Source: Pyropia haitanensis
Taxonomy: Eukaryota; Rhodophyta; Bangiophyceae; Bangiales; Bangiaceae
NCBI GenBank assembly: GCA_008729055.1
Contig: SDUX01000002.1
Coordinates: 372,001 to 436,000 of the forward strand
Direction: 5' to 3'
Length of the DNA: 64,000 nucleotides
Below, one piece after another: positions 1 through 64,000 of the stretch. Each line of letters starts with the position of its first letter. The stretch's first letter is position 1. The position numbers were made by a program, and so were the translations under genes. The notes under the pieces are model-generated. The model worked only from the letters and a program-made list of their open reading frames with translations, did not search any database and was not told the origin of the DNA.

Positions 1-114
1 TAGGGCGGCACCTTGCCGTCGAGGATGGCCTGGAGGCCGGCGAGGTCCGCCTCGCCGGGGTAGAGCTCGCCATTGATCTCCCACGTCGGGTAGCCCTGCG
101 GCGCGTCGGCCGCG

Positions 115-149
<35 letters not shown>

Positions 150-214
150 ACCGGCAACGGTCCCGGCGGCGGCAGCGGCGGCGGCACCGGCGAGCAGTCC
201 CGGCGGCAGCGGCG

Positions 215-249
<35 letters not shown>

Positions 250-1800
250 AGCGGTGGCGGCGGTGCACAGACAAGGAGCAACAGCAGGCGGCCCGTTAGT
301 CGTGACGCCCGTCGGTTCGGCGGCCGCCCCCCACCACAGCGGGGCCACCCCCCCCCAGCCGCGCGCCGCGCCTCGCCAGCACCCACCCGCCGCTCCCCTT
401 CCCCACACCAGCACGGGAGGAACGGGCAACGGTCACTGCACACACCCCGTGGGCAGAGGATGCCAGCCCCCCCTCACCAACCTCCGCGCCGCCCACCCCG
501 CCCTCCCCCCCCCCACCAAAACAGAGCGCGACAGCCCGTCGCACACGCCGCGAGGCCAGCACGTACCGGCAGCTGCTTCTCCCGGCACAGCGCCGCCTGC
601 GACGCCACCCCGTCGCGCGCGCACTCCACGTAGCGGATCCGCGCAAACGCGTCGGCGCCAAACAGCTGCTTTTGGGCGTAGCAGTGGCTGCACCAGTAGG
701 CGCCAAACATCGTCGCGCCCTGCTCCTCTAGCCGCTTGGCCAGCGACTGCACCGGCCCACCGCCGCACCGCCGCCGCCGCCGCCGCCGCCGGTATCACCA
801 CCACCACCACCACCCCCCCGGACGCGCCAGCGCAGTCCCCCAGCGGGTGGTCAGTCCCCACGGCCGTCGCGGACGGCCGGCAGCAGCAGACCGACCAAAA
901 CGGGCCACTCCCGCAGCCACGAGCACCACCCACCGTCCAGAGCAAGCACGCACGTCAGCGCCGGCGCCCATTTCTGTGGTGGAGGCAGTGTGGAACCCCT
1001 CTTCTCACGTGCTTCCACGCCGCCTCCACTCCCCCCCCCCCCCCACCCCACCCACGCCACCCCTCCCGCCCAGAGGTCACCCCGCCAAGGAACGTACGAT
1101 AGCCTTGCGGTCCGACACGGACGTAATGGGCGGCGGCGCGCTCGGCGGCGCCGCCTTGACCGGCGTCGTCAAAAACACGACCCCCGACAGCACGGCGGCG
1201 GCGACCCCCCCCACCCCCCCAATGCGCGCCGTCGCGCCCACCCCCGACACCGCCCGGCCCACCAGGTTGGTCAGCACAAACAGGCCGCCACACAGCCCCG
1301 CCGACGTCAGGCAGTAGACGCACGGGCTGCGGATGACAAACGCGAGGAGGGACACGAGGTACGCCGAAAAGACCGCCATGGCCGCCGACAGCGCCACCAT
1401 CAGCGGCCGCGTCGCGGCGTCGCGGGCGACAAAGTCCGGGGAGGTGGTGGGCGAGGCGAGCGGCCACCCCGCGAGCGCCGCAAACGCCGCGTACGAGACA
1501 AAGCCAAACAGCGACAGCGGGATGCCGAGGAAGGACGCGTAGGGGCCCGACAGCACGTCCACGCACCCGCGGGTGCCACAAATCGCGGCGGGCGATGAGA
1601 AGGCCTTGGTGGCGGTGAGGAAGGCGGTCTCGAGGGCGCCCAGCAGCGCCACGACGGTCACCGCGCGGCGGGCGGGGAGGAAGGCGGCCGCACGCGCAAA
1701 CGCTTCCGCCGACGGCACGCCGTCGGTGGCGGCCAGCGCGTCTGCTGCTGCCACCGCCTCCGCGTCGGGCGGGGGAGGGGGCGGCGTGGAGGCAGCAGCA

Positions 1801-1835
<35 letters not shown>

Positions 1836-2099
1836 AGGGGACACCCCGCCGCCCTCCCCCGCGGGGGGGAGCGACGGCGGCGGCGGCGCCACCGCCACGA
1901 CCACCCCGCCGCGCCGTGCGGCGCGGCGGGCGCCGGGGCGGGCAACGACGCGGGCGGCGGCCGCCAAGCGGGGCGGCCGCCGCCCAACGGCGGCGGCCCC
2001 AGCGCCGCACCACGGGGCGGCGGCCGCGGCGGGCGCCGCGGCCCGCCCGGCGACCGCCGCGGGCGGCGGCGGCGCAAACGCCAGCCACGGGGCGGCCAT
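1..2099 (-). CDS. LTO1: LTO1-like VKOR-thioredoxin fusion (3' end beyond window)
   Basis: A bifunctional thiol oxidoreductase. In plants and cyanobacteria this family introduces disulfides in the thylakoid lumen, and its VKOR half reoxidises a fused thioredoxin. Three exons are inferred: 2099-1098, 746-567 and 95-1 (open at the edge). Both introns start with GT, end with CAG and keep phase 0. Exon 1 has an Ala/Pro-rich, plastid-targeting-like leader of about 140 residues, then four to five membrane helices. The VKOR loop cysteines are at 174 and 179 (CGTRGC), followed by LSGPYASFLGIPLSLFGF, and the active-site CVYC is at 260-263. Exon 2 carries the thioredoxin motif WCSHC (Cys 353 and 356). 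Exon 3 carries the GYPTWEING cis-Pro region and then PGEADLAGLQAIL. The start is the first ATG of the open frame. Domain order and motifs match LTO1; the targeting is inferred. Confidence 0.93.
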
Positions 2100-3150
2100 G
2101 GTCGGCCGGCGGCGGCTGCGGGGGGTCCCGAGGGGGGGGGGAGGCAGCGGCGGGGGACGGGGGGGAGGGGGGGAAGCAGCGACACGAGGGGAGGCTGGGC
2201 GCGCCAGCGAGGTGCCAGCGTCGGCAGCGGCAGAGCGTTTGCGACGCAGGCAGCGGCAGAGCGCTGGCGAGGTTGGCCGCGCCAGAGAGGTGGAGAGGTT
2301 GGCAGCACCAGCGAGCTTCCGGCGTCAGCAGCGACACGGCGGGGAAGTGCCCCCCGACCAGCAGACGGGCGGGCGGGGCGGGGCGTCGGCGGGAACGTTG
2401 GGGTGGCCAGGGCGCGGCGGCAGCGGACGGCGACAAGCCGGTGGGGTGGAGGGAGGGATCGCCCCCGCGCGGCGCTGGTCGGGGCGGGAGCTGCGCCTCC
2501 CCAACCACAATCTACTTACCAGTTCAGCCCGATTCATTCAAGTCGTCTGATACTGTTGGGGCGGCTCCATTGCAAGAGACAAACGGCAATTGTCAGATAC
2601 GTCCAGATTCCGTCGAAATTCTTGTCGATGCTCTCGCAAAGACCGTCTGGTCTGTTCGCAGCGAGACGCGGACGCCCTGCTGCGCACGCACGCACAGGTG
2701 TGTTTGCTGGCGTGCCCCGCTTCGTACACGCGGATGGTGGACCTCACATTGCACATCAAAAATAGGCCTCTTTCTACAGTACCCCCACTCCGGCTGGTGA
2801 TGACGTACAGTCAATGTGTACAGCAGCGACAGCTTGAGATTGCGTGTGGTTTATCGGGAAACTCGCTCATGTGCGCACGAGACTGGCTTGGGCGCACCAA
2901 GACCGCCCCCTCGGCCGTACGGCAGCGGCCGTCCGCACGGCGACGTGCAGCCAATGGAAAGGGGAATCGGCTTACCGCTGTGGGGGGACCGACCCCTTGG
3001 TAAAAACCCTCGCACTCGCAAAGATTCTCACCCACAGTGATAATGAACATCCGACGATTGCCCGCGTTGCGGCTCGTCGGAGAGGGAGGGGCCGCTGCAA
3101 CGGCCAGCCGCGGGGGGCGCCCCGCGTGAGTACCGCGGTGTTGAACCGTC
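2100..3150. other. Gap between LTO1-like and Fanzor genes; candidate Fanzor 3' non-coding region
   Basis: This gap separates the start of the LTO1-like gene from the stop of the Fanzor frame. 2100-2500 is G-rich and should hold the LTO1-like promoter. About 2510-3060 is clearly less GC-rich than the surroundings and has no gene-like frame. Fanzor and TnpB guide RNAs are usually encoded around and just past the 3' end of the nuclease gene, so 2.5-3.2 kb on the minus strand is where one would be sought. I found no terminal inverted repeat and cannot draw the element's end. Confidence 0.4.
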
Positions 3151-6100
3151 TCACGCGTGGGGTGCCTCCCCGCCACCAGCCGCCGCCGCGCCGCCCCCCT
3201 CCCCGCTCGCCGCGACCAGCGGGTCCGCCGCTGCCCCGCCCGCGCCGCGCCCATCCGCCGCCCCGCCCGTGCGGCCGTTCCAGTCGATCCGCGGCCACCG
3301 TACGTGGGCCGCGGTCCGGAACGGGTGGCACGGGCGCCCGCGTATCCACTGCCACGTGCGCCAGCCGAGGTTGGCCGCCGCCGTCACGTCGCGGTTCACC
3401 ATCCCTCGGGCACACGTCGGCTCCACGCAAACCTTGACGCACCACACCACTGCCTTGCGGTCCGCCCGAAAGACCGGGCCCGCGTGCGGCCGCGGGTGTG
3501 CAGCCGCCCGTGCCGTCGCGGCGTTCTCCGCCTCGGCGCGGCACGCCGCCCGCCGGCGGGCGTACCGCACCGGCGCGCTGCGGTCCCACCACCCGCGCTG
3601 CACGCCGCTCGGCCGGCCGGTGCGGCCGCGCACGCCACGGCGCCGCCCGCACACGCGCGTGCCGCGGGGCACTTGCGGCGGAGACGCGGGCGTCGGGAAC
3701 ACCAGCGCCAGCCGCGTGTGGCAGCCGTCGCAAGCTGCACTCGTGTTGCGCTCGGGCACGTCCACCGTCCAGCACAGGTGGCGCAGGCGCCGCCACAGCT
3801 GCGTCGCCCCGCCGCGTGTCGCCGCGTCGCCCAGCGCCACCGCCACCACCGACCCGTTGACAACCCGCCGCAGACGTCCGCCCGTCAGCTCCCGCGCGAC
3901 GCGCGCCGCAAACCGCCCGCGCTGCAGCACCCCGTACAGCCGCGCCTCGCGCAGCCCGCGCGTCGCCGCCGACCCCCACACCGCCTCATACACGGGCTTG
4001 CAGCGGGCGGCCAGCCACTCGCGTGACGCGACTCGCACCGCTTCCGCGTCGCCCACGCACAACGTCGCGCGCTCCGTCACCTGCTCGGGTGTCCGCACGC
4101 CCGCGGCATCGCCCAGCTCGGCGATGCGCGCCACGGCCGCCGCGCGATGGTCGGCTACCGCCCGCGTCGTCATCCCATTCCCGCTCTCCTCGTGGTACCG
4201 CCCGCGCGACAGGCTGTACACCGCCCCGGGGGGGGGGGGGCGCGCCACCCGCGGCTCGCGCGCGTCGCCGCACGCACTCGCGCCGCCAGTGCCCTAAGCG
4301 CACCGGCGTACGTACCCGCGGCCGCGCGGTCGGCCGTCACTGCTGCCGCGCGGTCCGTCAGATACGCCTCCGCCAGCGGACGCCCGTCGTCCACGTCTGC
4401 CACCGCCATGCCGCGCGTCGCGCGGGGCAGGCACGCCAGCGCAACTCGCACCGCCGCGTGGCGCGGCACCCGCCACCTCCCGCGCCCGGTTGCCGCCAGC
4501 AGCTCGCGTAGCGCCTTGCACAGGTCGACGCGAGCCGTGCGTCGCAGGCGCCGCGCGGCGCCGCGCACGCGCCGCACGCACCGGCGACCTGAACGCGGCG
4601 GCATGACCGCGGCTGCAGCAGCGGGGGGGGGCAACGCGTCTGTGCTGCCGGCGGCCGCCGCTCCGCCGCGTGGCCGCTTCCTGTCCGCGCCAGACCCGGC
4701 ACCCACGGCTTGGCGCTTGCCAGCGGCCGCCTTGGTGGCCACGGCGGGGGGCGTCCCAGCTGTCGCCGCGGCCGCCGCTTCAACCTCCGCCATCTGGCCC
4801 TCTGTCAGGCCGGCCGCAGCGGTGACTCCAGCCTCCACCGCCAGCGCAGCGCGCATCAGCGCCTCAACCGCGACCAGCCTCGCTCGCGCGCATCGGGTCG
4901 CCCACACGCGGCTGCGGGCCGCCCACTGAGCGGCCGTCGGGCCGCTTGACACGGCCGTCAGCACCGTGGCTACACCAGGGTCCGCCGACACCACAGTCAG
5001 CCGCGACACGCCAGCCACGGGGCAGCCTTGTTTTTCTAGCTGCGTGGTGGGTGACCCCGCGACCCGCCGCCGCACGCGCGCCCCATCGCGCCGCCGCTTC
5101 GAGGCAGCAATGTCCGCAGCCTCGGCTTCTGCAGGCGTCGCCGGCCGGGACACCGTAAAGGCCACCGCCACGCCGTTGGTAGTCAGGTTCGCCCCGACAG
5201 AACTCGTTCCGCTGCCGATCGGCCGGCCGGGCAGGCGCGCAGCGAACGCGGCCGCGCCACGGTCCCGCACCGCGGCGCGGAAAGCGACGTCACCAACGCG
5301 CAGGGAGTTTACCAAACGGGTCAGGCGCAGCCGCGTAAACGTGCCGTACATGTGCAGCGGCGCGGACTTGGCGGGGACCAACGCGAACGGGCGGCGGATG
5401 CCCTCGCGTTGCACGGCCACGACAAAGGGGACGTATGCCCACCAACGCGCCACGACAGCGACGTGGCCGCCCGTCGGGAAGAGGCGCGTCGGCCGCTGCC
5501 TCACGGGCTGCACGCGCGCGCGTATCGCAGCGATCGACGCCAGTACCGCCGCGCGCGCCGCGGCGTCCGGCACGGCAGCGACGAACTTTCTTGCGGCTGC
5601 CCCGGTCGGCTCGTCGACGCCACGCGAAAAGCACCTCAGAGCTGCTGCAAACACTCCTCGGCGTCCGTCGCTGCCGCGTGCGCCCACGGCGGGGGGGGCC
5701 GCGTCAGTCACGGCGCCCGCCAGGCCGCGCAGCGCACGCGTCACGCGCTGCGCCGTCGTCTGCGCCAGCCGCGTTACGGTCTGCGTCCACCGCATGCGAT
5801 CGTTATTGCCCGGAAGGTGCTCGTGGCACGGAGAGACGAGGGCAGGTGATAAGTCCCTCAGCGCCATCTCCGCCGCAGCAAGAAGCGTGGGCGCCGCACC
5901 GCGCGGCGGCTTGGCGGGTGGTGGGGGGGGGGGGGTCAGCAGCCGTGTGTATGCAGGGCGACTGAGCCGGTGCTCGCGAGCCCGCCCACACGTTCCGCAC
6001 ACATCCTCCCCGGACAGGCTCCCGCCGAACGCGCCACGGCAGCTGACTGCGTTCGACGCCCAGTTCCAAAAGTCCGTCCACCCCTGCGTCGTTGCCGGCA

Positions 6101-7163
6101 GTGCCGCGTCCCACGCGTGCGCACCAGTCGCCGGCAGCAGTCGGTGAACCGTGTTGACCCACAACAGTCGCAGGCACAGGTCAAAGTGTGTGGCATGGCG
6201 CGCCACCGCCTCGAATGCCGCCGTCAGGCCCGACGCAGCGGCCGCGTCGCCAGGGGCAGGCGCCACCGCGCGCACAACAAACCCCAGCGGCACCGTCACG
6301 GTGTGCGTTACCGTCGCGCGGTTGGCGTACGGATCGGTTGCCGCCACGTCCTCGCCCCGATCGTGCACATGCGGGAGGGACGCGCCACCCCACGCCCTGG
6401 CCGGGCACACCTTGGACCGCCTCGGGTGCGTGCGGCCGCAGCAGTTCTGGCAGGGGGGGGGGGGTTGTGGGCCGGCCGGTGCCGCTGCGCGTCGCGGCTC
6501 CGCCTCTACCGAGCGGCGGGCGAGGCCGCGCGCCGTCGGGCCGACCAGCGCAGCCGCCCGCACCGCTCGGGCGGCCAGCCGTGACGCGTCGACGCCGTCC
6601 GGCGCGTGCGCGGCGACCCATTCGGCTGCAGTGGTCACCGCGGCGGTCACAGCTTCCTCGTCGCGGGTGGCCATGTCAACGACCGCCGTGCGATGCGCCA
6701 CGTCCGTGGTGGCGTCGGGGGGGGGGGGGGGGGGGGGGGGGGGGGCGTCCACCACCGCCGCGGCTGTGCGCAGAGCGGCGACGACCGTGTCGAGGGTGGC
6801 ATCGCCTGGGGGGGGGGCGCGCGCCCGTGCCACAGCCTCGACGCGCGCCAGAAGCAGCCGCAGTCGCCAGCGTTTCACGCGCAGCGCGGCCAGCAGCGAG
6901 TCTAGCTCGTCGGGCGGCAGGGGGGGCGCTTCCTGCGCGTCGCCACCCGCCGCGTCCGAGCCCTCGTCGGTCCCAGCAGTTGACGCGTCCGACGCCTCGC
7001 TCCACGCAGCAGCATTCTCGTCGTCGTCGCCGACACGGACGTCGTCCTCTGACGCCGTGGCCGACGCGTCGCCGCACGCATCGTCGGCGTCCAGGTCGGA
7101 GCCGTGCTTACCTGCGGCATCGTCGTCCTCCAGCGTCGCGCTCGACGCCTCTGTGCCGGGCAT
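3151..7163 (-). CDS. Fanzor (eukaryotic TnpB-like RNA-guided endonuclease), frame broken at a G13 run
   Basis: A RuvC-type nuclease of the Fanzor/TnpB (IS605 OrfB) superfamily, whose studied members cut DNA guided by an RNA from their own locus. The first segment (7163 to about 4240, about 974 residues) has an acidic N-terminus, a CQNCCGRTH...C zinc knuckle, and RuvC-I as VVSADPGVATVLT, with the catalytic Asp codon at 4982-4980. The second segment (about 4240-3151, about 362 residues) carries RGRYHEESG, then VVAVALGDAA, then RuvC-II and a zinc-finger start as VDVPERNTSAACDGCH (Glu codon 3753-3751), and finally RuvC-III as NRDVTAAANLGW (Asp codon 3390-3388). All three acidic residues are present. 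The segments differ by one frame, and the switch falls at 4228-4240, a run of 13 G; one extra base would join them. The ATG at 7163 precedes the acidic region and is the likeliest start. The total of about 1,335 aa is roughly twice usual Fanzor length. It may be intact with an assembly error, or a recent pseudogene. Confidence 0.85.
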
Positions 7164-7445
7164 GGTGGTCCGAGCCGCGCACCGGCGACGCGGCTCGGCG
7201 GGCGGGGGGGGGGGGGGTCGCGGCCGGTCGTCCCTGCCCACGCACGCCGCGTGCGCGCGGAGTGGGAGCAGGTGCAGCAAAGCGCGACGCGGCGAGGGCC
7301 AGCATGCACATCTGAGCATGTGCGGCACCCGCCACGCCTGCCGCCAGCAGCCCCATCGCTGCCCCCGCGACATGCATGCGCGCTGGCCACGGCACGCATG
7401 CGTGTGCTGTGCATCCGCACAGCAGCAACAGCTTTTCTCGATGAC
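7164..7445. other. 5' flank of the Fanzor gene
   Basis: GC-rich, with a G tract near 7204-7217 and no gene-like frame. An open frame continues upstream of the chosen Fanzor ATG to 7373, but its residues are low-complexity. The promoter of the Fanzor gene should be here; I recognise no specific element. Confidence 0.35.
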
Positions 7446-7447
7446 TC

Positions 7448-7530
7448 GGGGGGGGGGGGCGACACAAGTTACCGGGCTTGTGAGTGCATGTGACGATTAA
7501 GTCGTCATATTTTTGGCCCACGGGGTGTGC
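7448..7530 (+). repeat. Double-hairpin repeat, copy A
   Basis: A run of G is followed by two small inverted repeats: ACAAG (7464-7468) with CTTGT (7477-7481), and TGACG (7491-7495) with CGTCA (7503-7507). A T-rich stretch and GGCCCACGGGGTG follow. Copy B at 7565-7650 and the opposite-strand copy at 21691-21768 keep the same order. It is not protein coding. The function is unknown; it could be a transposon terminus or a structured RNA. Confidence 0.6.
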
Positions 7531-7564
7531 GCGCGAAACGTCCACCAATCGCGCACGCCTGTAC

Positions 7565-7650
7565 GGGGGGGGGGGGGGGCACAAGTAGATGGGCTTGCGA
7601 GGGTATGTGACGAATAAGGCGCCATTTTTTTGGCCCGCGGCGTGGGCGCA
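7565..7650 (+). repeat. Double-hairpin repeat, copy B
   Basis: This is about 117 bp downstream of copy A and in the same orientation. It has the same G run, CAAG/CTTG stem, ATGTGACGAATAAG segment, T run and GGCCCGCGGCGTG tail. The second stem is weaker than in copy A because the closing arm reads GCGCCA. Confidence 0.6.
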
Positions 7651-8506
7651 CGCCAGGAAAAAAACCCGGGGAAAAAAAACCTCTGGCAGTGGCCATCCGC
7701 GCGACAGGGCACCTCCTCCTGCATTTTTCTGATCGTGGGCGCGGCAATCCTCGTCCGAAAGGGCCGCCAGGGCATGGCGTCACGGCCCCCTCCAGGCATT
7801 TTTCGGGCCAGTGTCGGCCGTGCACCACGGGCCAGTCCCTGCCGCCGCACTCCCCCCCTCCGTTTGGCGCCAGCCCCCATCCACCCGTCTGTGTGCTTCG
7901 TGCGCGCCCCCGCCCGGATGCGCCCGCCATCGTCACCCTCGGTCGGGCGCGGGCGCCGCGCGGGCGGCGCCGCCGCTGGCGGTGGCGGAGGCGCCCCCAT
8001 ACTCCACTACCGTCGCCGCCCACAGCGACCGCCCGGCGGCGTCCGCGGCGGCGGGCGTCCTCCTCGCCCCCCCCCCCCCCCCCGCGCCCGGCACGCCCGC
8101 CCGCACCGCCCGCACTGCCGTGGCGCCGGCGCGGGGGCGGCGGGCGGCGCCGCCCGCCGCCGCCGCCGCAGCGGCGCCCGCGCCACGGGCCGCGTCGGGT
8201 GGCGACGCGGCCGCGCGGCTGCCCGCGACGCTGCGTCGGCCCCCGACGGTGCGCCAGCCGACCGGCAGGTGGGCGGTGGCGGCGCGCGCCGCACGCCTGC
8301 GAAGGCGCACGCGGAGGCGCCTCCACCCGCCCGCTTTCGTCATCCCACCGCCGCCCTCGCCGCGCACGTCGCGGCCGCGCACCCCCGCCACGCCCGTCGC
8401 TGCGGCTGCCCGCGTGGCCCGTTGCGAGGCGCCGTCGCCGCTGCCCCGCGCCTTCGGGCGACGCGAGTGCGGGCGGCGACGTCCCGCCTGCCACGGTGGC
8501 CGCGCC
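7651..8506. other. GC-rich spacer or upstream part of the next gene
   Basis: Poly-A runs sit at 7658-7680, followed by long open frames on both strands that are typical of GC-rich sequence. One plus-strand frame (the frame of the ORF starting at 7811) is Ala/Pro-rich and could be an N-terminal extension of the gene at 8507. I cannot decide this. Confidence 0.3.
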
Positions 8507-9060
8507 ATGCACCCGCCGCCGCCGCCGCCGCCGCCGCCGGGCGCGCAGTGCTGCCTACCGGCCGCCCCCCCGGCAGTGTCGGGGACCGCTGCGGCAGCGG
8601 CGGCGGTGTTTGCGGGGGTGGCAGCGCACTTCCACGCGCGCGTCGCCCGCGCGCACGCCGCGCGGTCGGCGGGGGCGGGCGGGGGCCGCCCGCAGCGGGG
8701 CCGGCGAGGGGCGACGGCGGGAGCGGGGGGCGACCCCGCCTCGGCGGCGCCCCCGGCCCGCCCGCCGCCGCCGACGCCACGGCCGCCGGCGCGCCGGCCA
8801 GCCTGGACGCCGCGTCCCGGCGGCTGCGCCGCTGGCACCCAGACGTGCGGCGGTCGTTGGGCACCCCGTGGGGGCGGCTCTTCTCGGCAGAGGAGGCGCC
8901 GGGGTCGGAGAGGGGAGGTGGGGGGGCTGTTGCCGGCGCGCGCGGCGGGCGACGTCGCACCGCCGCCTCGATGGCGCTTTGTGTGGCTGTGTTCCGGGGG
9001 AGCCCTTTCTTTTTTGTCTGTTGCGCCTCTGATTATGCCGTTGGGGCGGTAGTGTTTTGA
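8507..9060 (+). CDS. Hypothetical protein with one possible membrane segment
   Basis: Not recognised. From the ATG at 8507 the frame gives a poly-Pro start, then CCLPAAPPAVSGTAAAAAAV (a short Ala-rich hydrophobic stretch) and FAGVAAHFHARVARAH. Between about 8760 and 8800, in C/G-rich sequence, the better frame switches to one reading ASLDAASRRLRRWHPDVRRS then LGTPWGRLFSAEEAPG, with almost all G/C third positions. It ends at 9060. The frame switch may be a short intron or a homopolymer error. The case for a gene rests only on codon bias and low-bias amino acid content. Confidence 0.35.
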
Positions 9061-9061
9061 G

Positions 9062-9318
9062 GTTGGGGAGTGAGCCTGGTTTGGAAGTCGCGCACGTGGC
9101 GGCCGGCCGGCCCAGCAGCGGGAGGCGCAGCGGGATGAGGGCCAGGTCCAGGGCGAGCCCCGGGTCCAGCGCGTGGCCGCCGTCGACCGCGGCAGCGGGG
9201 GGGGGGAGAGAGAGCGCCGCCCCCGTCGCCGCCGCCGTCACGCGGGCCGCCCCGACGCGGGCCGCGGTGCCGCGGGCGGGGCGGCACCGCCGCGAGCGGG
9301 CGACCGGGCGGCCGCACT
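9062..9318 (-). CDS. Possible C-terminal gene fragment ending the rDNA island
   Basis: Minus-strand sequence directly beyond the broken 18S gene reads GGHALDPGLALDLALIPLRL then PLLGRPA with near-complete G/C third positions. Codon bias then decays, and a neighbouring frame ends at a TAA near 9033. It looks like the last piece of a gene whose 5' part is missing. It could belong to the gene broken at the other edge of the island (19.23 kb), but I cannot show that. Confidence 0.25.
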
Positions 9319-11312
9319 GGAAACCAACAAAATAGAGCCCAAGTCCTATTCTATTATTCCATGCTCACATATTCAAGGCATTGGCCTGCTTTGAACACTT
9401 TACTTTCTTCACAGTAAACGGTCGGCCCGCAGGTATAAACGCGCGGAACCAGTCAAGGCCCCATACACCGCGTCCCGACAAAAGGAGACAAACTCCCACT
9501 GGCACAAGGGCAGAAGCCCGGCCCGTGAGGGCGCTCCGAGGTCCGACTACGAGCGTTTTAACTGCAACAACTTTAATATACGCTATTGGAGCTGGAATTA
9601 CCGCGGCTGCTGGCCATTCATACCCGACAACGCTGCGCCCATAAGAGCACATCCAACAATGCCAGGATGGTCGCGATTACGTACACGTGGCTCTCATATT
9701 TGCTGGATGGGGTTCGAACGCTCAGCAGTCAATACAAACGGCCACATGACGCCCCAACGGCAGGCCATATATGACGAAACTGATTTATATATTTTTGGTA
9801 AGTACTCTGCATATTCGGATCGCAGGATGGGGTTGGTCTCTCCTGCGCCCCATTTTGTGCGAGAATGGGGAGCGAGCGGGACCATCCCCATCCTGTTGGC
9901 GACCTGTGAAACGAAATCGGACCAATGGGGTGACTGAAACGTGGCGGTGGACGATCGCGGGCTCGCATCCCAGCTGCTTCTCTGATCCCGATTTGAAGCT
10001 ACATTCGAGGAATGGGGTTGGGTCTTTGTTCTCCCACCGGCGTGAACCCATCCTTCCGCCTTTTCGGCTAGTCTGCGCCCCGTTCTATACAAGTCCTGCA
10101 AGACCGGTTGGGGCACGCCCCAACAGAAATGGGCATCCAACCAGAAGCGCGCACGTGTTCGCTGAAATGAATTATTTAACCATTGGTCCCGACGTTGCTG
10201 GATGTGCTCTAAGACGCTTGGTCGCCTTCCACAGTCCTCCGGGGCGAGCAAAATCCCGTTACTCCTGTGGACTTGGTTTCTTTCCCAGTGGATTGGACTC
10301 TCCCTTAAGCTTGCGCCCACTCCATTAGAGTCTCTGAAGGTTCGCCTTTGCATCTCGCCACGCGGCCACCAAAAGGAGGCCGCATGGAAAAAGCACTCGC
10401 GCTTCCCTGCGGATCAACCCTACCCTTGACGTTTTTACCATCCATGTACCACTACGTACACTGCTGCGTCCTGAACGATTGCTCGCTCTCACCTCTCGGC
10501 GGACCGCGGTAGTCAAAGGCCTGGCGGGCACTCCCCGACAATTTAGAAGTGTATGATGGGGGCTCATTAATTCTCCCAAAAGAAAATAGGTTCCCATCTT
10601 TTGCCTGCTTGCCTTCCACAAGTCACCCTGCTTCCGGAAAGAGACATCTGGCGCTGTTTTATTTTAACGAGGGCTTGACGCTTCACGTGGTGCGCCTGTG
10701 CATATGCGATCCGAGCACGAGGCGAGCAACGAGTGGAACTAGGTTCACCAGACTTGCCCTCCAATGGATCCTCGATAAGGGATTTAAATTGTTCTCATTC
10801 CAATTAGAAGGCCCAAAGGGCCCCCTATTGATATTTTTTGTCACTACCTCCCCGAGTCGGGATTGGGTAATTTGCGCGCCTGCTGCCTTCCTTGGATGTG
10901 GTAGCCGTTTCTCAGGCTCCCTCTCCGGAATCGAACCCTAATTCCCCGTTACCCGTCGACACCATGGTAGACCAATACTCTACCATCGAAAGTTGATAGG
11001 GCAGAAATTTGAATGAGCAGTCGCCAGCACAAGGCCATGCGATCCGACAAGTTATTGTGAATCATCTCAAAGCGCTCTGGAAGGAGCACGATGGTTTTTT
11101 ATCCAATAAATACCACCCTTCGTGAGTCGGGCGTTGCGGCATGTATTAGCTCTAGAATTACTACGGTTATCCAAGTAGTGTGGTTCTCAAAGGAACTATA
11201 ACTGTTTTAATGAGCCATTCGCAGTTTCACGTGTATAAAAGTGTTTATACTTAGACATGCATGGCTTAATCTTTGAGACAAGCATATGACTACTGGCAGG
11301 ATCAACCAGGTA
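9319..11312 (-). rRNA. 18S (SSU) rRNA, 5' half only, interrupted by a group I intron
   Basis: The 5' end is unmistakable at 11312 (TACCTGGTTGATCCTGCCAG on the minus strand). Exon 1 runs 11312-10747 and ends in CTGGT. Exon 2 resumes at 9614 with GCCAGCAGCCGCGGTAATTC and continues through the V4 region to TTGTTGGTTTC near 9319. Homology then stops abruptly and GC-rich sequence begins. The joined rRNA is about 860 nt, against about 1.8 kb for a complete gene, so the 3' half is missing. ETS and spacer lie upstream, to the right. A truncated or orphan rDNA copy and a misassembly are both possible. Confidence 0.95.
9615..10746 (-). mobile_element. Group I intron at SSU position 516, with a long P9 extension
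   Basis: The intron sits exactly after CTGGT and before GCCAGCAGCC, which is E. coli position 516, and it ends in G. Core elements are visible on the minus strand. A Q-like GATCCGCAGGGAAGC lies near 10401-10416. P7 is formed by CAGAGACTCT (about 10327-10336) and AGAGTCC (about 10294-10301). Downstream, AGAGCACATCCAGCAA (10210-10195) pairs with TTGTTGGATGTGCTCT (9659-9644), 15 Watson-Crick pairs plus one G-U, closing a loop of about 535 nt. Such insertions in Bangiales S516/S1506 introns often hold decayed homing endonuclease genes. A 185-codon frame on the opposite strand (9771-10328) overlaps it, but I see no intact His-Cys box. At 1,132 nt it is long for a group IC1 intron. Confidence 0.88.
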
Positions 11313-13620
11313 AATAGGTACATGTACTTTGAGGGAAAAAAAAAAAGGGCGGGAGAGCCAGCCACGCGATGGGCGGAAAATGTCAAAAGGGCAATGCATC
11401 AGCCATCGCAGGCGGGGCGGCACTTCCCTTGGTTTTTTTTTTTTTTCTCTTGTACCAAGTCGCTGGCAAACGGCAGGGATGTGCCTATATTGCAAGGCAA
11501 TCCACGTGCGCCGTCGCCCGCGGCACATCTGCTCAGGCATTTCCTCCTTGTTGCAGGTGCGTCTTTTTTCCGTACAAAAATGATGGATCGTGGGGTGGGC
11601 CAGCAGAGGCCGTTGTCTTGGAAAATCCGCGCGTGACCCCACGACGGGTTTCGTAACGGCGCACCTTTGCTCTCTGCTGAGTTTTTCTTGGCGGTTTTTT
11701 TTTTCTTCCCGCGCTTTTTTTGCCCCTTTTTCCCCCCCCGCGCCATCCCAGCATAGTCAATGCCAACCGACGAGCGGTCGACAGGTCACTTGTGTGAGGA
11801 ATCTTCACACTTGTTCGTTATTTTCCTTCCTCTCCAGTCGAACCGGATGGTACTGCGCAGTCCCCCCAAGTACGAGAGACTGTGCCGACTACTTTGTGAG
11901 GACCCCCCCCCTGTACCCCCACCGCCCGTTCCCGCCACCAAAAAAAAAGGTAACGGTCGGGTTTGTGTGTGGGGATGGCGGGAGACAAGCCACTCACTCA
12001 GAGACGTTTCTTGAGGAGGCCGCCCTTTTTTTCTTATAAAAAAAAAAAAAGGGCACTTCCCCAAGGTATGTATGCGAGGTAAAGGCGCGCGGAGTGAGCG
12101 CCTAAACCTCTTCCATTGTTTTGTCATCAACTGGAAGGTGTACCCCCATGGCAAAACGTTTTTCCCCAAACAAGGTCGTAGCATGGATAGAGGAGCAAGC
12201 AAGGACTTTTTTTTGTCCCCCCCTTGTCCTGTACCTACTCATGCACTCCGCGTATATATGTGCACCTCATATATACTCTTAGAGCCTCAGGCTGTTTTTT
12301 TTTTTGTATCAAAAAAACACGCCAGGCTTGATACCGTCGAAAAAAAAAAAAAAGAGGCCGCGCGAGTCTCAGACAGATGATCTTCTCAAGCTTTATCGGC
12401 CAGAGCCCAAGCCTGGAAACACTAAATAAGAACAGACAGGAAAAAAAAGGCCCCAGCCGGCGTTCCTCCCAAGAGTGGAACGTACACAATACATCATGCG
12501 GCTTTCAGGCGAACACCCATGCGAGTGGCGAAGCTCACACTCTGCATTCTTACGCAAGGGCCCCGCCTCAAGAAATCATACGCTCTAGCTAGGAACTTTT
12601 GTCCCTGCCTGCCTTCCTTATGCCAGACCCAGCTCTGGTCTTTTGCTTGGGAAAAAAGGGACTTCCCTCCCTGCTCCCTCTTTCGACATGGAGAAAAACT
12701 CCCGTTCGGTGCCCTGGGCTAAGGAGCACCTTGAACCAGGCCGTCCACCCGGGAAAAGAGATGGACGGCGCCTCAGAAACAAAAAAAAGGACCCCTTTGC
12801 GCTACACGGAGATATGTCCATAGACGGGGCTGCGACGATACGACGCCCTCCAAGGGAAACGTTAACGCTTCAATATGCGGATTGATACCACAGCCAAGGA
12901 CTGTGATAGCGCGCCCGCTACAACAAATGATACCACGCCCCGGTAGGGGGTCGAGCAGAGCTCCAGAATATTCCCATAGACCGTCACGGGTAAAGATGCC
13001 GAACACCACAAGAACGCACAACTTAAGGATTTCGGCATGGCTAAGCAGCCTCCTCAGAGCGGCACTTGGGGAGGGGACGCCACCCTTCAACCCGCCAGCT
13101 CCCCCGTTACAAAAAACGGCACAACGGTGGTACACCTATCCTCCGTATAACAATACCCCGGTTCCTATGGAAATGACCCCCTTTCTCATAACGGATAGGC
13201 TTATGGCGAATCTCCGCGTTACTAGTATACAGCCTTAGTATACGTTCAGGGGGCAAGCGCTTTTTTCGCAAACCATCAAGACCGGTTTGTGATATCATAA
13301 GGAGACCCGGTTTCCCCAATTCTTTCGTATCGTCCCAACGGACAACCGTCAATGAGGCGAGAAAGGCAGACGGGTAACCAAACCCCTCCCCCGTTTCTCA
13401 TTCACGACGGGTGCCCTACCACAGCTTGGGGCATTTCTACAAGAGCCCCCTTTTTTTTTGCCCAACGAACCCCAACCCAAGCGCAAAAAAAGGGGGCGCA
13501 CACGTGCAGTGGTCTGGTACCAGCGTTGCACTCGTATAGGAAGTCAATACGGAACGATACGGACGGGTCCACAAGGTCATGACGACGGCCTGAGGTATTT
13601 TTTTTTTTTTCCACAGCGCC
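11313..13620 (-). other. 5' external transcribed spacer and adjoining rDNA spacer
   Basis: This sequence lies immediately upstream of the 18S 5' end. GC is far lower than in the flanking genes, and there are many A, T and C homopolymers of 8-15 bases. Open frames are short with no coding character. It must contain the pre-rRNA leader and probably the RNA polymerase I promoter; I cannot place the transcription start. Confidence 0.6.
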
Positions 13621-14090
13621 TGGTGGGGAGGTGAGCGGACCAATGGAACCTTACTACCAAACCCGCATCCAGACAGTGCGGAAAAAAAAAAAAAAAAGTA
13701 CAGGGCGTCCCCAGAGGCTTGCGTCCATCCGAGAAAAAAGGGCACTCATAAGCTGGCGCGAGCGACAGCGCGCACCCTCTTCCCTTTATCCAACCGACTG
13801 GTGGGGAGGTGAGCGGACCAAATATGGAACCTTACTACCAAACCCGCAATCCATGTCGACGGGACAAAAGTCCAAGGGCGACCCCGCCTTGCGTCCTCAT
13901 TGGAGTACCCTTTTTTCTATGAAAAAACACTCATAAGCTGCCGCCACCGCGCGCGCCCTCTTGTTCTTATCCAACCGACTGGTGGGGAGGTGAGCGGACC
14001 AAATATGGAACCTTACTACCAAACCCGCAATCCATGTCGACGGGACCAAATCCAAGGGCGACCTGCGTTGCGTCCTCATTGGAGTGCCGT
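13621..14090. repeat. Spacer tandem repeat, three copies of about 180 bp
   Basis: Copies begin at about 13622, 13800 and 13981 with GGTGGGGAGGTGAGCGGACC, followed by GGAACCTTACTACCAAACCC and a segment ending CTCATAAGCTG...ATCCAACCGACT. Copy 1 is the most diverged and carries a poly-A tract. Copies 2 and 3 are nearly identical over their first 80 bases. Repeats of this size upstream of 18S often contain spacer promoters or enhancers; that role here is inference. Confidence 0.85.
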
Positions 14091-14997
14091 TCTATAAAGG
14101 CCTTCCGGCGTTACTTGCACCACGCGGTTTCCATACCCCGCTGTCCCCCCCCACACCGCTCTTTGTTATCCCAAAGAACAAAAAAAAGCGAGGTGGAGGG
14201 AGCAGACATCACAAAGGGGAGGTATGCCTTTATGGATTTTCCTCTCAGTATATAGAGAGCACAAAAAAGGCATACCAACGCATGCCCCAAAGGGGGGGGG
14301 GGGTTCAGCCACCACACGAGTGGGCCCGAGTCGCCCCCTCCCCCTATGGGAGGACCACACGTACTGTTGAGGCCAACTCCGGATGGTCAGGCCGGAGAGC
14401 AAGGGCATAAAATCCCCTACTACTATGTGCGCCTCTGAGGAGGGGCGGTGGCCATAAAAAGCCGCTACCCCGCCTCCAATACGGGGCCCCTACTATGGTT
14501 GTTTCGGGTCAAGTGGGAGGTCACCCCGTGGCCTAGAAACCATAGTAGAACATGCCAGTAACAGTGGGGTCCGCCAGGCGGAAAAAAACCCCTATCAAAA
14601 TCGGCCCAACGGGCACGCGGGAAGCCATCCCCGGGCTCCTCCAAGGCGCCCCCTAGGTCGGGAAAATGGAGGGCATAGCGGTCCCTAGGCTGGTAGCCTA
14701 CTACCATAGGAAAAAAGCCGGTCTGAAATGGCCCCCTAGGGGCCTGAAACGTATATTCATACTATATCGGGTAGACGACTGATTACAGCCGACGGCGCTT
14801 CAGAAGCGCAGGTGGGGGGTCCCCCACCCACCGGTCTTGGACTCCATTCTGATAGAAAAGGGGTCTCTAGGTCGATACCAAACGGTCCCATACCAAACCT
14901 GGCCCTTGGGGCCAAGCTATCGCGGTCTTGGCTTCACCCCCGTATACTCGTATACCAATGAAGCGCCGTCGGGGGGGTCGGCCGATTTCCGACCTCA
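14091..14997. other. rDNA spacer without recognised features
   Basis: A moderately GC-rich spacer with several G runs and no gene-like frame. A degenerate version of the following 152-bp repeat may begin near 14844, where a similar GGTCTCTAGGTCGATACC segment appears. Confidence 0.5.
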
Positions 14998-15560
14998 GAT
15001 GCGTTTCTGACTAAGAAAGGGTCGCTGAGTCGATACCCGCAGTCCCCGTAGCAAACGGAGCAACAGGGCCAAAGGTATCGCTCGGTAGGGAACCGGTCAT
15101 ATTCCTACCAGGAAACACCCGTCAGGGGGGGTATTCCGATTCTTGGGCTCAGATGCGTTTCTGACTAAGAAAGGGTCGCTGAGTCGATATCTGCAGTCCC
15201 CGTCGCAAACGGAGCAACAGGGCCAAAGATAGCGCTCGGTAGGAATCGCTCATGTTCCTAGAGGAAACACCCGTCAGGGGGGGTATTCCGATTTCCAACC
15301 TCGGATGCGTTTCTGACTAAGAAAGGGTCGCTGAGTCGATATCTGCAGTCCCCGTCGCAAACGGAGCAACAGGGCCAAAGATATCGCTCTGTAGGAATCG
15401 CTCATGCTCCTAGAGGAAACACCCGTCAGGGGGGGTACTCCGATTTCCGACCTCAGATACGTTTCTGACTAAGAAAGGGTCGCTGAGTCGATATCTGCAG
15501 TCCCCGTCGCAAACGGAGCACCAGGGCAAAAGATAGCCGGGGTGGAAGAAAACACCCCTC
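14998..15560. repeat. Spacer tandem repeat, four copies of about 152 bp
   Basis: GATGCGTTTCTGACTAAGAA, followed by AGGGTCGCTGAGTCGATA and CCCGTCGCAAACGGAGCA, recurs at 14998, 15152, 15304 and 15456 (steps of 154, 152 and 152). Each unit ends with GGAAACACCCGTCAGGGGGG. The last copy is cut short after its first 90 bases. Nothing in it is coding. Confidence 0.9.
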
Positions 15561-16257
15561 AGGGGGGCTCCTGCATATGTGAAACACCATCCTTCGTGAT
15601 ATCGGGTCGCAAGACCGATCATCAAAATCTCGTATGAAAACGACCCCCGTAGGGGAGGATACCAGTGAAGCGTATCCCTTATGCCAACATGGTCCTGAGG
15701 GGGGGGGGACATACCCCACCCTATGCATACGGGAGCCTACCCCGATGCTCGACTATCGTCCCTGGTACATGCGTTTTCCTGATGGGGGCACCCTCTCTAC
15801 TGGCGACCCCCCCCTCAGGATGGTGCTGAGGTATAGAAATGAGCTATGCCGCCGAGGCTATGCCGAGGGTGGGTAGCTACGAAAAACCATACCAAAACAT
15901 GCTCCTGAGGGGGGGGGCCGCTCCACGACGGCTATGCCCCCAACAGTGAGGCGGGGCGGCCGCGACCACCCCCCCCCCCAAACAGGCCCAGGAACGCAGG
16001 TTGACCAGACCATGCGTTTCCCGGGCCTGAGGGGGGGTGGGGGCTGCCACGGCAAAGTCGATCCGCCGACCGACCACCACCTGTCCTCATAGTCCTGTGG
16101 GCCCGTTCATACATGACGCGGCCAAGAGGCACAGTTACCGGTCGCCGGAATGGCGGCCTCTCGTGCGTCCTCAGGACCCCCCCTGACGGGGTCAAAAACG
16201 AACCCGGGAATAGAGAACCGGCGTTACCGGTGTCTTAGCCGTGGAGAGGCCTCGGTC
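15561..16257. other. rDNA spacer with CCTGAGGGGGGG-type motifs
   Basis: No gene. CCTGAGGGGGGG and its complement occur several times (near 15693, 15807, 15903 and 16026), giving a loose repeat. Composition shifts toward the TTAGGG-like array at the right end. Confidence 0.5.
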
Positions 16258-17580
16258 GCATTAGCGCCGGGCTGAAATGAAATGGAGCGCATTAAGATGG
16301 GATAGGCGTGATCAGAGTGCAATAGGGGACCATTAGGCCCACTTAAGGCGCATTAAGGGCGATTAGGGACCCATTAGGGGTCATTAGGGGGCATTAGGGG
16401 GTGGTTTAATGAATATTAGGGGGGTTAAGAAGTATTAGGGCCACTTAAGGGTGGGTTAGGTGGGTTAAGGGTGGGTTAAGGGTGGGTTAAGTTAAATTAG
16501 TGTGAGTTAAGATGAGATAGGCGTGATCAGAGTGCAATAGGGGCCTATTAAGGGCCGTTTAAGGCAAGTATGCACCAGTTAAGTCGCCCAATTCAACATA
16601 TTGGGAGGTTTAAGCCGCATTAAGGGTCATTAGGGGTCATTAGTGGTGGGTTAAGAGTGGGTTAATGAAACTTAGTGGGGGTTAAGATTGCTAAGGGTGG
16701 GTTAGGTGGGTTAAGGGTGGGTTAGGGCCACTTAAGGGTGGGTTAATGAATATTAGGGTGAGTTAAGATGAGATAGGCGTGATCAGAGTGCAATAAGGGC
16801 CTATTTAGGGACATTAGGGCCAAGTATGTCCCAGTTAAGTCTCCGAATTCAACATATTGGGAGGTTTGGGACCCATTAGGGGTCATTAGGGGTCATTAGG
16901 GGTGGGTTAAGGGTGGGTTAATGAATATTAGTGAGGGTCAAGGTTGCTAAGGGTGGGTTAGGTGGGTTAAGGGTGGGTTAAGGGTGGGTTGAGGCCACTT
17001 AAGGGTGGGTTAACGAAATTTAGGGTGAGTTAAGATGAGATAGGCGTGATCAGAGTGCAATAAGGGCCTATTTAGGGACATTAAGGCCAAGTATGTCCCA
17101 GTTAAGTCTCCCAATTTGACATATTGGGAGGTTTGGGACCCATTTAGGGTCATTAGGGGTCATGAGGGGTGGGTTAAGGGTGGGTTAATGAATATTAGGG
17201 AGGGTTAAGATTGCTAAGGGTGGGTTAGGTGGGTTAAGGGTGGGTTAAGGGTGGGTTAGGGGCACTTAAGGGTGGGTTAGTGAACATTAGGGTGAGTTTA
17301 GATGAGATAGGCGTCATCAGAGTGCAATAGGGGCCTATTAAGGCCAATTCTCGATGATCAAGGCCCATTAAAGGCCGTTCAGGTAGAAGATAAGGTGATT
17401 AGGGGCACATTAGGAGAAAGTTAGGTGAGTTAAGGGCCATTAGGGGTCATTAAGGGTGGGTTAAGGCACATCAGGCCGAGTTAGGGCGCATTAGGGCCAC
17501 ATTAGGGCGACATTAGGGGTGATTAGGGTGATTAAGCCCCATTAAGGGCCTTTGGGGCCGTACTAAGGCATTTGAGGGGC
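16258..17580 (+). repeat. TTAGGG/TTAAGGG array with 9-11 bp spacing and a higher-order repeat
   Basis: The plus strand is a nearly continuous series of TTAGG(G) or TTAAGG(G) cores separated by 3-5 variable bases, so cores recur every 9-11 bp, about one helical turn. A landmark, GATAGGCGTGATCAGAGTGC, recurs at 16301, 16516, 16772, 17039 and (one base changed) 17306, giving a higher-order unit that settles at 267 bp. The sequence is strongly G- and T-rich on one strand. It is not a simple telomere repeat. Confidence 0.9.
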
Positions 17581-18370
17581 ATTATGGGGTCATTTTAGAC
17601 GTTCTAGACACCCCTGAGGTCGTTTTTCGCGCTCTACAACCCTTTAGACCCCTCTCTGGCAGTCCAGTTGGCCCCCACTCACCCCGCCCTTGGGCTCTAC
17701 CCGCAAAAACCCCCTCCTAGGGGGGTTCTGGAGGGGGTCCCCAGGGACCCCCAAACGACCGGGGGACCGGTCCAACCGGGGTTTCCGCCATCGTGCATCC
17801 CACTGAGGAGCCCTCCATCGGTTTTGTCGAACCCGACTTTATGGGTTGTGTTGGTACGTGACATGAACGACAACCGCCTGCCTGTCTTCTGCAATAAGAC
17901 ACCACAAGGCACCACGTCAGGGCTCAGGAGTGACCAATGTACAATGTTCGAACCAAAACTTGGTCAGGGCAAGTCGATGGTGCGCATCCACTGGGAAAGC
18001 AAGAAATTCGGTGTGCAAAGGTCTGGAACGCCCGTTATGGCACCGTAAAGGCGTATACCCCCGCTTTTGGCACCTATACGGGCCTTGCGTTGCCGCATGA
18101 TGTCCGATGCTGACCGGACCTGGCATGGAGGTCCGTACAGGTCATGCGCAGAAGGTACAGGCATCAGATCCAGAAACGGACACGATCCCGAGTCACTGTG
18201 GGTGGAGATATACCGCAAATCGGCCATATTGACGCTTCCACGCCAAGTACTAGACGAGGTGATAACCGTTTGACACGAAAGTGCGTGCATCAGACGCGCC
18301 GTTAAACGAGAATAATTTGGTGTCCAGACATTTTGACTTGGGACGTGTCTTTGAGGCCTAATAGAGCGAC
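17581..18370. other. Non-repetitive spacer between the two TTAGGG-like arrays
   Basis: About 800 bp of mixed composition. The longest frame (plus strand, 17668-18048) has no recognisable domain and no codon bias like the genes of this window. I do not recognise 28S or 5S rRNA here. Confidence 0.5.
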
Positions 18371-19228
18371 TTTTCCTCTAAAACCCTTAAATTAAGGGTT
18401 TTTAGGGCCATTAAGGGGTCATTAGGGTGCAGTAGGGCCGCATCAAGGGTGGGTTAAGGTGACTAAGGGTGGGTTAAGGGTGGGTTAGGTGAAATGAATG
18501 TGGTATAAGGAGCATTAGGAAGGATCAAGAGCCCATTAGGCCTCGTTTTAAGGGCAATTCTACGACTAAGTGCCTGTTTAGCGTCATTAAGGCCTCATTA
18601 GGGCCTCATTAGGCCACTTAGGGGAGGGTTAAGTAAACGTTAAGGTGATTAGGGGTACATTAGGGAGATAAGGGGGTGGTTAGGTGGGTTAAGGGTGGGT
18701 TAGGGGTGGGTTAAGGTCGATTAGGTGAAATGAATGTGGTATAAGGATCACTAGGGAAGATCAAGCGCCTATTAGGGCCCGCTTTAAGTCCAAATACACA
18801 ACTAAGTGCGTCTTTAAGGCCATTAAGGCCCGATGAGGGCCATATAAGGCCACTTAGGGGGTGATTTGGCTGAACTTCAGCAGATTAGGGGCACATTAGG
18901 GTGATTAGGGGGTGGTTAGGTGGGTTAAGGGTGCGTTAGGGGTGGGTTAAGGTCGATTAGGTGAAATGAATGTGGTATAAGGATCACTAAGGAGGATCAG
19001 AGGCCGATTAGGGCGCATTATAAGTCGAAATCCACAACTAAGTGCCCGATTAGGGCCATTAAGGCCCCATTAGGGCTACATTAGGCCACTTAGGCGGTGA
19101 TTTGGTTAAAGCTAAGGTGATTAGGGGTACATTAGGGAGATTAGGGGATGGTTAGGTGGGTTAAGGGTGGGTTAGGCGTGGGTTAAGGTCGATTAGGTGA
19201 AATGAATGTGGTATAAGGATCACTAGGG
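18371..19228 (+). repeat. Second TTAGGG/TTAAGGG array with an exact 236-bp higher-order repeat
   Basis: The same 9-11 bp spaced cores appear, organised by a different landmark, GAAATGAATGTGGTATAAGG, starting at 18491, 18727, 18963 and 19199: three steps of exactly 236 bp. The array stops inside a fifth unit at about 19229, where extremely GC-rich sequence begins without transition. Confidence 0.9.
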
Positions 19229-20255
19229 AGCCTTCCGCGCGACGGCGCGCCACCCGTCGGCGGGGCCCGCCCCCCCCCCCGCCCGCGCGCCCGGCGCCAC
19301 CCCCGCCTCCAGCGCCGCGAGGCCGGCGGCGGCCAGCGGGCGCCCGCCGACGGCCGCCCCCGCCAGCACGTCCGCGGCGGCCGCCACCGCCACGCCACCG
19401 CCGCCCCGGCCGCCGCCACCGCCGCCGACGCCGCCGCCGCGGGCTGCGACGGCCGCCAGGGCGGCGACCGCCGCGGCGGCGGCGGCCACCGCGTACGCCC
19501 CGTCCGCGGAAACCGCCGCCACCACCGCCGCGACGGCGCGCAGCGACGCCGCCACCGCCGCGGGCGGCGGTGGGGGCGCCCCCCCCGCCGCCGCCGCCGA
19601 CCGCGCCACCGCCGCCGGCAGCCGCAGGTCCGCCCCCGCGTAGTACACCACCGGCGCGAGGGCGTCGGCCCAGGTGGCGGCGGCCGCCGCCGCCGCCGTC
19701 GCGCCCTCCCCCCCCCCCCCTTCCCCGCCGCCGCCGCCGCCGCCGCGCGGCGGACCAGCGCAGGCAGCGCGGCGGCGCCGGCGGCGGCGGTGGCGGCGGC
19801 GGCGGCGCCCCCCCGGGGCGCTCGCGCCAGCACCGCGGCGGCGAGCGCCGCCCACGCGGCCCCGTCGGGGGTGGCGGCGGCGACCGCCACGCGCGGCACC
19901 ACCGCCGCCACCCGCACGGCGGCGGCGGGCGGCAGCGCCGCCGCCACCGCCGCCGCCGCGGGGGCGGCGTCGCTTCCACCGCCGCCGCCGCCGCCGACGC
20001 CGCCGTCGACGCCGCCACCGCCCGCCGCCGCCCCCGCCGCCCCCGCCCCCGCCCCCGCCGGCAGAAGCAGCGCCGCGACGAGGCGGCGGCAGGCGGCGCC
20101 GCCGGCGGCGGCGGGCGGGGCGGCCGCCCAGGCGGCCGCCCAGGACGCCACCGGCGCCGCGCTCACGAGCGGCGACAGGTGCGCCCCCGCCGCCACGAGC
20201 AGCGCCGCCGCGCGCGCAAGCGGCGGCTCCCCCGCGCCCGCCGCTACCGCCGGTC

Positions 20256-20294
<39 letters not shown>

Positions 20295-21040
20295 TGGGGG
20301 TGCGCAGCGCGCGCCCCCCCACCGCCGCCATCACCGACGCGTCCAGCACCGCCACCGCCGACGCGGCCACGACCGCCCATGCCGATGGGGCGCGCGCCAC
20401 CCCCCCGCCCACCCCCGCCGCCGCCGCCACCACCGCCGCCCCCGCCCGCCCCCCCCCCCCTGGCCCCACCGGCGGCCGCCGCCGCAGGCGCTCCCCCCCC
20501 CCCGCCCCCCCCCCCCCCCCCCCGCCCCGGGGGGCACCGCCCGCAGCCACGCGGCCAGCCCCAGCGCGACCGGCCCGTCGGCGGCGCGGCGGAGGGCGGG
20601 CACCCCCCCCCCCCCCCCCCCCCCCCCGCCCCCCCCCCCCCGGCGGCGCCCCCCGCCAGCGGCGCCGCCGCGACCACCGCCGGCAGCAGGGCGGCGCCGA
20701 CCGCCGCGGCGGCGCCGGGCGGCGCCGCGACCAGCAGCCGCGGCAGCGCCGCAAACGCGTCGGCGGCGGCGGCGAGGGCGCGCGCGCGGGGGAGGGCGTC
20801 GGCGGGGTCCCCGGCGGGCGTCGCCTCCCCCCACACCGTGCGGAGGGTGGCCGCCAGGCCCGCCGCGTCCGCGACGGACAGGGCGGCGGCGGCGGGCGGG
20901 AGGGCGCCCCCGCCCCCGTCGCCGCCCCCGCCGCCGCCGCACCTACCACCACCACCGCCGCCGCCACCGCCGTAGCCGCCGCCGCCGCCTCCGTGCCACC
21001 GCGCGGCGGCCGTGCGCAGCGTGTACACCACGCGGGATGA
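19229..21040 (-). CDS. Ala-rich helical protein of unknown function, abutting the rDNA island
   Basis: Not recognised. Gene-like minus-strand segments follow one another in changing frames: AAGLAATLRTVWGEATPAGD near 20.85 kb, PALRRAADGPVALGLAAWLR near 20.58 kb, SAWAVVAASAVAVLDASVMA near 20.37 kb, ASLRAVAAVVAAVSADGAYA near 19.5 kb, and AAGLAALEAGVAPGARAGGG near 19.3 kb. They resemble repeated helix pairs (HEAT or octotricopeptide style) separated by Gly-rich linkers encoded by G/C homopolymers, where the frame changes. The frame reads into the array at 19229 and ends at once, so the true C-terminus is probably missing. The start is uncertain. Confidence 0.45.
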
Positions 21041-21690
21041 CGGAGGGTGAGGCAGGCAGGGGGGGCAGCGGGCGGCAGTGGCGGCGGTGGCGGGGGCCAC
21101 GCCTGTGAGTCCCGGGGCGCGGTGGGGAGTGGCATGGTGGTGCACGCCAGGGGAGGGTGGGGGGCCGCTAAGCAGGGGGCAATGGGGGGAGACGCCCCCG
21201 CGCTCCGCCCCGCCGCCGCCGCATGCCAGTGGTGATGCCGGCTGCGGCGGCGGCGGCGCGGCGCGAGGTCGTTCGCGGCGCGGCGTGCGTCGCCGGCTGG
21301 GTGGCGGCGCCTGTGGCTGGCGGTGGGGGCGCAGCCGCCGCCGTGAAAGCTCGCGCGGTTGTACGTCTTGCCGACCACCACGAAAGCCACGGACCGCACC
21401 CGCAGCACGTCTCCCACCTTTCTTCCCCAGCCCCCGCCCCCCCCCCTGCGCGGTTTGCCCCATCCCACTGGCCGCCAAATCCAGGCCGCCCAAATACCGC
21501 TAAACCGGGGCAGGAGAGAGGGCCGTTCCAAGACTCTGATTGGTCGAAGCCTCGGCACGGACGCAGAGCTGCATGTGCGTGCCGTGCCGAGCCGTGAATA
21601 CGGGCTGGGAACGGGTCGAATGGAGCCCGCATGCGATGGTGGCAGGACCGTGCCGCGATACATCAGGTATTCCTGGGCCGTACTTGCGAC
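21041..21690. other. Upstream region of the Ala-rich gene
   Basis: A GC-rich stretch with overlapping frames on both strands, none with recognisable motifs. GC drops to moderate from about 21500. The promoter of the minus-strand gene is probably here. Confidence 0.35.
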
Positions 21691-21768
21691 CCCCCTCGCG
21701 GGTCAAACATATGACAGCTTATTCGTCACATGCCGTCACAAGCCTGGGTACTTGAAGACCCCCCCCCG
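21691..21768 (-). repeat. Double-hairpin repeat, copy C
   Basis: Read on the minus strand, this has the G run, CAAG(8)CTTG hairpin, GCATGTGACGAATAAG, closing GTCA arm, and TTTGACCCGCGAGGGGGG tail of copies A and B near 7.5 kb. The second stem keeps TGAC/GTCA although the bases between differ. It shows that the element is dispersed and not only a local duplication. Confidence 0.6.
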
Positions 21769-22681
21769 TGCCGGCCGTGGAGGGGGCACTGTCTGCGTTG
21801 CTAGCGGTGCCCTGTGCTGTGGGGACGGGACGCTCGCCGCATCCGCCGCAGGCTAGGCGCGCGCGGTGGCGGAGACCGTTTGGAGCGCTGACTGAAGCGC
21901 GGACTGGGCACTCGCGCGGACGCACTCGCCAGCATATGTAACAGAGAATCCGCATTCGCGGGACTGGGATTATCGAATAGGGCCCTGGGGAAGGACCGCC
22001 CTGGCCGGGCTGAGCCGGTACGGAAGGGGAACGCCAAAACGGGGGGGGGGGGGGCCGCCAGCCTGGTGCGGGGGGGGGAGGGGGGCCGAGGGGCGCAGCG
22101 GCGCCAGCCGTGGCGGGGAGAGGGGCGGGAGGCCCCGTGCCGCCACCGCCATCGCCGCCGTCGCCGCCACCGCCGCCGCCGCGGCCGCCGCCGCTACCGC
22201 CGCCGCTTGAACTGCGGCACCGACGCCGGCCGCGCGCCCGCCCCCGCCCGGCGGCTCATCGCCACTCCACGGCGGCGACGGAGGCGACGACGGCGGCGGC
22301 GGCGGTGGCTGCGGCAGCGGCTCGTGGTTGCGCCGCGGCAGCAGCATGCCGGGCGGGCACGCCTGGCGCCGCCGCCGCCGCCGCTGCGGCGCCTGCTGCA
22401 GGGGGGGACATTCCCCGGCCAGCGCCGCCCGCCGCCGCGGGCGCGTCGCCGGCCGCCGCCAGGTGTCTCCCGGCGGCGGCGTCCTCCCCCCCCCCCAAGC
22501 GGGCTTCCGCCGCTTCCCCCCCCCCGTCCGCCCGAAGGACGGCAACGACGACGGGCACAAGCGACGGCACTACGTCGGAGCGGCAGCCGGCAGCCAGTCT
22601 CATCCGCACGGTGCACTTCGGAGGGAACAGCAGGCCGCAACTTGTTCTCATAATTTCCGATGCGGCAGCCCTCGTTAGCTA
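21769..22681. other. Region with one possible minus-strand exon
   Basis: The frame 22651-22256 on the minus strand (MRTSCGLLFPPKC..., then VVPSLVPVVVAVLRADGGGE and Ala-rich sequence) has gene-like codon bias in its middle and stops at 22256. No domain is recognised. The right end of this region abuts the inverted-repeat element. Confidence 0.3.
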
Positions 22682-23331
22682 TGGCACGTCCGCTAAAAAT
22701 GGGACACTCAGAGTTTCCTACGACAATCTTTGCCCCAGTGAACTCGCGATGTCAGGCACCCAATCAATTCTCTGAGGGACGAGCTGCGCTGATCTCCAGA
22801 TCGAATGATCAGCGCCACGGGAACCTTGGGTGGTCCGATTTGGGACCGGTGTCGGTCCTTCGGACAATCGATCATCGAGACCAGTCAGATCAAGGTCGAT
22901 TCCTGTTTGTCAAGCCAATGAGATGCGTCCACGCTGCGCTGTTAGCCTCGCTACTGATTCTGTGTTCAGAAACAGGCGCCACGTTGGCCACTCGACCGCA
23001 ATAGTTTCTGAAAAGAATGGCCTCCAGAGCCCTCGATAATGAGCCAGAGTGTGGCGACCCGCCCCCACGGCCTCTATTCGGGCTCCCCTAGCTCGTCTAG
23101 CAAATTGTTTCTCAAAAGTTTGACTCCAAGACTAAAAGCACACCCGAGCCGACCCCTGAGAGGCACGTCAGGCGCCCTTTGGACGTCAAATTAGGGGCAG
23201 TCGGTGTCGTGATCGCACTCGAGTTGGCCGACCAGAGCAGAAGTTTGATTTCATGCATCGATTGCACCACTCAGATGGGATGGGAGTTTCCCAGACAAAC
23301 ACCGCGTGTCCCATTTTTGGCGGACGTGCCA
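22682..23331. mobile_element. 650-bp non-autonomous DNA transposon (MITE) with 26-bp inverted ends and TA target duplication
   Basis: The left end (22682-22707) begins TGGCACGTCCGCTAAAAATG, and the right end (23306-23331) is its reverse complement with one mismatch (T to C at position 13). TA lies on both sides (22680-22681 and 23332-23333). There is no transposase frame inside, and internal GC is moderate and unlike the surroundings. TA duplication suggests a Tc1/mariner- or pogo-like mobiliser, which is an inference. Confidence 0.9.
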
Positions 23332-23333
23332 TA

Positions 23334-25796
23334 ATAAACTCTCACGGTCGTTTCGAAACTTTGTGGGGGGACCGGGCTAATCCTGGGGGGACCGGGGGGA
23401 CCCCCCTCAAATGAGCATTCCAGAGGGGTGCCGGTCCCCCCACGTCGAATGAGTGTAGCTTCCCCCCCTTTTTATTGCATTGTTCTTGTTGGCACAACCT
23501 GGGCCACCCGCCCATACTGTACGTGTTGGCCTTCCAGGGGTGGGCAACAAGGTCCTGTCGGCCGTCCATCCCGTCGCGGCACCATCTGAGCGTCGTGCAC
23601 AGCGACGGGCACGCGAGCCACAACAAAAGAAGGTGTCGAGGCGCCGTTGGTTCCGCGAGGCCGCCCGCACATCTCGCAACAGCGACCTGAGGACAAAAGA
23701 CGAGCAGAATAACGAAAAAACAATGTGTTTCACGAAAATAAAGTGCCTGCCGGGCCCTGGCCTTCATCCTGGTCAGCCACTGGTGAAGCTCTGGGATCTG
23801 ACCACCTGTCGTTCCGTCTCCACGCCAGCGACTGGCGACCTGGTAGACTCGGTGGCCCAATGAGATCAGTGTGTGTCATGCGCAGTGGAAAGTGCATTCG
23901 TCAAGAAGTTGTCGACGTGCGCGACCGAGCCGTCTGCGTGTGCCGTCTTCTCTCTCGCTCCACTCGGGGGCGGCAGCTGTCAGGCACGCGGCAGGCACCG
24001 CCAGGAGGCAACGTTGCACCTCGCGCGGACTCCCGCCGGATTCCCCACGCACACCCCCCCCCCCGCCGTCCCTGCGCCTTGCGAGGCGGTGTGGTGTCGC
24101 GCGCGCCCGACTGGAGAGGCTGGCACCGCGTGCTGACCCGGGCGGGGAGACTGGTGGAATCGATTAGGGAGCGAGCGGCTGGCCGGCCAGGCCTTCGAGG
24201 CGGGTCGCGCGCTCGGAGCGGGGTTGGGCGCCGCGGTGGCACGCCGCCGCTTCCTGGACCGGCCAGTGCCAGGCGGGTCGACACCGCCGTGCGGTGGGCG
24301 TGTGTCCCCCCCCCCCCCCCTGCTGTACGCACCGTGTGTGTATCGGGGCGGCAACCGTTGCGGGAAAACAACGAGCGCAGGCGGCCACCACCCAAAGGTC
24401 GGCACCGGGAGGCGGCCGCCGCCGTGGGCAGGGCAACCGTCCACGAGGCCTCGCGCGAGCATCGATGGGCTCTTGCGGCAGCCTCGTCCCTGCTCCGCTC
24501 CCGCCCCTCCCCTTTCCCCCCACTGGGCGGCGCGCGCGCGCCGCGTCAACACACACGCGCCGCACAGCCTCGACCGCCGCACCAATCTCGGTGGCGGGAT
24601 TTCCGCGACGGGCCAATGGCATTCCTGGCACGGGTCTCGCGTGCGCGAATCAGCGGCCGTACCCTCCGGGCTGCCACTCACCGTCGCGCCGTAGAGACGG
24701 AGTGTCCCGGCGGCTGACCGGGAGTGGGGGTGGGCTGCCTGCGTGTCCCACTGCCTGCCACAGCTTCCGCCCCTCCCCGTCGCTTCCGCAGATGGGCCGT
24801 GCGGGTGGTGCGCGGCGATCGGGGTGGAGGGGAATCCCGACGCGTCCAGACATGGCGTTGACGCCACGCCGCCGCCAACCCCCCCCCCCCGCGTTGGCCG
24901 CGACGGCCGCCGCGCCGCCGGCGGCGCGCTCCGCCGCTCTCGCGACGCGCCCGGCCGGCGTGGCGACCGCCTCGCGATCCGCGGCGGCGCGCGCTTGGCA
25001 GCGATAGCGGGGGGCGGGAGGGGGGGGGGCGGCCGGGCGAATGGGCTGGCGCAACCCCCGCCGCCGCCCCCCCCCACCGGTGACGCGCGCCGAGGTGCTG
25101 CGGAAGAAGAGTCCAGGGGGGGGGGTTGTGGACAAGACGGAACCAGGGGAGGCGATCGTAGCGACCCCCGCCGCCGGTGCGGCCGCGTGTGCGCAGGGCG
25201 TGCGCGTGGCCGGGGCGCGCGTGTGCCGGGGGGGGAGCGGCCCCCCCCGCGGCGCACCCCCTTCTTGCCGCCGCCGGCGTGGCTCGCCGTCGGCCGGGGT
25301 GCGCCGGGTGGGTCTCGCAACGCCCCTCGCGCAGGGCACGGGAAGCGGCCTGTCGACATTGCCGGGTGGGGGCGACGGCGGCGCGGGGGGGGGGGGGGGA
25401 GGGTGGCGGGCGTGTGTGTGGGGCAGCGGCCGGCGCCACCGCCTGTGGGCGACGCGGGCCGCGCGTCCATCCATACTCTCCCCCGCACGGGGCGTTGCCA
25501 CCCCACGAGCGTGTGCGGCCGACGCCGCCGTCTGGGTATTCGTATCGACCGGCGCACCGGCACGCGCCGGCCGTGGCGGCGCGGCTGGCCGTCGGCTCGC
25601 CCGCGTCGACAGCGTCGCGGCGGTGCCGGCGGCGGTGCCCCCCGCGGCGGGCGGGCGGCGGCGGCCATGCGGACGCGCACCCCCCCCCCGCGTGGCGCGG
25701 GGTCCCCCCCCTCCCCCCCGCCGCGGGGAGCCCCCCCCCCCCTCCCCCCCCCCCACCGCCGTCCTCCCCGCCACGCCAGCGTCCCCCAACGGGTGG

Positions 25797-25835
<39 letters not shown>

Positions 25836-25871
25836 CCCCGCCGCCCGTCACCGCGGCGACCGGCGGCGCGC
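23334..25871. other. Region without a gene I can support
   Basis: 23.34-23.9 kb is moderate in GC; a minus-strand frame of 172 codons (23860-23342) has no recognised domain. 24-25.87 kb is extremely GC-rich, with open frames of several hundred codons in up to five frames at once, the expected artefact of such composition. The promoter and any N-terminal extension of the bHLH-GAF gene must lie at its right end. Confidence 0.35.
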
Positions 25872-26040
25872 ATGGCGCCGCCGCCGCCCCGCTGGGCGGC
25901 GCCCGCCCCCGCCGCCACCCCGCACCGTCGGCGGTCGCCGCCGCCGCGGTCGCCGCCGTCACCGCCGCCGCCGCCCGGGCGGGCGGCCAAGCGGTCGCGC
26001 GTGGCGGCGGCCGCGGCCGCCGCCGCCGCGGACGACCCGC

Positions 26041-26094
<54 letters not shown>

Positions 26095-27790
26095 GCGCCC
26101 GCGTGGCGCCGCCGCTCGCGCCTCGACGGGGCGTGGCGGTGGGGGTGGCGGAGCCGCCGCCGCCGCCGCTGCGGCTTGCCGCTGCCGGCGGCGGCGTCCG
26201 CCGCCGGTGGGGCGCCGCCGCCGCCGCGGCGCCCGCCGCGGCGGTCGCCGCCGCCGACGGCGTGGCGGCGGCGGCGGCCGCGACGGCGGCGGCGGCGGCG
26301 GGGGCGGCGTCTGCGCGGAGCTGGGGCGGCGGCCGCGCCGGCACGGCCAACGAGGACGACGACGGCGGCGGCGGGACGGCGTCGGCGGCGACGGCGGCGG
26401 CGGCGGCGGCGGCGGCGGAGGCGACGGCGGCGGCGGCGGCGGCGGCGGGCGTGGCGGCGGCGCCGCCGCACCGGCGCAAGGACGCGCACAATGCGCACAC
26501 GCGGCAGAGCCGGGCAAAGGTGAACGAGCGGTTCGCGGCGCTCGCGGCGCTGCTGCCGACGCTCGCGGCGGCGTCGCCGAGTAGTATAGTCGTGCCGCCG
26601 CCGCCGCCGGCGGGGGCGGATGGGGACGGCAGGGGTCGGGAGGGGGGGGGGGGGGGGAGCCCCGGCAGGGCGGCTGGATGGTGGGGGGGGTCCCGCTGCA
26701 GGGGGGGGAGGGGGGGGGGGATGGTAGTGGCGGCAGTGGGTATGGGAGTGGGAATGGGAGTGGCAGTGGTGGTGGTGGTGGTGGTGGGGACGGTGCCAGC
26801 GGTGCGGCTGGCGGCGGCGGCGGCGGCGGCGGCGGCGTGGCGAGCGCGGCGGCGGTGGCGGCGGGCCTGGCCGCGGCGGCGCCGCGGCACAAGGCGGAGC
26901 TCCTCGACCGCACCCTCTGGGCGCTCCGCGCGCTGTCGGCGCGCGCGGCGGCGCTCGAGGCGGAGGTCGCCCTCTCCTCCCGCCGCGGCCTCGGCCGCTG
27001 GGTCGACGCCGTCGTCCGCGGCCGCTCCGCCGCGTCGGCCGCCGCCGCCGCCGCCGCCGACGCCGCCGCCGCCGCCGACGCCGCCGCCGCCGCTGTGGAC
27101 ACGACCGCCGACGGGGGGGGGGGGGGGTCACCCCCCGCGGGGGGGGTGGCGGCGGCCGCCGCGGCGGCCGCCCGCCGTCGCTGCGGGAGCTGCTGTCGGC
27201 GTTTATGGGGCTCTTTCTTGTCCGTGAGGGCGGCTGGGCCCACGCCGAAGCCTGGGTCGCCGCCCCCGCGCCCGCCGCGGCCGCGGCCACCGCCGCAGCG
27301 GCGGCGGCGCGGGCGTCGGCGGCGCCCCCCCCCCCCCCCGTGGTGCTCGTCCACGGCGTGTCGCTGCCGTCGCCGGCCATCCCGCCCACCTCTGCCCTCG
27401 GCGGCCGCCTCGCCGCGTGGGCCGCCGCCGCCACCCGCCTCGCCTTCCCCCCCCCCGCCGACCTCGTCGGCCGCGTCCACGCCGCCCGCCGCCCCGAGTG
27501 GCTGCCCCGCCTCGCCGCCGCGCCGGCGACCGCCTTCCGGCGGGCGCCCGCCGCGGCGGCGGCGGGCCTCGCCACCGCCCTCGCGCTGCCCGTCGCGGTG
27601 GGGGGGGACGTTGCCGCCGTCGTTGTGTTTTACGACACCCGCCCGCGGCCGTACGACGCGGCGGCGGTGGACTTGACGTGGGACGTGGCGTACGCGCTGG
27701 GCAACGCGGCGGGGGACGCGCTGGGGACCGCCGTCGCCGAGGACGCGCGGGCGCACGTGGTGGGCGGCGCGCTGGGGGGGGGGGGGGGGG
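25872..27790 (+). CDS. bHLH transcription factor with a C-terminal GAF-like domain
   Basis: A DNA-binding regulator by domain content. The first frame (ATG 25872) is Ala-rich, then gives a basic region and helix 1, HNAHTRQSRAKVNERFAALA then ALLPTL (about 26480-26570). The loop is replaced by a long Pro/Gly/Ser-rich stretch. Helix 2, HKAELLDRTLWALRALSARA (about 26890-26950), lies in another frame. A third frame carries LRELLSAFMGLFLVREGGWA and then a GAF-like core: LAFPPPADLVGRVHAARRPE, WLPRL, GLATALALPVAVGGDVAAVV and VFYDTRPRPYD. The frame changes fall in G runs at about 26642-26720 and 27113-27148. GAF domains bind small ligands or act as dimer modules; the ligand here is unknown. bHLH plus GAF-like architecture occurs in algal and plant regulators. 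Exact exons are not resolved. Confidence 0.7.
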
Positions 27791-27970
27791 GGGGTGACCC
27801 CGCGTGTAGGAGCGTTGGGGTGCGTTGGGCTGGGGGCGTTGGGGGGCGGGGGGGGTTTGGGGGGGGGGGTGACCCCGCGTGTGGGGGGGTGGGGGGGGGG
27901 TGACCCCGCGTGTGGGGGGGTGGGGGGGGGGTGACCCCGCGTGTGGGGGGGTGGGGGGGAGGCGGGGGGC
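27776..27970 (+). repeat. G-run minisatellite
   Basis: Units of TGACCCCGCGTGT followed by 7-18 nearly pure G recur at about 27795, 27871, 27902 and 27932; the last three are about 31 bp apart. The plus strand has many runs of four or more G and could fold as G-quadruplex. It directly follows the GAF domain and may contain that gene's stop codon. Confidence 0.85.
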
Positions 27971-28685
27971 GTTGGGGGGCGGGGGGCGTTTTGGGGGGGG
28001 GGGGGGGCAGCCGTGGTGGGTGGACCGTGGCGGCGACCGGTGCACGGCTGGGGTGAGCCGTGGCCGCGGTAGGATGATCCGGACGTTTACTTCTCAGCCG
28101 CGTCAACCTCTTCTCGGGGGGGTACCGTACGTACAAGACAGCAGTCGATAGGGGGGGGGGGGGAGGGTACCGTACAAGACAGCAGTCGATAGGGGGGGGG
28201 GGAGGGGGTGCCGTACAAAACAGCAGTCGAGAGGGGGGGAGAGAGGGGAGAGAGCCTCCTGTGCCAGTCGGGAGGTGAGCGGGGGGGGGGGGGGGGGGGG
28301 GGGGGGAGGAGGGCGACCACCGCGGTGGCGGCGCTGGGCGCGTACGGCGCAACAGGGGGGGGGGGGGGGGGGCTGGTGGCTCCCTGCCAAGGACGGCGGC
28401 GGCGGCCGCCCGGCCGCCGCGGTGAGCACCGCCAGCCGGCGAGAGCCGACGCCAGCGCCACGCCAATGCAGCTGCCTGTACAGACCTACCCACACGCGCT
28501 GCCTGGTCGGCGGTGCGGCCGCCACGCGGCGTGCCGTCGCTCAAAGTGAACGCTACTCCCCTCGTCCCCTCTCCCCTACCAACCGCTCCTACCACCACCC
28601 CCCCCTCGGTGCGTCTCCCCCTTGCCTTGCCTTGCCTTGCCTTCCCTCCCCTCTCCCCCCCCTCTCCCGCCCCCGCTCCTGCGCA
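27971..28685. other. Intergenic G-rich stretch with a 41-bp tandem repeat
   Basis: GTACAAGACAGCAGTCGATA followed by a G run starts at 28131, 28172 and 28213 (last copy with two changes), a period of exactly 41 bp. Long G tracts follow to 28375. No gene is evident. The region should contain 3' ends of both flanking genes, which converge. Confidence 0.75.
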
Positions 28686-30296
28686 CTACTCCGCGTCGCG
28701 GAGCTTGGAAAAGACGACCGACCCGCTGACGCGGAGGCCGTCGAGCGCCTGCACCTGGAAGCGCGAGCGGGAGAGGGACCACAGCCACTCGCGGCCGAGG
28801 ACCAGGTTCCGCTCCACCGCCTCGCCCGCGTCGCCCTCCCACTCACGCCGGTCCGCCCGCGGCGGGTGGGTGACCCGCCCCGCCTCGGTGATGCGCGTGT
28901 CCGACAGCCGCAGCACGACGCTGCCCGTAAACGAGCCGTCCCCGTACGATTGGACGGGCAGGACGGCGAGGCGGGCGGGCGGCCAGTAGAGGAAGGCGCG
29001 GTGGTCCCACTGGACCGACGAGGCCGACGAAAAGTCGGGCTCGGCCCAGGTGGCGAGCTCCCGCGGCGCCCGCACGTCCGACACGTCAAAGAGGGTCACC
29101 TTGACGCCCGTCGTGCGGCCGGTGGGCGTCGCGTCCTGGCCAACGCCGAGCAGCCGGCCGGGCCCAACCGGGTGGAGGTACGAGGAAAAGCCGGGGATCT
29201 TGAGCTCCCCGGTCGCGACCAGCGCCGTCGGGTCGGCCAGCGAGATGATGTACAGCGGGTCGACCTGCCGGAAGGTCACCACGTAGGCGGTGTCGTCGAG
29301 GTAGCGCACCGCGTAGATGCGCTCGCCGCGGCCGAGGTCGCCCACCTTGCCGACCTGCACCAGCGGCGACGGCGCGTCGGTGGGCGCGCCGTCGGCGCGG
29401 CGGAAGGCGGTGATCTCGCTGACGCTCGTGTTGCGGGCGCGCCACCAGGGCGCACCGAGCGTCGTGGCGATGAAGAACGTGCCGTTGGTCTCGTGCATCG
29501 AAAACTGGTTGAGCACCGACCCCGCCACGACCCCCGAGCCGAGGTACGTCGCCCCGACCGTGCCGTCGTCGAGCCCAAACTGGTGGATGGACGTGTTGAA
29601 CGACGCCCCATCGTCAAAGATCACCGGCCGGACGCGCCCGCCAAATGGCACGATCGGGAACCGCTCCCGGTAGTTGGTCGTCGTCACGTACACCGACCCG
29701 ACCGACGAGTAGACCGTGTCGCCGCCCGCAAAGACCGCCGTGCCACGGCCGAGCGACGACGCCGGCGCGCCCGCCGCGAGCGGCAGCGTCACGATCGACA
29801 GCAGGTCAAAGCCGGCAAACGTGGCCGGCCGGTACGACCGCGCGCACGACGCGACAAAGCCGGTGGTGACGCCGCCGCGGACGCCCCGCGGCGGGGCGGT
29901 GCGGTAGCGCGGGAACCAGTCCTCCAGCACCGTCCCGCGGACGAGCGCCTTGTTGGCCGCCTCTGCTTGCGCCTCTGACAGGCCCGGCACGAAGCGGCCG
30001 GGCCGCGGCCGCACGCCCGGCCGGGTGTAGGGCAGGCTCGCCGGCGGCGCCGACGCGAGTACCAGCCGCGCCACGCCGTCGACCGACCGCGAGCTGACGT
30101 ACCGCCCCTGCATGCGGGTGACCGAGACCACCTTGGGCGCCCGCGCGTTGCTCACGTCCACCGTGTAGACAATGGTGATTTCGCCGCGGTGGGGGCCCGC
30201 CGGCCGCTTGGGGATGGCCCCCGGCGGCAGGCTCGCGCCGTCACAGCCGGCCGTGCAGTTGCACGGCAGCGGCGTCTCCTCGGTCGGCGACTCGGC

Positions 30297-30332
<36 letters not shown>

Positions 30333-31199
30333 CTCGACCCGCGCGGCGGGCGCGCCCACCCCCAAGCCCGCCTCTGTCACTGCGTCATCAGGGGCGGGCA
30401 GCCCCACCACTGCCGCCGTCTCGTCCGCCACATCGGTCGACACGGCCACCTCTGGGATGGCGTCGCCGAGTTCCTCGTCCTCCTCCTCCTCCTCCACGTC
30501 AGCAGGGACGCCCGGCGGCTCTGGCTCGGCCACGGGCTCATCCACAGACTCCGCGTCCACGGGGATGGGCCGCGGCTTGCCCACAAACGGCGTCGGCGTC
30601 GGCGTCGGCACGAGCGCGCCGTACGAGGACGCCACAATCAGCAGCCGCTCCCCCCCCAGCAGCATATCCGTCGGGAACTCGTCGAGCGACAGGACGCCCG
30701 TCTCGACCCCCCCCGCCCCCCCCGCCGCGGCCGTCACCACCCGCAGCGACCGCCCGCGCAGCGCGTACACCACCGCCCCGTCCGTCTTGACGATATCCGC
30801 CTCGGCCACCCCCTCCACCTGGCTGTTGGTGTCACTAAAGTCCACGCCGGCCTCGCCGCCGCCGCCGCGGCCGCGGCCGGCGGTGGGCGCCGCCCGCGGC
30901 GCCCGCGCCTCGGCCGGCGCCGCGTCGGCGGACGCCTCGGCAGCGCCCGCCGCCCACGGGAGCGGCTCGCCAAAGCGGCCGCCGCCCATGCCGTACGGGC
31001 CGACGCGGGCGACCGCCTCGCCGCGGATCGAGTCGAGGAGGGCGCTGCATGAGGTGAAGGGCACCAGCGGCGTGCCGCCGGCAGCGGCGGCGGCGGCGGG
31101 GGCGGCGGCGGCCGCCACCGCCGACGCGGCGGCGGCGGCCACCGCGGCGACCGCCGCGGCCGCCGCCCGGGCGGCCGCCCGTCGACCGGCGGGCGCCAT
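28686..31199 (-). CDS. Secreted beta-propeller domain protein (Beta_propel family)
   Basis: An 837-residue single open frame, the cleanest long gene in the window. The N-terminus is an Ala-rich hydrophobic signal or anchor. About residue 125 has DFSDTNSQVEGVAEADIVKT followed by DG, the hallmark of the bacterial-type C-terminal beta-propeller family (PF09826). Blade-like strands follow: VVYALRGRSLRVVTA, EITIVYTVDVSNARAPKVVS, YSSVGSVYVTTTNYRERFPI and GERIYAVRYLDDTAYVVTFR. The DPLYIISLADP and LLGVGQDATPTGRTTGVKVT segments are also typical. An acidic insertion of Glu and Asp runs (coded by a GTC trinucleotide repeat at about 30302-30338 on the plus strand) lies between blades. The family is known mainly from bacteria and archaea and its function is unknown. 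Confidence 0.88.
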
Positions 31200-32440
31200 C
31201 GCGACACGGGCGGGGGTGGGTGGGGGGGGAGGGGTCGGCGGACGAAAGGGGAAAAGGGGGGTGAGTGGAAAGAGGTGGGGGAGAGGGGGGGGGGGAGGGG
31301 GGGAAAAGGGCTGTGGCAGCCGAGGCGCGCAGACACAACGACGCCGGCGGGCCGCGGCGGTGGTGGTGGTGGTGGTGGTGGTGGGGGGGGGGGGTGGCGG
31401 GGGGACTCACGCGCCGCCCCGGCCGTGGTCGGTGACGGGCGGCAGTGGTGCGGCTGCCCGGCGGCGCGGGTGGGGGCTCTAAAAGGGACACCCCCCCCCG
31501 CCCACGGCCGACCCCGTCGCGGCCCGCGGGGCGCGAGCGGCGGCCGGGTGCCCCACGGCCGCCGCGGCCGGCCGCGCCGGTGCCACGGCCAGCTGGGGGC
31601 AGCCGCGGCGGTGCTCCCACCGGGGGGACCACGGCGGCGGGGGCGCCGCCAAGGGACGACGCAGCCCGCGTGACGGAGCCACGGTGCCGCGTCACGCGCC
31701 GCCGCGCCGCGCGGCGCACGGACTTGTAGCGCCGTAACGGGGCGTGGGGGCGCCCACCCAGTGCGGGCCGCCTCGCCTGGTATGGGCAGCCCTGCCACCC
31801 GTTGCCGCCTCGTTGGCCGACCCCCGGCCGGGCCGCGGCCGTGCCGTCCCGCGCAGGGCCGCGCGGCGTACCGCTCAAGAGGCCCGACGCGCGTGCGGAT
31901 CGGTTCAGTCGTCGCGCCCGGCGTACTCGCCGTGGCTGTCGCCGACTGGCCGGACAGCAAAAGTGGAAAGCGGCGAGCTCGCTGTCCCCCGGTGGGCGGA
32001 CAGCAATGTCCAGTACATTGACACGTGTCTATATGGCTGGTGGAAAGTCATCGGCCGGCGCTCCAGCGTGTACTTTTCAGAAATACACAGGTACGGCCCG
32101 GCCCATCCACGGAGTGCAGACGATGGGTTTTTTGGTCTTGGTCTTTCAGTGCCTCGTACATCAGGCCTCGGAAGCAGTACGCTCCCCAAAAAGCACCTCC
32201 CTGTGTGTGCTTGGGGTCCGCGCCGCTCGTGACTCGCATGGCATGCGCGCCGCGAGAACGCGCCGCGGGCAGCGCGGGCCCACTACCGCGACCCACCGCG
32301 TCTCGCCTGCGAGTGCCTGCCGCTTTCATTCCGACGGCAGCCATGGCGGCAGCTGGGAACCAGACTGCTACGATCGCGCGTCGGGTACACCCGCCCCGCC
32401 CACCGCGCCGTCGCCGCTGCCGCCGCGCGGCTCCCCGCAC
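31200..32440. other. Intergenic region upstream of the beta-propeller gene
   Basis: 31.2-31.5 kb has GGT/GGG runs. 31.95-32.25 kb is noticeably less GC-rich, with short frames only. No gene is supported. The beta-propeller promoter and the 3' end of the esterase gene lie here. Confidence 0.45.
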
Positions 32441-33382
32441 TCACGGGGGCACCGCCGCACGCACAAACGCGGCGATCGCCGCCTCGGCGGGCCCGTGGTT
32501 CCCGAGAAAGTGGCCGGCCGCGTAGTGGCGGACGCTCACCCGCGCGCCCGCGCGGCGGAGGGCGGCCGCCGCGCGCGCCGCGGCGGCCGGCGGCACCAGC
32601 CAGTCGTACCGCCCGTGGAGGACCGCCACCCGCACGCCCGCCGCGGCGGCCGCGGCCGCCGGCGCGGCGGGCCGCGGGAGCCAGCCGCCCCACACCACCA
32701 CCCCCGCCACGCCCGCCGCGCGGCCGGCCGCGACGTAGTCGATGGCCGCCGCGGCGCCCTGGCTAAACCCCGCCACCACCACCCGTGAGCGGGGCACCCC
32801 GGCCCGCGACGCCGCCGCCGCGATGACGGCGTCGATGCGGTCGGCGGCGGCGGCTAGGTCGGCGGCCGCGCCGGCGGCCACGTCCGCCGTCGGGACCGTG
32901 CCGACCGAGATGGCGCCGATGGGGAACCAGCTGCGCTCGTTGCCCGCCCGGTCGGTGCCCGCCGACGGGCCAATGATGGAGGTGTAGGCGGCCGTCGACT
33001 CTGGCAGGTCATCGACGAGGCCCTCCACCGCGTGCGCGCCCGAGCTCCCCAGCCCGTGGAGGGAGACGACCAGCGCCGGCCGGCCGGCCGTGGCGTTGGT
33101 GCGGCCGCGCATGCCGCCACGGCCGCCCGCCCCGTCACTTGTCCCGTACGCGTCGGGGCGGGTGAGGCGGGTGTTGGCCGCCGACAGGGCGGCGAGGAGC
33201 TTGACCAGCGCCTGCCGGTCGGCGCGGCCGGCCAGGCTGCTGCCGCCGCCGGCCACGGCGGCGGTGGCTGCGGTGGCGGCGGAGGCGGACGTTGCCACAC
33301 CGGCGACGGCAGCGGCCATGGCGGCGATGGCGGCGGCGGCCACCGCCACCGCGGCCACCACTCGTCGGCCGCCGGGGGCCAT
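32441..33382 (-). CDS. Secreted alpha/beta-hydrolase (acyl-protein thioesterase/carboxylesterase-like)
   Basis: A 313-residue serine hydrolase of the phospholipase/carboxylesterase family (PF02230 type). An Ala-rich hydrophobic leader suggests secretion or organelle import. VVSLHGLGSSGAHAVEGLVD supplies the oxyanion-loop region, VVVAGFSQGAAAAIDYVAAG the nucleophile elbow (GFSQG, catalytic Ser), LHGRYDWLVPP the catalytic Asp and YAAGHFLGNHG the catalytic His. All triad residues are present in the usual order and spacing. The frame is unbroken. The ATG at 33382 precedes the leader; the upstream extension to 33877 is not needed and lacks gene-like composition. The substrate is unknown; family members hydrolyse short-chain esters, lysophospholipids or acyl-protein thioesters. 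Confidence 0.85.
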   Translation of the reverse strand: MAPGGRRVVAAVAVAAAAIAAMAAAVAGVATSASAATAATAAVAGGGSSLAGRADRQALVKLLAALSAANTRLTRPDAYGTSDGAGGRGGMRGRTNATAGRPALVVSLHGLGSSGAHAVEGLVDDLPESTAAYTSIIGPSAGTDRAGNERSWFPIGAISVGTVPTADVAAGAAADLAAAADRIDAVIAAAASRAGVPRSRVVVAGFSQGAAAAIDYVAAGRAAGVAGVVVWGGWLPRPAAPAAAAAAAGVRVAVLHGRYDWLVPPAAAARAAAALRRAGARVSVRHYAAGHFLGNHGPAEAAIAAFVRAAVPP

Positions 33383-36055
33383 GGCGAAAGGGAACGGGAC
33401 AAATAAAAAGAGCAGAAAAAGGGGGAAGAATGGGGGGGACGAGGGCGGGCGGGAGGAGGGAGCGGGTGAGGAGATGGGGAGGAGCGGGATGCAATCGGCG
33501 TGGAGGAGGCAGTGGGTGAACGCGCCGCCGTTCCTCGGTCTTGAGGGCGTGGTTGGGAGCGGGGGCGGCGGCCCCCCGCCATTGCTCCGCGACGAACGCG
33601 AGGCCACCAACGTGCATCGGTGCATACGGAGGCTCCAACCACCCACATGCGACGTCCGGAGGCGAGCAACGTACCAGTCATGGCGGGGGATTGGGCACAC
33701 ATGGGCGCATACGCATCGCGTCACGCGCCGCCGCCGCGCGGGTCCCAATCCCCCTGACGCGAGGGGGGCCCATTGTTGGCCTCCCTCGCGGCGGGCGCCG
33801 CGGCCGGCTGGGCCTTGCCGGGTCATTCGATATTTTTTCTGTTTCTCTTGTTCTGTTATTCCACGCTGTGTCTCCATAGTGTGCGTGCCGCTGCGGCACG
33901 CGACGTTGGCGTCGCCGTCCTGTCACCGCCCGCGTTGTCCCGCCCCCCTACCCCACCACCTTGTCGTCTGGGCAGAAAAAATGGCGGGACGTGGCTGGTG
34001 CGTGGGAGACGCGCCCACGATGGTGCCCGCATCACAGATGCGACGGCGCCGGCGGCGGCGCCCGTCGCCGTTGCGGCCAAGCGCGCGTGACCGCGACTCG
34101 CGAGCGGGACGGCCGTTTTCGGTTTCTCGGTGCGTCGCGACGCCCCGGCGGTTTCCCCATAGCCGGCGGCGGGTGTGGCCGTGGCGGGGACGGGGGGGGG
34201 GAGGTGGGGGGCGAGGGCGGCCCACATGGTAGGTGCCGACGGCGGCCCCTCCCCCCTGCACGCTGCCGCCGCGGCTGGCTCCGCCGCCGCCACCGCCGGC
34301 GACGCGTCCCCCAGGGTGCTGGCGACGCGTCCCCCAGGGTGCTGCCAACCGCCCGCCGACAGACGGGTGGGAGCGGCGGGAGGCCGCCGCGCACCGGGAC
34401 GGCTGGCCCGCGTCGCCCCCCCCCTTCCACCGCTGCACACCGTCCGCGGCGGTGGCCAAGCCCGTTGCGCGCGCCGGCTGGACCACCGCAACCGGGCGCG
34501 GCCGCCCCACGGCGGCGCCACCACCGCCGGGCCTACGCGTCGCGTGCCGCGGGGGGGGGCCGCCACCATCGCGCCCGTGGCGAGCCGCGGCGGCAAGAGG
34601 ACGCGCGGCCAACGCGGCGGCGGGCGGAACGCGGCGGCCGCCGCCTGCGCCCCCCCCCCCCCCCCCCGCCCCCCCCCGGCACCAGCCGCGGCACGCCGCC
34701 CTGTTGCCGTGCCACCTCCCCGCCGCTCCCCACCGCCATTGGCAGCACGTCGGGCGGCCACCGCGACGCGGTGCCGACCCGACCCGAACCGACACGAGCC
34801 ACCCCACGCCGACCGCAACACCCGCCCGTCCCACGCCACCCGCCCGCCCCACCGGCGCGGGCAGCGTCGGCGCGCGCCGGCGGCGGCAGCGGCCAACCAC
34901 CCCCCCCCCCCCCCCACCTTCCGTCGACGTCACGCCTCGTGCACCAGGGAAGCAACCGCAAAAAAAAACCAGACCGCCCGGCCGGCCGTCGAGGAGCCAA
35001 CGCGTCCGCGCGGGTTGGGGCGACTGCCGCCGCGGCGGCGGCGGCCGCTGTCGCGGCCGCCCGACGGCAGCCGCCGCCGCACGGCCGCTGCCGCCGCAGC
35101 CCCGCGCGGCGGGTGCACGAGCGGGACCGTGGCGTGGCAGCGGCGGCCGCCGCGGCCACCGACAGGTAGCACCGCCACCGCCAATGCCCACACGCCTGCC
35201 GGCACCCGCCCGACCCTACACCCACAGACGCCGCCACCGCCACCGCCGCCGCCGCCGCCACCGCCACCGCCACCGCCACCGCCACCGCCACCACCACCGC
35301 CACCGCCCCTGCCGCCGCCGCCATCCACAGCCCAGGCAAACCCGTCCCCCCCCCCCCCCCAAAAAAAAAAAAACGGGCGGCAACAATGGCGGGCGGGTGG
35401 TGGGCGGGCGGCCGGCCCGGCGGGGGTGGCGGCGGGGGTGGCGCGCCCCGACGGCGCCGCCGCCCGCGGCGGCCGCGGCCGCCCCGCGCGGCGGCGCGGC
35501 GAGCGCCCGCCGCGGCGTCGGAATTCCGCGGCCGCGCCCCGCGCGGCGCCGCGCCGGCGGCGGGTGTCAGGAGCCGTGGCCTGCGCTGGCGCCAGCGCAC
35601 GCACGACTACACGCCCCCCCCAACCCCCCCCCCTCCCACCCCCCCCCCCCCCCACCCCCCCCGCCCACCCCCCCCCCTCACCCCCCACCCGCCCGCCAAG
35701 CGCTCCGCCACCCCCCTCCCAATTCGACGCCCCGCCGGGCCACCGCCACCGCGGCACGCCGCCGCGCGGCGCGGCACCGGGGCTCCCCACCCCCCCCACA
35801 CCCACCGCGCGCGCCGGCTCCCCCCTCCCCAACGCTGCGTGCCCCCCCCCCCCGCCCCCTACCCCCCCCCTTTCCCCCCTTCCCTTCCCCGTCCTCCGTC
35901 GCTGCCGTTGCTGCTGCTGCTGCCGCCGCCGCCGCCGCCGCCGCGCCCGCCGCCGCCGTCGCCGCGACCGCCGCCGCGCCCGCCGCCGCCGCCGCCGCCG
36001 CGACCGCCGCCGCGACCGCCGCCGCGCCCACCGCGCCAGCCCGCCGCCGCCGCAC

Positions 36056-36123
<68 letters not shown>

Positions 36124-36690
36124 CCGCCTGCCGCCGCCGCCGCCGCTCCCGCCGCGCCCGCCACCGCCGCCGCCGCCGCTCCCGCCGCCGCCGGTCGCCA
36201 CGCGCACCGTCGCGGCGGCGGGCGGCGACGCCGCGCGGCCTGCGGGCGTCGTGGTGCCGCCCCCCCCCCCTCCCCCGCTCGCTCCCCGGCCGCTGCCGCT
36301 GCCGCTGCCGTTGCCGCCCACGCCGCGCCGCCGCGAGCCGCCGCCGCGGCGGGGGCGCGGCCGCGGGTGGCGGCGGCGGAGGCGGCCGCCGCGGTGGGGT
36401 GCGCTCGTCGGCTGCCGCCTGCCCGTTGGCCGGCGTGAGGCGGACACCCCCCCCCCTCCCCCCCGCCCTCGAACCCCTCTCTGCCCTTCCGGTGCCCACC
36501 CCGCCCGCCCTCTCCCCTCCCCCCCGCCCCCTTCTCCCTTGTTCCCTCCCCTTCTTCTTGTTCCTCTCGGTGAGGTGTCGGCGGCGGCGCGTGACGGGCA
36601 CAGCTGCAGGTGGGTCTGCTGGTGCGTCCTTCACTCCCCCCTCTCCTCTGCGTCCCCTACCCCCCCAGCGCACCCCGGGGGGCGTCTGCC
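33383..36690. other. Long low-complexity intergenic region
   Basis: 33.4-34.2 kb holds the presumed esterase promoter and moderately GC-rich sequence. 34.2-36.6 kb is dominated by C- and CCG/CGG-rich tracts, including a pure CCG trinucleotide run at about 36057-36126. Frames of up to 989 codons are open here on both strands at once, so open length has no value as evidence. I find no segment with convincing protein character. Confidence 0.4.
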
Positions 36691-38133
36691 ATGAGGAGGA
36701 CGCCCCCCCCCCACGGCGGCGGGGGCGCCCCCCGCCGCCGTCGCCGCCGCGCGCGGCGCCCAGGGGCGGTAGCGACGGCGGTGGTGGCGGCGGTGGCGGG
36801 CGCGGTGGTCGCGGCGGTCGGGAGGACCCCCCGGCTGGCGGCCGCCGCCACCCCCTACCGCCCCCTCTCGTCGTTGGCGGTGGCGGCGACGCTCCGTGGC
36901 CTCGCCGCCGCCCACCCCGACCGCCTCTCCCTCCGCCCCGCGTCGGCCTACGTGGCGCCCCCCCCCGGCTGTGCCCCCGACGACCGCGACGGCGACGACG
37001 CAGACGGGGACGGCCTTGTCGGCGGCGCCGACGGCGACGCCGACGGCGGCGACGGTGGTGGCGGCGCCCGCCGCCGCCGCCGCCGCCGCCTCCCGCGCCG
37101 CCGCGGCCGCCCCGAGTGCGTCGCGCCGCTGGTCGCGACGGTCGGCTGGGCGCTGCCGCCCGCGACGCCGACGGTGCTCGTCGTGGGCGGCCTGTGGGGT
37201 GACGACGCCGCGTCCGTCGCGTCGGCGGTGGCGGTGGTGTCGACGCTCGTCGCGGGCGGGGCGGAGGGTGGGGGGGACGGCGGCGCGTGGCTCGCCTCCC
37301 TCGCCGCCTCGCGGCGCGTCGTGGTCGTGCCCGCCCTCAGCGCCGCGGCGTACGCGGTGGGCGAGCGGTGGGAGCGGGGGGAGGGGGGGGTGCCCGTCGA
37401 CCCGTACACGGACTTTCCGCCGCTGACGGGCGGGTGGGGGGGGGGGGGGGGCGCCACCACAGGCTGCTTCCGTGGCCGCGCGTCGCGGCTGGTCAACGCG
37501 CTGTTTGAGCGCCACCTGTTTATGACGGTCGTTGTGTTTCACGGCGTCGGCGAGGTGGTCGCGTACCCGTGGGGGGACGCGCTCCACTGTGGGGGGGGGG
37601 GGGGGGGGGGGGGCGCCGCCGCCGCCACGCCAGCGGGGGCGGGGCAAGACAGGGGACGGCGGCGGCTGCTGGGGGTGGAGGAAGGGGGGGGGGCGGGGGT
37701 ACCGCTGCTGTCGCCGCCGCCGCCACCGCCGCCGCCATCGCCGCCGCCGCCGCAGCCGTTGCCGCCACCGCCACAGCGACTGCCGCCGTCGCCGCCGCTG
37801 TCGCGTCCCCCCGCGGCTCGTCCTGCCGTGGTCGCCGGCGGCCCCCTCACCGCGGCGGCGTCGGCTGGCCTAGGCAAGCAGCCGCCGCCGCCACACGCCA
37901 CCGCGGCGGCGGGAGCGCCGCCGTCGCTGCGGGCGGCGGCCGCGGCGGCGGGCGGTGCGGCAACGGCGGCGGCGGCGGGCGGCCGTCGCGACGCGTCGCT
38001 GTCACCAGGCGGGGCGGCTGCGCCGCCGCCAGTGCCGGCGGCCGCGCCGCCGCCAGCTGCCGCCGCCGGCCGCCTGGGTCCCCCCGCCGTCCGCTTCCTC
38101 TCGCCGCCCGCCGGTGGGGTACCGGCGGCCGCT

Positions 38134-38177
<44 letters not shown>

Positions 38178-40400
38178 TTCCGTGCCGCTGGGCGCGTCTG
38201 TGGGGCTGGTCCCCCCCCCCCCCCCCCATCCACCCCCCCCCCCCCCCCCCCCCCCTGCGCGGCGTCGGCGGCAGTGTCACCGGACCACAGTGCACTATCG
38301 TCGATCGCGGCGCTGATGGCGACGTTTGGCGGCCCCGTCCGCGGCCGCGCGCCCGTCGCGGCGCCGCTCAACGCACTGCCGCCGCTCGCCGGCGACGAGG
38401 CCGACGCGGCCGCCGGCGGCGTGCCGCCGGGCGCGCCGCCGCCGTCCGGGGGGGTGGCCTACCCGCTCACCGCTACGCGGGGGGGGCTCGCCGACTGGGC
38501 GTATGGGGCGTCGGTGGCGTCGGCAGCGGCGGCGGGCGGCGGTGGCGGCGGCGGGCCGCTGTGCGAGCCGCGGCCCGCCGCCGCGGCGGCCGGCTTTGAC
38601 GTTGCCGCCGCGAGCACGTATGGCAACGCGTCGCACCGGGCGGCGGTGTTTGTCATTGGCACGCCGCGGCGGGTGGCGGCCGTGACCCCCGCCAGCGGCG
38701 GCGGGCTGCCGGGCGTCCCCCCCCCCGCGCCCCCCCCCGGCGGGTGCCGGCGAGCCTCGCGCTCGGCGCCCCCGCCGGCCTGTACGGCGGCGCCGCGGAC
38801 GGGCTTATCCCCCGCAACGTGCGGATGGCGCTGCTGGCGCTCGACGCGACCGCGCCGTACGCGTTCTTCGTGCCCGACGACCCGGACGACGGGCCCGAGG
38901 GGGGGGTCGCGCTGTCCCGGACGGGGCGCCTGACGGGACGCTGGTCCGCGGGGGGGGGGGTGCGCGTCGCGGCGACGCGGCTCGAGGTGGACGTCCACCC
39001 GGCGCGGGGGGGGCGGCGGGGGGTGGCCGACCTTGCCGGGGGGGGGGGGACTGGCGCCGGCTGGGCGCCATGGCCGCCACCACCCGCGACGGCGACGGCG
39101 ACAGCGGCAGCGACGGCGGCGACGGCGACGGCGACGGTGGCGACGGCGGCGGCGGCGACGGCCGCCGCCAGCGGCTGGTCACCCCCGTCCGCGCGGGCGG
39201 CGGCATGTGGGCTCCCCACGACGGCGTCGACGGCTACGCGTCGCGCTACGCCGCCTCCGGCGGGGTGCTCCTCGGCGGCGGCACGCGCGCGGCGAGCCTC
39301 CGCTGGGCGTTCCGCGACAGCCTCCGCCTCTTTCCGCTGCTCAGCGGGCGTGCGCGGTCCCAGGGGGGGGTCCTCCGCGTGCGCGCGGCGGTGGTGATGG
39401 ACGGGGGGTGGGGGGGGGGGGGGGGGGGGCTCGGGCCAGACGCGTTTGGGGTGCTCGACTGGGGAGGGGCCGGCCTGCCCAGTGCGGTCAACGGGAGCCA
39501 CCCGGCGGCAACGGCCGCGGCGGCGGCAGCCGCGGCGGCAGCGGGGGTGGTCCGGCCGCTGGCCACGGCCGCGGCCGACGCGGCGGCCGCGGTGACAGCG
39601 GCGGCGGGGTTGCCGACGCACCAGGTGGTCCACGAAGTGCCGTGGACCCCCCCCCACACCCCCGCGTCGGCGGGCGTGATTGTGGCGGGCGCGGCGCCGC
39701 GCCCCCCTCCCCCCCCCCTGGGGCCCCCCCTAGGCCCCTCCCCCCCATGACGCACCTCGTCGCGGCTCGCACCGTCGGCGGCTACGCCGCCGCCGTGCCC
39801 GCCGCCGCCGCCGCCTCTGCCGCGACTGGCGCGGCCGTCGACGACGCGGTCCCCCCCCTGGTGGTCGTGTACACCCCGTGGGTGACGGTCCCCCTGCCCC
39901 CCGCCTCGTGGCTCGGCTCGTGGCTGCACTACGCGTGGGGGCTGCTGACGCTCGCCGTCGCCGCGTGCTGCCTGCCGCCGGGGCTGCTGCTCGGCCGCGC
40001 GCTGTGGGCGCGCGGCGGCGGCCTGGGCGGGGGCGCGGGCGGCCTCCTCCCCGCCGATGGCGGTGGCGACGGCGAGTCGCCGCGCAGCGGCGGCGGCGGC
40101 GGCCGCTGGGGGGGGGAGGGCGTCGCGTTGCGGACGGGGCGGCGGCTGCGGCGGACGCTGCGCGCGTTCTCGAGGGGCGACCTCCGCGCCGAGGTGCGCG
40201 ACCTGCGCGCCGCGGCGGGGCGGGGGGGGGGGGGGGGGGATGGCGCGCGCTCAAGCGCTGAGCGCGGGGGGGGGCGTGCCGGCCGACGGGTGGGGGGGGC
40301 GATTGGCGGGGGAGGGTCGGCGGACGTACCGATTGTGCCCACCGCGAGCACCTGCGCCACGCCGGCGCGGGGGAAGGGGTCTGCCGAGCAGACGCCGTGA
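36691..40400 (+). CDS. Membrane-anchored M14-like (carboxypeptidase-fold) protein, several frame breaks
   Basis: A predicted surface protein with an M14 metallopeptidase-like ectodomain. The ATG at 36691 gives an Arg-rich start, a hydrophobic segment, then YRPLSSLAVAATLRGLAAAH (propeptide/core start), VLVVGGLWGDDAASVASAVA, RVVVVPALSAAAYAVGERWE, VDPYTDFPPL, RASRLVNALFERHLFMTVVV and FHGVGEVVAYPWGD. After a Gly/Pro-rich insertion come PDHSALSSIAALMATFGG and RGGLADWAYGASVASA, then (new frame) GLIPRNVRMALLALDATAPY. A C-terminal helix LGSWLHYAWGLLTLAVAACC precedes a basic tail ending at 40400. The canonical zinc ligands are altered: HxxE reads WGDD, so catalysis is doubtful. Frame changes coincide with G/C runs (37.43-37.62, 38.2, 38.7, 39.0-39.05 and 39.7 kb). 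Introns cannot be excluded. Confidence 0.65.
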
Positions 40401-42402
40401 CGCCGGGTGTCGGGTGTGGTCACGCCGCGCCTCTGATGGGCGCCAGTGGCGGCCAGCCGCCGCGGTGGTGGCTCGCGGCGGCGACCGCGGCGGTGGCGGC
40501 CCGCCGCGCGGACCGCCCGCCCGTATCCGCCGGTGGTCCACCACCGTCGACGGCGGCCGTGGTGGCAGGCAGCCGGCGCGGCGGCTGGTGGCCGCACTGC
40601 TGCTGCCGTCGCCCTCCTATCCGCTCTGCTGTGGCGGCCCTCCTCGACGGCGCCCGCGACACTGTCCGTGGGGCGGCTGGCGGGCCGGCCCTCCCGTCCG
40701 CCTCTGGGGCCGCCGTCGCCGCGTATTTCGACCGACAACCGCCGCGGCGATGCAGGGAGTTGCCTCTCCCCCCCCACCCGCGCGTTTGCCACCGCCGGCC
40801 ACTACCCATTGCACCCAGGGCAGTAGGCGGAGCACGGGGGGAACGGGCGTGCGGGCGTCTGCAGTATGAAAAAAGACAACCTGGAGACGTCCCGCCACTA
40901 CAAGCGGGTGCGCGCTGCGTGTTGGGGTGTCGCGCGGGGGTGGGTGAACAGATAGTCAGGAGGCAAAGCGGCGGCTGACCGGCTGGTGCGCGGCCTGCAC
41001 GCGGCCGCCCCCCCCCCTCTCCCCTTTCTACAGATTTCTGTATGGACGCAGCTGTTTCTTTCTGTTCACCTCTCCCCGATCGTCATCGACGGCCGGCGGG
41101 TGCGACGGCGGCCACGTACCGGGAGCCCCCGCCGCCCGTCCCGCAGCGGGAGCGGCGGCACCACACGGACCACGTCTTCCACGACGCGGCGGGCGGGATC
41201 CCCCCCCCCCCCGCGGGCCCACCCAGGGTGGCCGTGGCGTCCGCGCGCGACCGCTCGCCGCCCGCCGTGGCGGCCGCGCCCCCCGGGGCGGCCGCCGCGG
41301 CTGCCGCTGCGGCCGGTCGACGGCGGGCGGCCGCGCCAGCACCGCCGCGACGGCCGGTGCGGGTGCGCCGCGCGGCGCGCCCGCCCGCGTCGGCCGCACC
41401 GTACGCGTACACCGTGGGACGCCCGCGTGTTCCTGCAAAGCACGGCGCCCCGCACGGGGTTGGCGACGCTGCCGCGGTCGTCTGGCGGGGCGGGGGGAAA
41501 GAGCGGGTGCCGCCCTGCCGACCTTGTCGCCGGGTCCATCACGGCCCACCCGACTGGGGCGCACAGCTGGCTGTACGGTACACGGCGACACCTTGACAAA
41601 CCTGGATGGCACCGGCGCGCCCGTCCCGGTCCACACGGGGGTCACGACCCACCGTCCGCGGCGGCCACGATCCGGGGCGACCAACCAGCCACGGGGCGGG
41701 GTATGGAAGGCGCCGGTTGGCCGACCGCGTGGGCCCCCCTCGCAGATTTGACTTCCCCCCCCCTTGCTGTCCTTTCCAGCACACACGGCCGGCGCGGGCG
41801 GGGAAGCCGACGCGGCGGCGGCTGGGCGGCCCCGTCGTTCACCGAGAGTGAGCCGCACGGCGACGGCGGCGCGCCAGTCTGCGCGCCGGCAATGGAAGGG
41901 CCACGGATGGGGGTGGGGGTGGGAGGGGGGGGGGGGGGGGGGTGGGAGTAGAAACCACCGCACGACCCCCCGCCCGCGCCGCCACCCGGTCGGCAGTGTT
42001 GCGCAGAGGCCGCCGCAGCTGTCGCGCCGACGGCGCCGCTGGGGCGCGGTCTGCCCGGGGGGGGGGGGGGGGGCGAATGGCTGCCGCCGCCGCCGTCCCG
42101 AGAGCGTGGGAGGGGGGGAGCCGCCGCCCGCCGGCGGCGGCGCCCCGCTATTTGAAGCCCCCCAGCGGCGGGTGGGGGCGGCGACGAGGCTGCCATCCGC
42201 CATCGTCGCAACCCCTGCCCGCCCACCCCTCCCAACCCGAAACCTGCCTTCCCGTCCGTGGCGCGCCCCCGTCGCCTGCGTGCTCGCCTTCCGCCGTTTA
42301 TCCGAGGCCACTGTTGGCTGCTCGCGCGCTGCCCTCCCCCCCTCCTCCTTCCTTGCCGCCCTCCCGCGCTCCTCCTTCCCCCTCCGCTGCGCCCCGACTG
42401 AC
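40401..42402. other. Region with possible plus-strand exon at about 41120-41440
   Basis: The frame starting at ATG 41042 reads RERRHHTDHVFHDAAGGIPP and VAVASARDRSPPAVAAAPPG and on to SAAPYAYTVGRPRVPAKH, with near-complete G/C third positions and no stop, which suggests a coding exon of unknown family. It might be an upstream exon of the DUF4336 gene or a separate gene. A frame at 40397-40978 is weaker. The minus strand has only composition-driven frames. Confidence 0.3.
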
Positions 42403-43525
42403 ATGGCGACTGCCGCCCCCCTCCCTGCCGGGGAAGCAGCCATGGCGGTGCCTCCCCCCCCGACGTCAAGTTCCGCTGTACCGACGCGAAGGGGTGGTCC
42501 AACCCGACGGGGCAGGTGCTGCGGCCGCTCGCGGAGGGGGTGTGGGTGGCGGAGCGCGCCTTTATGCCATGTACGTGCCGTTGAAGGGGGGGGGCGGGCG
42601 GGAGGGGGGCGGGTTTGGTGGGGGGGGGGCGGCGGCCGTTGGGGTGGGGCGGCCGTTGGGGTGGGGATGCGTGTTGTGCCCCTGCCGCTGCGCTGGGAGG
42701 TGGCTGCTTGGTGTCTGTTTGGTGAGGTAACAGAGCAGGGGGCAACGTGGTGGTGACCTGGCCACCCAAGCTGTGGCCCGCCCCCGTATTCAGGAGGCAG
42801 TCCCTGACGCCCTCTTGCGTGACCCTCCTGTCGTGGTGCCCTCTCTACCTGGTTTGCGAACCTGTTCCTGCTCCACTTCTCCCCCTTCGTGCCGCACAGC
42901 CCCGTCGGCGCCCGACATTGGCGGCAAGACCACCATCATCAAGCTCTCCTCCGGCTCCCTCTTTGTGCACAACCCGCTGCTGCTGACGCCCGACCTCGCC
43001 GCCGCGCTCGCCGCCATTGGCCCCGTCTCGCACGTTGTGTCGGCGAGTATGGCACACCACGGCTACCTCGCCCAGTGGCTGGCCGCCTACCCCGACGCGG
43101 CGGGCCTGGCGCCGCCCGCCCTCGCCGCCAAGTTCCCCGACCTCCGCCTCGCCGCCGCGCTCGGCGACGAGCCGCCCGCCGACCTTGCCGCCGACCTCGA
43201 CCAGGTGTACGTGTCGTCGGTGCCGACCTTCTCAGAGGTGGTCTTCTTCCACCGCGCGTCGGGCACGCTCATCATCACGGACCTGCTCATGCGCATTGGC
43301 GGCAAGGGGGAGGGCGTCGGCACGCGCTCCCGCCTGGTCGGCGCGGTGTTCCGCGGGCCCGTGCGGCTCGCCACGCGGACGGTGCTGGCCAAGGATAAGG
43401 GCGCGTTCCGCGAGCAGGTCGGCCGCATCGCCGCGTGGGATGCAAAGCGGATGGTCATGGCGCACGGGACGGTGGTGGAGGGGAACGTGCAGGCGGTGCT
43501 GCGCGAGTGGTTCCCCTTCTTGTGA
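42403..43525 (+). CDS. DUF4336 protein (metallo-hydrolase-like), two exons
   Basis: A member of the DUF4336 family (PF14234), common in cyanobacteria and algae and related in fold to metallo-beta-lactamases; its function is unknown. Exon 1 carries DVKFRCTDAKGWSNPTGQVL then RPLAEGVWVAERAFMP. The intron 42571-42899 starts GTACGT and ends CACAG, joining phase 1. Exon 2 carries IGGKTTIIKLSSGSLFVHNP, LAAIGPVSHVVSASMAHHGY and VVFFHRASGTLIITDLLMRI, and ends EGNVQAVLREWFPFL. The HH and D residues resemble degenerate metal ligands. The frame of exon 1 has no ATG of its own. ATGs at 42403 and 42434 reach it only if the C8 run at 42454-42461 is one base longer, or if an upstream exon is spliced in. Confidence 0.8.
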
Positions 43526-44016
43526 GCCCGCCGTCAATGGGGATGCAGAGCGGGGGAGCTTCGATAGTGGGAAGAGGGCGTGGAGGGGAGGGTGGACACC
43601 CTTGCTGTGGGAAGCGGGAGAGGGGCATGGAACAGTGCCGACGAGTGGCCAACGGCGGCGCTGCTTGTGCGGGGGGTCATGGGGTATTGCATGCCTTGTA
43701 GCAGAGCTACTGAGGACAGTGCGTGAAGTGTGCAAATTGTGAGCGCGGTTGGCTGTCGCGGTCACTGTTTCTGTCCTGTCTGGACCCGGCCAAGGTTCGG
43801 TGCGGCTGGAGCTGCTCAGTTGTGCAGTACGACGTTGGTGAGGTCGTAAAACAGCGGACGCCTTCGTCGCACGTGGACAGGTCTAAAGAACTCCCCGCGG
43901 GAATGTATGCACTATCGGGAAGAGAGAAAGAGTCAAGAAGATATGGACATTAGACCCAAGATGATAGTCATAGAGGCACCCACGCCCAGCGGTGATACCT
44001 TGCCTACGGCTCCCGC
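43526..44016. other. Intergenic region between DUF4336 and the Asp-rich protein genes
   Basis: About 490 bp of moderate GC where the two genes converge. No gene or RNA is recognised. Poly(A) signals for both genes are expected here but no clear AATAAA stands out. Confidence 0.5.
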
Positions 44017-44682
44017 TTAGTCCTCCGACTCGTCGTCATCGTCGTCGTCGTCATCGTCATCGTCGTCATTGTCGCTGTCGCCATTGTCGTTGTACGTGCA
44101 GTCCACAACCGTACGGCACATCTTGGGGACCGACACGGTGACCTTGCCGCCCTTGAAGCATGTGCACTTGTACCACTTCTTCAGCTCACCACCCTCCACA
44201 AAGTTGAGGGCGGTGGCGCCACAGTCCTCTGCCTCGTCCTCGCTCTTCTTGTAGCACGTGTACGGCACCGCCTTTGGCACAAACTTGGACGCCGAGTTGG
44301 TCCCGCAGCGGGAGAACTGCACGCACTTGGCCTTGCGACGCGCGTTGAACCGCGGGAAAAAGGTCGCCCCGTCCTCGTCGTCATCACTGTCGTTGTCGTT
44401 GTCGTTGTCGTTATCGTTGTCGTTGTCATTGTCATCGTCATTGTCATTGTCGTTGTCATTGTCGTCGCCGTCGTCGCTGTCGTCATCGTCATCGTCATCG
44501 TCATCGTCACTGTCTTCCTGGCGCATCGCCGCCTTGAGCTGCGAGACAGTGCCGGTCACATCCGCGTTCGCCACGGTGTGGGACAACAGCGTCGGCAGCG
44601 CCGCCCCGTCGGCCTGGACCGCGAGGCTGGCCGCCAGAGTAGCGGCCACAAGCGCCAGCATTGCCTGCGTGGAGCGCGTCAT
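44017..44682 (-). CDS. Secreted Asp/Asn-rich acidic protein with a Cys-rich centre
   Basis: A 221-residue protein with a clear signal peptide (MTRSTQAMLALVAATLAASL followed by AVQADG). The first mature domain ends in a tract of Asp, then alternating Asp-Asn dipeptides for about 45 residues. A central domain has eight cysteines (CVQFSRC, YTCYK, EDCG, YKCTC, PKMCR and VDCT), probably four disulfides. A second Asp tract follows at the C-terminus. The ATG at 44682 fits the signal peptide; the open frame continues upstream without gene character. Acidic secreted repeats of this kind bind Ca2+ in cell-wall or mineral matrices; that role is inferred. No named family is recognised. Confidence 0.8.
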   Translation of the reverse strand: MTRSTQAMLALVAATLAASLAVQADGAALPTLLSHTVANADVTGTVSQLKAAMRQEDSDDDDDDDDDDSDDGDDNDNDNDNDDDNDNDNDNDNDNDNDSDDDEDGATFFPRFNARRKAKCVQFSRCGTNSASKFVPKAVPYTCYKKSEDEAEDCGATALNFVEGGELKKWYKCTCFKGGKVTVSVPKMCRTVVDCTYNDNGDSDNDDDDDDDDDDDDESED

Positions 44683-47535
44683 GATGAGGGGACGGGGGGT
44701 CAACGCGTCGACGGGGGTTGGCAGGGTAGACGAGAGGGAGATGAGAATGACAGGAGGGATGGTGTGGGATGACGAGTTGACTGCCTGCTGATGAGAGGTG
44801 TGATGGACGGATGATGTCGGCAGACCAGACCGCGCGTGCCCTTTTAATGGGGACGAGGGAGACGCCCGCCACGTACCCTTGGCCCTGCTGCCACCGCGCG
44901 GCCGCGGCGACCCCCACGTGCCCACGCGGGGCGGTGCGCGCGCCGCCGTGTACCGGGCAAGCGGCCAACAGCGCCGCACGCGGCGATACGCCCAGGCCGC
45001 GCCTGGGAGATTGCTTTGGGCACGGGGAGGGGGGGCGGGCGCGGCAAGGAGCCCTACCGCCTACCCCACGCGCCGACCAGCGGTGCCTGGGCGGCTGACC
45101 AGCCGGCGGGCATGCAAACGGACCCTGCCGGGGGTCATCCGCTCCGTCATCAACCATCCCCCCCCGGGCAGGAAGTCCGCTCGGCCGGTGCCTTTGTGGC
45201 AGGTGATGGAGGGCCCTGCAGCGGGGGAGGCTGGAAGACAAGGCACTCGGCGGACGGGAGGCGATAGCCGACGGCGACGCGGGGGCGGCAGCGGTCGGAT
45301 GGCCTCGCGGCTGCCGGTTTCCACCCCCGTCCGCCGCTAGGCGCCACCGCCCGCGCCGGTGGGCCGGCGCCGCCGGCCAGGGCGCAGGCGAGGGGACCCC
45401 CCCCTCTGCGCGCACGGATCGCCACCCATCGTCCCTCGAGTGCTGGCGTGGAGCCGGGCTCACGTCCAAACCCCCGTGGCGGCCGCCGGCGCGCCAACGT
45501 GGGGCGTGGGGAGTGTCAGCCGCTCCCGCGCCGTCCGCCTCCCTCCTCCTTCGTCGCCGCCCCCAACGGCGGGCCGCCCGCACAGAGACTGCCAACCACG
45601 CTCGCCACGCGCGGCACGTGCCTCCCCCCGCCCACGCCGCGTCGCCACGGCTACGGGCCTGCACCCGGGTCACCCGAACGAAAAGGGGCTCGCGACCAAC
45701 GTGGGTGAGTGAAAGGGCACGCCCGGGGATCCTTCCACTCAGTCGAGATGGAGGAGAAGGGAGCGGGCAACACCGACCGATCTGTGGACGGCCGAGGGCT
45801 ATCGCCGCGCCGATCGGCCGCCAACGGACAAGGGCTCCGTTCTTCTTGGACATGGATCTGAGGCCGAGGTGGGTTGCCCCATCAGCCGGGCGATCGTTCC
45901 CTTTTGGGAGGTGGATGCACGGGTCGCCACGCGGGTGCCACGCGCGCGAGGCGGTCCAAGCTCGTTGTGGCAGGCGCCCCCGCCGCCACCGCCGGCGAGG
46001 TGCAAACCGCGCGGCAAGGCAGTCGCGGGGATCGCCGGCCCCACCACCACAGATTCCGCCCGCCCGCCGCCCCGCGGTCGGTGTGCCGGCCGTTCCAATA
46101 CGCGTACCTACGTGCTTGTTGCCGCATCGCGTGATCTCCACGGTGGCTGTCTCACGCGAGCGGCGCATCACGCCACAGCTCACCAGTACTTACTCAGAGT
46201 TACTATGATATGCCACCAAGAACGTCGTATTTGCGTTCCGACAGGTCCACGCCGCACGGTGTGTGGCTTTTGTGCGGGAGACGGGATCAGCAACCGCGGT
46301 GGGGGGCGTGGGGGCAGAGAGAGAAAAAAAAAGCAAAACGGCCGCGGCTGCCTGCGCTGCCGCTTGGCACGGTGCCGCCCCCTCCCGGGCGCGCCGCCGC
46401 CCGGACCGGCGGTGCCAGACGTCGCGCCCGCCGCGGCGGTGGCCGCGGCGGCACTGTACAGTTCCTTCCCCTCCCGATCGGTGCCCCGCCCCGCCGGCCA
46501 GGTCACCGCTGCGGCGGCCGTGCCGACGGTGGCGGGTGCCCCCCCCTGCGGCTCCCCGCCGCGGTGGCCGACGGAGGACGCCAAGCGGCGGGTGGTGCAG
46601 AGTCCCCGCGGCCACGCCGGCGCGGCGCCGCTGTAGGCGCGCTGTCCGCGGCGTGCGGTCGCAATGCGCATCGCCGTAGGGGCGCGGAAGGGGGGTTGGG
46701 GGGTGGGGGAGGGGGAACGGGGATGACTGCTGTACCGTGCCACCCGCGGAGGTGTGGCGTCCAGGCGGTGGCGACGGGCGACGGCGGCGCCACCTGGCAG
46801 CGGCGGCGACCTTGGGCGCCTCGCCGGCCCTGACCGCGGTGGCAGCCGCGGGGGGCGGCGCAGGGGCGCGAGGCAGGGAGGGGCCGCACCCCGCCCGCTG
46901 AGGCGGGGACGCTTGGGCGCCGCCACCCCCCGGTGTCTACGGGCGTGACGCGGCGGGCAGCGGCGAGCGTGGTGGGCGGGCAGGTACGGAGGCGGGCAAG
47001 GGGGGGGTGAGCTTCCAGCGCGAGCGGGTGCTCACCCGCGCGCTACCAGCCCTGGCGGAATGGCGTCGGGGGCGCGGCGCGGGGTGGCGGCGTGCGCGCG
47101 GTTTTCCCGCCCCCCCCCCCCAGCGCTCACCACGCGGGCCGCGCCCGTCGCGCCGCTTGATAAGCGCGGCCGCCGGGGGCAGGGGGCGGGGCGGGCCGTC
47201 GCGGGCGCGTCGTTGTGCAACCCGTTGACGGTGGCGGCGAGGACGCCCCCGCCGTGGCCGCCCCGCTCCCCGCCGCGCCGCCCGCGTTGGTGACGGTGGT
47301 GGTGGTGGGCGTGCGGTGGTGGCGGCTGGGCGACCGGTCTGCCCAGCGCGCGCCACCTCCCGCCCCCGCTGCCCCGTCGCCCACGGTACCGACTTGACGC
47401 CCCAGTTGCCCGCGGCCCTCTCTAGCCTCCTTTCCGCGACACCGCTTCCGGCCTCCCCCACCACCACTTTGGGGACCGTGCTCCCCTCCTTTTTCCTCTC
47501 TGTCGCACTTTCCCCCGCCTTGCCCGACCACCGCC
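44683..47535. other. Gene-poor region with one possible plus-strand exon
   Basis: A plus-strand frame ending at 46636 reads AAVAAAALYSSFPSRSVPRP, PAGQVTAAAAVPTVAGAPPC and RWPTEDAKRRVVQSPRGHAG with strong G/C third positions over its last 270 bases. It may be a terminal exon whose 5' part I cannot trace. Elsewhere (44.7-46.3 and 46.65-47.5 kb) the frames look compositional. No RNA gene is seen. Confidence 0.3.
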
Positions 47536-48584
47536 ATGGCGGCGCCCGCGGGGCGGCGGCGGCGTCACGCCGCCGACACCGCCCCCCCCCCCTTCCCCCC
47601 CAGCTGCGGCTGCTCCTGCTCGTCGCCGCGGTCGTCACCGCGGCGGCCGCCGCCGCCGCCGCCGCCGCCGCGACCGACCCGCGCAGCCGCTCGTGCATGA
47701 CCGACGGCCGCTGCACGCTCCGCGACTGCACGTGCAGCGAGCGGCTGTGCGTGCCCGGCGACTGCTTCACCGGCCGGCCGGTGCCGTCCACGTGCACCAA
47801 GACGGTCGTCACGTGCCGTGGCGACCGCGACTGCCACCTCCGCCGCACGTGCGTGGACTTCCACTGCGGGTGTGGCGACAAGAACTGTGTGCCCGCGCAC
47901 TGCAGCGGCGGCGGCGGCGGCGGCGGCGGTGGTGGTGGGGGTAGGGGCGGCGGCGGTGGGGGTGGCCAGACCCATCCAACCCGCCGGCCGCGGCCGACGG
48001 CCAAGCCGACGGCCGAGCCGACGGCCGAGCCCAAGTGCCCGCCCGACCTGGGCATCAACAAGGACGACGATAACGACGACGCGCGCGGCCGGTGCAAGAC
48101 GCTCGGCGACTGCTTTGTCGGCGCCACCTGCTGCCGCCCCACCGACCGGGACCGTGACCGCGCGTGCCCCGACTGGGGCGTCTGCAGCCGCAACCGGTCG
48201 CTGTGCGCAACGTTTGGCGCGTTTGCCACGACGGCGGTGGTCGTCAACACGGACGCGCGGGGCCTGTCGGGCGGCGCCATCGCGGGGATTGTCATTGGCA
48301 GCGTCGTCGGGCTGGCGCTGCTCATCGGGCTGCTGCTGCTGGGGCTGCTCGCCGTCCGCCGGCGGCGGGAGGAGTCGCCGCCGCCGCCGCCGCATACGGT
48401 CGTGCCCGTGTGCCCGCCGCCGGTGCACGGGGGGCACGGGGGGCACGGGGGGCACGGGGGGGGCGGGGGGGGCGGCGGCGGCCACGGGCACCACCACCAC
48501 CACTCGTCACGCCGGCCGGCGCCGTGCACGTGTGGGGGGCACGCGCGCGTGGCGTGCCCGGTGCACCCGTACGGCAGGTGTTGA
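47536..48584 (+). CDS. Cys-rich type I membrane protein with His/Gly-rich tail
   Basis: Not assigned to a family. After the ATG at 47536, the frame must shift once in the C run at about 47580-47598 to reach the signal peptide LRLLLLVAAVVTAAAAAAAA. The ectodomain has two cysteine modules: residues from SCMTDGRCTLRDCTCSERLC through VPAHC, and KCPPDLGI to CKTLGDCFVGATCC with CPDWGVCSRNRSLC. A Gly-rich linker and a TAEP repeat lie between them. A single membrane helix GAIAGIVIGSVVGLALLIGL then LLLGLLAV is followed by RRRREE (stop-transfer). A cytoplasmic tail has GGHGGHGGH and HHHHH. The layout suggests a surface receptor or adhesin; the His-rich tail could bind metal. Without the one-base shift there is no ATG for the main frame. 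Confidence 0.7.
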
Positions 48585-49318
48585 GGTGCGCACGGGTTTG
48601 GGCGGCGGAGGAGCCGGGGGGAAGAGCGGAGAGGGGGGGGAGGGGAGGGGATGGAAGGGGCGGGCGCCGCGGGGGTGGGCCGAGCATCGCAAAGCGGGCG
48701 AGCAGCAGTCATAGGGGGGGATTGAAGGCGTGTTTTCCTTGTTCTTGTCCACGCGCCGCCGCCACGCCGGGGGGGGCGGGGCGCCGCCCCGGGCCACGAC
48801 CGGGCGGCGCGACGCGCCGCGCCGCGCCCGCCGTCGCAGGTACCGACAGCGTCGATCCGCGCGGCAGGGCGTCGAGCAGGGTCACACCGCAACGGCGAGG
48901 ACGCCACTGGCAGCGGTCGTGCGCTGCCTGGTGGGGCTCGGGCCAGCGGGCATCGAACAACAGCAGCATCGGGCGGGCTGTGCGGCGGCGGGCGTCCCCG
49001 ACACCGACAGTACGTAACCGACGTGTGGGGGAGGATGGGCAAGCACACCCAAAACGCATGGGCGCACGCAGGCCGCCGCAGCAGTGCGGCGAGACCAGCG
49101 CAGGAAGCAGAGACCGCGGCAGGCGCAAAAAGTGAAGAAAAAAAAATACTAAAGGGGGGAGTGGCAGGCAGAGTCAAGAGGGGGAAAGAGGGCGGCTGGG
49201 AGGGAGGAAAAGGCGGGGGCCCAGCGGAGAAAAAAAAAAAACAGCGCACCCGGGAAGGGAGGGAGGAGGCTGGGGGGGGGGTGGGGGGGGGGGGAGGCAG
49301 CGGCGCCGCGCGGTCCCG
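48585..49318. other. Intergenic region between Cys-rich protein and PEN-2 genes
   Basis: Contains A- and G-rich runs, especially 49136-49300. The two flanking genes converge here. No gene is recognised. Confidence 0.45.
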
Positions 49319-50350
49319 TCACGCCACGTCCTCGAGGAACTCGTGCGACTTGGACGAGCGGAGGACGCTCAGCCACCGCAGCGGCCCGTCCTTAAAGACG
49401 AAAAAGGTGGCGTACCAGCCGACCAGCGCGATGGTGTACACCACAAAGACGATAAACGCCCACTTGTAGTCTGGGGGGAAGCGGGCGCCATGGCGGAGGA
49501 GGGGCGGGGAAAGGCGCCATGGGAGAGAGGGCGAGGCGCAAACGCCACCGCACAAAAGCGGCACGGGAAACGGCAGAGACAAAAAAAAGGGCGGGGCCAT
49601 CGTAGCATGGGGGCACGTGCGTGGAGCAAAACGGGGGAGGAGGACCAAGCGGAGGCGGCAGCAGAGGTCCAGTCACGTTCACCACAGAGCGCCACGCACA
49701 CAACATGAAACAGCACGGTCAGGACGTGCAACCGGCTGGAACTACAAGCGCTGGTACAACCCGACCCCATATCGGGCACAGCCAAAACCAACCCCCCCCC
49801 CCCCCGCCTTCCGCTTCTACACCGCCGGCCCCCCCTCCCCCCCCCCGACCGCGCCACCCCCAACGTACACGACTTGATGACCGGCGACGCCTCCTCGTCC
49901 CGGTACTCCTTCCAAAAATACATGAGCATCATGGCGAGGAGCCACGGCAGCCCAACGCAGCCGGCGTAAAACATGCGGCGGGCGACGAGCTCGAGCTCCT
50001 TTTCTACCTCGGCCGCGCGGTCGCCCTCCCGCGCCCGCCGCGCGTCGGCGGCGGCCGCCTCCCGCTCCGCCTCCCGCTCCGTCGCCCGCACCGCCTGCTC
50101 CCGCTCGATGAGCGCCGCGACCTTGCGCTCCAGCAGCGCCGACGTTGACAGCGACTCGTTGTCGGTTAGGCCCTCCACCTGGTACACCCCGTCCTCGTCG
50201 GGGGGAGGGCAAGCCGGGGGCGCCGCCGGCCACCACCGTTGCCGCCGCCGCCACCGACGCCGCCGCCGCCGCCGCCGCCGGCTGCCACCACGTCGCCAGC
50301 CGCCGCCGCACCGCCGCCGCCGCTGCTGCCGCCGCCGCCGCCGCCGCCGC

Positions 50351-50382
<32 letters not shown>

Positions 50383-50612
50383 TTCAACCCATCACTGCCA
50401 AGGCCGCCGCCACCGTCCCCACCGCCCCCACCGTCACCACTCGAGTCGGACGGCCCCGCGGTGTGGTTCATCCACGGGGAGGGGCCCAGCGGACGCTCCG
50501 CCGTGGACACGCCACCCCCGACGGGGGCGCCGTGGGGGGGGGGCGGCGGCGGCAGCGACAGCCCCGACAACAGCGCCGGGATGTCCGCCCGCGCCCTGGC
50601 AGACGCGTCCAT
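49319..50612 (-). CDS. PEN2: PEN-2-like gamma-secretase subunit with an N-terminal extension
   Basis: PEN-2 (PF10251) is the small membrane subunit that activates presenilin in gamma-secretase. The ATG at 50612 begins MDASARARADIPALLSGLSL, then a long Gly-rich linker, DEDGVYQVEGLTDNESL, and a charged coiled coil (LLERKVAALIEREQAVRATE). The PEN-2 core follows: ELELVARRMFYAGCVGLPWL then LAMMLMYFWKEY. An intron 49868-49471 (GTACGT to CCCAG) joins phase 1 to YKWAFIVFVVYTIALVGWYA then TFFVFKDG. The FYxGxxGLPWL and second-helix tryptophan match the family. The frame must shift once in the C-rich tract near 50210. Usual PEN-2 is about 100 residues, so the roughly 200-residue N-terminal extension is unusual. 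Confidence 0.75.
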
Positions 50613-52111
50613 GGTGGTGGGTCTGCCGAGCGTTCGCAGCGGGGGGGGGGGGGCAGGGGGGAGGGGGCAGGACGAAACGCCGGGCAAGGAGTGGGCAACG
50701 ACGCCACGCACCAGCGGCGGAGGGGAGACACGAAATGGACAGTGACAGTGGCCACCAGCAAGAAACGAGCGAGGTGGGAAGAGCGTCACACAGCACGACG
50801 TCGATACGGGATTCGCAGGGTCGGCAGAGGCTGGGAGGGGGCACGAAGCCGCGTACCACGAGGCCGCACGTGCAGGCCCAGAAGGTTGACGGCACCTGCG
50901 GCTGCAGCTGTTCTGCAGCTGTTGGGGCGCGGGGTGAGAGAGAGAGAAGAACCGACGTGACCCCAACGTAGAGGACTGAGCGCCCAGGATCAACACGGGC
51001 CTCTACCAGTCAATTAACAGTTCTGAGGTCCGAAATTTCGTGTGGAATATAGTTTCTGTACAAGTCGTCTGCGAGAACAAAGTGCCTGCAAAACGGTTCG
51101 CCCAACTACCACCACTGAAATGTTATGTGGCGCATTTTGAATATTGAAATTCTGCTGAGATAAAGTGATCAGAATGTTAATTTGAAGGCCGAAGATCAAG
51201 GCCACGTCACAGCAGGGATGGCCACAACACGCGTGTGCTTGGCCTGCCGCCTTCGATGACGACAAAAGCCGCCCCGCGTCAGCGGTCGGGGGCAGGGCTG
51301 CCTGCTCCCTCATCTCGGCGATGGGGCGGCTCGCGTCTGCTCGCGGCCGCGGGGTTGGTCGTGACGTGGCGCATGGCCGCCTTTTTGGTGTTGGCGGCAC
51401 CGACCGCCACTCACCGGGCGTGTCTCGTGCGCGACCGCTCGTCCATGGGTGGCGACGGTTGCCGACCGTCGCCACCTAGCCTAGGCATGCTCCCTTGCCG
51501 CTGACCCTTCCCACGAGGCTCCCTGTCGTTTTGGGGCGGAGGAGCGCCCCTCTGGCCGGCGGCGGTGACGTCCCCGGGTCGAATTCCGCCTCTCGTGGGC
51601 AGGGCGGGACAGCGCACTCGGGTGCTGCCCGTCGCTCCCCCCCCCCCCCCCCCCCCCGCCCTCCTCTCTCTCCCCGTGGCGCGGGCGTCTACCCCCAACG
51701 CGCAGTGGCGGCCGCGCATGTGCGCCACTCGTTTTGGGCGTCCTCGTGGCCGTTTCATGGCCTCCCTGGCTGGCCCGTAGCGTTTGGTGCGGTGTCTGCG
51801 GGGGCGGCGGCGCTGGTCCGTCCTCTCCCAGCCTACAACCGGGCGCCCTCATCCGGCCTACAACCGGGCGCCGGCGGCGGCCCCACCGCTTTCCTTTTGT
51901 GTGAGCACGCATTCACCGTCGTCCTGGTGCCTCCCCTCCGCTGTAGCGTTCGCATGCGGCGGGGGCGGCGTTGTGTGTCGGGGTGCGCCTACTCGAGCTG
52001 CACCGTACGGACCGCGGGCTCGGTGGCATGCTGCATGGTGCCGTTGCCCAAGACGCCGACCGGGACGGAGGAGGTGGAGACGGCGGCTATGACCTGGCCG
52101 CCCTTTTTTTG
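50613..52111. other. Region with an AT-richer patch and possible 5' exons
   Basis: About 51000-51240 is an AT-richer patch with no gene. 51495-52111 has open plus-strand frames of moderate codon bias that could be 5' exons or leader of the gene at 52112. A 23-bp direct repeat (CCTACAACCGGGCGCC core) lies at 51832-51871. Confidence 0.35.
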
Positions 52112-52912
52112 ATGGACCCGCCCGAGCCGGGAGCCGCCCCTGCCTGTTTGTCGTCGGAGGGGTGGCCTGGTGACGTTGCCGTCGGCAGTGGCGGCAGTGG
52201 TGGCGGTGACAGAGGTGGCGTCGGCGGTGCTCGTGATGCCGGTGACGGCGTTGGCGGCGGCGCCGACGTCAGGGCTTCCATGGTGGCCACTGGCGTGGTG
52301 GACGACATCGCGTCCCCGCTCCCGCCGACGCCGCCGTCTGTCGCAGCCGGTGGACTTGGGGGCCGCGACCTGCCTGCCGTGGCCGCTGATGGAGTTGCAC
52401 CTGTGGGTGACCCGCCGCAGGTGACGTTGGCCGAGCAGAGCCGAGTGCCCCTCGTCCCCTCTACACGCCACTGCGCTCCCCCTACCGGTGCCACCGTGCG
52501 GCTGCTGCCACCTCCTGTTGCGGACGCTGCGGTGGGCGCCTCTGCCGTCAACAACCGTGTGGTCACTCCACCCCGGCCGAGTGGCACACCACCACAAGAA
52601 GAGCCAGGGAGTGTGGCGGAGCGAGCGGCGATCCGGTCAGCGGCCGGGCGGGCGCGGAGCCTGCGGACACGGCGGCGTAACGCGCTCCGCGTGTCCAACA
52701 TGGTGCAAGCGATTGATTACCTGGAGGTGGCCAACGGGCGCCTCCGCATTGCGGTAACCAACGCCGTTGCCGCTGCGGGGTCGTCGCAGAGGGCGGGGGA
52801 GCGGGCGCGGGTGCTGGCGGGACTGCGCGACGCACTGGGCTCCAGCGCCGGTGCCGGGGTCATGCTCTTTTTGCGCGGCCTGCTGTCGGGCCTGGAGGCG
52901 CAAGGCAGCTGA
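52112..52912 (+). CDS. Unknown protein with a basic, helical C-terminus
   Basis: Not recognised. The frame is open from 51971, and the ATG at 52112 (MDPPEPGAAPACLSSEGWPG) gives 266 residues. The middle is Gly/Pro-rich and disordered-looking. The C-terminal 100 residues look structured: VAERAAIRSAAGRARSLRTR then RRNALRVSNMVQAIDYLEVA and RLRIAVTNAVAAAG, ending GVMLFLRGLLSGLEAQGS. The Arg-rich start of this region followed by an amphipathic helix is reminiscent of basic DNA-binding helices, but I cannot match the N-x7-R pattern of bZIP proteins. Codon bias is like that of genes in the window but less extreme. Confidence 0.5.
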   Translation: MDPPEPGAAPACLSSEGWPGDVAVGSGGSGGGDRGGVGGARDAGDGVGGGADVRASMVATGVVDDIASPLPPTPPSVAAGGLGGRDLPAVAADGVAPVGDPPQVTLAEQSRVPLVPSTRHCAPPTGATVRLLPPPVADAAVGASAVNNRVVTPPRPSGTPPQEEPGSVAERAAIRSAAGRARSLRTRRRNALRVSNMVQAIDYLEVANGRLRIAVTNAVAAAGSSQRAGERARVLAGLRDALGSSAGAGVMLFLRGLLSGLEAQGS

Positions 52913-53603
52913 CGTCAGGCGGGCCCCGTTGCGGTCTGGGATGCTGTTGCTGTTGCTTTGTTGTTGCGAGCGGTCCAGGCGGGACTGGGGGCCTGCAGCG
53001 CGTACTTCTGCGGCTGCAGATGTAACTGGAGGGCTTGTGTGAGTTGGCGGGGATGCCTGGCTGTGTAGCTTGAGAACTCTATTTGGTGGACCATGGATGA
53101 GCGTGTGAACAGCTCTTGATCGGTGCAGGGACTATCTCCGTGGTATTCGTTGTTGCTGTCTGCACAGCCCTTTCGTGACGTTTGAGGTCGTGCTGAGGAC
53201 AACACCGCTCTCCCGGTCATGCGGTGTGGTTGACTGCTTGTGTGCGTGTAGAGACAACCCTTTCCTCGTCGAATGAACAACTACGTCTGCCTATGTGTTC
53301 ACACTCGCTTCGAATCTGCACGGCAGAAAGAAAGAGCGACCCAGGCCGAGTGTGGCTGCCGGTAATGCACTCGCGCTGCCGGGACGCGGGCATCACACAC
53401 GGTACGGGTAATGCGGCACCGGTACAGATCATGAGCGCTCTGATAGACGTCCTCCACAGGTCACCATCGGTGCCAGGAAGCGCCCGACCGGCTTGGACAG
53501 AAAAGTGACCCTGACAGCGCGTCGCTGGACGGCGCGCGCAGGACGTAGACAGCACCGGGGAGGCCACAAGATACGCCAACCAGGATGGTGAGCGCGCCGC
53601 TCA
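52913..53603. other. Intergenic region of moderate GC
   Basis: Lies between an unknown plus-strand gene and MOZART1 (minus), so both genes end here. Frames are short, and no RNA or repeat is recognised. Confidence 0.5.
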
Positions 53604-54100
53604 TCACCGGCGGTGACGCCGCGCCGCTTGCTGCGCACGGAGCGTCTTGACAACCTCCGCAATCGCTTGCGCGTTGATGCCCGCCTCGGTGAGCGTCAAA
53701 ATGTTGGCCACGTCGGCCCGGGAGAGGCCGGTTGACAGAGCACAGGACAGCTCGTAGGCATCTGGGTGATGAAAAGCAGCGAGTTGACGCCATAGAACGC
53801 AGCAATACAAACGCATTCAAGAGAAAACAAGCAGGGCAACAACACACGTGGAGCCCACAGCCGCAGACGACACAAAACATGCCGGCAGACGAGACAGGCA
53901 GAAACCAAAGGCCGCGAGACACGTCAAGACCAAAAAAACAAGAATGAAGCAGGCCAGGCAAGGAGCACGTTAGTACAGCCAACCTGCGCAGAGCACAGCG
54001 GCAAACCGGACATGCAGCGCGCAAGGGTCCATGAACGAGGGTGCAGGGCCATACCTTCCAATGCACGCAACTCTGCTTCATCATCACGTCCGTTGTTCAT
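53604..54100 (-). CDS. MZT1: MOZART1 (gamma-tubulin complex small subunit)
   Basis: MOZART1 is a very small protein that recruits and activates the gamma-tubulin ring complex at microtubule organising centres. Exon 1 (54100-54055) encodes MNNGRDDEAELRALE. The intron 54054-53762 starts GTATGG and ends CACCCAG. Exon 2 (53761-53604) begins by completing an Asp codon and reads AYELSCALSTGLSRADVANI, LTLTEAGINAQAIAEVVKTL, then RAQQAARRHRR and stop. The total is 67 residues, typical for the family (PF12554). The hallmark spacing of STGL, the Glu-x-Gly-Ile-Asn turn and the final helix is kept. The gene is easy to miss because neither exon alone is long. Confidence 0.88.
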
Positions 54101-54365
54101 GGCAGCTGGTACAAGAAACGCGAACAGGTGCACGACAGGACGTGGAACGGTGCCGCAAACGGCCGTCGCACACCAACGACTTCGTCACAGGCCACGAGGT
54201 TTTGGCAAGGCGCGCAGCGCAACGGCAGAAACATCTCCAGTTTTCACAAAAATACGAGAAAATCGAAAACCCACTTCCATATATTGAAAAGCGGCAAAAA
54301 TCACCAAATCAGGGTCGGATTACATGTCATCGAACGCGCCCCAGAGGTCGGTCCAGGGGGGGGTT

Positions 54366-54947
54366 TCAAAAAAGAGAGGTGGGATCGAAGCGCCGAAACA
54401 GATCACATGTGATCAAACGCCCTTCACACAGAGTTGGCAGATTCAATGCCAATCTCTTCTGGACGATTGAATTCAATGCCAATTTAATGAATTGAACGAC
54501 GTTGAATGGTTGAATACTTATACGATTCTTCTTGTGTAATTGTCGCCTGGAGTGGCGGACTGTCCGGTGTGCTCTTGCCACGTCCTGCCACTTGACCGTG
54601 ACCCGCCAACAGCGAGGTGCTGCGTCAATGGCTTGGCGGAAAGCCTCAAGTGCTGCGGCAGCTGAGACCCGGAACGGCTCAGTGAGTTCGCGCGCTGGCC
54701 GTTGTCGACGCAGACACACCTCCGCCACACGCTCAGTGAGGTGCTTCACTGTGTCGTTCGTCCTCGGCTTTCTGTATTTATCACCATGCCCGACCCGGTG
54801 TGGGAGTTTGCGACCGTGTGCTCTGACCGCAAGCGTGCCGTCCGCTCCTGGCGCAAAAAGGGAATGACTTCCAACGTGACCTACCTCAACGTGACGATCG
54901 TAGATGAAAGCTGACGTGACTTCCGAGAAGATAAACCGAGGGTACAA
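54366..54947 (-). CDS. Unknown ORF, 193 codons, atypical composition
   Basis: Not recognised. The frame starts MYPRFIFSEVTSAFIYDRHV and includes KLPHRVGHGDKYRKPRTNDT and ALEAFRQAIDAAPRCWRVTV, then an AT-rich end (NRISIQPFNVVQFIKLALNS). GC is much lower than in neighbouring genes, and the last third overlaps AT-rich sequence with GAATTCAATGCCAAT direct repeats (54440-54485), similar to ATAGAATTCAATGCAAATTC at 55190. It may be a decayed transposon gene or a chance frame. Confidence 0.3.
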   Translation of the reverse strand: MYPRFIFSEVTSAFIYDRHVEVGHVGSHSLFAPGADGTLAVRAHGRKLPHRVGHGDKYRKPRTNDTVKHLTERVAEVCLRRQRPARELTEPFRVSAAAALEAFRQAIDAAPRCWRVTVKWQDVARAHRTVRHSRRQLHKKNRISIQPFNVVQFIKLALNSIVQKRLALNLPTLCEGRLITCDLFRRFDPTSLF

Positions 54948-55743
54948 GTCAGCAAAAGGAACGACTCTCGCAGTAAAGCTAATCCTCCGGAGCTACCCCC
55001 ACTGCTTCCGCGTCACGTATGTTGCGTGCTTTCTAAAGTCGACGGGGGACACACGTTGAGTGGGCCCGCCATGATCGCAACCGCGCCGCGTCGTGCCCGC
55101 AACTAGGTCTTGACTGGATCTGCGCAGCAAGTCCGCCACGTTGCGCCACGTTTCGTGTTGAATTTTAACCTGCCCTCTGCCGACCTTCATAGAATTCAAT
55201 GCAAATTCGATCTTGATTTGTTTTGATTGAATCTCAAGGTGCCAACCCTGCCCTCACATGCACCTGACTCGGCAAATACACGTATACGTGGTCAACTTAA
55301 TGACACGTGTCTGCGCTGTACGTATCGTTCGGGCGAACGCTTCCAGAGTTCAGACAAATATGCCGTATTCACGAAACCGAACCAGAACCGAATCGCCCCC
55401 CTGTCAACCCTGAGAGACACTTTCGTCTCGCGTGGCTGGTCCCGTCGCAACGGACCGTGAGCTTCGTCTCTGACACCTCTAGGCGTACGACTGCGCACGA
55501 CAGAGCATCTCCATTCAAGAGCGCGCGGCGCATGACTTCAACCAAGAGCCGAGAGCAAAACAGCTCCTGCCAAGACATGTATCAATGAAGAACGAGAGAG
55601 CCCCGTAACCTAAGGAAAAAAACAGAGAGCGGCGTGCTCTCAACCTACCCCTCCGCCCCCGAGAAAAAAATACAGCTTGAATAACAATGGCAGTCTGACG
55701 TCCGCACGCACGAGCACAACCGGCCTCACGCCTACGGGGCCTC
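54948..55743. other. AT-richer intergenic region
   Basis: Moderate GC, short frames only. Contains a GAATTCAATGCAAATTCGAT stretch near 55191 resembling motifs at 54470. There are A runs at 55614-55670 just past the fibrillin stop codon. No gene is supported. Confidence 0.45.
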
Positions 55744-56483
55744 TCACGTCAAGTTGGCCAACCCCTTGGGCGTGAGCAGCACAAACAGGTTGTCCTTGTT
55801 CCCCCTGCTGACGCGCACCTCATCGTCCAGGTAGGTCACGTCCAAAAAGCCCTTGGCCGACGCCGGCGCCTTGACCGACAGCGGCCCAAACTGGAAGCGC
55901 TGGAACTGCACCTGCACCCGCATCGGCGGCTTGACACCAAACGTCGCGTGCACCTTGTTGGTCAGCAGCCCCCCCGCCAGCTGCTCGCTGTTGGTGACCG
56001 TCCCCGCGCCCAGGTCCACCGTCTGGTAAATCTCATCGTTGGGCCGCAGCGGCGGCGGTCGGCTGGTGCCAAGGATGGACACGGAGGTGGTGTAGACGAG
56101 CTTCCACACCGCACCGAGGTCGGCTGACTCGACGGGCACGGGCGACGGGTTGAGCGCCTCGAGCCGCCGCACAATCGCGTCAATCTTCTCCTGCGCCCGC
56201 CGGTCCGACGCGACCGCCCGGCCGAGGCGGGTGGGCGCAATGGCGGCCATCAGCTCCGCCTTGACCGCCGCCGTGGGCGACAGCGCCGAGAACACCATGG
56301 TGGGAGGGGCGGCCACAGTGGGGGGGGGGGGGAGGCACCACTGACCCGCCGCCGGTGCGGGAGCGACGCGCCGACAGTGGAGGCCGGCCGGCGGACGGAG
56401 ACCCGCGCAGCGGCAGCGGCAGAGGCAGCCGTCGTAGCGTGAACGGCACTCCCGACAGGAGAGACTGGCGGAAGGAACGCCAT
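55744..56483 (-). CDS. Plastid PAP/fibrillin-family protein
   Basis: Fibrillins (PAP, PF04755) are plastoglobule and thylakoid lipid-associated proteins. The conserved part is an unbroken frame from 56316: TAAVKAELMAAIAPTRLGRA, IDAIVRRLEALNPSPVPVES, LGAVWKLVYTTSVSILGTSR (the WKLxYTTS hallmark), DEIYQTVDLGAGTVTNSEQL, and near the end AKGFLDVTYLDDEVRVSRGN then LFVLLTPKG. Upstream, the ATG at 56483 begins MAFLPPVSPVGSAVHATTAA followed by Ala, Arg and Ser-rich sequence, a good plastid transit peptide. It joins the mature frame if the G run at about 56320-56332 is one base different. If not, the ATG at 56316 would give a leaderless protein of 190 residues. Confidence 0.88.
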
Positions 56484-58289
56484 GACGGGTAGGGGAGTGG
56501 GGTAGGTGAGCGTGATGAAAGTCAGAGAGCGCGCGGTGGTGGACGGGACGACGGTGTCACGAGCAGTCGAACAGGGTGCAACGAACAACCAAAGACAAGG
56601 CCGTCCGTGGCAGACGGTGGTGACTGCCAGGGAGCCGGCTGTCTACGCGGTCCAGAGTCGACTGTCCAGGCAGGAAGGACCAGACCACTCGTGGAACCCA
56701 AACGGCCACAGGGGCCCGACACCGACGATCGATCACGAGGGGGACGCGCGGATGGCCCATCCTCCACGCCGGTGAGCGGCGGCCGCCAGTGCGGCATGGC
56801 CCACAGGCCAGCGCACCTGGTCCAGACGTCGCCCGACGAGCGGCCATCCGTCGCCCAACGAGAAGGCGCGGAAGGTTGAGTCTGCTGCCGCCCACTTGAG
56901 TACAAAATATGTTGCTCTATGGTAATGTAGTTTAGACACAAGAATTGGCCCTTTACGACTTTTGGTGTGGAGCACTACAAGTCTTCTTGGCGTCCAGATT
57001 TACTGCTCGCGGCGAGCAAGAGGCAGGCCAGTCGCGTCGACCCCCCGACGATCACCCCCCCTGCCGTTCCGCCAACCCCATCGCACGCCACGGCGGCGGC
57101 TACGGTGGCGTCGACGCTGACGCCAGAGGTGGCCACTCTGTCGGTTGCCGTGGCGGCGGCGGCGCACGCTGCCGAGGACGCGTCGTTCACTGGCCTGCGC
57201 GTCCCGCGCCCCGGATTGCGGGGGCTTCTCCGCACGGACGCTGGCTGCGCCCCGCAGACGGCCCCAAAAGTCCACTCCGCACGGCATGGTCTACACACCA
57301 GTTGCCCGCGAATGGCCCCGCCCCACCGGGTGTGGCACACCCACACGCAGGCCTCCCGCGACAGTGGCTCGCGCTCGTATCAGCACGCCGCCACCCACGC
57401 TGGCGGCGGTCGGCACAGCCGGGCAACAGCGGCGGCCGGCGCGCGGGCCGGCGCGCGTGCGTCACCCCGCGGCCATCGCGGACCCACCGGCGGTAGCCCG
57501 CCGACGTGGTGCGGTTGCGCCGCAGCGGCCCCTTTGGCGCGACCACGACCGCGCCCACCCACCCCGCCTACGCAGAGACGAGGAGCCAGTCCTTGGACAG
57601 CAGCCGCCGCGCCGGGTCGTCGGCCGCCAACCACCCCGCCCGCGCCCCGCCGTCGCCAAACCGGGCCGTTCCGGGCGGGCACGATGCTGATGAGCACCAC
57701 CGCCGGCGCGTCGTCCGCGTCGACGGCCGCCGGCAGCAGCAGGGGTACACGGGCCCGCCGCCGTCGCTGTCCGCGGCGCCCGCGGTGCCGCGGCGGCGTG
57801 GCGCGCCGGGCCACCCGACCGTCGCGGTGCACCGCGTCGGCAGCGGCACGTGCCGGTCCGGCCCGGACCGCACGCCATTCGCCACTGGCGGCAGCACGGC
57901 CCGGCCGGCTCCCCGCGGCGATGCTCCCCCCCCCCACCCCGCCATGGCCGGCGGGCAGACGGCGCGACGATGGAGACGTGCCGCGCGCGCCGAGGGGAGC
58001 TGGTCGAGCATGGCGTGGCGGCCGCCTGTCTGTCGGCGGCCGCCACACGACGGGGGCCCCTCGCGATGAGCGTCTACCAGCGGCGGGCGGCGGCGGCCAA
58101 CGGTGGACGCTGGCGCACACGGGCAGAGCGTGAAGCCGACTCGTGTGGGATCAAGCCCGCCAAAAAACGCTCAAACGAAACCGGGGCGCAAAGTTTGCCA
58201 GCGCCCGCGCCGAGCTGCGTCTGGGCTGTCGCTGTGTCGCCCCTACGGCTGCATCGCCTCTGCCGCTGTGTCGCCGACTCTGCCGCTGT
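56484..58289. other. Region with a possible minus-strand gene at about 57.57-58.0 kb
   Basis: A minus-strand frame ending at 57568 reads RFGDGGARAGWLAADDPARR then LLSKDWLLVSA, which looks like a natural C-terminus. An adjacent frame just upstream reads AVDADDAPAVVLISIVPARN. The two would join across a one-frame shift near 57.66 kb. No family is recognised. 56.5-57.0 kb shows no gene, and plus-strand frames over 56.97-58.13 kb are probably shadows. Confidence 0.3.
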
Positions 58290-58480
58290 GTCGCCTCTGC
58301 CGCGGCCGCCGCTACCGCTGCTGCCGCGGCCGCCGCTACCGCTGCTGCCACGGCCACCTCTACCGCTGCTGCCGCGGCCGCCGCTACCGCTGCTGCCGCG
58401 GCCACCGCTACCGCTGCTGCCGCGGCCACCTCTACCGCTGCTGCCGCGGCCACCTCTACCGCTGCTGCCGCTGCCGCGCA
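58290..58480 (+). repeat. 24-bp minisatellite upstream of the cyclin gene
   Basis: CTACCGCTGCTGCCGCGGCC plus four more bases repeats seven to eight times with small changes. In the frame of the cyclin gene it reads as PRPPLPLL units. It may be part of a 5' exon or an untranslated leader. Confidence 0.8.
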
Positions 58481-58579
58481 CGCTACCGCCGTCACCATCC
58501 CCTCCGCCGCTGTCGCCGTCGCTGCCACCGCTGCCACACGCCGTTCCCCCTTCCCCCCCCCCTGTGGTGCGGCAAGACC

Positions 58580-59848
58580 ATGCCGCCTCCCCCCCCCCCC
58601 CCCCCCCCCCAGGTCGTCACCCTTCCCCCCACCCCCCCCCCGACTTTCTCCGCCGCGCCGCGGCGGCGGAGCTCATTGCCGAGGCGGCCACCCTCCTCGG
58701 CTACCCGCCCGCCCCCACCGCCGCGCTCGCCGCGACCGCGCAGCTGCTCTACCACCGCCACGCGGCGCGGGCGCCCGCCCACCCACCCGTCCGCACCGCC
58801 GGCGCGTGCCTGCTGCTCGCGTCGCAGGTCACCCCCCCCACCGCAACGGACGGCGGCGGCGGTGGTGGTGGTGGTGGTGGTGGTGGTGGTGGTGGTGGTG
58901 GTGGTGGTGGTGGTGGCCGTGGTGGTGGCCGTGCGGCGGGTGCCGCGCCGCCGGTGCGGCTGTCGACGATCGCGACGGTGCTGGCGCACCGGCTGGCGGT
59001 GCGGTCTGGCGCGCCGGCGGGCGCCGCGACCGAGCCGCTGTCGCCGCCGGCGGTGCGGCGGTGGGTGGCGGCGCTCGCCGCGGCGGAGCGGCGGGTGCTG
59101 GCCGTTGCCGGGTGTGACGTGGCGGTGGAGCTGCCGCACGGGGTGCTGGCGGTGGCGGTCAACGCGGCACGGTCGGCGGCCGAGGCAGAGGCGGCGGCGG
59201 CGGCGGGCGGCGGGAAGGGCGGCGTCGGCGGTGGGGGCGGTGGTGGGGGTGGTGCGGGGGGGGGGGGTGGGCCGACCCGACCGACCATGGCGGCTGGCGG
59301 GCGCTGCTGCAGCTGGCGTGGGCGTACGCCACCGACGCGTGCCGCTGCGCGGGCGTCGAGGCGGTCGCGCCCGAGGCGGTCGCCGCCGCCGCCCTCGGCC
59401 GCGCCGCCGCCGCGCTGCGCGGCGGCGAGCCGCCGCCGCCGCCGCCGCCGCCGGCCGCCGCCGACGCGGCCGCCGACGCGGTGGCCGCCCTGTGGGGGGT
59501 GCCCGCCGCGGACGTGGCGGGCGTGGAGCGCGCGCTCGGCTGGCTGTACGCGGCGGGGTCGACGCGGGGGCGGCTGGCAGCGGCGGGGGGGGGGACGACC
59601 CGCTGGTTGCCGACGCCATCCGCGGGAGGGGGGTGTGGGGGGAAGGGGAGGGGGAGGAGGAGGGGGGGGAGGAGGGGGGGAGGAGGGGGGGGAGGAGGGG
59701 GGGGGGGGGGACGACGCTGCCGCTGGCAGAGGGGGGGGGGGGGGGGGGCGGTGCGCCGCGGCGGCGGGTGCCGCCACCGCCACGCCGCCGCCGCTACACC
59801 CGCCACCGGCGTCGCCGCCGCGCGCGGCGGCGGCGGCGGCGGCAGTGA
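58580..59848 (+). CDS. Cyclin L-like protein
   Basis: A transcription- or splicing-type cyclin, by sequence closest to cyclin L. N-terminal cyclin box: LRRAAAAELIAEAATLLGYP, LAATAQLLYHRHAARAPAHP and TAGACLLLASQVTPP, followed by a poly-Gly insertion (GGT repeat, 58860-58915), LSTIATVLAHRLAVRSGAPA and AERRVLAVAGCDVAVELPHG. After a Gly-rich linker and a frame change near 59.26 kb comes the second box: WRALLQLAWAYATDACRCAG, VEAVAPEAVAAAALGRAAAA and VPAADVAGVERALGWLYAAG. The C-terminus is Arg-rich, as the RS tails of cyclin L are. The ATG at 58580 is followed by a C run of uncertain length. Cyclin L partners are CDK11/12-type kinases. It converges with the CDC16 gene, with under 400 bp between the stops. 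Confidence 0.7.
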   Translation: MPPPPPPPPPQVVTLPPTPPPTFSAAPRRRSSLPRRPPSSATRPPPPPRSPRPRSCSTTATRRGRPPTHPSAPPARACCSRRRSPPPPQRTAAAVVVVVVVVVVVVVVVVVVAVVVAVRRVPRRRCGCRRSRRCWRTGWRCGLARRRAPRPSRCRRRRCGGGWRRSPRRSGGCWPLPGVTWRWSCRTGCWRWRSTRHGRRPRQRRRRRRAAGRAASAVGAVVGVVRGGGVGRPDRPWRLAGAAAAGVGVRHRRVPLRGRRGGRARGGRRRRPRPRRRRAARRRAAAAAAAAGRRRRGRRRGGRPVGGARRGRGGRGARARLAVRGGVDAGAAGSGGGGDDPLVADAIRGRGVWGEGEGEEEGGEEGGRRGGRRGGGGTTLPLAEGGGGGGGAPRRRVPPPPRRRRYTRHRRRRRARRRRRRQ

Positions 59849-60204
59849 CAGAGGCGCCGCTGGGGGGGAGGGGGGGAGCCGAAAGCGCCCGCGGCGCTCC
59901 CGCTTTGCCGACCGCGCCGACGCGGCGGCGGCGCCGCGCGGCCGCTGACGGCGCCGCCGACGGCGGCCGCCGCCGACGGCGGCCGCCGCCGTCGGCGCCG
60001 GCGGCGCGGCGGGTCTCTGGTGCGGCGGTGGGTCTTTTCCGTCGCGGCGCAGTCCTTGTCACACACGTACGCACGGTGGCCGCCACCTCGGCTGGTGTGG
60101 GCGGCCAAGCCAACGTCTGGCCATTCACCCCCCCCCTTCCACCCCCCGCACTCCGCTCCGACTCCCACAAACGCTCCCCCCACGTCCCCCCCCTCCAATC
60201 CCCC

Positions 60205-61854
60205 CGCCCCCCCCCCTCACCAGCTGGTGCCGAGCGGCGGCGCCGGGCACCCATCGTCCCCCCCCCCCCCCCCAACGCGGCGGCCAGGAGCCCCCCAATG
60301 AGCCCGTCCGCGGGCGCCCACGCGGCCGCCCGGTGGTACGCGGCGAGCGCGTCTGCGCGGCGGCCGTCCCCCTCCGCGGCCATCCCCACCGCCGCCGCCG
60401 TCCGCGCGTCGCCCGGCCGCAGCGCCGCGGCGCGCTCGTACGCCGCGGCGGCGCCGCCCCAGTCGCCGACCCGGCGGAGCGCGTGGCCCGTATTGAGCAG
60501 CAGCACCTCCACCTCGTCCGCGCCGTCCGCGGCGGCGCCCCAGCCGGGCCACCGCTCGGGCACGCCCGGCGGCACGCCGCCGCCGCCGTCCGCGTCGGGC
60601 GGCCGCGCCGCGGCGAGCGCGCGGCGGTAGAGCGCGACGGCGGCGGCAAAGTCGCGCCGCCGGTACGCGGCGCCGCCGAGCTCGGCGAGCGCCAGCCCGC
60701 AGCCGGGCGCGTCGGCGAGGACGCCCGCCCACAGGCTCTCCGCGGCGGCCGCGTTGTTTTGTCGTGCGTACTCCATGCCCATGTAGACCGCCGGCGCGGG
60801 CGCGCCCGGCGACAGCCGCCCCGCCGCGCGGTACGCGCCGAGGGCGGCGTCGCTCTCGTCGGCCGCGGCGAGCGCGTGGCCGAGCGCCACCCAGCCCGCC
60901 ACACACCGCCGGTCGAGGGCGGTCGCCTTGGCCAGGTACCGCCGCGCCGCGCCGGGCCGCCCGTCGGCGAGGTAGTAGTAGCCGACGGCGAGCCAGGTGG
61001 TCGGCGACCGGGGGGCCCCGTCGACGAGCGCGTGCGCAATGACAAACAGCCGCCGGGCGGCGGCGGGGGTGGCCGCGAGGGCGGCCAGCTGCACCCGCCG
61101 CGCGGGCGTGCAGTGGGGGTGCGCGCCGAGGATGGCGGTGGAGAGGGCGGCGGCGGCGGACCAGCGGCGGCAGCCGAGCGCGGCGGTCGCGGCGAGGAGG
61201 GCGACGGGGAGGGAGGTGCCGCCGCCGGGGAGGGCGGTGAGGGCGGCCAGCGCGGCGGGGGGCGGCGGGAGCGGAGGGGGAGGGGGGGGGCGGGGGGGGG
61301 ATGCGAGCGACCCGCCCCGCCGGCCGCCGCTACCAGGGAAGCCGCTGATGGCCATGGCCGCGCCGCCAGCCGCCGCGCCGCCCCCCGCCGCGTACCCATT
61401 GGCAGCAGCCCCTGACGGGCGGCCGACGCCGCTGCCCGCACCCGCCGCGGCGGCGGGCGGCCGGTCCCCCCCCCCGGCAACGGCGGCGGCCCGTCCGCAC
61501 CCCCCACCCCCGACGGCGACGGCACCGGCACGAGCGCCGCGTAGTAGAGGCGGAGCCAGTCGGGGAGGTCCCCCCCCACCCCCCCCCCCCCCCCCCCCCC
61601 CCCCCGGGCGGCAACGGCCGCGAGCAGCCGCCCCACCGCGGCGGCGGGGAGCAGCCCCTCCTCCACCAGCGCCGCCGCGGCCTCGACGCACGCGGCGTCG
61701 TGGTAGAGGGCGGCGCGGAACGCCGCCGCCGCGGCGGGCACGTTGTCCACCGCCAGCAGCGCGCGGCCGCGCGTCACGCACAGGGCGGCGCGGAGGGCGG
61801 CGGCGGCGGGCGCCGCGTCCGGGACGCCCTCATCGTCGGGGGGGGGGACGCCCA

Positions 61855-61910
<56 letters not shown>

Positions 61911-62073
61911 CGCCGGCCGCCGCGTCCGCGTCCGAGTCGTCAACGTCACTGGCCAGGCCGTCGGCGGGCCAGCCGGCGCTGTCGACGCCGCCGCCGCCGC
62001 CGCCGCTCGCCCCGCCCAGGCGGTCCGACCAGCCCCCCTCCGCCGCCACGCGCTCCCGCTCCCGCTCCCGCTC

Positions 62074-62107
<34 letters not shown>

Positions 62108-62495
62108 TGCCGCCGCGCGAGGCGGTCCGCGTCGGGGTCCCCCCCCCCGCCCCCCCCCCCCCCCCCCCAGCAGCCCCAGCGCGCCCTCCGCGTCGCCCGC
62201 GGCGAGCAGGTACCGCGCCGCGGCGGAGCGCGCGACGGGGCTCCGCCCCACCAAGGCACCCCCGTCGTGGTGCAGTAGCGCCGCGGCGGCGGCGGGCGCG
62301 GCGCCCGCCGCGGCGTGCGCGGCGGCGAGCGCGAGGACGTCCCCGTCGGCGGCGGGGGGGGTGGGCGCCAGCGCCACCGCGTGGCCGAGGAGGGTGACGG
62401 CTGACGCGGCGAGGCCGAGGCGGGTGTAGGTGGCGGCGGTGGAGCGGAGGGCGGGGAGGAGGGGGGGGGGGTGGGGGGGGGGGGGCGGCCGCCAT
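60205..62495 (-). CDS. CDC16: CDC16/APC6, TPR subunit of the anaphase-promoting complex
   Basis: CDC16 (APC6) is a scaffold subunit of the APC/C ubiquitin ligase. The ATG at 62495 precedes a Pro-rich tract, then (frame changes in C runs) AATYTRLGLAASAVTLLGHA, LLHHDGGALVGRSPVARSAA, RGRALLAVDNVPAAAAAFRA and PDWLRLYYAALVPVP. The TPR body, about 61.1-60.25 kb, follows the CDC16 order closely: TTWLAVGYYYLADGRPGAAR, GWVALGHALAAADESDAALG, AVYMGMEYARQNNAAAAESL, LALAELGGAAYRRRDFAAAV, VEVLLLNTGHALRRVGDWGG and RTAAAVGMAAEGDGRRADAL. These match the WxAxGxYYL, GHxxA, YxGxEY and LNNxGH signatures. The stop is not certain because the last G run (60258-60270) shifts the frame; one frame stops at 60217. Confidence 0.82.
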
Positions 62496-62989
62496 TGTCA
62501 GAGGGGGGGGAGACGACCACTTGCAGCGGGGACAGGTGTTGGCAAGGGGATCGTCGGGCTGGGGGGCGTGGGTAAAGGAAAAAGCAAGGACAACCGAGGG
62601 CAACAAAGAGGGCGGAGAGGGCTCGATGGGGAAAAGAACGGCCGAGGGTAGCGGAGGGGACGCGTGGGGGGGGGGGGGGACAATGGCGGGGGACAACGGC
62701 AGCCGCCGTCTGCGATGATCGCCGCCGCGCGGCAAAGCCGAGCACGAAGAAGGCGCGGGCTCGGCAGAGGGATTTCGGTCGGGGGAAGACCGCCAAAATA
62801 CCGTTGTGAAGTACACAAACGACCGATTTTCCAGCTGAAAAGTGCTGGTTCAACATTTACGATTTCCTAAAAGAGATCGACGATGCGGGAGGGGTGCGAG
62901 GCAAAGCCAGTCGCTGCAGAGTCCAGCAAGTCGCGGCCGCGTCGGTCTCGCGCACGGCCCGCCGCGGCTGCGCCGCGGCGGCGGCCGCG
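62496..62989. other. Intergenic region between CDC16 and the right-edge gene
   Basis: G-rich near 62463-62510, then moderate GC. Contains the presumed CDC16 promoter and, to the right, the 3' end of the right-edge gene. No other gene is evident. Confidence 0.5.
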
Positions 62990-64000
62990 TCACCGCAGCA
63001 GCCCCGCCAGCAGGTCCACGTGCAGCCCCGGCGCGGCGAGCAGCTGCCGCCGGCCGCTGCCGGCCTTGGCCGCCTCCCCATCCCCGTCGCTGCCCTTGCC
63101 GCCGCCGCGGCGGTGGCCGCTGCTGCCGCTGCCGCCCGTGCCGCCGCCGCCGCTGCCGCCACTCCCGCCACCACTACAGCCGCTGCCGCCGCCGCTGCCG
63201 CCGCTGCCGTCGCCGCTGCTGCCGCTGCCAGTGCCACGGCGGCGCCCGGCCGGCGACCGCCGCGGGGCGGGGGTGGCCACGCCCGCCGCGTCGGCGTCGA
63301 CCCGCCGGCAGCGGCGGCACGTGGGCAGCGGCGGGGGGATGGCGGGCACGTGGACGAGCGTGCCACCCGCCGCGGCCGTGGGCCACGCCGGCCCGCCCTT
63401 GCCGGGCGGGCGCCCCGTGCCGCCGACGGCGTCGCCGCCGCCGCCGGCGTCGCTGCCAGTGGCGGCGCCGTCCGTCGCGGCGGCGCCGCTGACGGGGCTG
63501 CCGGGGGGGGGCTTGCACGACAGCGGCGGCGGCCGTGGCGGCGACCGCCGCCCGCCGCGCCCGCCGCCGTCCGTGGCCGGGGTGGTGGGGGTGGTGGGGG
63601 GGGGCGCCCCGACGGCGGCGGGGGGGGGGGGGGTCGGCGGGGGGGGGACGGCGTCACGGGGGAGAGCGGGATGCGCTGCCGCCCGCCCGGCGGTGCCGCC
63701 CGCCGCCGCCCGCGGCGGCCGTCCGCGGGAGTGACCCGAGCCCCCCCCGGGCTGGTCTGGCCGCCGCCGCCGGCTGCGGCCGCGGCGGCCGCGGCGGCCG
63801 CCGCGGCGGCCGGCACCCGCAGCCGCCTGCACGACTGGGCCTCGTCATCCGCGACGCCGGCGGCGCGGGCGGCGGCCGCCGCGGCGGCAAACGTGCCGCC
63901 GTCGGCCTGGTAGGCCCCCCAGTTGGCCTCTACCGGCGCGGCTGGCGCCGCCGCCGTTGTCAGAGTGATGCCCGCCGCACGGGCGGCGGCGACAACGGCC
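62990..64000 (-). CDS. Unknown protein, C-terminal part (5' end beyond window)
   Basis: Not recognised. Entering from the right edge, the minus strand reads AAARAAGITLTTAAAPAAPV then EANWGAYQADGGTFAAAAAA and GVADDEAQSCRRLRVP with strong codon bias. After Ala/Gly-rich sequence and frame changes in C runs (63.6-63.65 kb) it reads GGPAWPTAAAGGTLVHVPAI, PPPLPTCRRCRRVDADAAGV and a Ser/Gly-rich stretch, ending KAGSGRRQLLAAPGLHVDLL then AGLLR and stop at 62990. The CxxC pair could be half of a zinc site. Its function is unknown. Confidence 0.5.

Follow-up and report, generated by a model that had tools for sequence, protein, structure and literature searches.

A frame-broken copy of a transposon-borne gene for a probable Fanzor1-like nuclease in the red alga Pyropia haitanensis

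The window analyzed here is a stretch of 64,000 nucleotides from contig SDUX01000002.1 of Pyropia haitanensis. On its minus strand, between positions 7163 and 3151, it encodes a protein of roughly 1.33 thousand amino acids that is distributed over two reading frames and split at a poly-C run. Frame A (4170..7163) covers the N-terminal part, including a CCHC-like knuckle of the form CX2CX4HX6C (CQNCCGRTHPRRSKVC, 6405..6452) whose pattern recurs in the translated relatives, as well as the RuvC-I motif, and stays in register as far as the run of 13 C (4228..4240). Frame B (3151..4293) covers the RuvC-II glutamate, the zinc finger and RuvC-III, and terminates with a TGA stop codon at 3153-3151. 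From the translation and alignment A6, the catalytic Asp of RuvC-I (DPG, in SADPG) is placed at the GAC codon 4980..4982, the alternative RuvC-II Glu, located six residues before a CxxC motif (PERNTSAACDGC), at the GAG codon 3751..3753, and the catalytic Asp of RuvC-III (NRD, in NRDVTAAANLG) at the GAC codon 3388..3390, all on the minus strand. The coordinates and motifs given in a sequence-only reading of this DNA were thus confirmed at the codon level. The RuvC residues, which it had called complete, are all present and conserved in the relatives, but they are spread over two frames broken at 4228-4240.

The poly-C run has the same length, 13, in the window copy and in the copies L009, L010 and L011, and the C-terminal frame of 380 codons is separate in all four group-1 copies. 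In the relative P0004, which was obtained from read assemblies, the frame is continuous across the site. Since all group-1 copies have the break while P0004 is continuous, these copies either inherited it or all carry the same systematic error. Unless the run was wrongly sequenced or assembled, the window copy of the gene is probably inactive. The open reading frame has evolved under purifying selection, with dN/dS values of 0.29-0.47 in the six comparisons that contained enough changes. Outside this genome, relatives of the protein were found among hypothetical proteins of Pyropia yezoensis, while a scan of viral sequences returned pattern stretches, none of them a relative, and a search of a phage collection returned no relative.

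The DPG motif, the Glu six residues before CxxC and the NRD motif are near-invariant among relatives, down to about 35% identity. In alignment A6, the RuvC-I Asp is present in 9/9 rows with a letter at the site and the RuvC-III Asp, in the RD after the zinc finger, in eight of nine, the exception being P0002, in which the frame is lost. The alternative Glu is found in 10 of the 12 rows with letters; one exception is a misaligned N-terminal piece of L035, and the true exception is a Lys in the truncated copy L034. The first CxxC of the zinc ribbon is present in all rows with letters, and its second half, CX4C, is incomplete in L035 and L019 and lost with the frame in P0002. When three family members were each shuffled 20,000 times, a loose version of the signature, DPG-x(100,520)-E-x6-CxxC-...-RD, turned up in 0.06-0.14% of the shuffled sequences. 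Because of this rarity, and because A6 shows the triad to be conserved, the signature is more than a chance match. Fanzors with DPG and a repositioned RuvC-II glutamate are described by Yoon et al. 2023 (PMC10711439), and at the level of sequence the D/E/D arrangement of the window protein, with its alternative glutamate, is the published Fanzor signature. A low-complexity insert follows RuvC-I, and the spacing from the Asp to [TS] is about 365-450 residues, outside the D-X(125,275)-[TS][TS] range of Bao and Jurka 2013. For this reason, we classify the protein as Fanzor-like and as a probable divergent Fanzor1.

Profile searches gave matches below the cut-off. The TNB domain (PF07282) matched with E-values of 0.015-0.87 on the stretch that contains the alternative glutamate and CxxC, in two of seven members of set A1, three of six in A5, and 2/5 and 1/8 in two further sets, all of which overlap, and in neither of the two pieces of the window protein itself (0/2). 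Rival families matched equally weakly: a rubredoxin-like zinc ribbon on the same stretch of P0013 (E 0.05), and BES1_N elsewhere in P0005 (E 0.066, slightly better than the 0.073 of TNB). Searches of Pfam, NCBIfam and the PDB with the single pieces gave nothing useful, and PDB profile searches nothing relevant. The profile comparison for Fanzor/TnpB comprised one TnpB, InsQ of IS609, and no Fanzor1 sequence as a positive control; hhalign detected no significant similarity to InsQ (probability 1%, 17 columns). Two AlphaFold models, predicted from the single sequence and from a 16-row alignment, were unusable for judging a WED/REC/RuvC/TNB fold (pLDDT 39.9 and 37.7). The sequence-only reading had placed a Fanzor in a red-alga-like genome; the catalytic signature and the Pyropia yezoensis relatives agree with this, but neither a top profile match to Fanzor nor the modeled fold confirmed the identity. 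The support for a Fanzor in sequence data consists of the signature and the weak profile matches, and nothing found refutes it. The window protein is probably a divergent Fanzor1 of about twice the usual size, with a CCHC-like knuckle in its N-terminal part. Its status as a new lineage is weakened, since a Fanzor1 from the red alga Cyanidioschyzon merolae was already listed in 2013 (PMC3627910, Table 1).

The gene lies within a mobile element of 20.49 kb (2971..23462, minus strand; 5'-GAAGC ... GGTAAG-3'), with its left end at 23462 and its right end at 2971, and both types of ends are common to many copies that have other flanks. The left end (23432..23462), as identified by comparison of ends, consists of GAAGCTACACTCATTCGAC + GTGGGGGGACCG and includes a 12-bp stretch that matches the right end in inverted orientation. 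The left arm (19235..23462) aligns with 99% identity to positions 454-4683 of a 14.7-kb element of group 2, and comparison of copies delimits a right arm upstream of the open reading frame (7164..9314), both on the minus strand. At least 40 places in the genome match the Fanzor-like gene, and among the matches listed, ten are near-complete and lie in stop-free frames of at least 1380 codons. The copies of group 4 are near-identical, and six of them lie in stop-free frames of at least 1380 codons, which suggests recent activity. In L042, L043 and L045, the open reading frame has been deleted, and the left region is joined to the last ~280-325 bp of the element. The gene had been read as standing alone, with no transposase beside it. 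No transposase was found among the open reading frames inspected in the element, and six open reading frames in the group-2 region that matches the left arm contain no Pfam domain, which would suit a domesticated gene without a transposon. However, the many related places, the common ends with different flanks and the ORF-deleted derivatives refute such a stand-alone gene.

The right-end pattern occurs 36 times in the genome (34 exact; reversed control 0) and the left-end pattern, with at most two mismatches, 54 times (39 exact; reversed control 1). Target duplications were absent from all eight insertions for which both flanks were read. Insertion takes place between a purine and a pyrimidine: of 20 left ends, a count that omits L052, where no left end was found, 19 have a purine at position -1, and of 26 right ends, 24 have a pyrimidine at +1. 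The 26 right flanks counted are all distinct; the right-end counts omit L018 and L021, which have lost the right end, and L031, L037, L040 and L041, which have other terminal letters. L031 and L041 have one right flank in common, and therefore the flanks are not all different across the genome. An explanation by LINE-like 5' truncation, in which constant 3' ends are combined with varying left limits, was abandoned as several of the limits were nested insertions, such as an LTR element in L024 and L026, and true left ends were found.

Both ends of the element form hairpins, and the inverted matches are asymmetric, located 19 bp and 9 bp from the ends. In another family, the resemblance is confined to the first ~100 bp of the left end. 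The related TAAAC family begins with 5'-T, versus 5'-G here. The hairpins, the asymmetric matches and the lack of target duplications are features of the Helitron2 group, and a rolling-circle element of this group that resembles the Chlamydomonas Fanzor1 elements CRe-1,2,3 (PMC3627910) and relies on a RepHel protein acting in trans would be compatible with our main interpretation. Two Helitron_like_N matches in the genome point in the same direction, but the distance of the two Rep loci from Fanzor copies is ~10-43 kb, and no RepHel was seen inside the element. The distances of the inverted matches and the 5' G also depart from what has been described, and we judge a Helitron2-type mover to be somewhat less than an even prospect.

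In the window copy, the element encloses an insert of ~9.9 kb (9315..19234, minus strand) with rDNA. The segment from 9315 to ~11312 holds the 5' part of the 18S gene and has a sub-threshold match to a group I intron, and the remainder, to 19234, is presumably spacer. The 18S junction at 9315 was considered as the left end of the element and dropped once a left arm turned up on the far side of the rDNA; as an 18S target site, it was dropped for the same reason and because 18S copies elsewhere have no break. A second locus, flanked by other sequence, has the same two junctions of the insert. These two are the only loci with both arms and the rDNA among the matches listed, and a third rDNA locus (C9:4.35 Mb) has no left arm among them. 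This, together with a comparison between the loci that covers the insert outside window positions 12001-19234, leaves some room for a segmental duplication or an assembly artefact in place of a transposed composite. We consider this rather unlikely, as the two loci have both junctions in common, yet their left and right flanks differ exactly at the ends of the element.

A structured module of 186 nt (2971..3156, minus strand), identified by alignment, covariation and folding, extends from the stop codon to the right end and may serve as both an omegaRNA scaffold and the transposon end. The alignment A4 contains 10 right ends with close pairs among the rows and is shallow (effective number 1.67); it omits L012, L017, other near-identical copies, L039, and L035, which was too divergent. 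The consensus structure has 42 pairs, with 94.0% of cells paired, compared to 88.3% in shuffles, two-sided changes in 22 cells, compared to 8.9, and a covariation score of 0.210, compared to 0.124 (reached by 0/500 shuffles; at most 0.095 when the structure was slid). Further pair types, 20 compared to 19.1, were the one of five measures not above the shuffles. Two-sided changes affect 7/9 pairs of the helix that closes the last bases of the element, while the hairpins away from the end are nearly invariant. The fold of the window's own module has a z-score of -2.92.

The module occupies the place expected of an omegaRNA, and the putative guide would be the differing flank, here from 2970 downwards. 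Alternatively, the module could be a single-stranded transposon end used by a transposase only, with the protein acting as a nuclease or transposition accessory factor that is not RNA-guided. The module's structure includes the stretch that matches the left end in inverted orientation, the module is retained in the ORF-deleted derivatives, and the other family has nothing beyond the start of the left end in common, all of which would fit such a role. However, the module begins at the stop codon and has near-invariant hairpins off the end, as an omegaRNA would, and the protein has kept the Fanzor active-site signature, so that we regard this alternative as improbable.

The interpretation that we favor, with some confidence, is that a transposon of red algae, probably of the Bangiales, carries a giant Fanzor1-like nuclease gene, and that the locus is a copy of it whose frame is broken. 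The module would be transcribed as an omegaRNA in which the scaffold stops at the element's right end and ~15-20 nt of adjoining flank act as the guide. Guided to the matching site, the protein may then cut an allele or sister chromatid that lacks the element, so that repair restores the element there, as proposed for TnpB/Fanzor. For the movement itself, the element would depend on a transposase acting in trans, probably one of a single-strand/rolling-circle type. More tentatively, and with considerable doubt, a red-algal lineage of double-size Fanzors with gag-like CCHC knuckles may be carried by a single-strand/rolling-circle element that has a purine|pyrimidine target and a right end doubling as omegaRNA. 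In this one alga it would then present some two dozen guides re-programmed by nature, several full-length open reading frames, and a composite that captured and moved part of an rDNA unit. If the favored interpretation is right, it would extend the Fanzor architecture in size, RuvC inserts and the CCHC-like knuckle, in economically important seaweeds. It would also provide a genome in which every insertion displays its own putative guide, and the benefit of Fanzor to its transposon, re-copying into the empty site, could be tested in strains with and without an insertion.

IS200/IS605 TnpB elements combine a nuclease with a structured 3' module at the right end and insert without target duplication, and the element in Pyropia haitanensis resembles them in these respects. 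It differs in that no TnpA was found and that InsQ (IS609) is not significantly similar by hhalign. With the Helitron2 group (Bao and Jurka 2013), it shares the hairpins at both ends, the asymmetric inverted matches, the lack of target duplications in complete copies, a Fanzor1 passenger in non-autonomous members and the extra sequence captured in some copies. In Helitron2, however, the 5'-ATIR and 3'-ATIR lie 0-2 bp and 20-30 bp from the ends and the first base is 5'-T, compared to 19 bp, 9 bp and 5'-G here, and no link was found between the ends of the element, in which no RepHel was found, and the two Helitron_like_N loci. Like the Spu-1 elements (PMC10432273), the family includes ORF-less "ghost" derivatives that retain the ends, and some copies contain Gypsy-type insertions. 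A Spu-1 locus measures ~2.1 kb and is bounded by 30-nt inverted repeats, whereas the inverted matches here are short, subterminal and asymmetric and the full group-2 element is 14.7 kb. The protein of 1322-1408 amino acids is larger than Fanzor1 proteins, which are mostly 600-700 amino acids according to PMC11423790. The D-E and E-D distances of 364-449 and 120-134 residues exceed the 158 and 65 of SpuFz1 (D383/E541/D606, PMC10432273), the protein gave no significant profile match, and the N-terminal CCHC-like knuckle or knuckles may set it further apart. Nevertheless, the protein resembles Fanzor1 (SpuFz1, GtFz1 and PpFz1, CMe of Cyanidioschyzon merolae, and CRe-1,2,3 of Chlamydomonas) in the DPG of RuvC-I, the Glu six residues before CxxC and the RD of RuvC-III, in the location of its gene in a transposon with a conserved, structured 3' end adjoining the open reading frame, and in an insert within RuvC such as the FRI domain reported for PpFz1 in PMC11423790.

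The Fanzor-like ORF of the window was read from the translation as two frames on the minus strand, frame A at 7163-4170 and frame B at 4293-3151. The codons of the catalytic Asp, Glu and Asp are located at 4982-4980, 3753-3751 and 3390-3388 (minus strand). The motifs lie where the sequence-only reading had placed them, with the residues split over the two frames. The break falls in a run of 13 at 4228-4240, a run length shared by the window copy and the other group-1 subfamily members L009, L010 and L011 (for L010 it was taken from the run list because a finer expression missed this copy), and the C-terminal 380 codons form a separate frame in all four group-1 copies. The ORF contains seven runs of at least 8, several of which vary in length among copies, and the database protein P0004, which derives from read assemblies (six member sequences), continues in frame at this position. 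The break may be either real or a systematic error.

The catalytic residues are largely retained among the rows of alignment A6 that have a letter at the site: the RuvC-I Asp in 9/9, the alternative RuvC-II Glu, six residues before the CxxC, in 10/12, and the RuvC-III Asp in 8/9, with only 81 of the 758 well-filled columns being invariant. The ordered motifs DPG, E-x-N-[TS]-S-x2-CxxC and NRD were found in the genomic copies L028 and L016 and in the database proteins P0003 and P0008, the last of which has 1347 aa and is 33-37% identical to the groups of the window's family. Yoon et al. 2023 (PMC10711439) describe DPG, together with a Glu placed six residues ahead of the zinc finger, as Fanzor features. 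The ORF is under selection, with dN/dS values of 0.29-0.47 in six comparisons (dS near 1 in three of these); a seventh comparison held two changes in total. In a divergent Fanzor fragment at L034 2132-3997 (minus), Lys stands in place of the catalytic Glu and the C-terminus is foreign.

Protein database searches, each of which scored the roughly 8000 candidates sharing most words, identified six “hypothetical proteins” from Pyropia yezoensis (P0005, P0006, P0010, P0011, P0012 and P0015) as relatives, and all remaining database relatives came from assemblies only; the host therefore probably belongs to the Bangiales. Matches to the Pfam TNB profile (PF07282) fell at the expected site, none of them reaching the cut-off (E 0.015-0.87), in 2/7 members of alignment A1, 3/6 of A5, and 2/5 and 1/8 in further sets, while a profile search with the window's two ORF pieces alone gave no TNB match. 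Other sub-threshold Pfam and NCBIfam matches were to DUF6707, BES1_N, HTH_23 and an NCBIfam ectoine hydrolase, and a rubredoxin-like zinc ribbon matched below threshold over the alternative-Glu stretch of P0013. An N-terminal CX2CX4HX6C knuckle is present in all four main-group rows of alignment A7 that reach this region (L028, L016, P0003 and P0002), and the window shows it when its translation is read; in P0008 and P0011 there are two (CX2CX4HX4C and CX2CX4HX6C), and Pfam zf-CCHC matched weakly in L035 (E 0.12).

The ORF is carried by an element that is mobile, as shown by its precise ends. In the window these lie at 23462 (left) and 2971 (right) on the minus strand, and a 12-bp inverted match joins the left end GAAGC-N14-GTGGGGGGACCG to the right end CGGTCCCCCCAC-N3-GGTAAG. 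The right-end pattern occurs 36 times in the genome (34 exact; reversed control 0) and the left-end pattern 54 times at up to 2 mismatches (39 exact; reversed control 1), the left ends being of two types, one of which is also found within group-2 elements. The group-2 element is 14.7 kb long and contains a second left end, of the group-3 type, at its position ~6823. A target duplication of more than one base was absent in all eight insertions with both flanks read; a purine precedes the left end in 19/20 cases and a pyrimidine follows the right end in 24/26. Three derivatives (L042, L043 and L045) retain a left region and the final ~280-325 bp, and L044 shares the final ~180 bp. Six left-region ORFs gave no Pfam domain at E 0.01. 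In a related family (L072 and L073), sharing is confined to the first ~100 bp of the left end (92%) and the 5' start is TAAAC; L073 could represent a shortened derivative, a few hundred bp in size. Two Fanzor copies contain a nested LTR retrotransposon at different points (L024 1473-5985; L026 1-4513, reverse complement), with a 1180-aa ORF in which reverse transcriptase/integrase-like sequence was recognised by eye. Two short Fanzor matches at C9:5253008-5253437, where a ~6.2-kb group-2 match ends, fall within stop-free frames with reported lengths of 16,709 and 16,738 codons. Window 1077-2324 (minus) holds an ORF that may be VKOR-like, judging by its cysteine pattern.

The left arm (23462-19235) and right arm (from 9314) of the window element, both on the minus strand, enclose 9.9 kb that include rDNA. 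An 18S segment (model 4-605) lies at 11309-10699 (minus), followed by a sub-threshold group I intron match at 10593-10277 (minus; 24.4 bits vs 50) and then, still within the intron region of the 18S, by a repeat of ~567 bp that has inverted ends (TTAGAGCACATCC...) at 9644-10210. This repeat has many genomic copies at 98-99% identity, one of which adjoins the right end of the Fanzor element in L009. Further 18S, extending to 9315, is weak in Rfam yet matches the 18S of L025, and a search of 12001-19234 gave no identification. Both rDNA junctions recur at C9:5.876-5.900 Mb with different outer flanks at both ends, in a comparison that covered the junctions and the outer ends. In the group-4 copies L025 and L027 the junction of rDNA and element falls at a different position of the 18S, and on contig C40 the 18S is cut at a third, the breaks (L025 2732, window 9315, C40 ~152.1 kb) each being joined to GC-rich sequence. 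Copies of 18S that continue to the 3' end are found at C9:4.249 Mb and C3:0.564 Mb. These arrangements are best explained by rDNA having inserted into the element and later moved with it as one unit; rearrangement is a less probable alternative.

The 186 nt between the stop codon and the right end (2971-3156), here called the 3' module, are on sequence grounds demonstrably structured. Ten sequences from several subfamilies were aligned (203 columns, stop codon to right end); there are close pairs among them, their effective number is 1.67, and their RNAalifold consensus contains 42 pairs. Shuffles of this kind overstate support where the aligned sequences are related; against them, paired cells were 94.0% vs 88.3%, pairs with two-sided changes 9 vs 5.7 (3/500), cells with a two-sided change 22 vs 8.9, and covariation 0.210 vs 0.124 (0/500), with no excess of further pair types (20 vs 19.1). 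Two-sided changes occur in 7/9 pairs of the helix closing the element's last bases, slid structures were at most 52% paired, and the window's 186 nt have a folding z of -2.92 (0/200 shuffles as stable). The module follows the nuclease ORF immediately and stops where the element stops, which is the place of an omegaRNA; it is a putative one, whose guide would be the element's right flank. A 20-base piece taken from that flank at an offset of one base has a single genomic match at up to 2 mismatches, at its own site. Comparison with the group-2 copy L016 revealed a mosaic: at window ~3900-2971, most of the last ~900 bp, which cover the alternative Glu, zinc finger, RuvC-III and 3' module, are 96-100% identical between groups 1 and 2, against ~60-80% identity for the ORF upstream of it. 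Our reading is a recent exchange of the 3' part, in which the nuclease end and the putative guide RNA would have been transferred together.

We consider it fairly probable that the locus represents a transposon-borne giant Fanzor1-like nuclease with the 3' module as its omegaRNA, a confidence lowered slightly because the alignment is shallow and the copies L031 and L041 share one flank. By analogy with TnpB and Fanzor work, the nuclease, guided by the RNA, would cut the empty site, and repair would then copy the element back into it, an idea considered in the discussion of PMC10432273. Among red algae, Table 1 of PMC3627910 lists one Fanzor1 family in Cyanidioschyzon merolae; a search of a set of open-access papers gave none on Fanzor with Porphyra or with Pyropia, and within that set the Bangiales family seems undescribed. 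The genome has two Helitron_like_N Rep genes (L030 and C9:6366434-6368062), of which the C9 gene looks decayed; their distance from Fanzor copies is about 10-43 kb. The end spacing and 5' base of the window element differ from those of Helitron2, but a Helitron2-like rolling circle would be the best lead for the mover, because the Fanzor1 elements of Chlamydomonas are Helitron2-like (PMC3627910).
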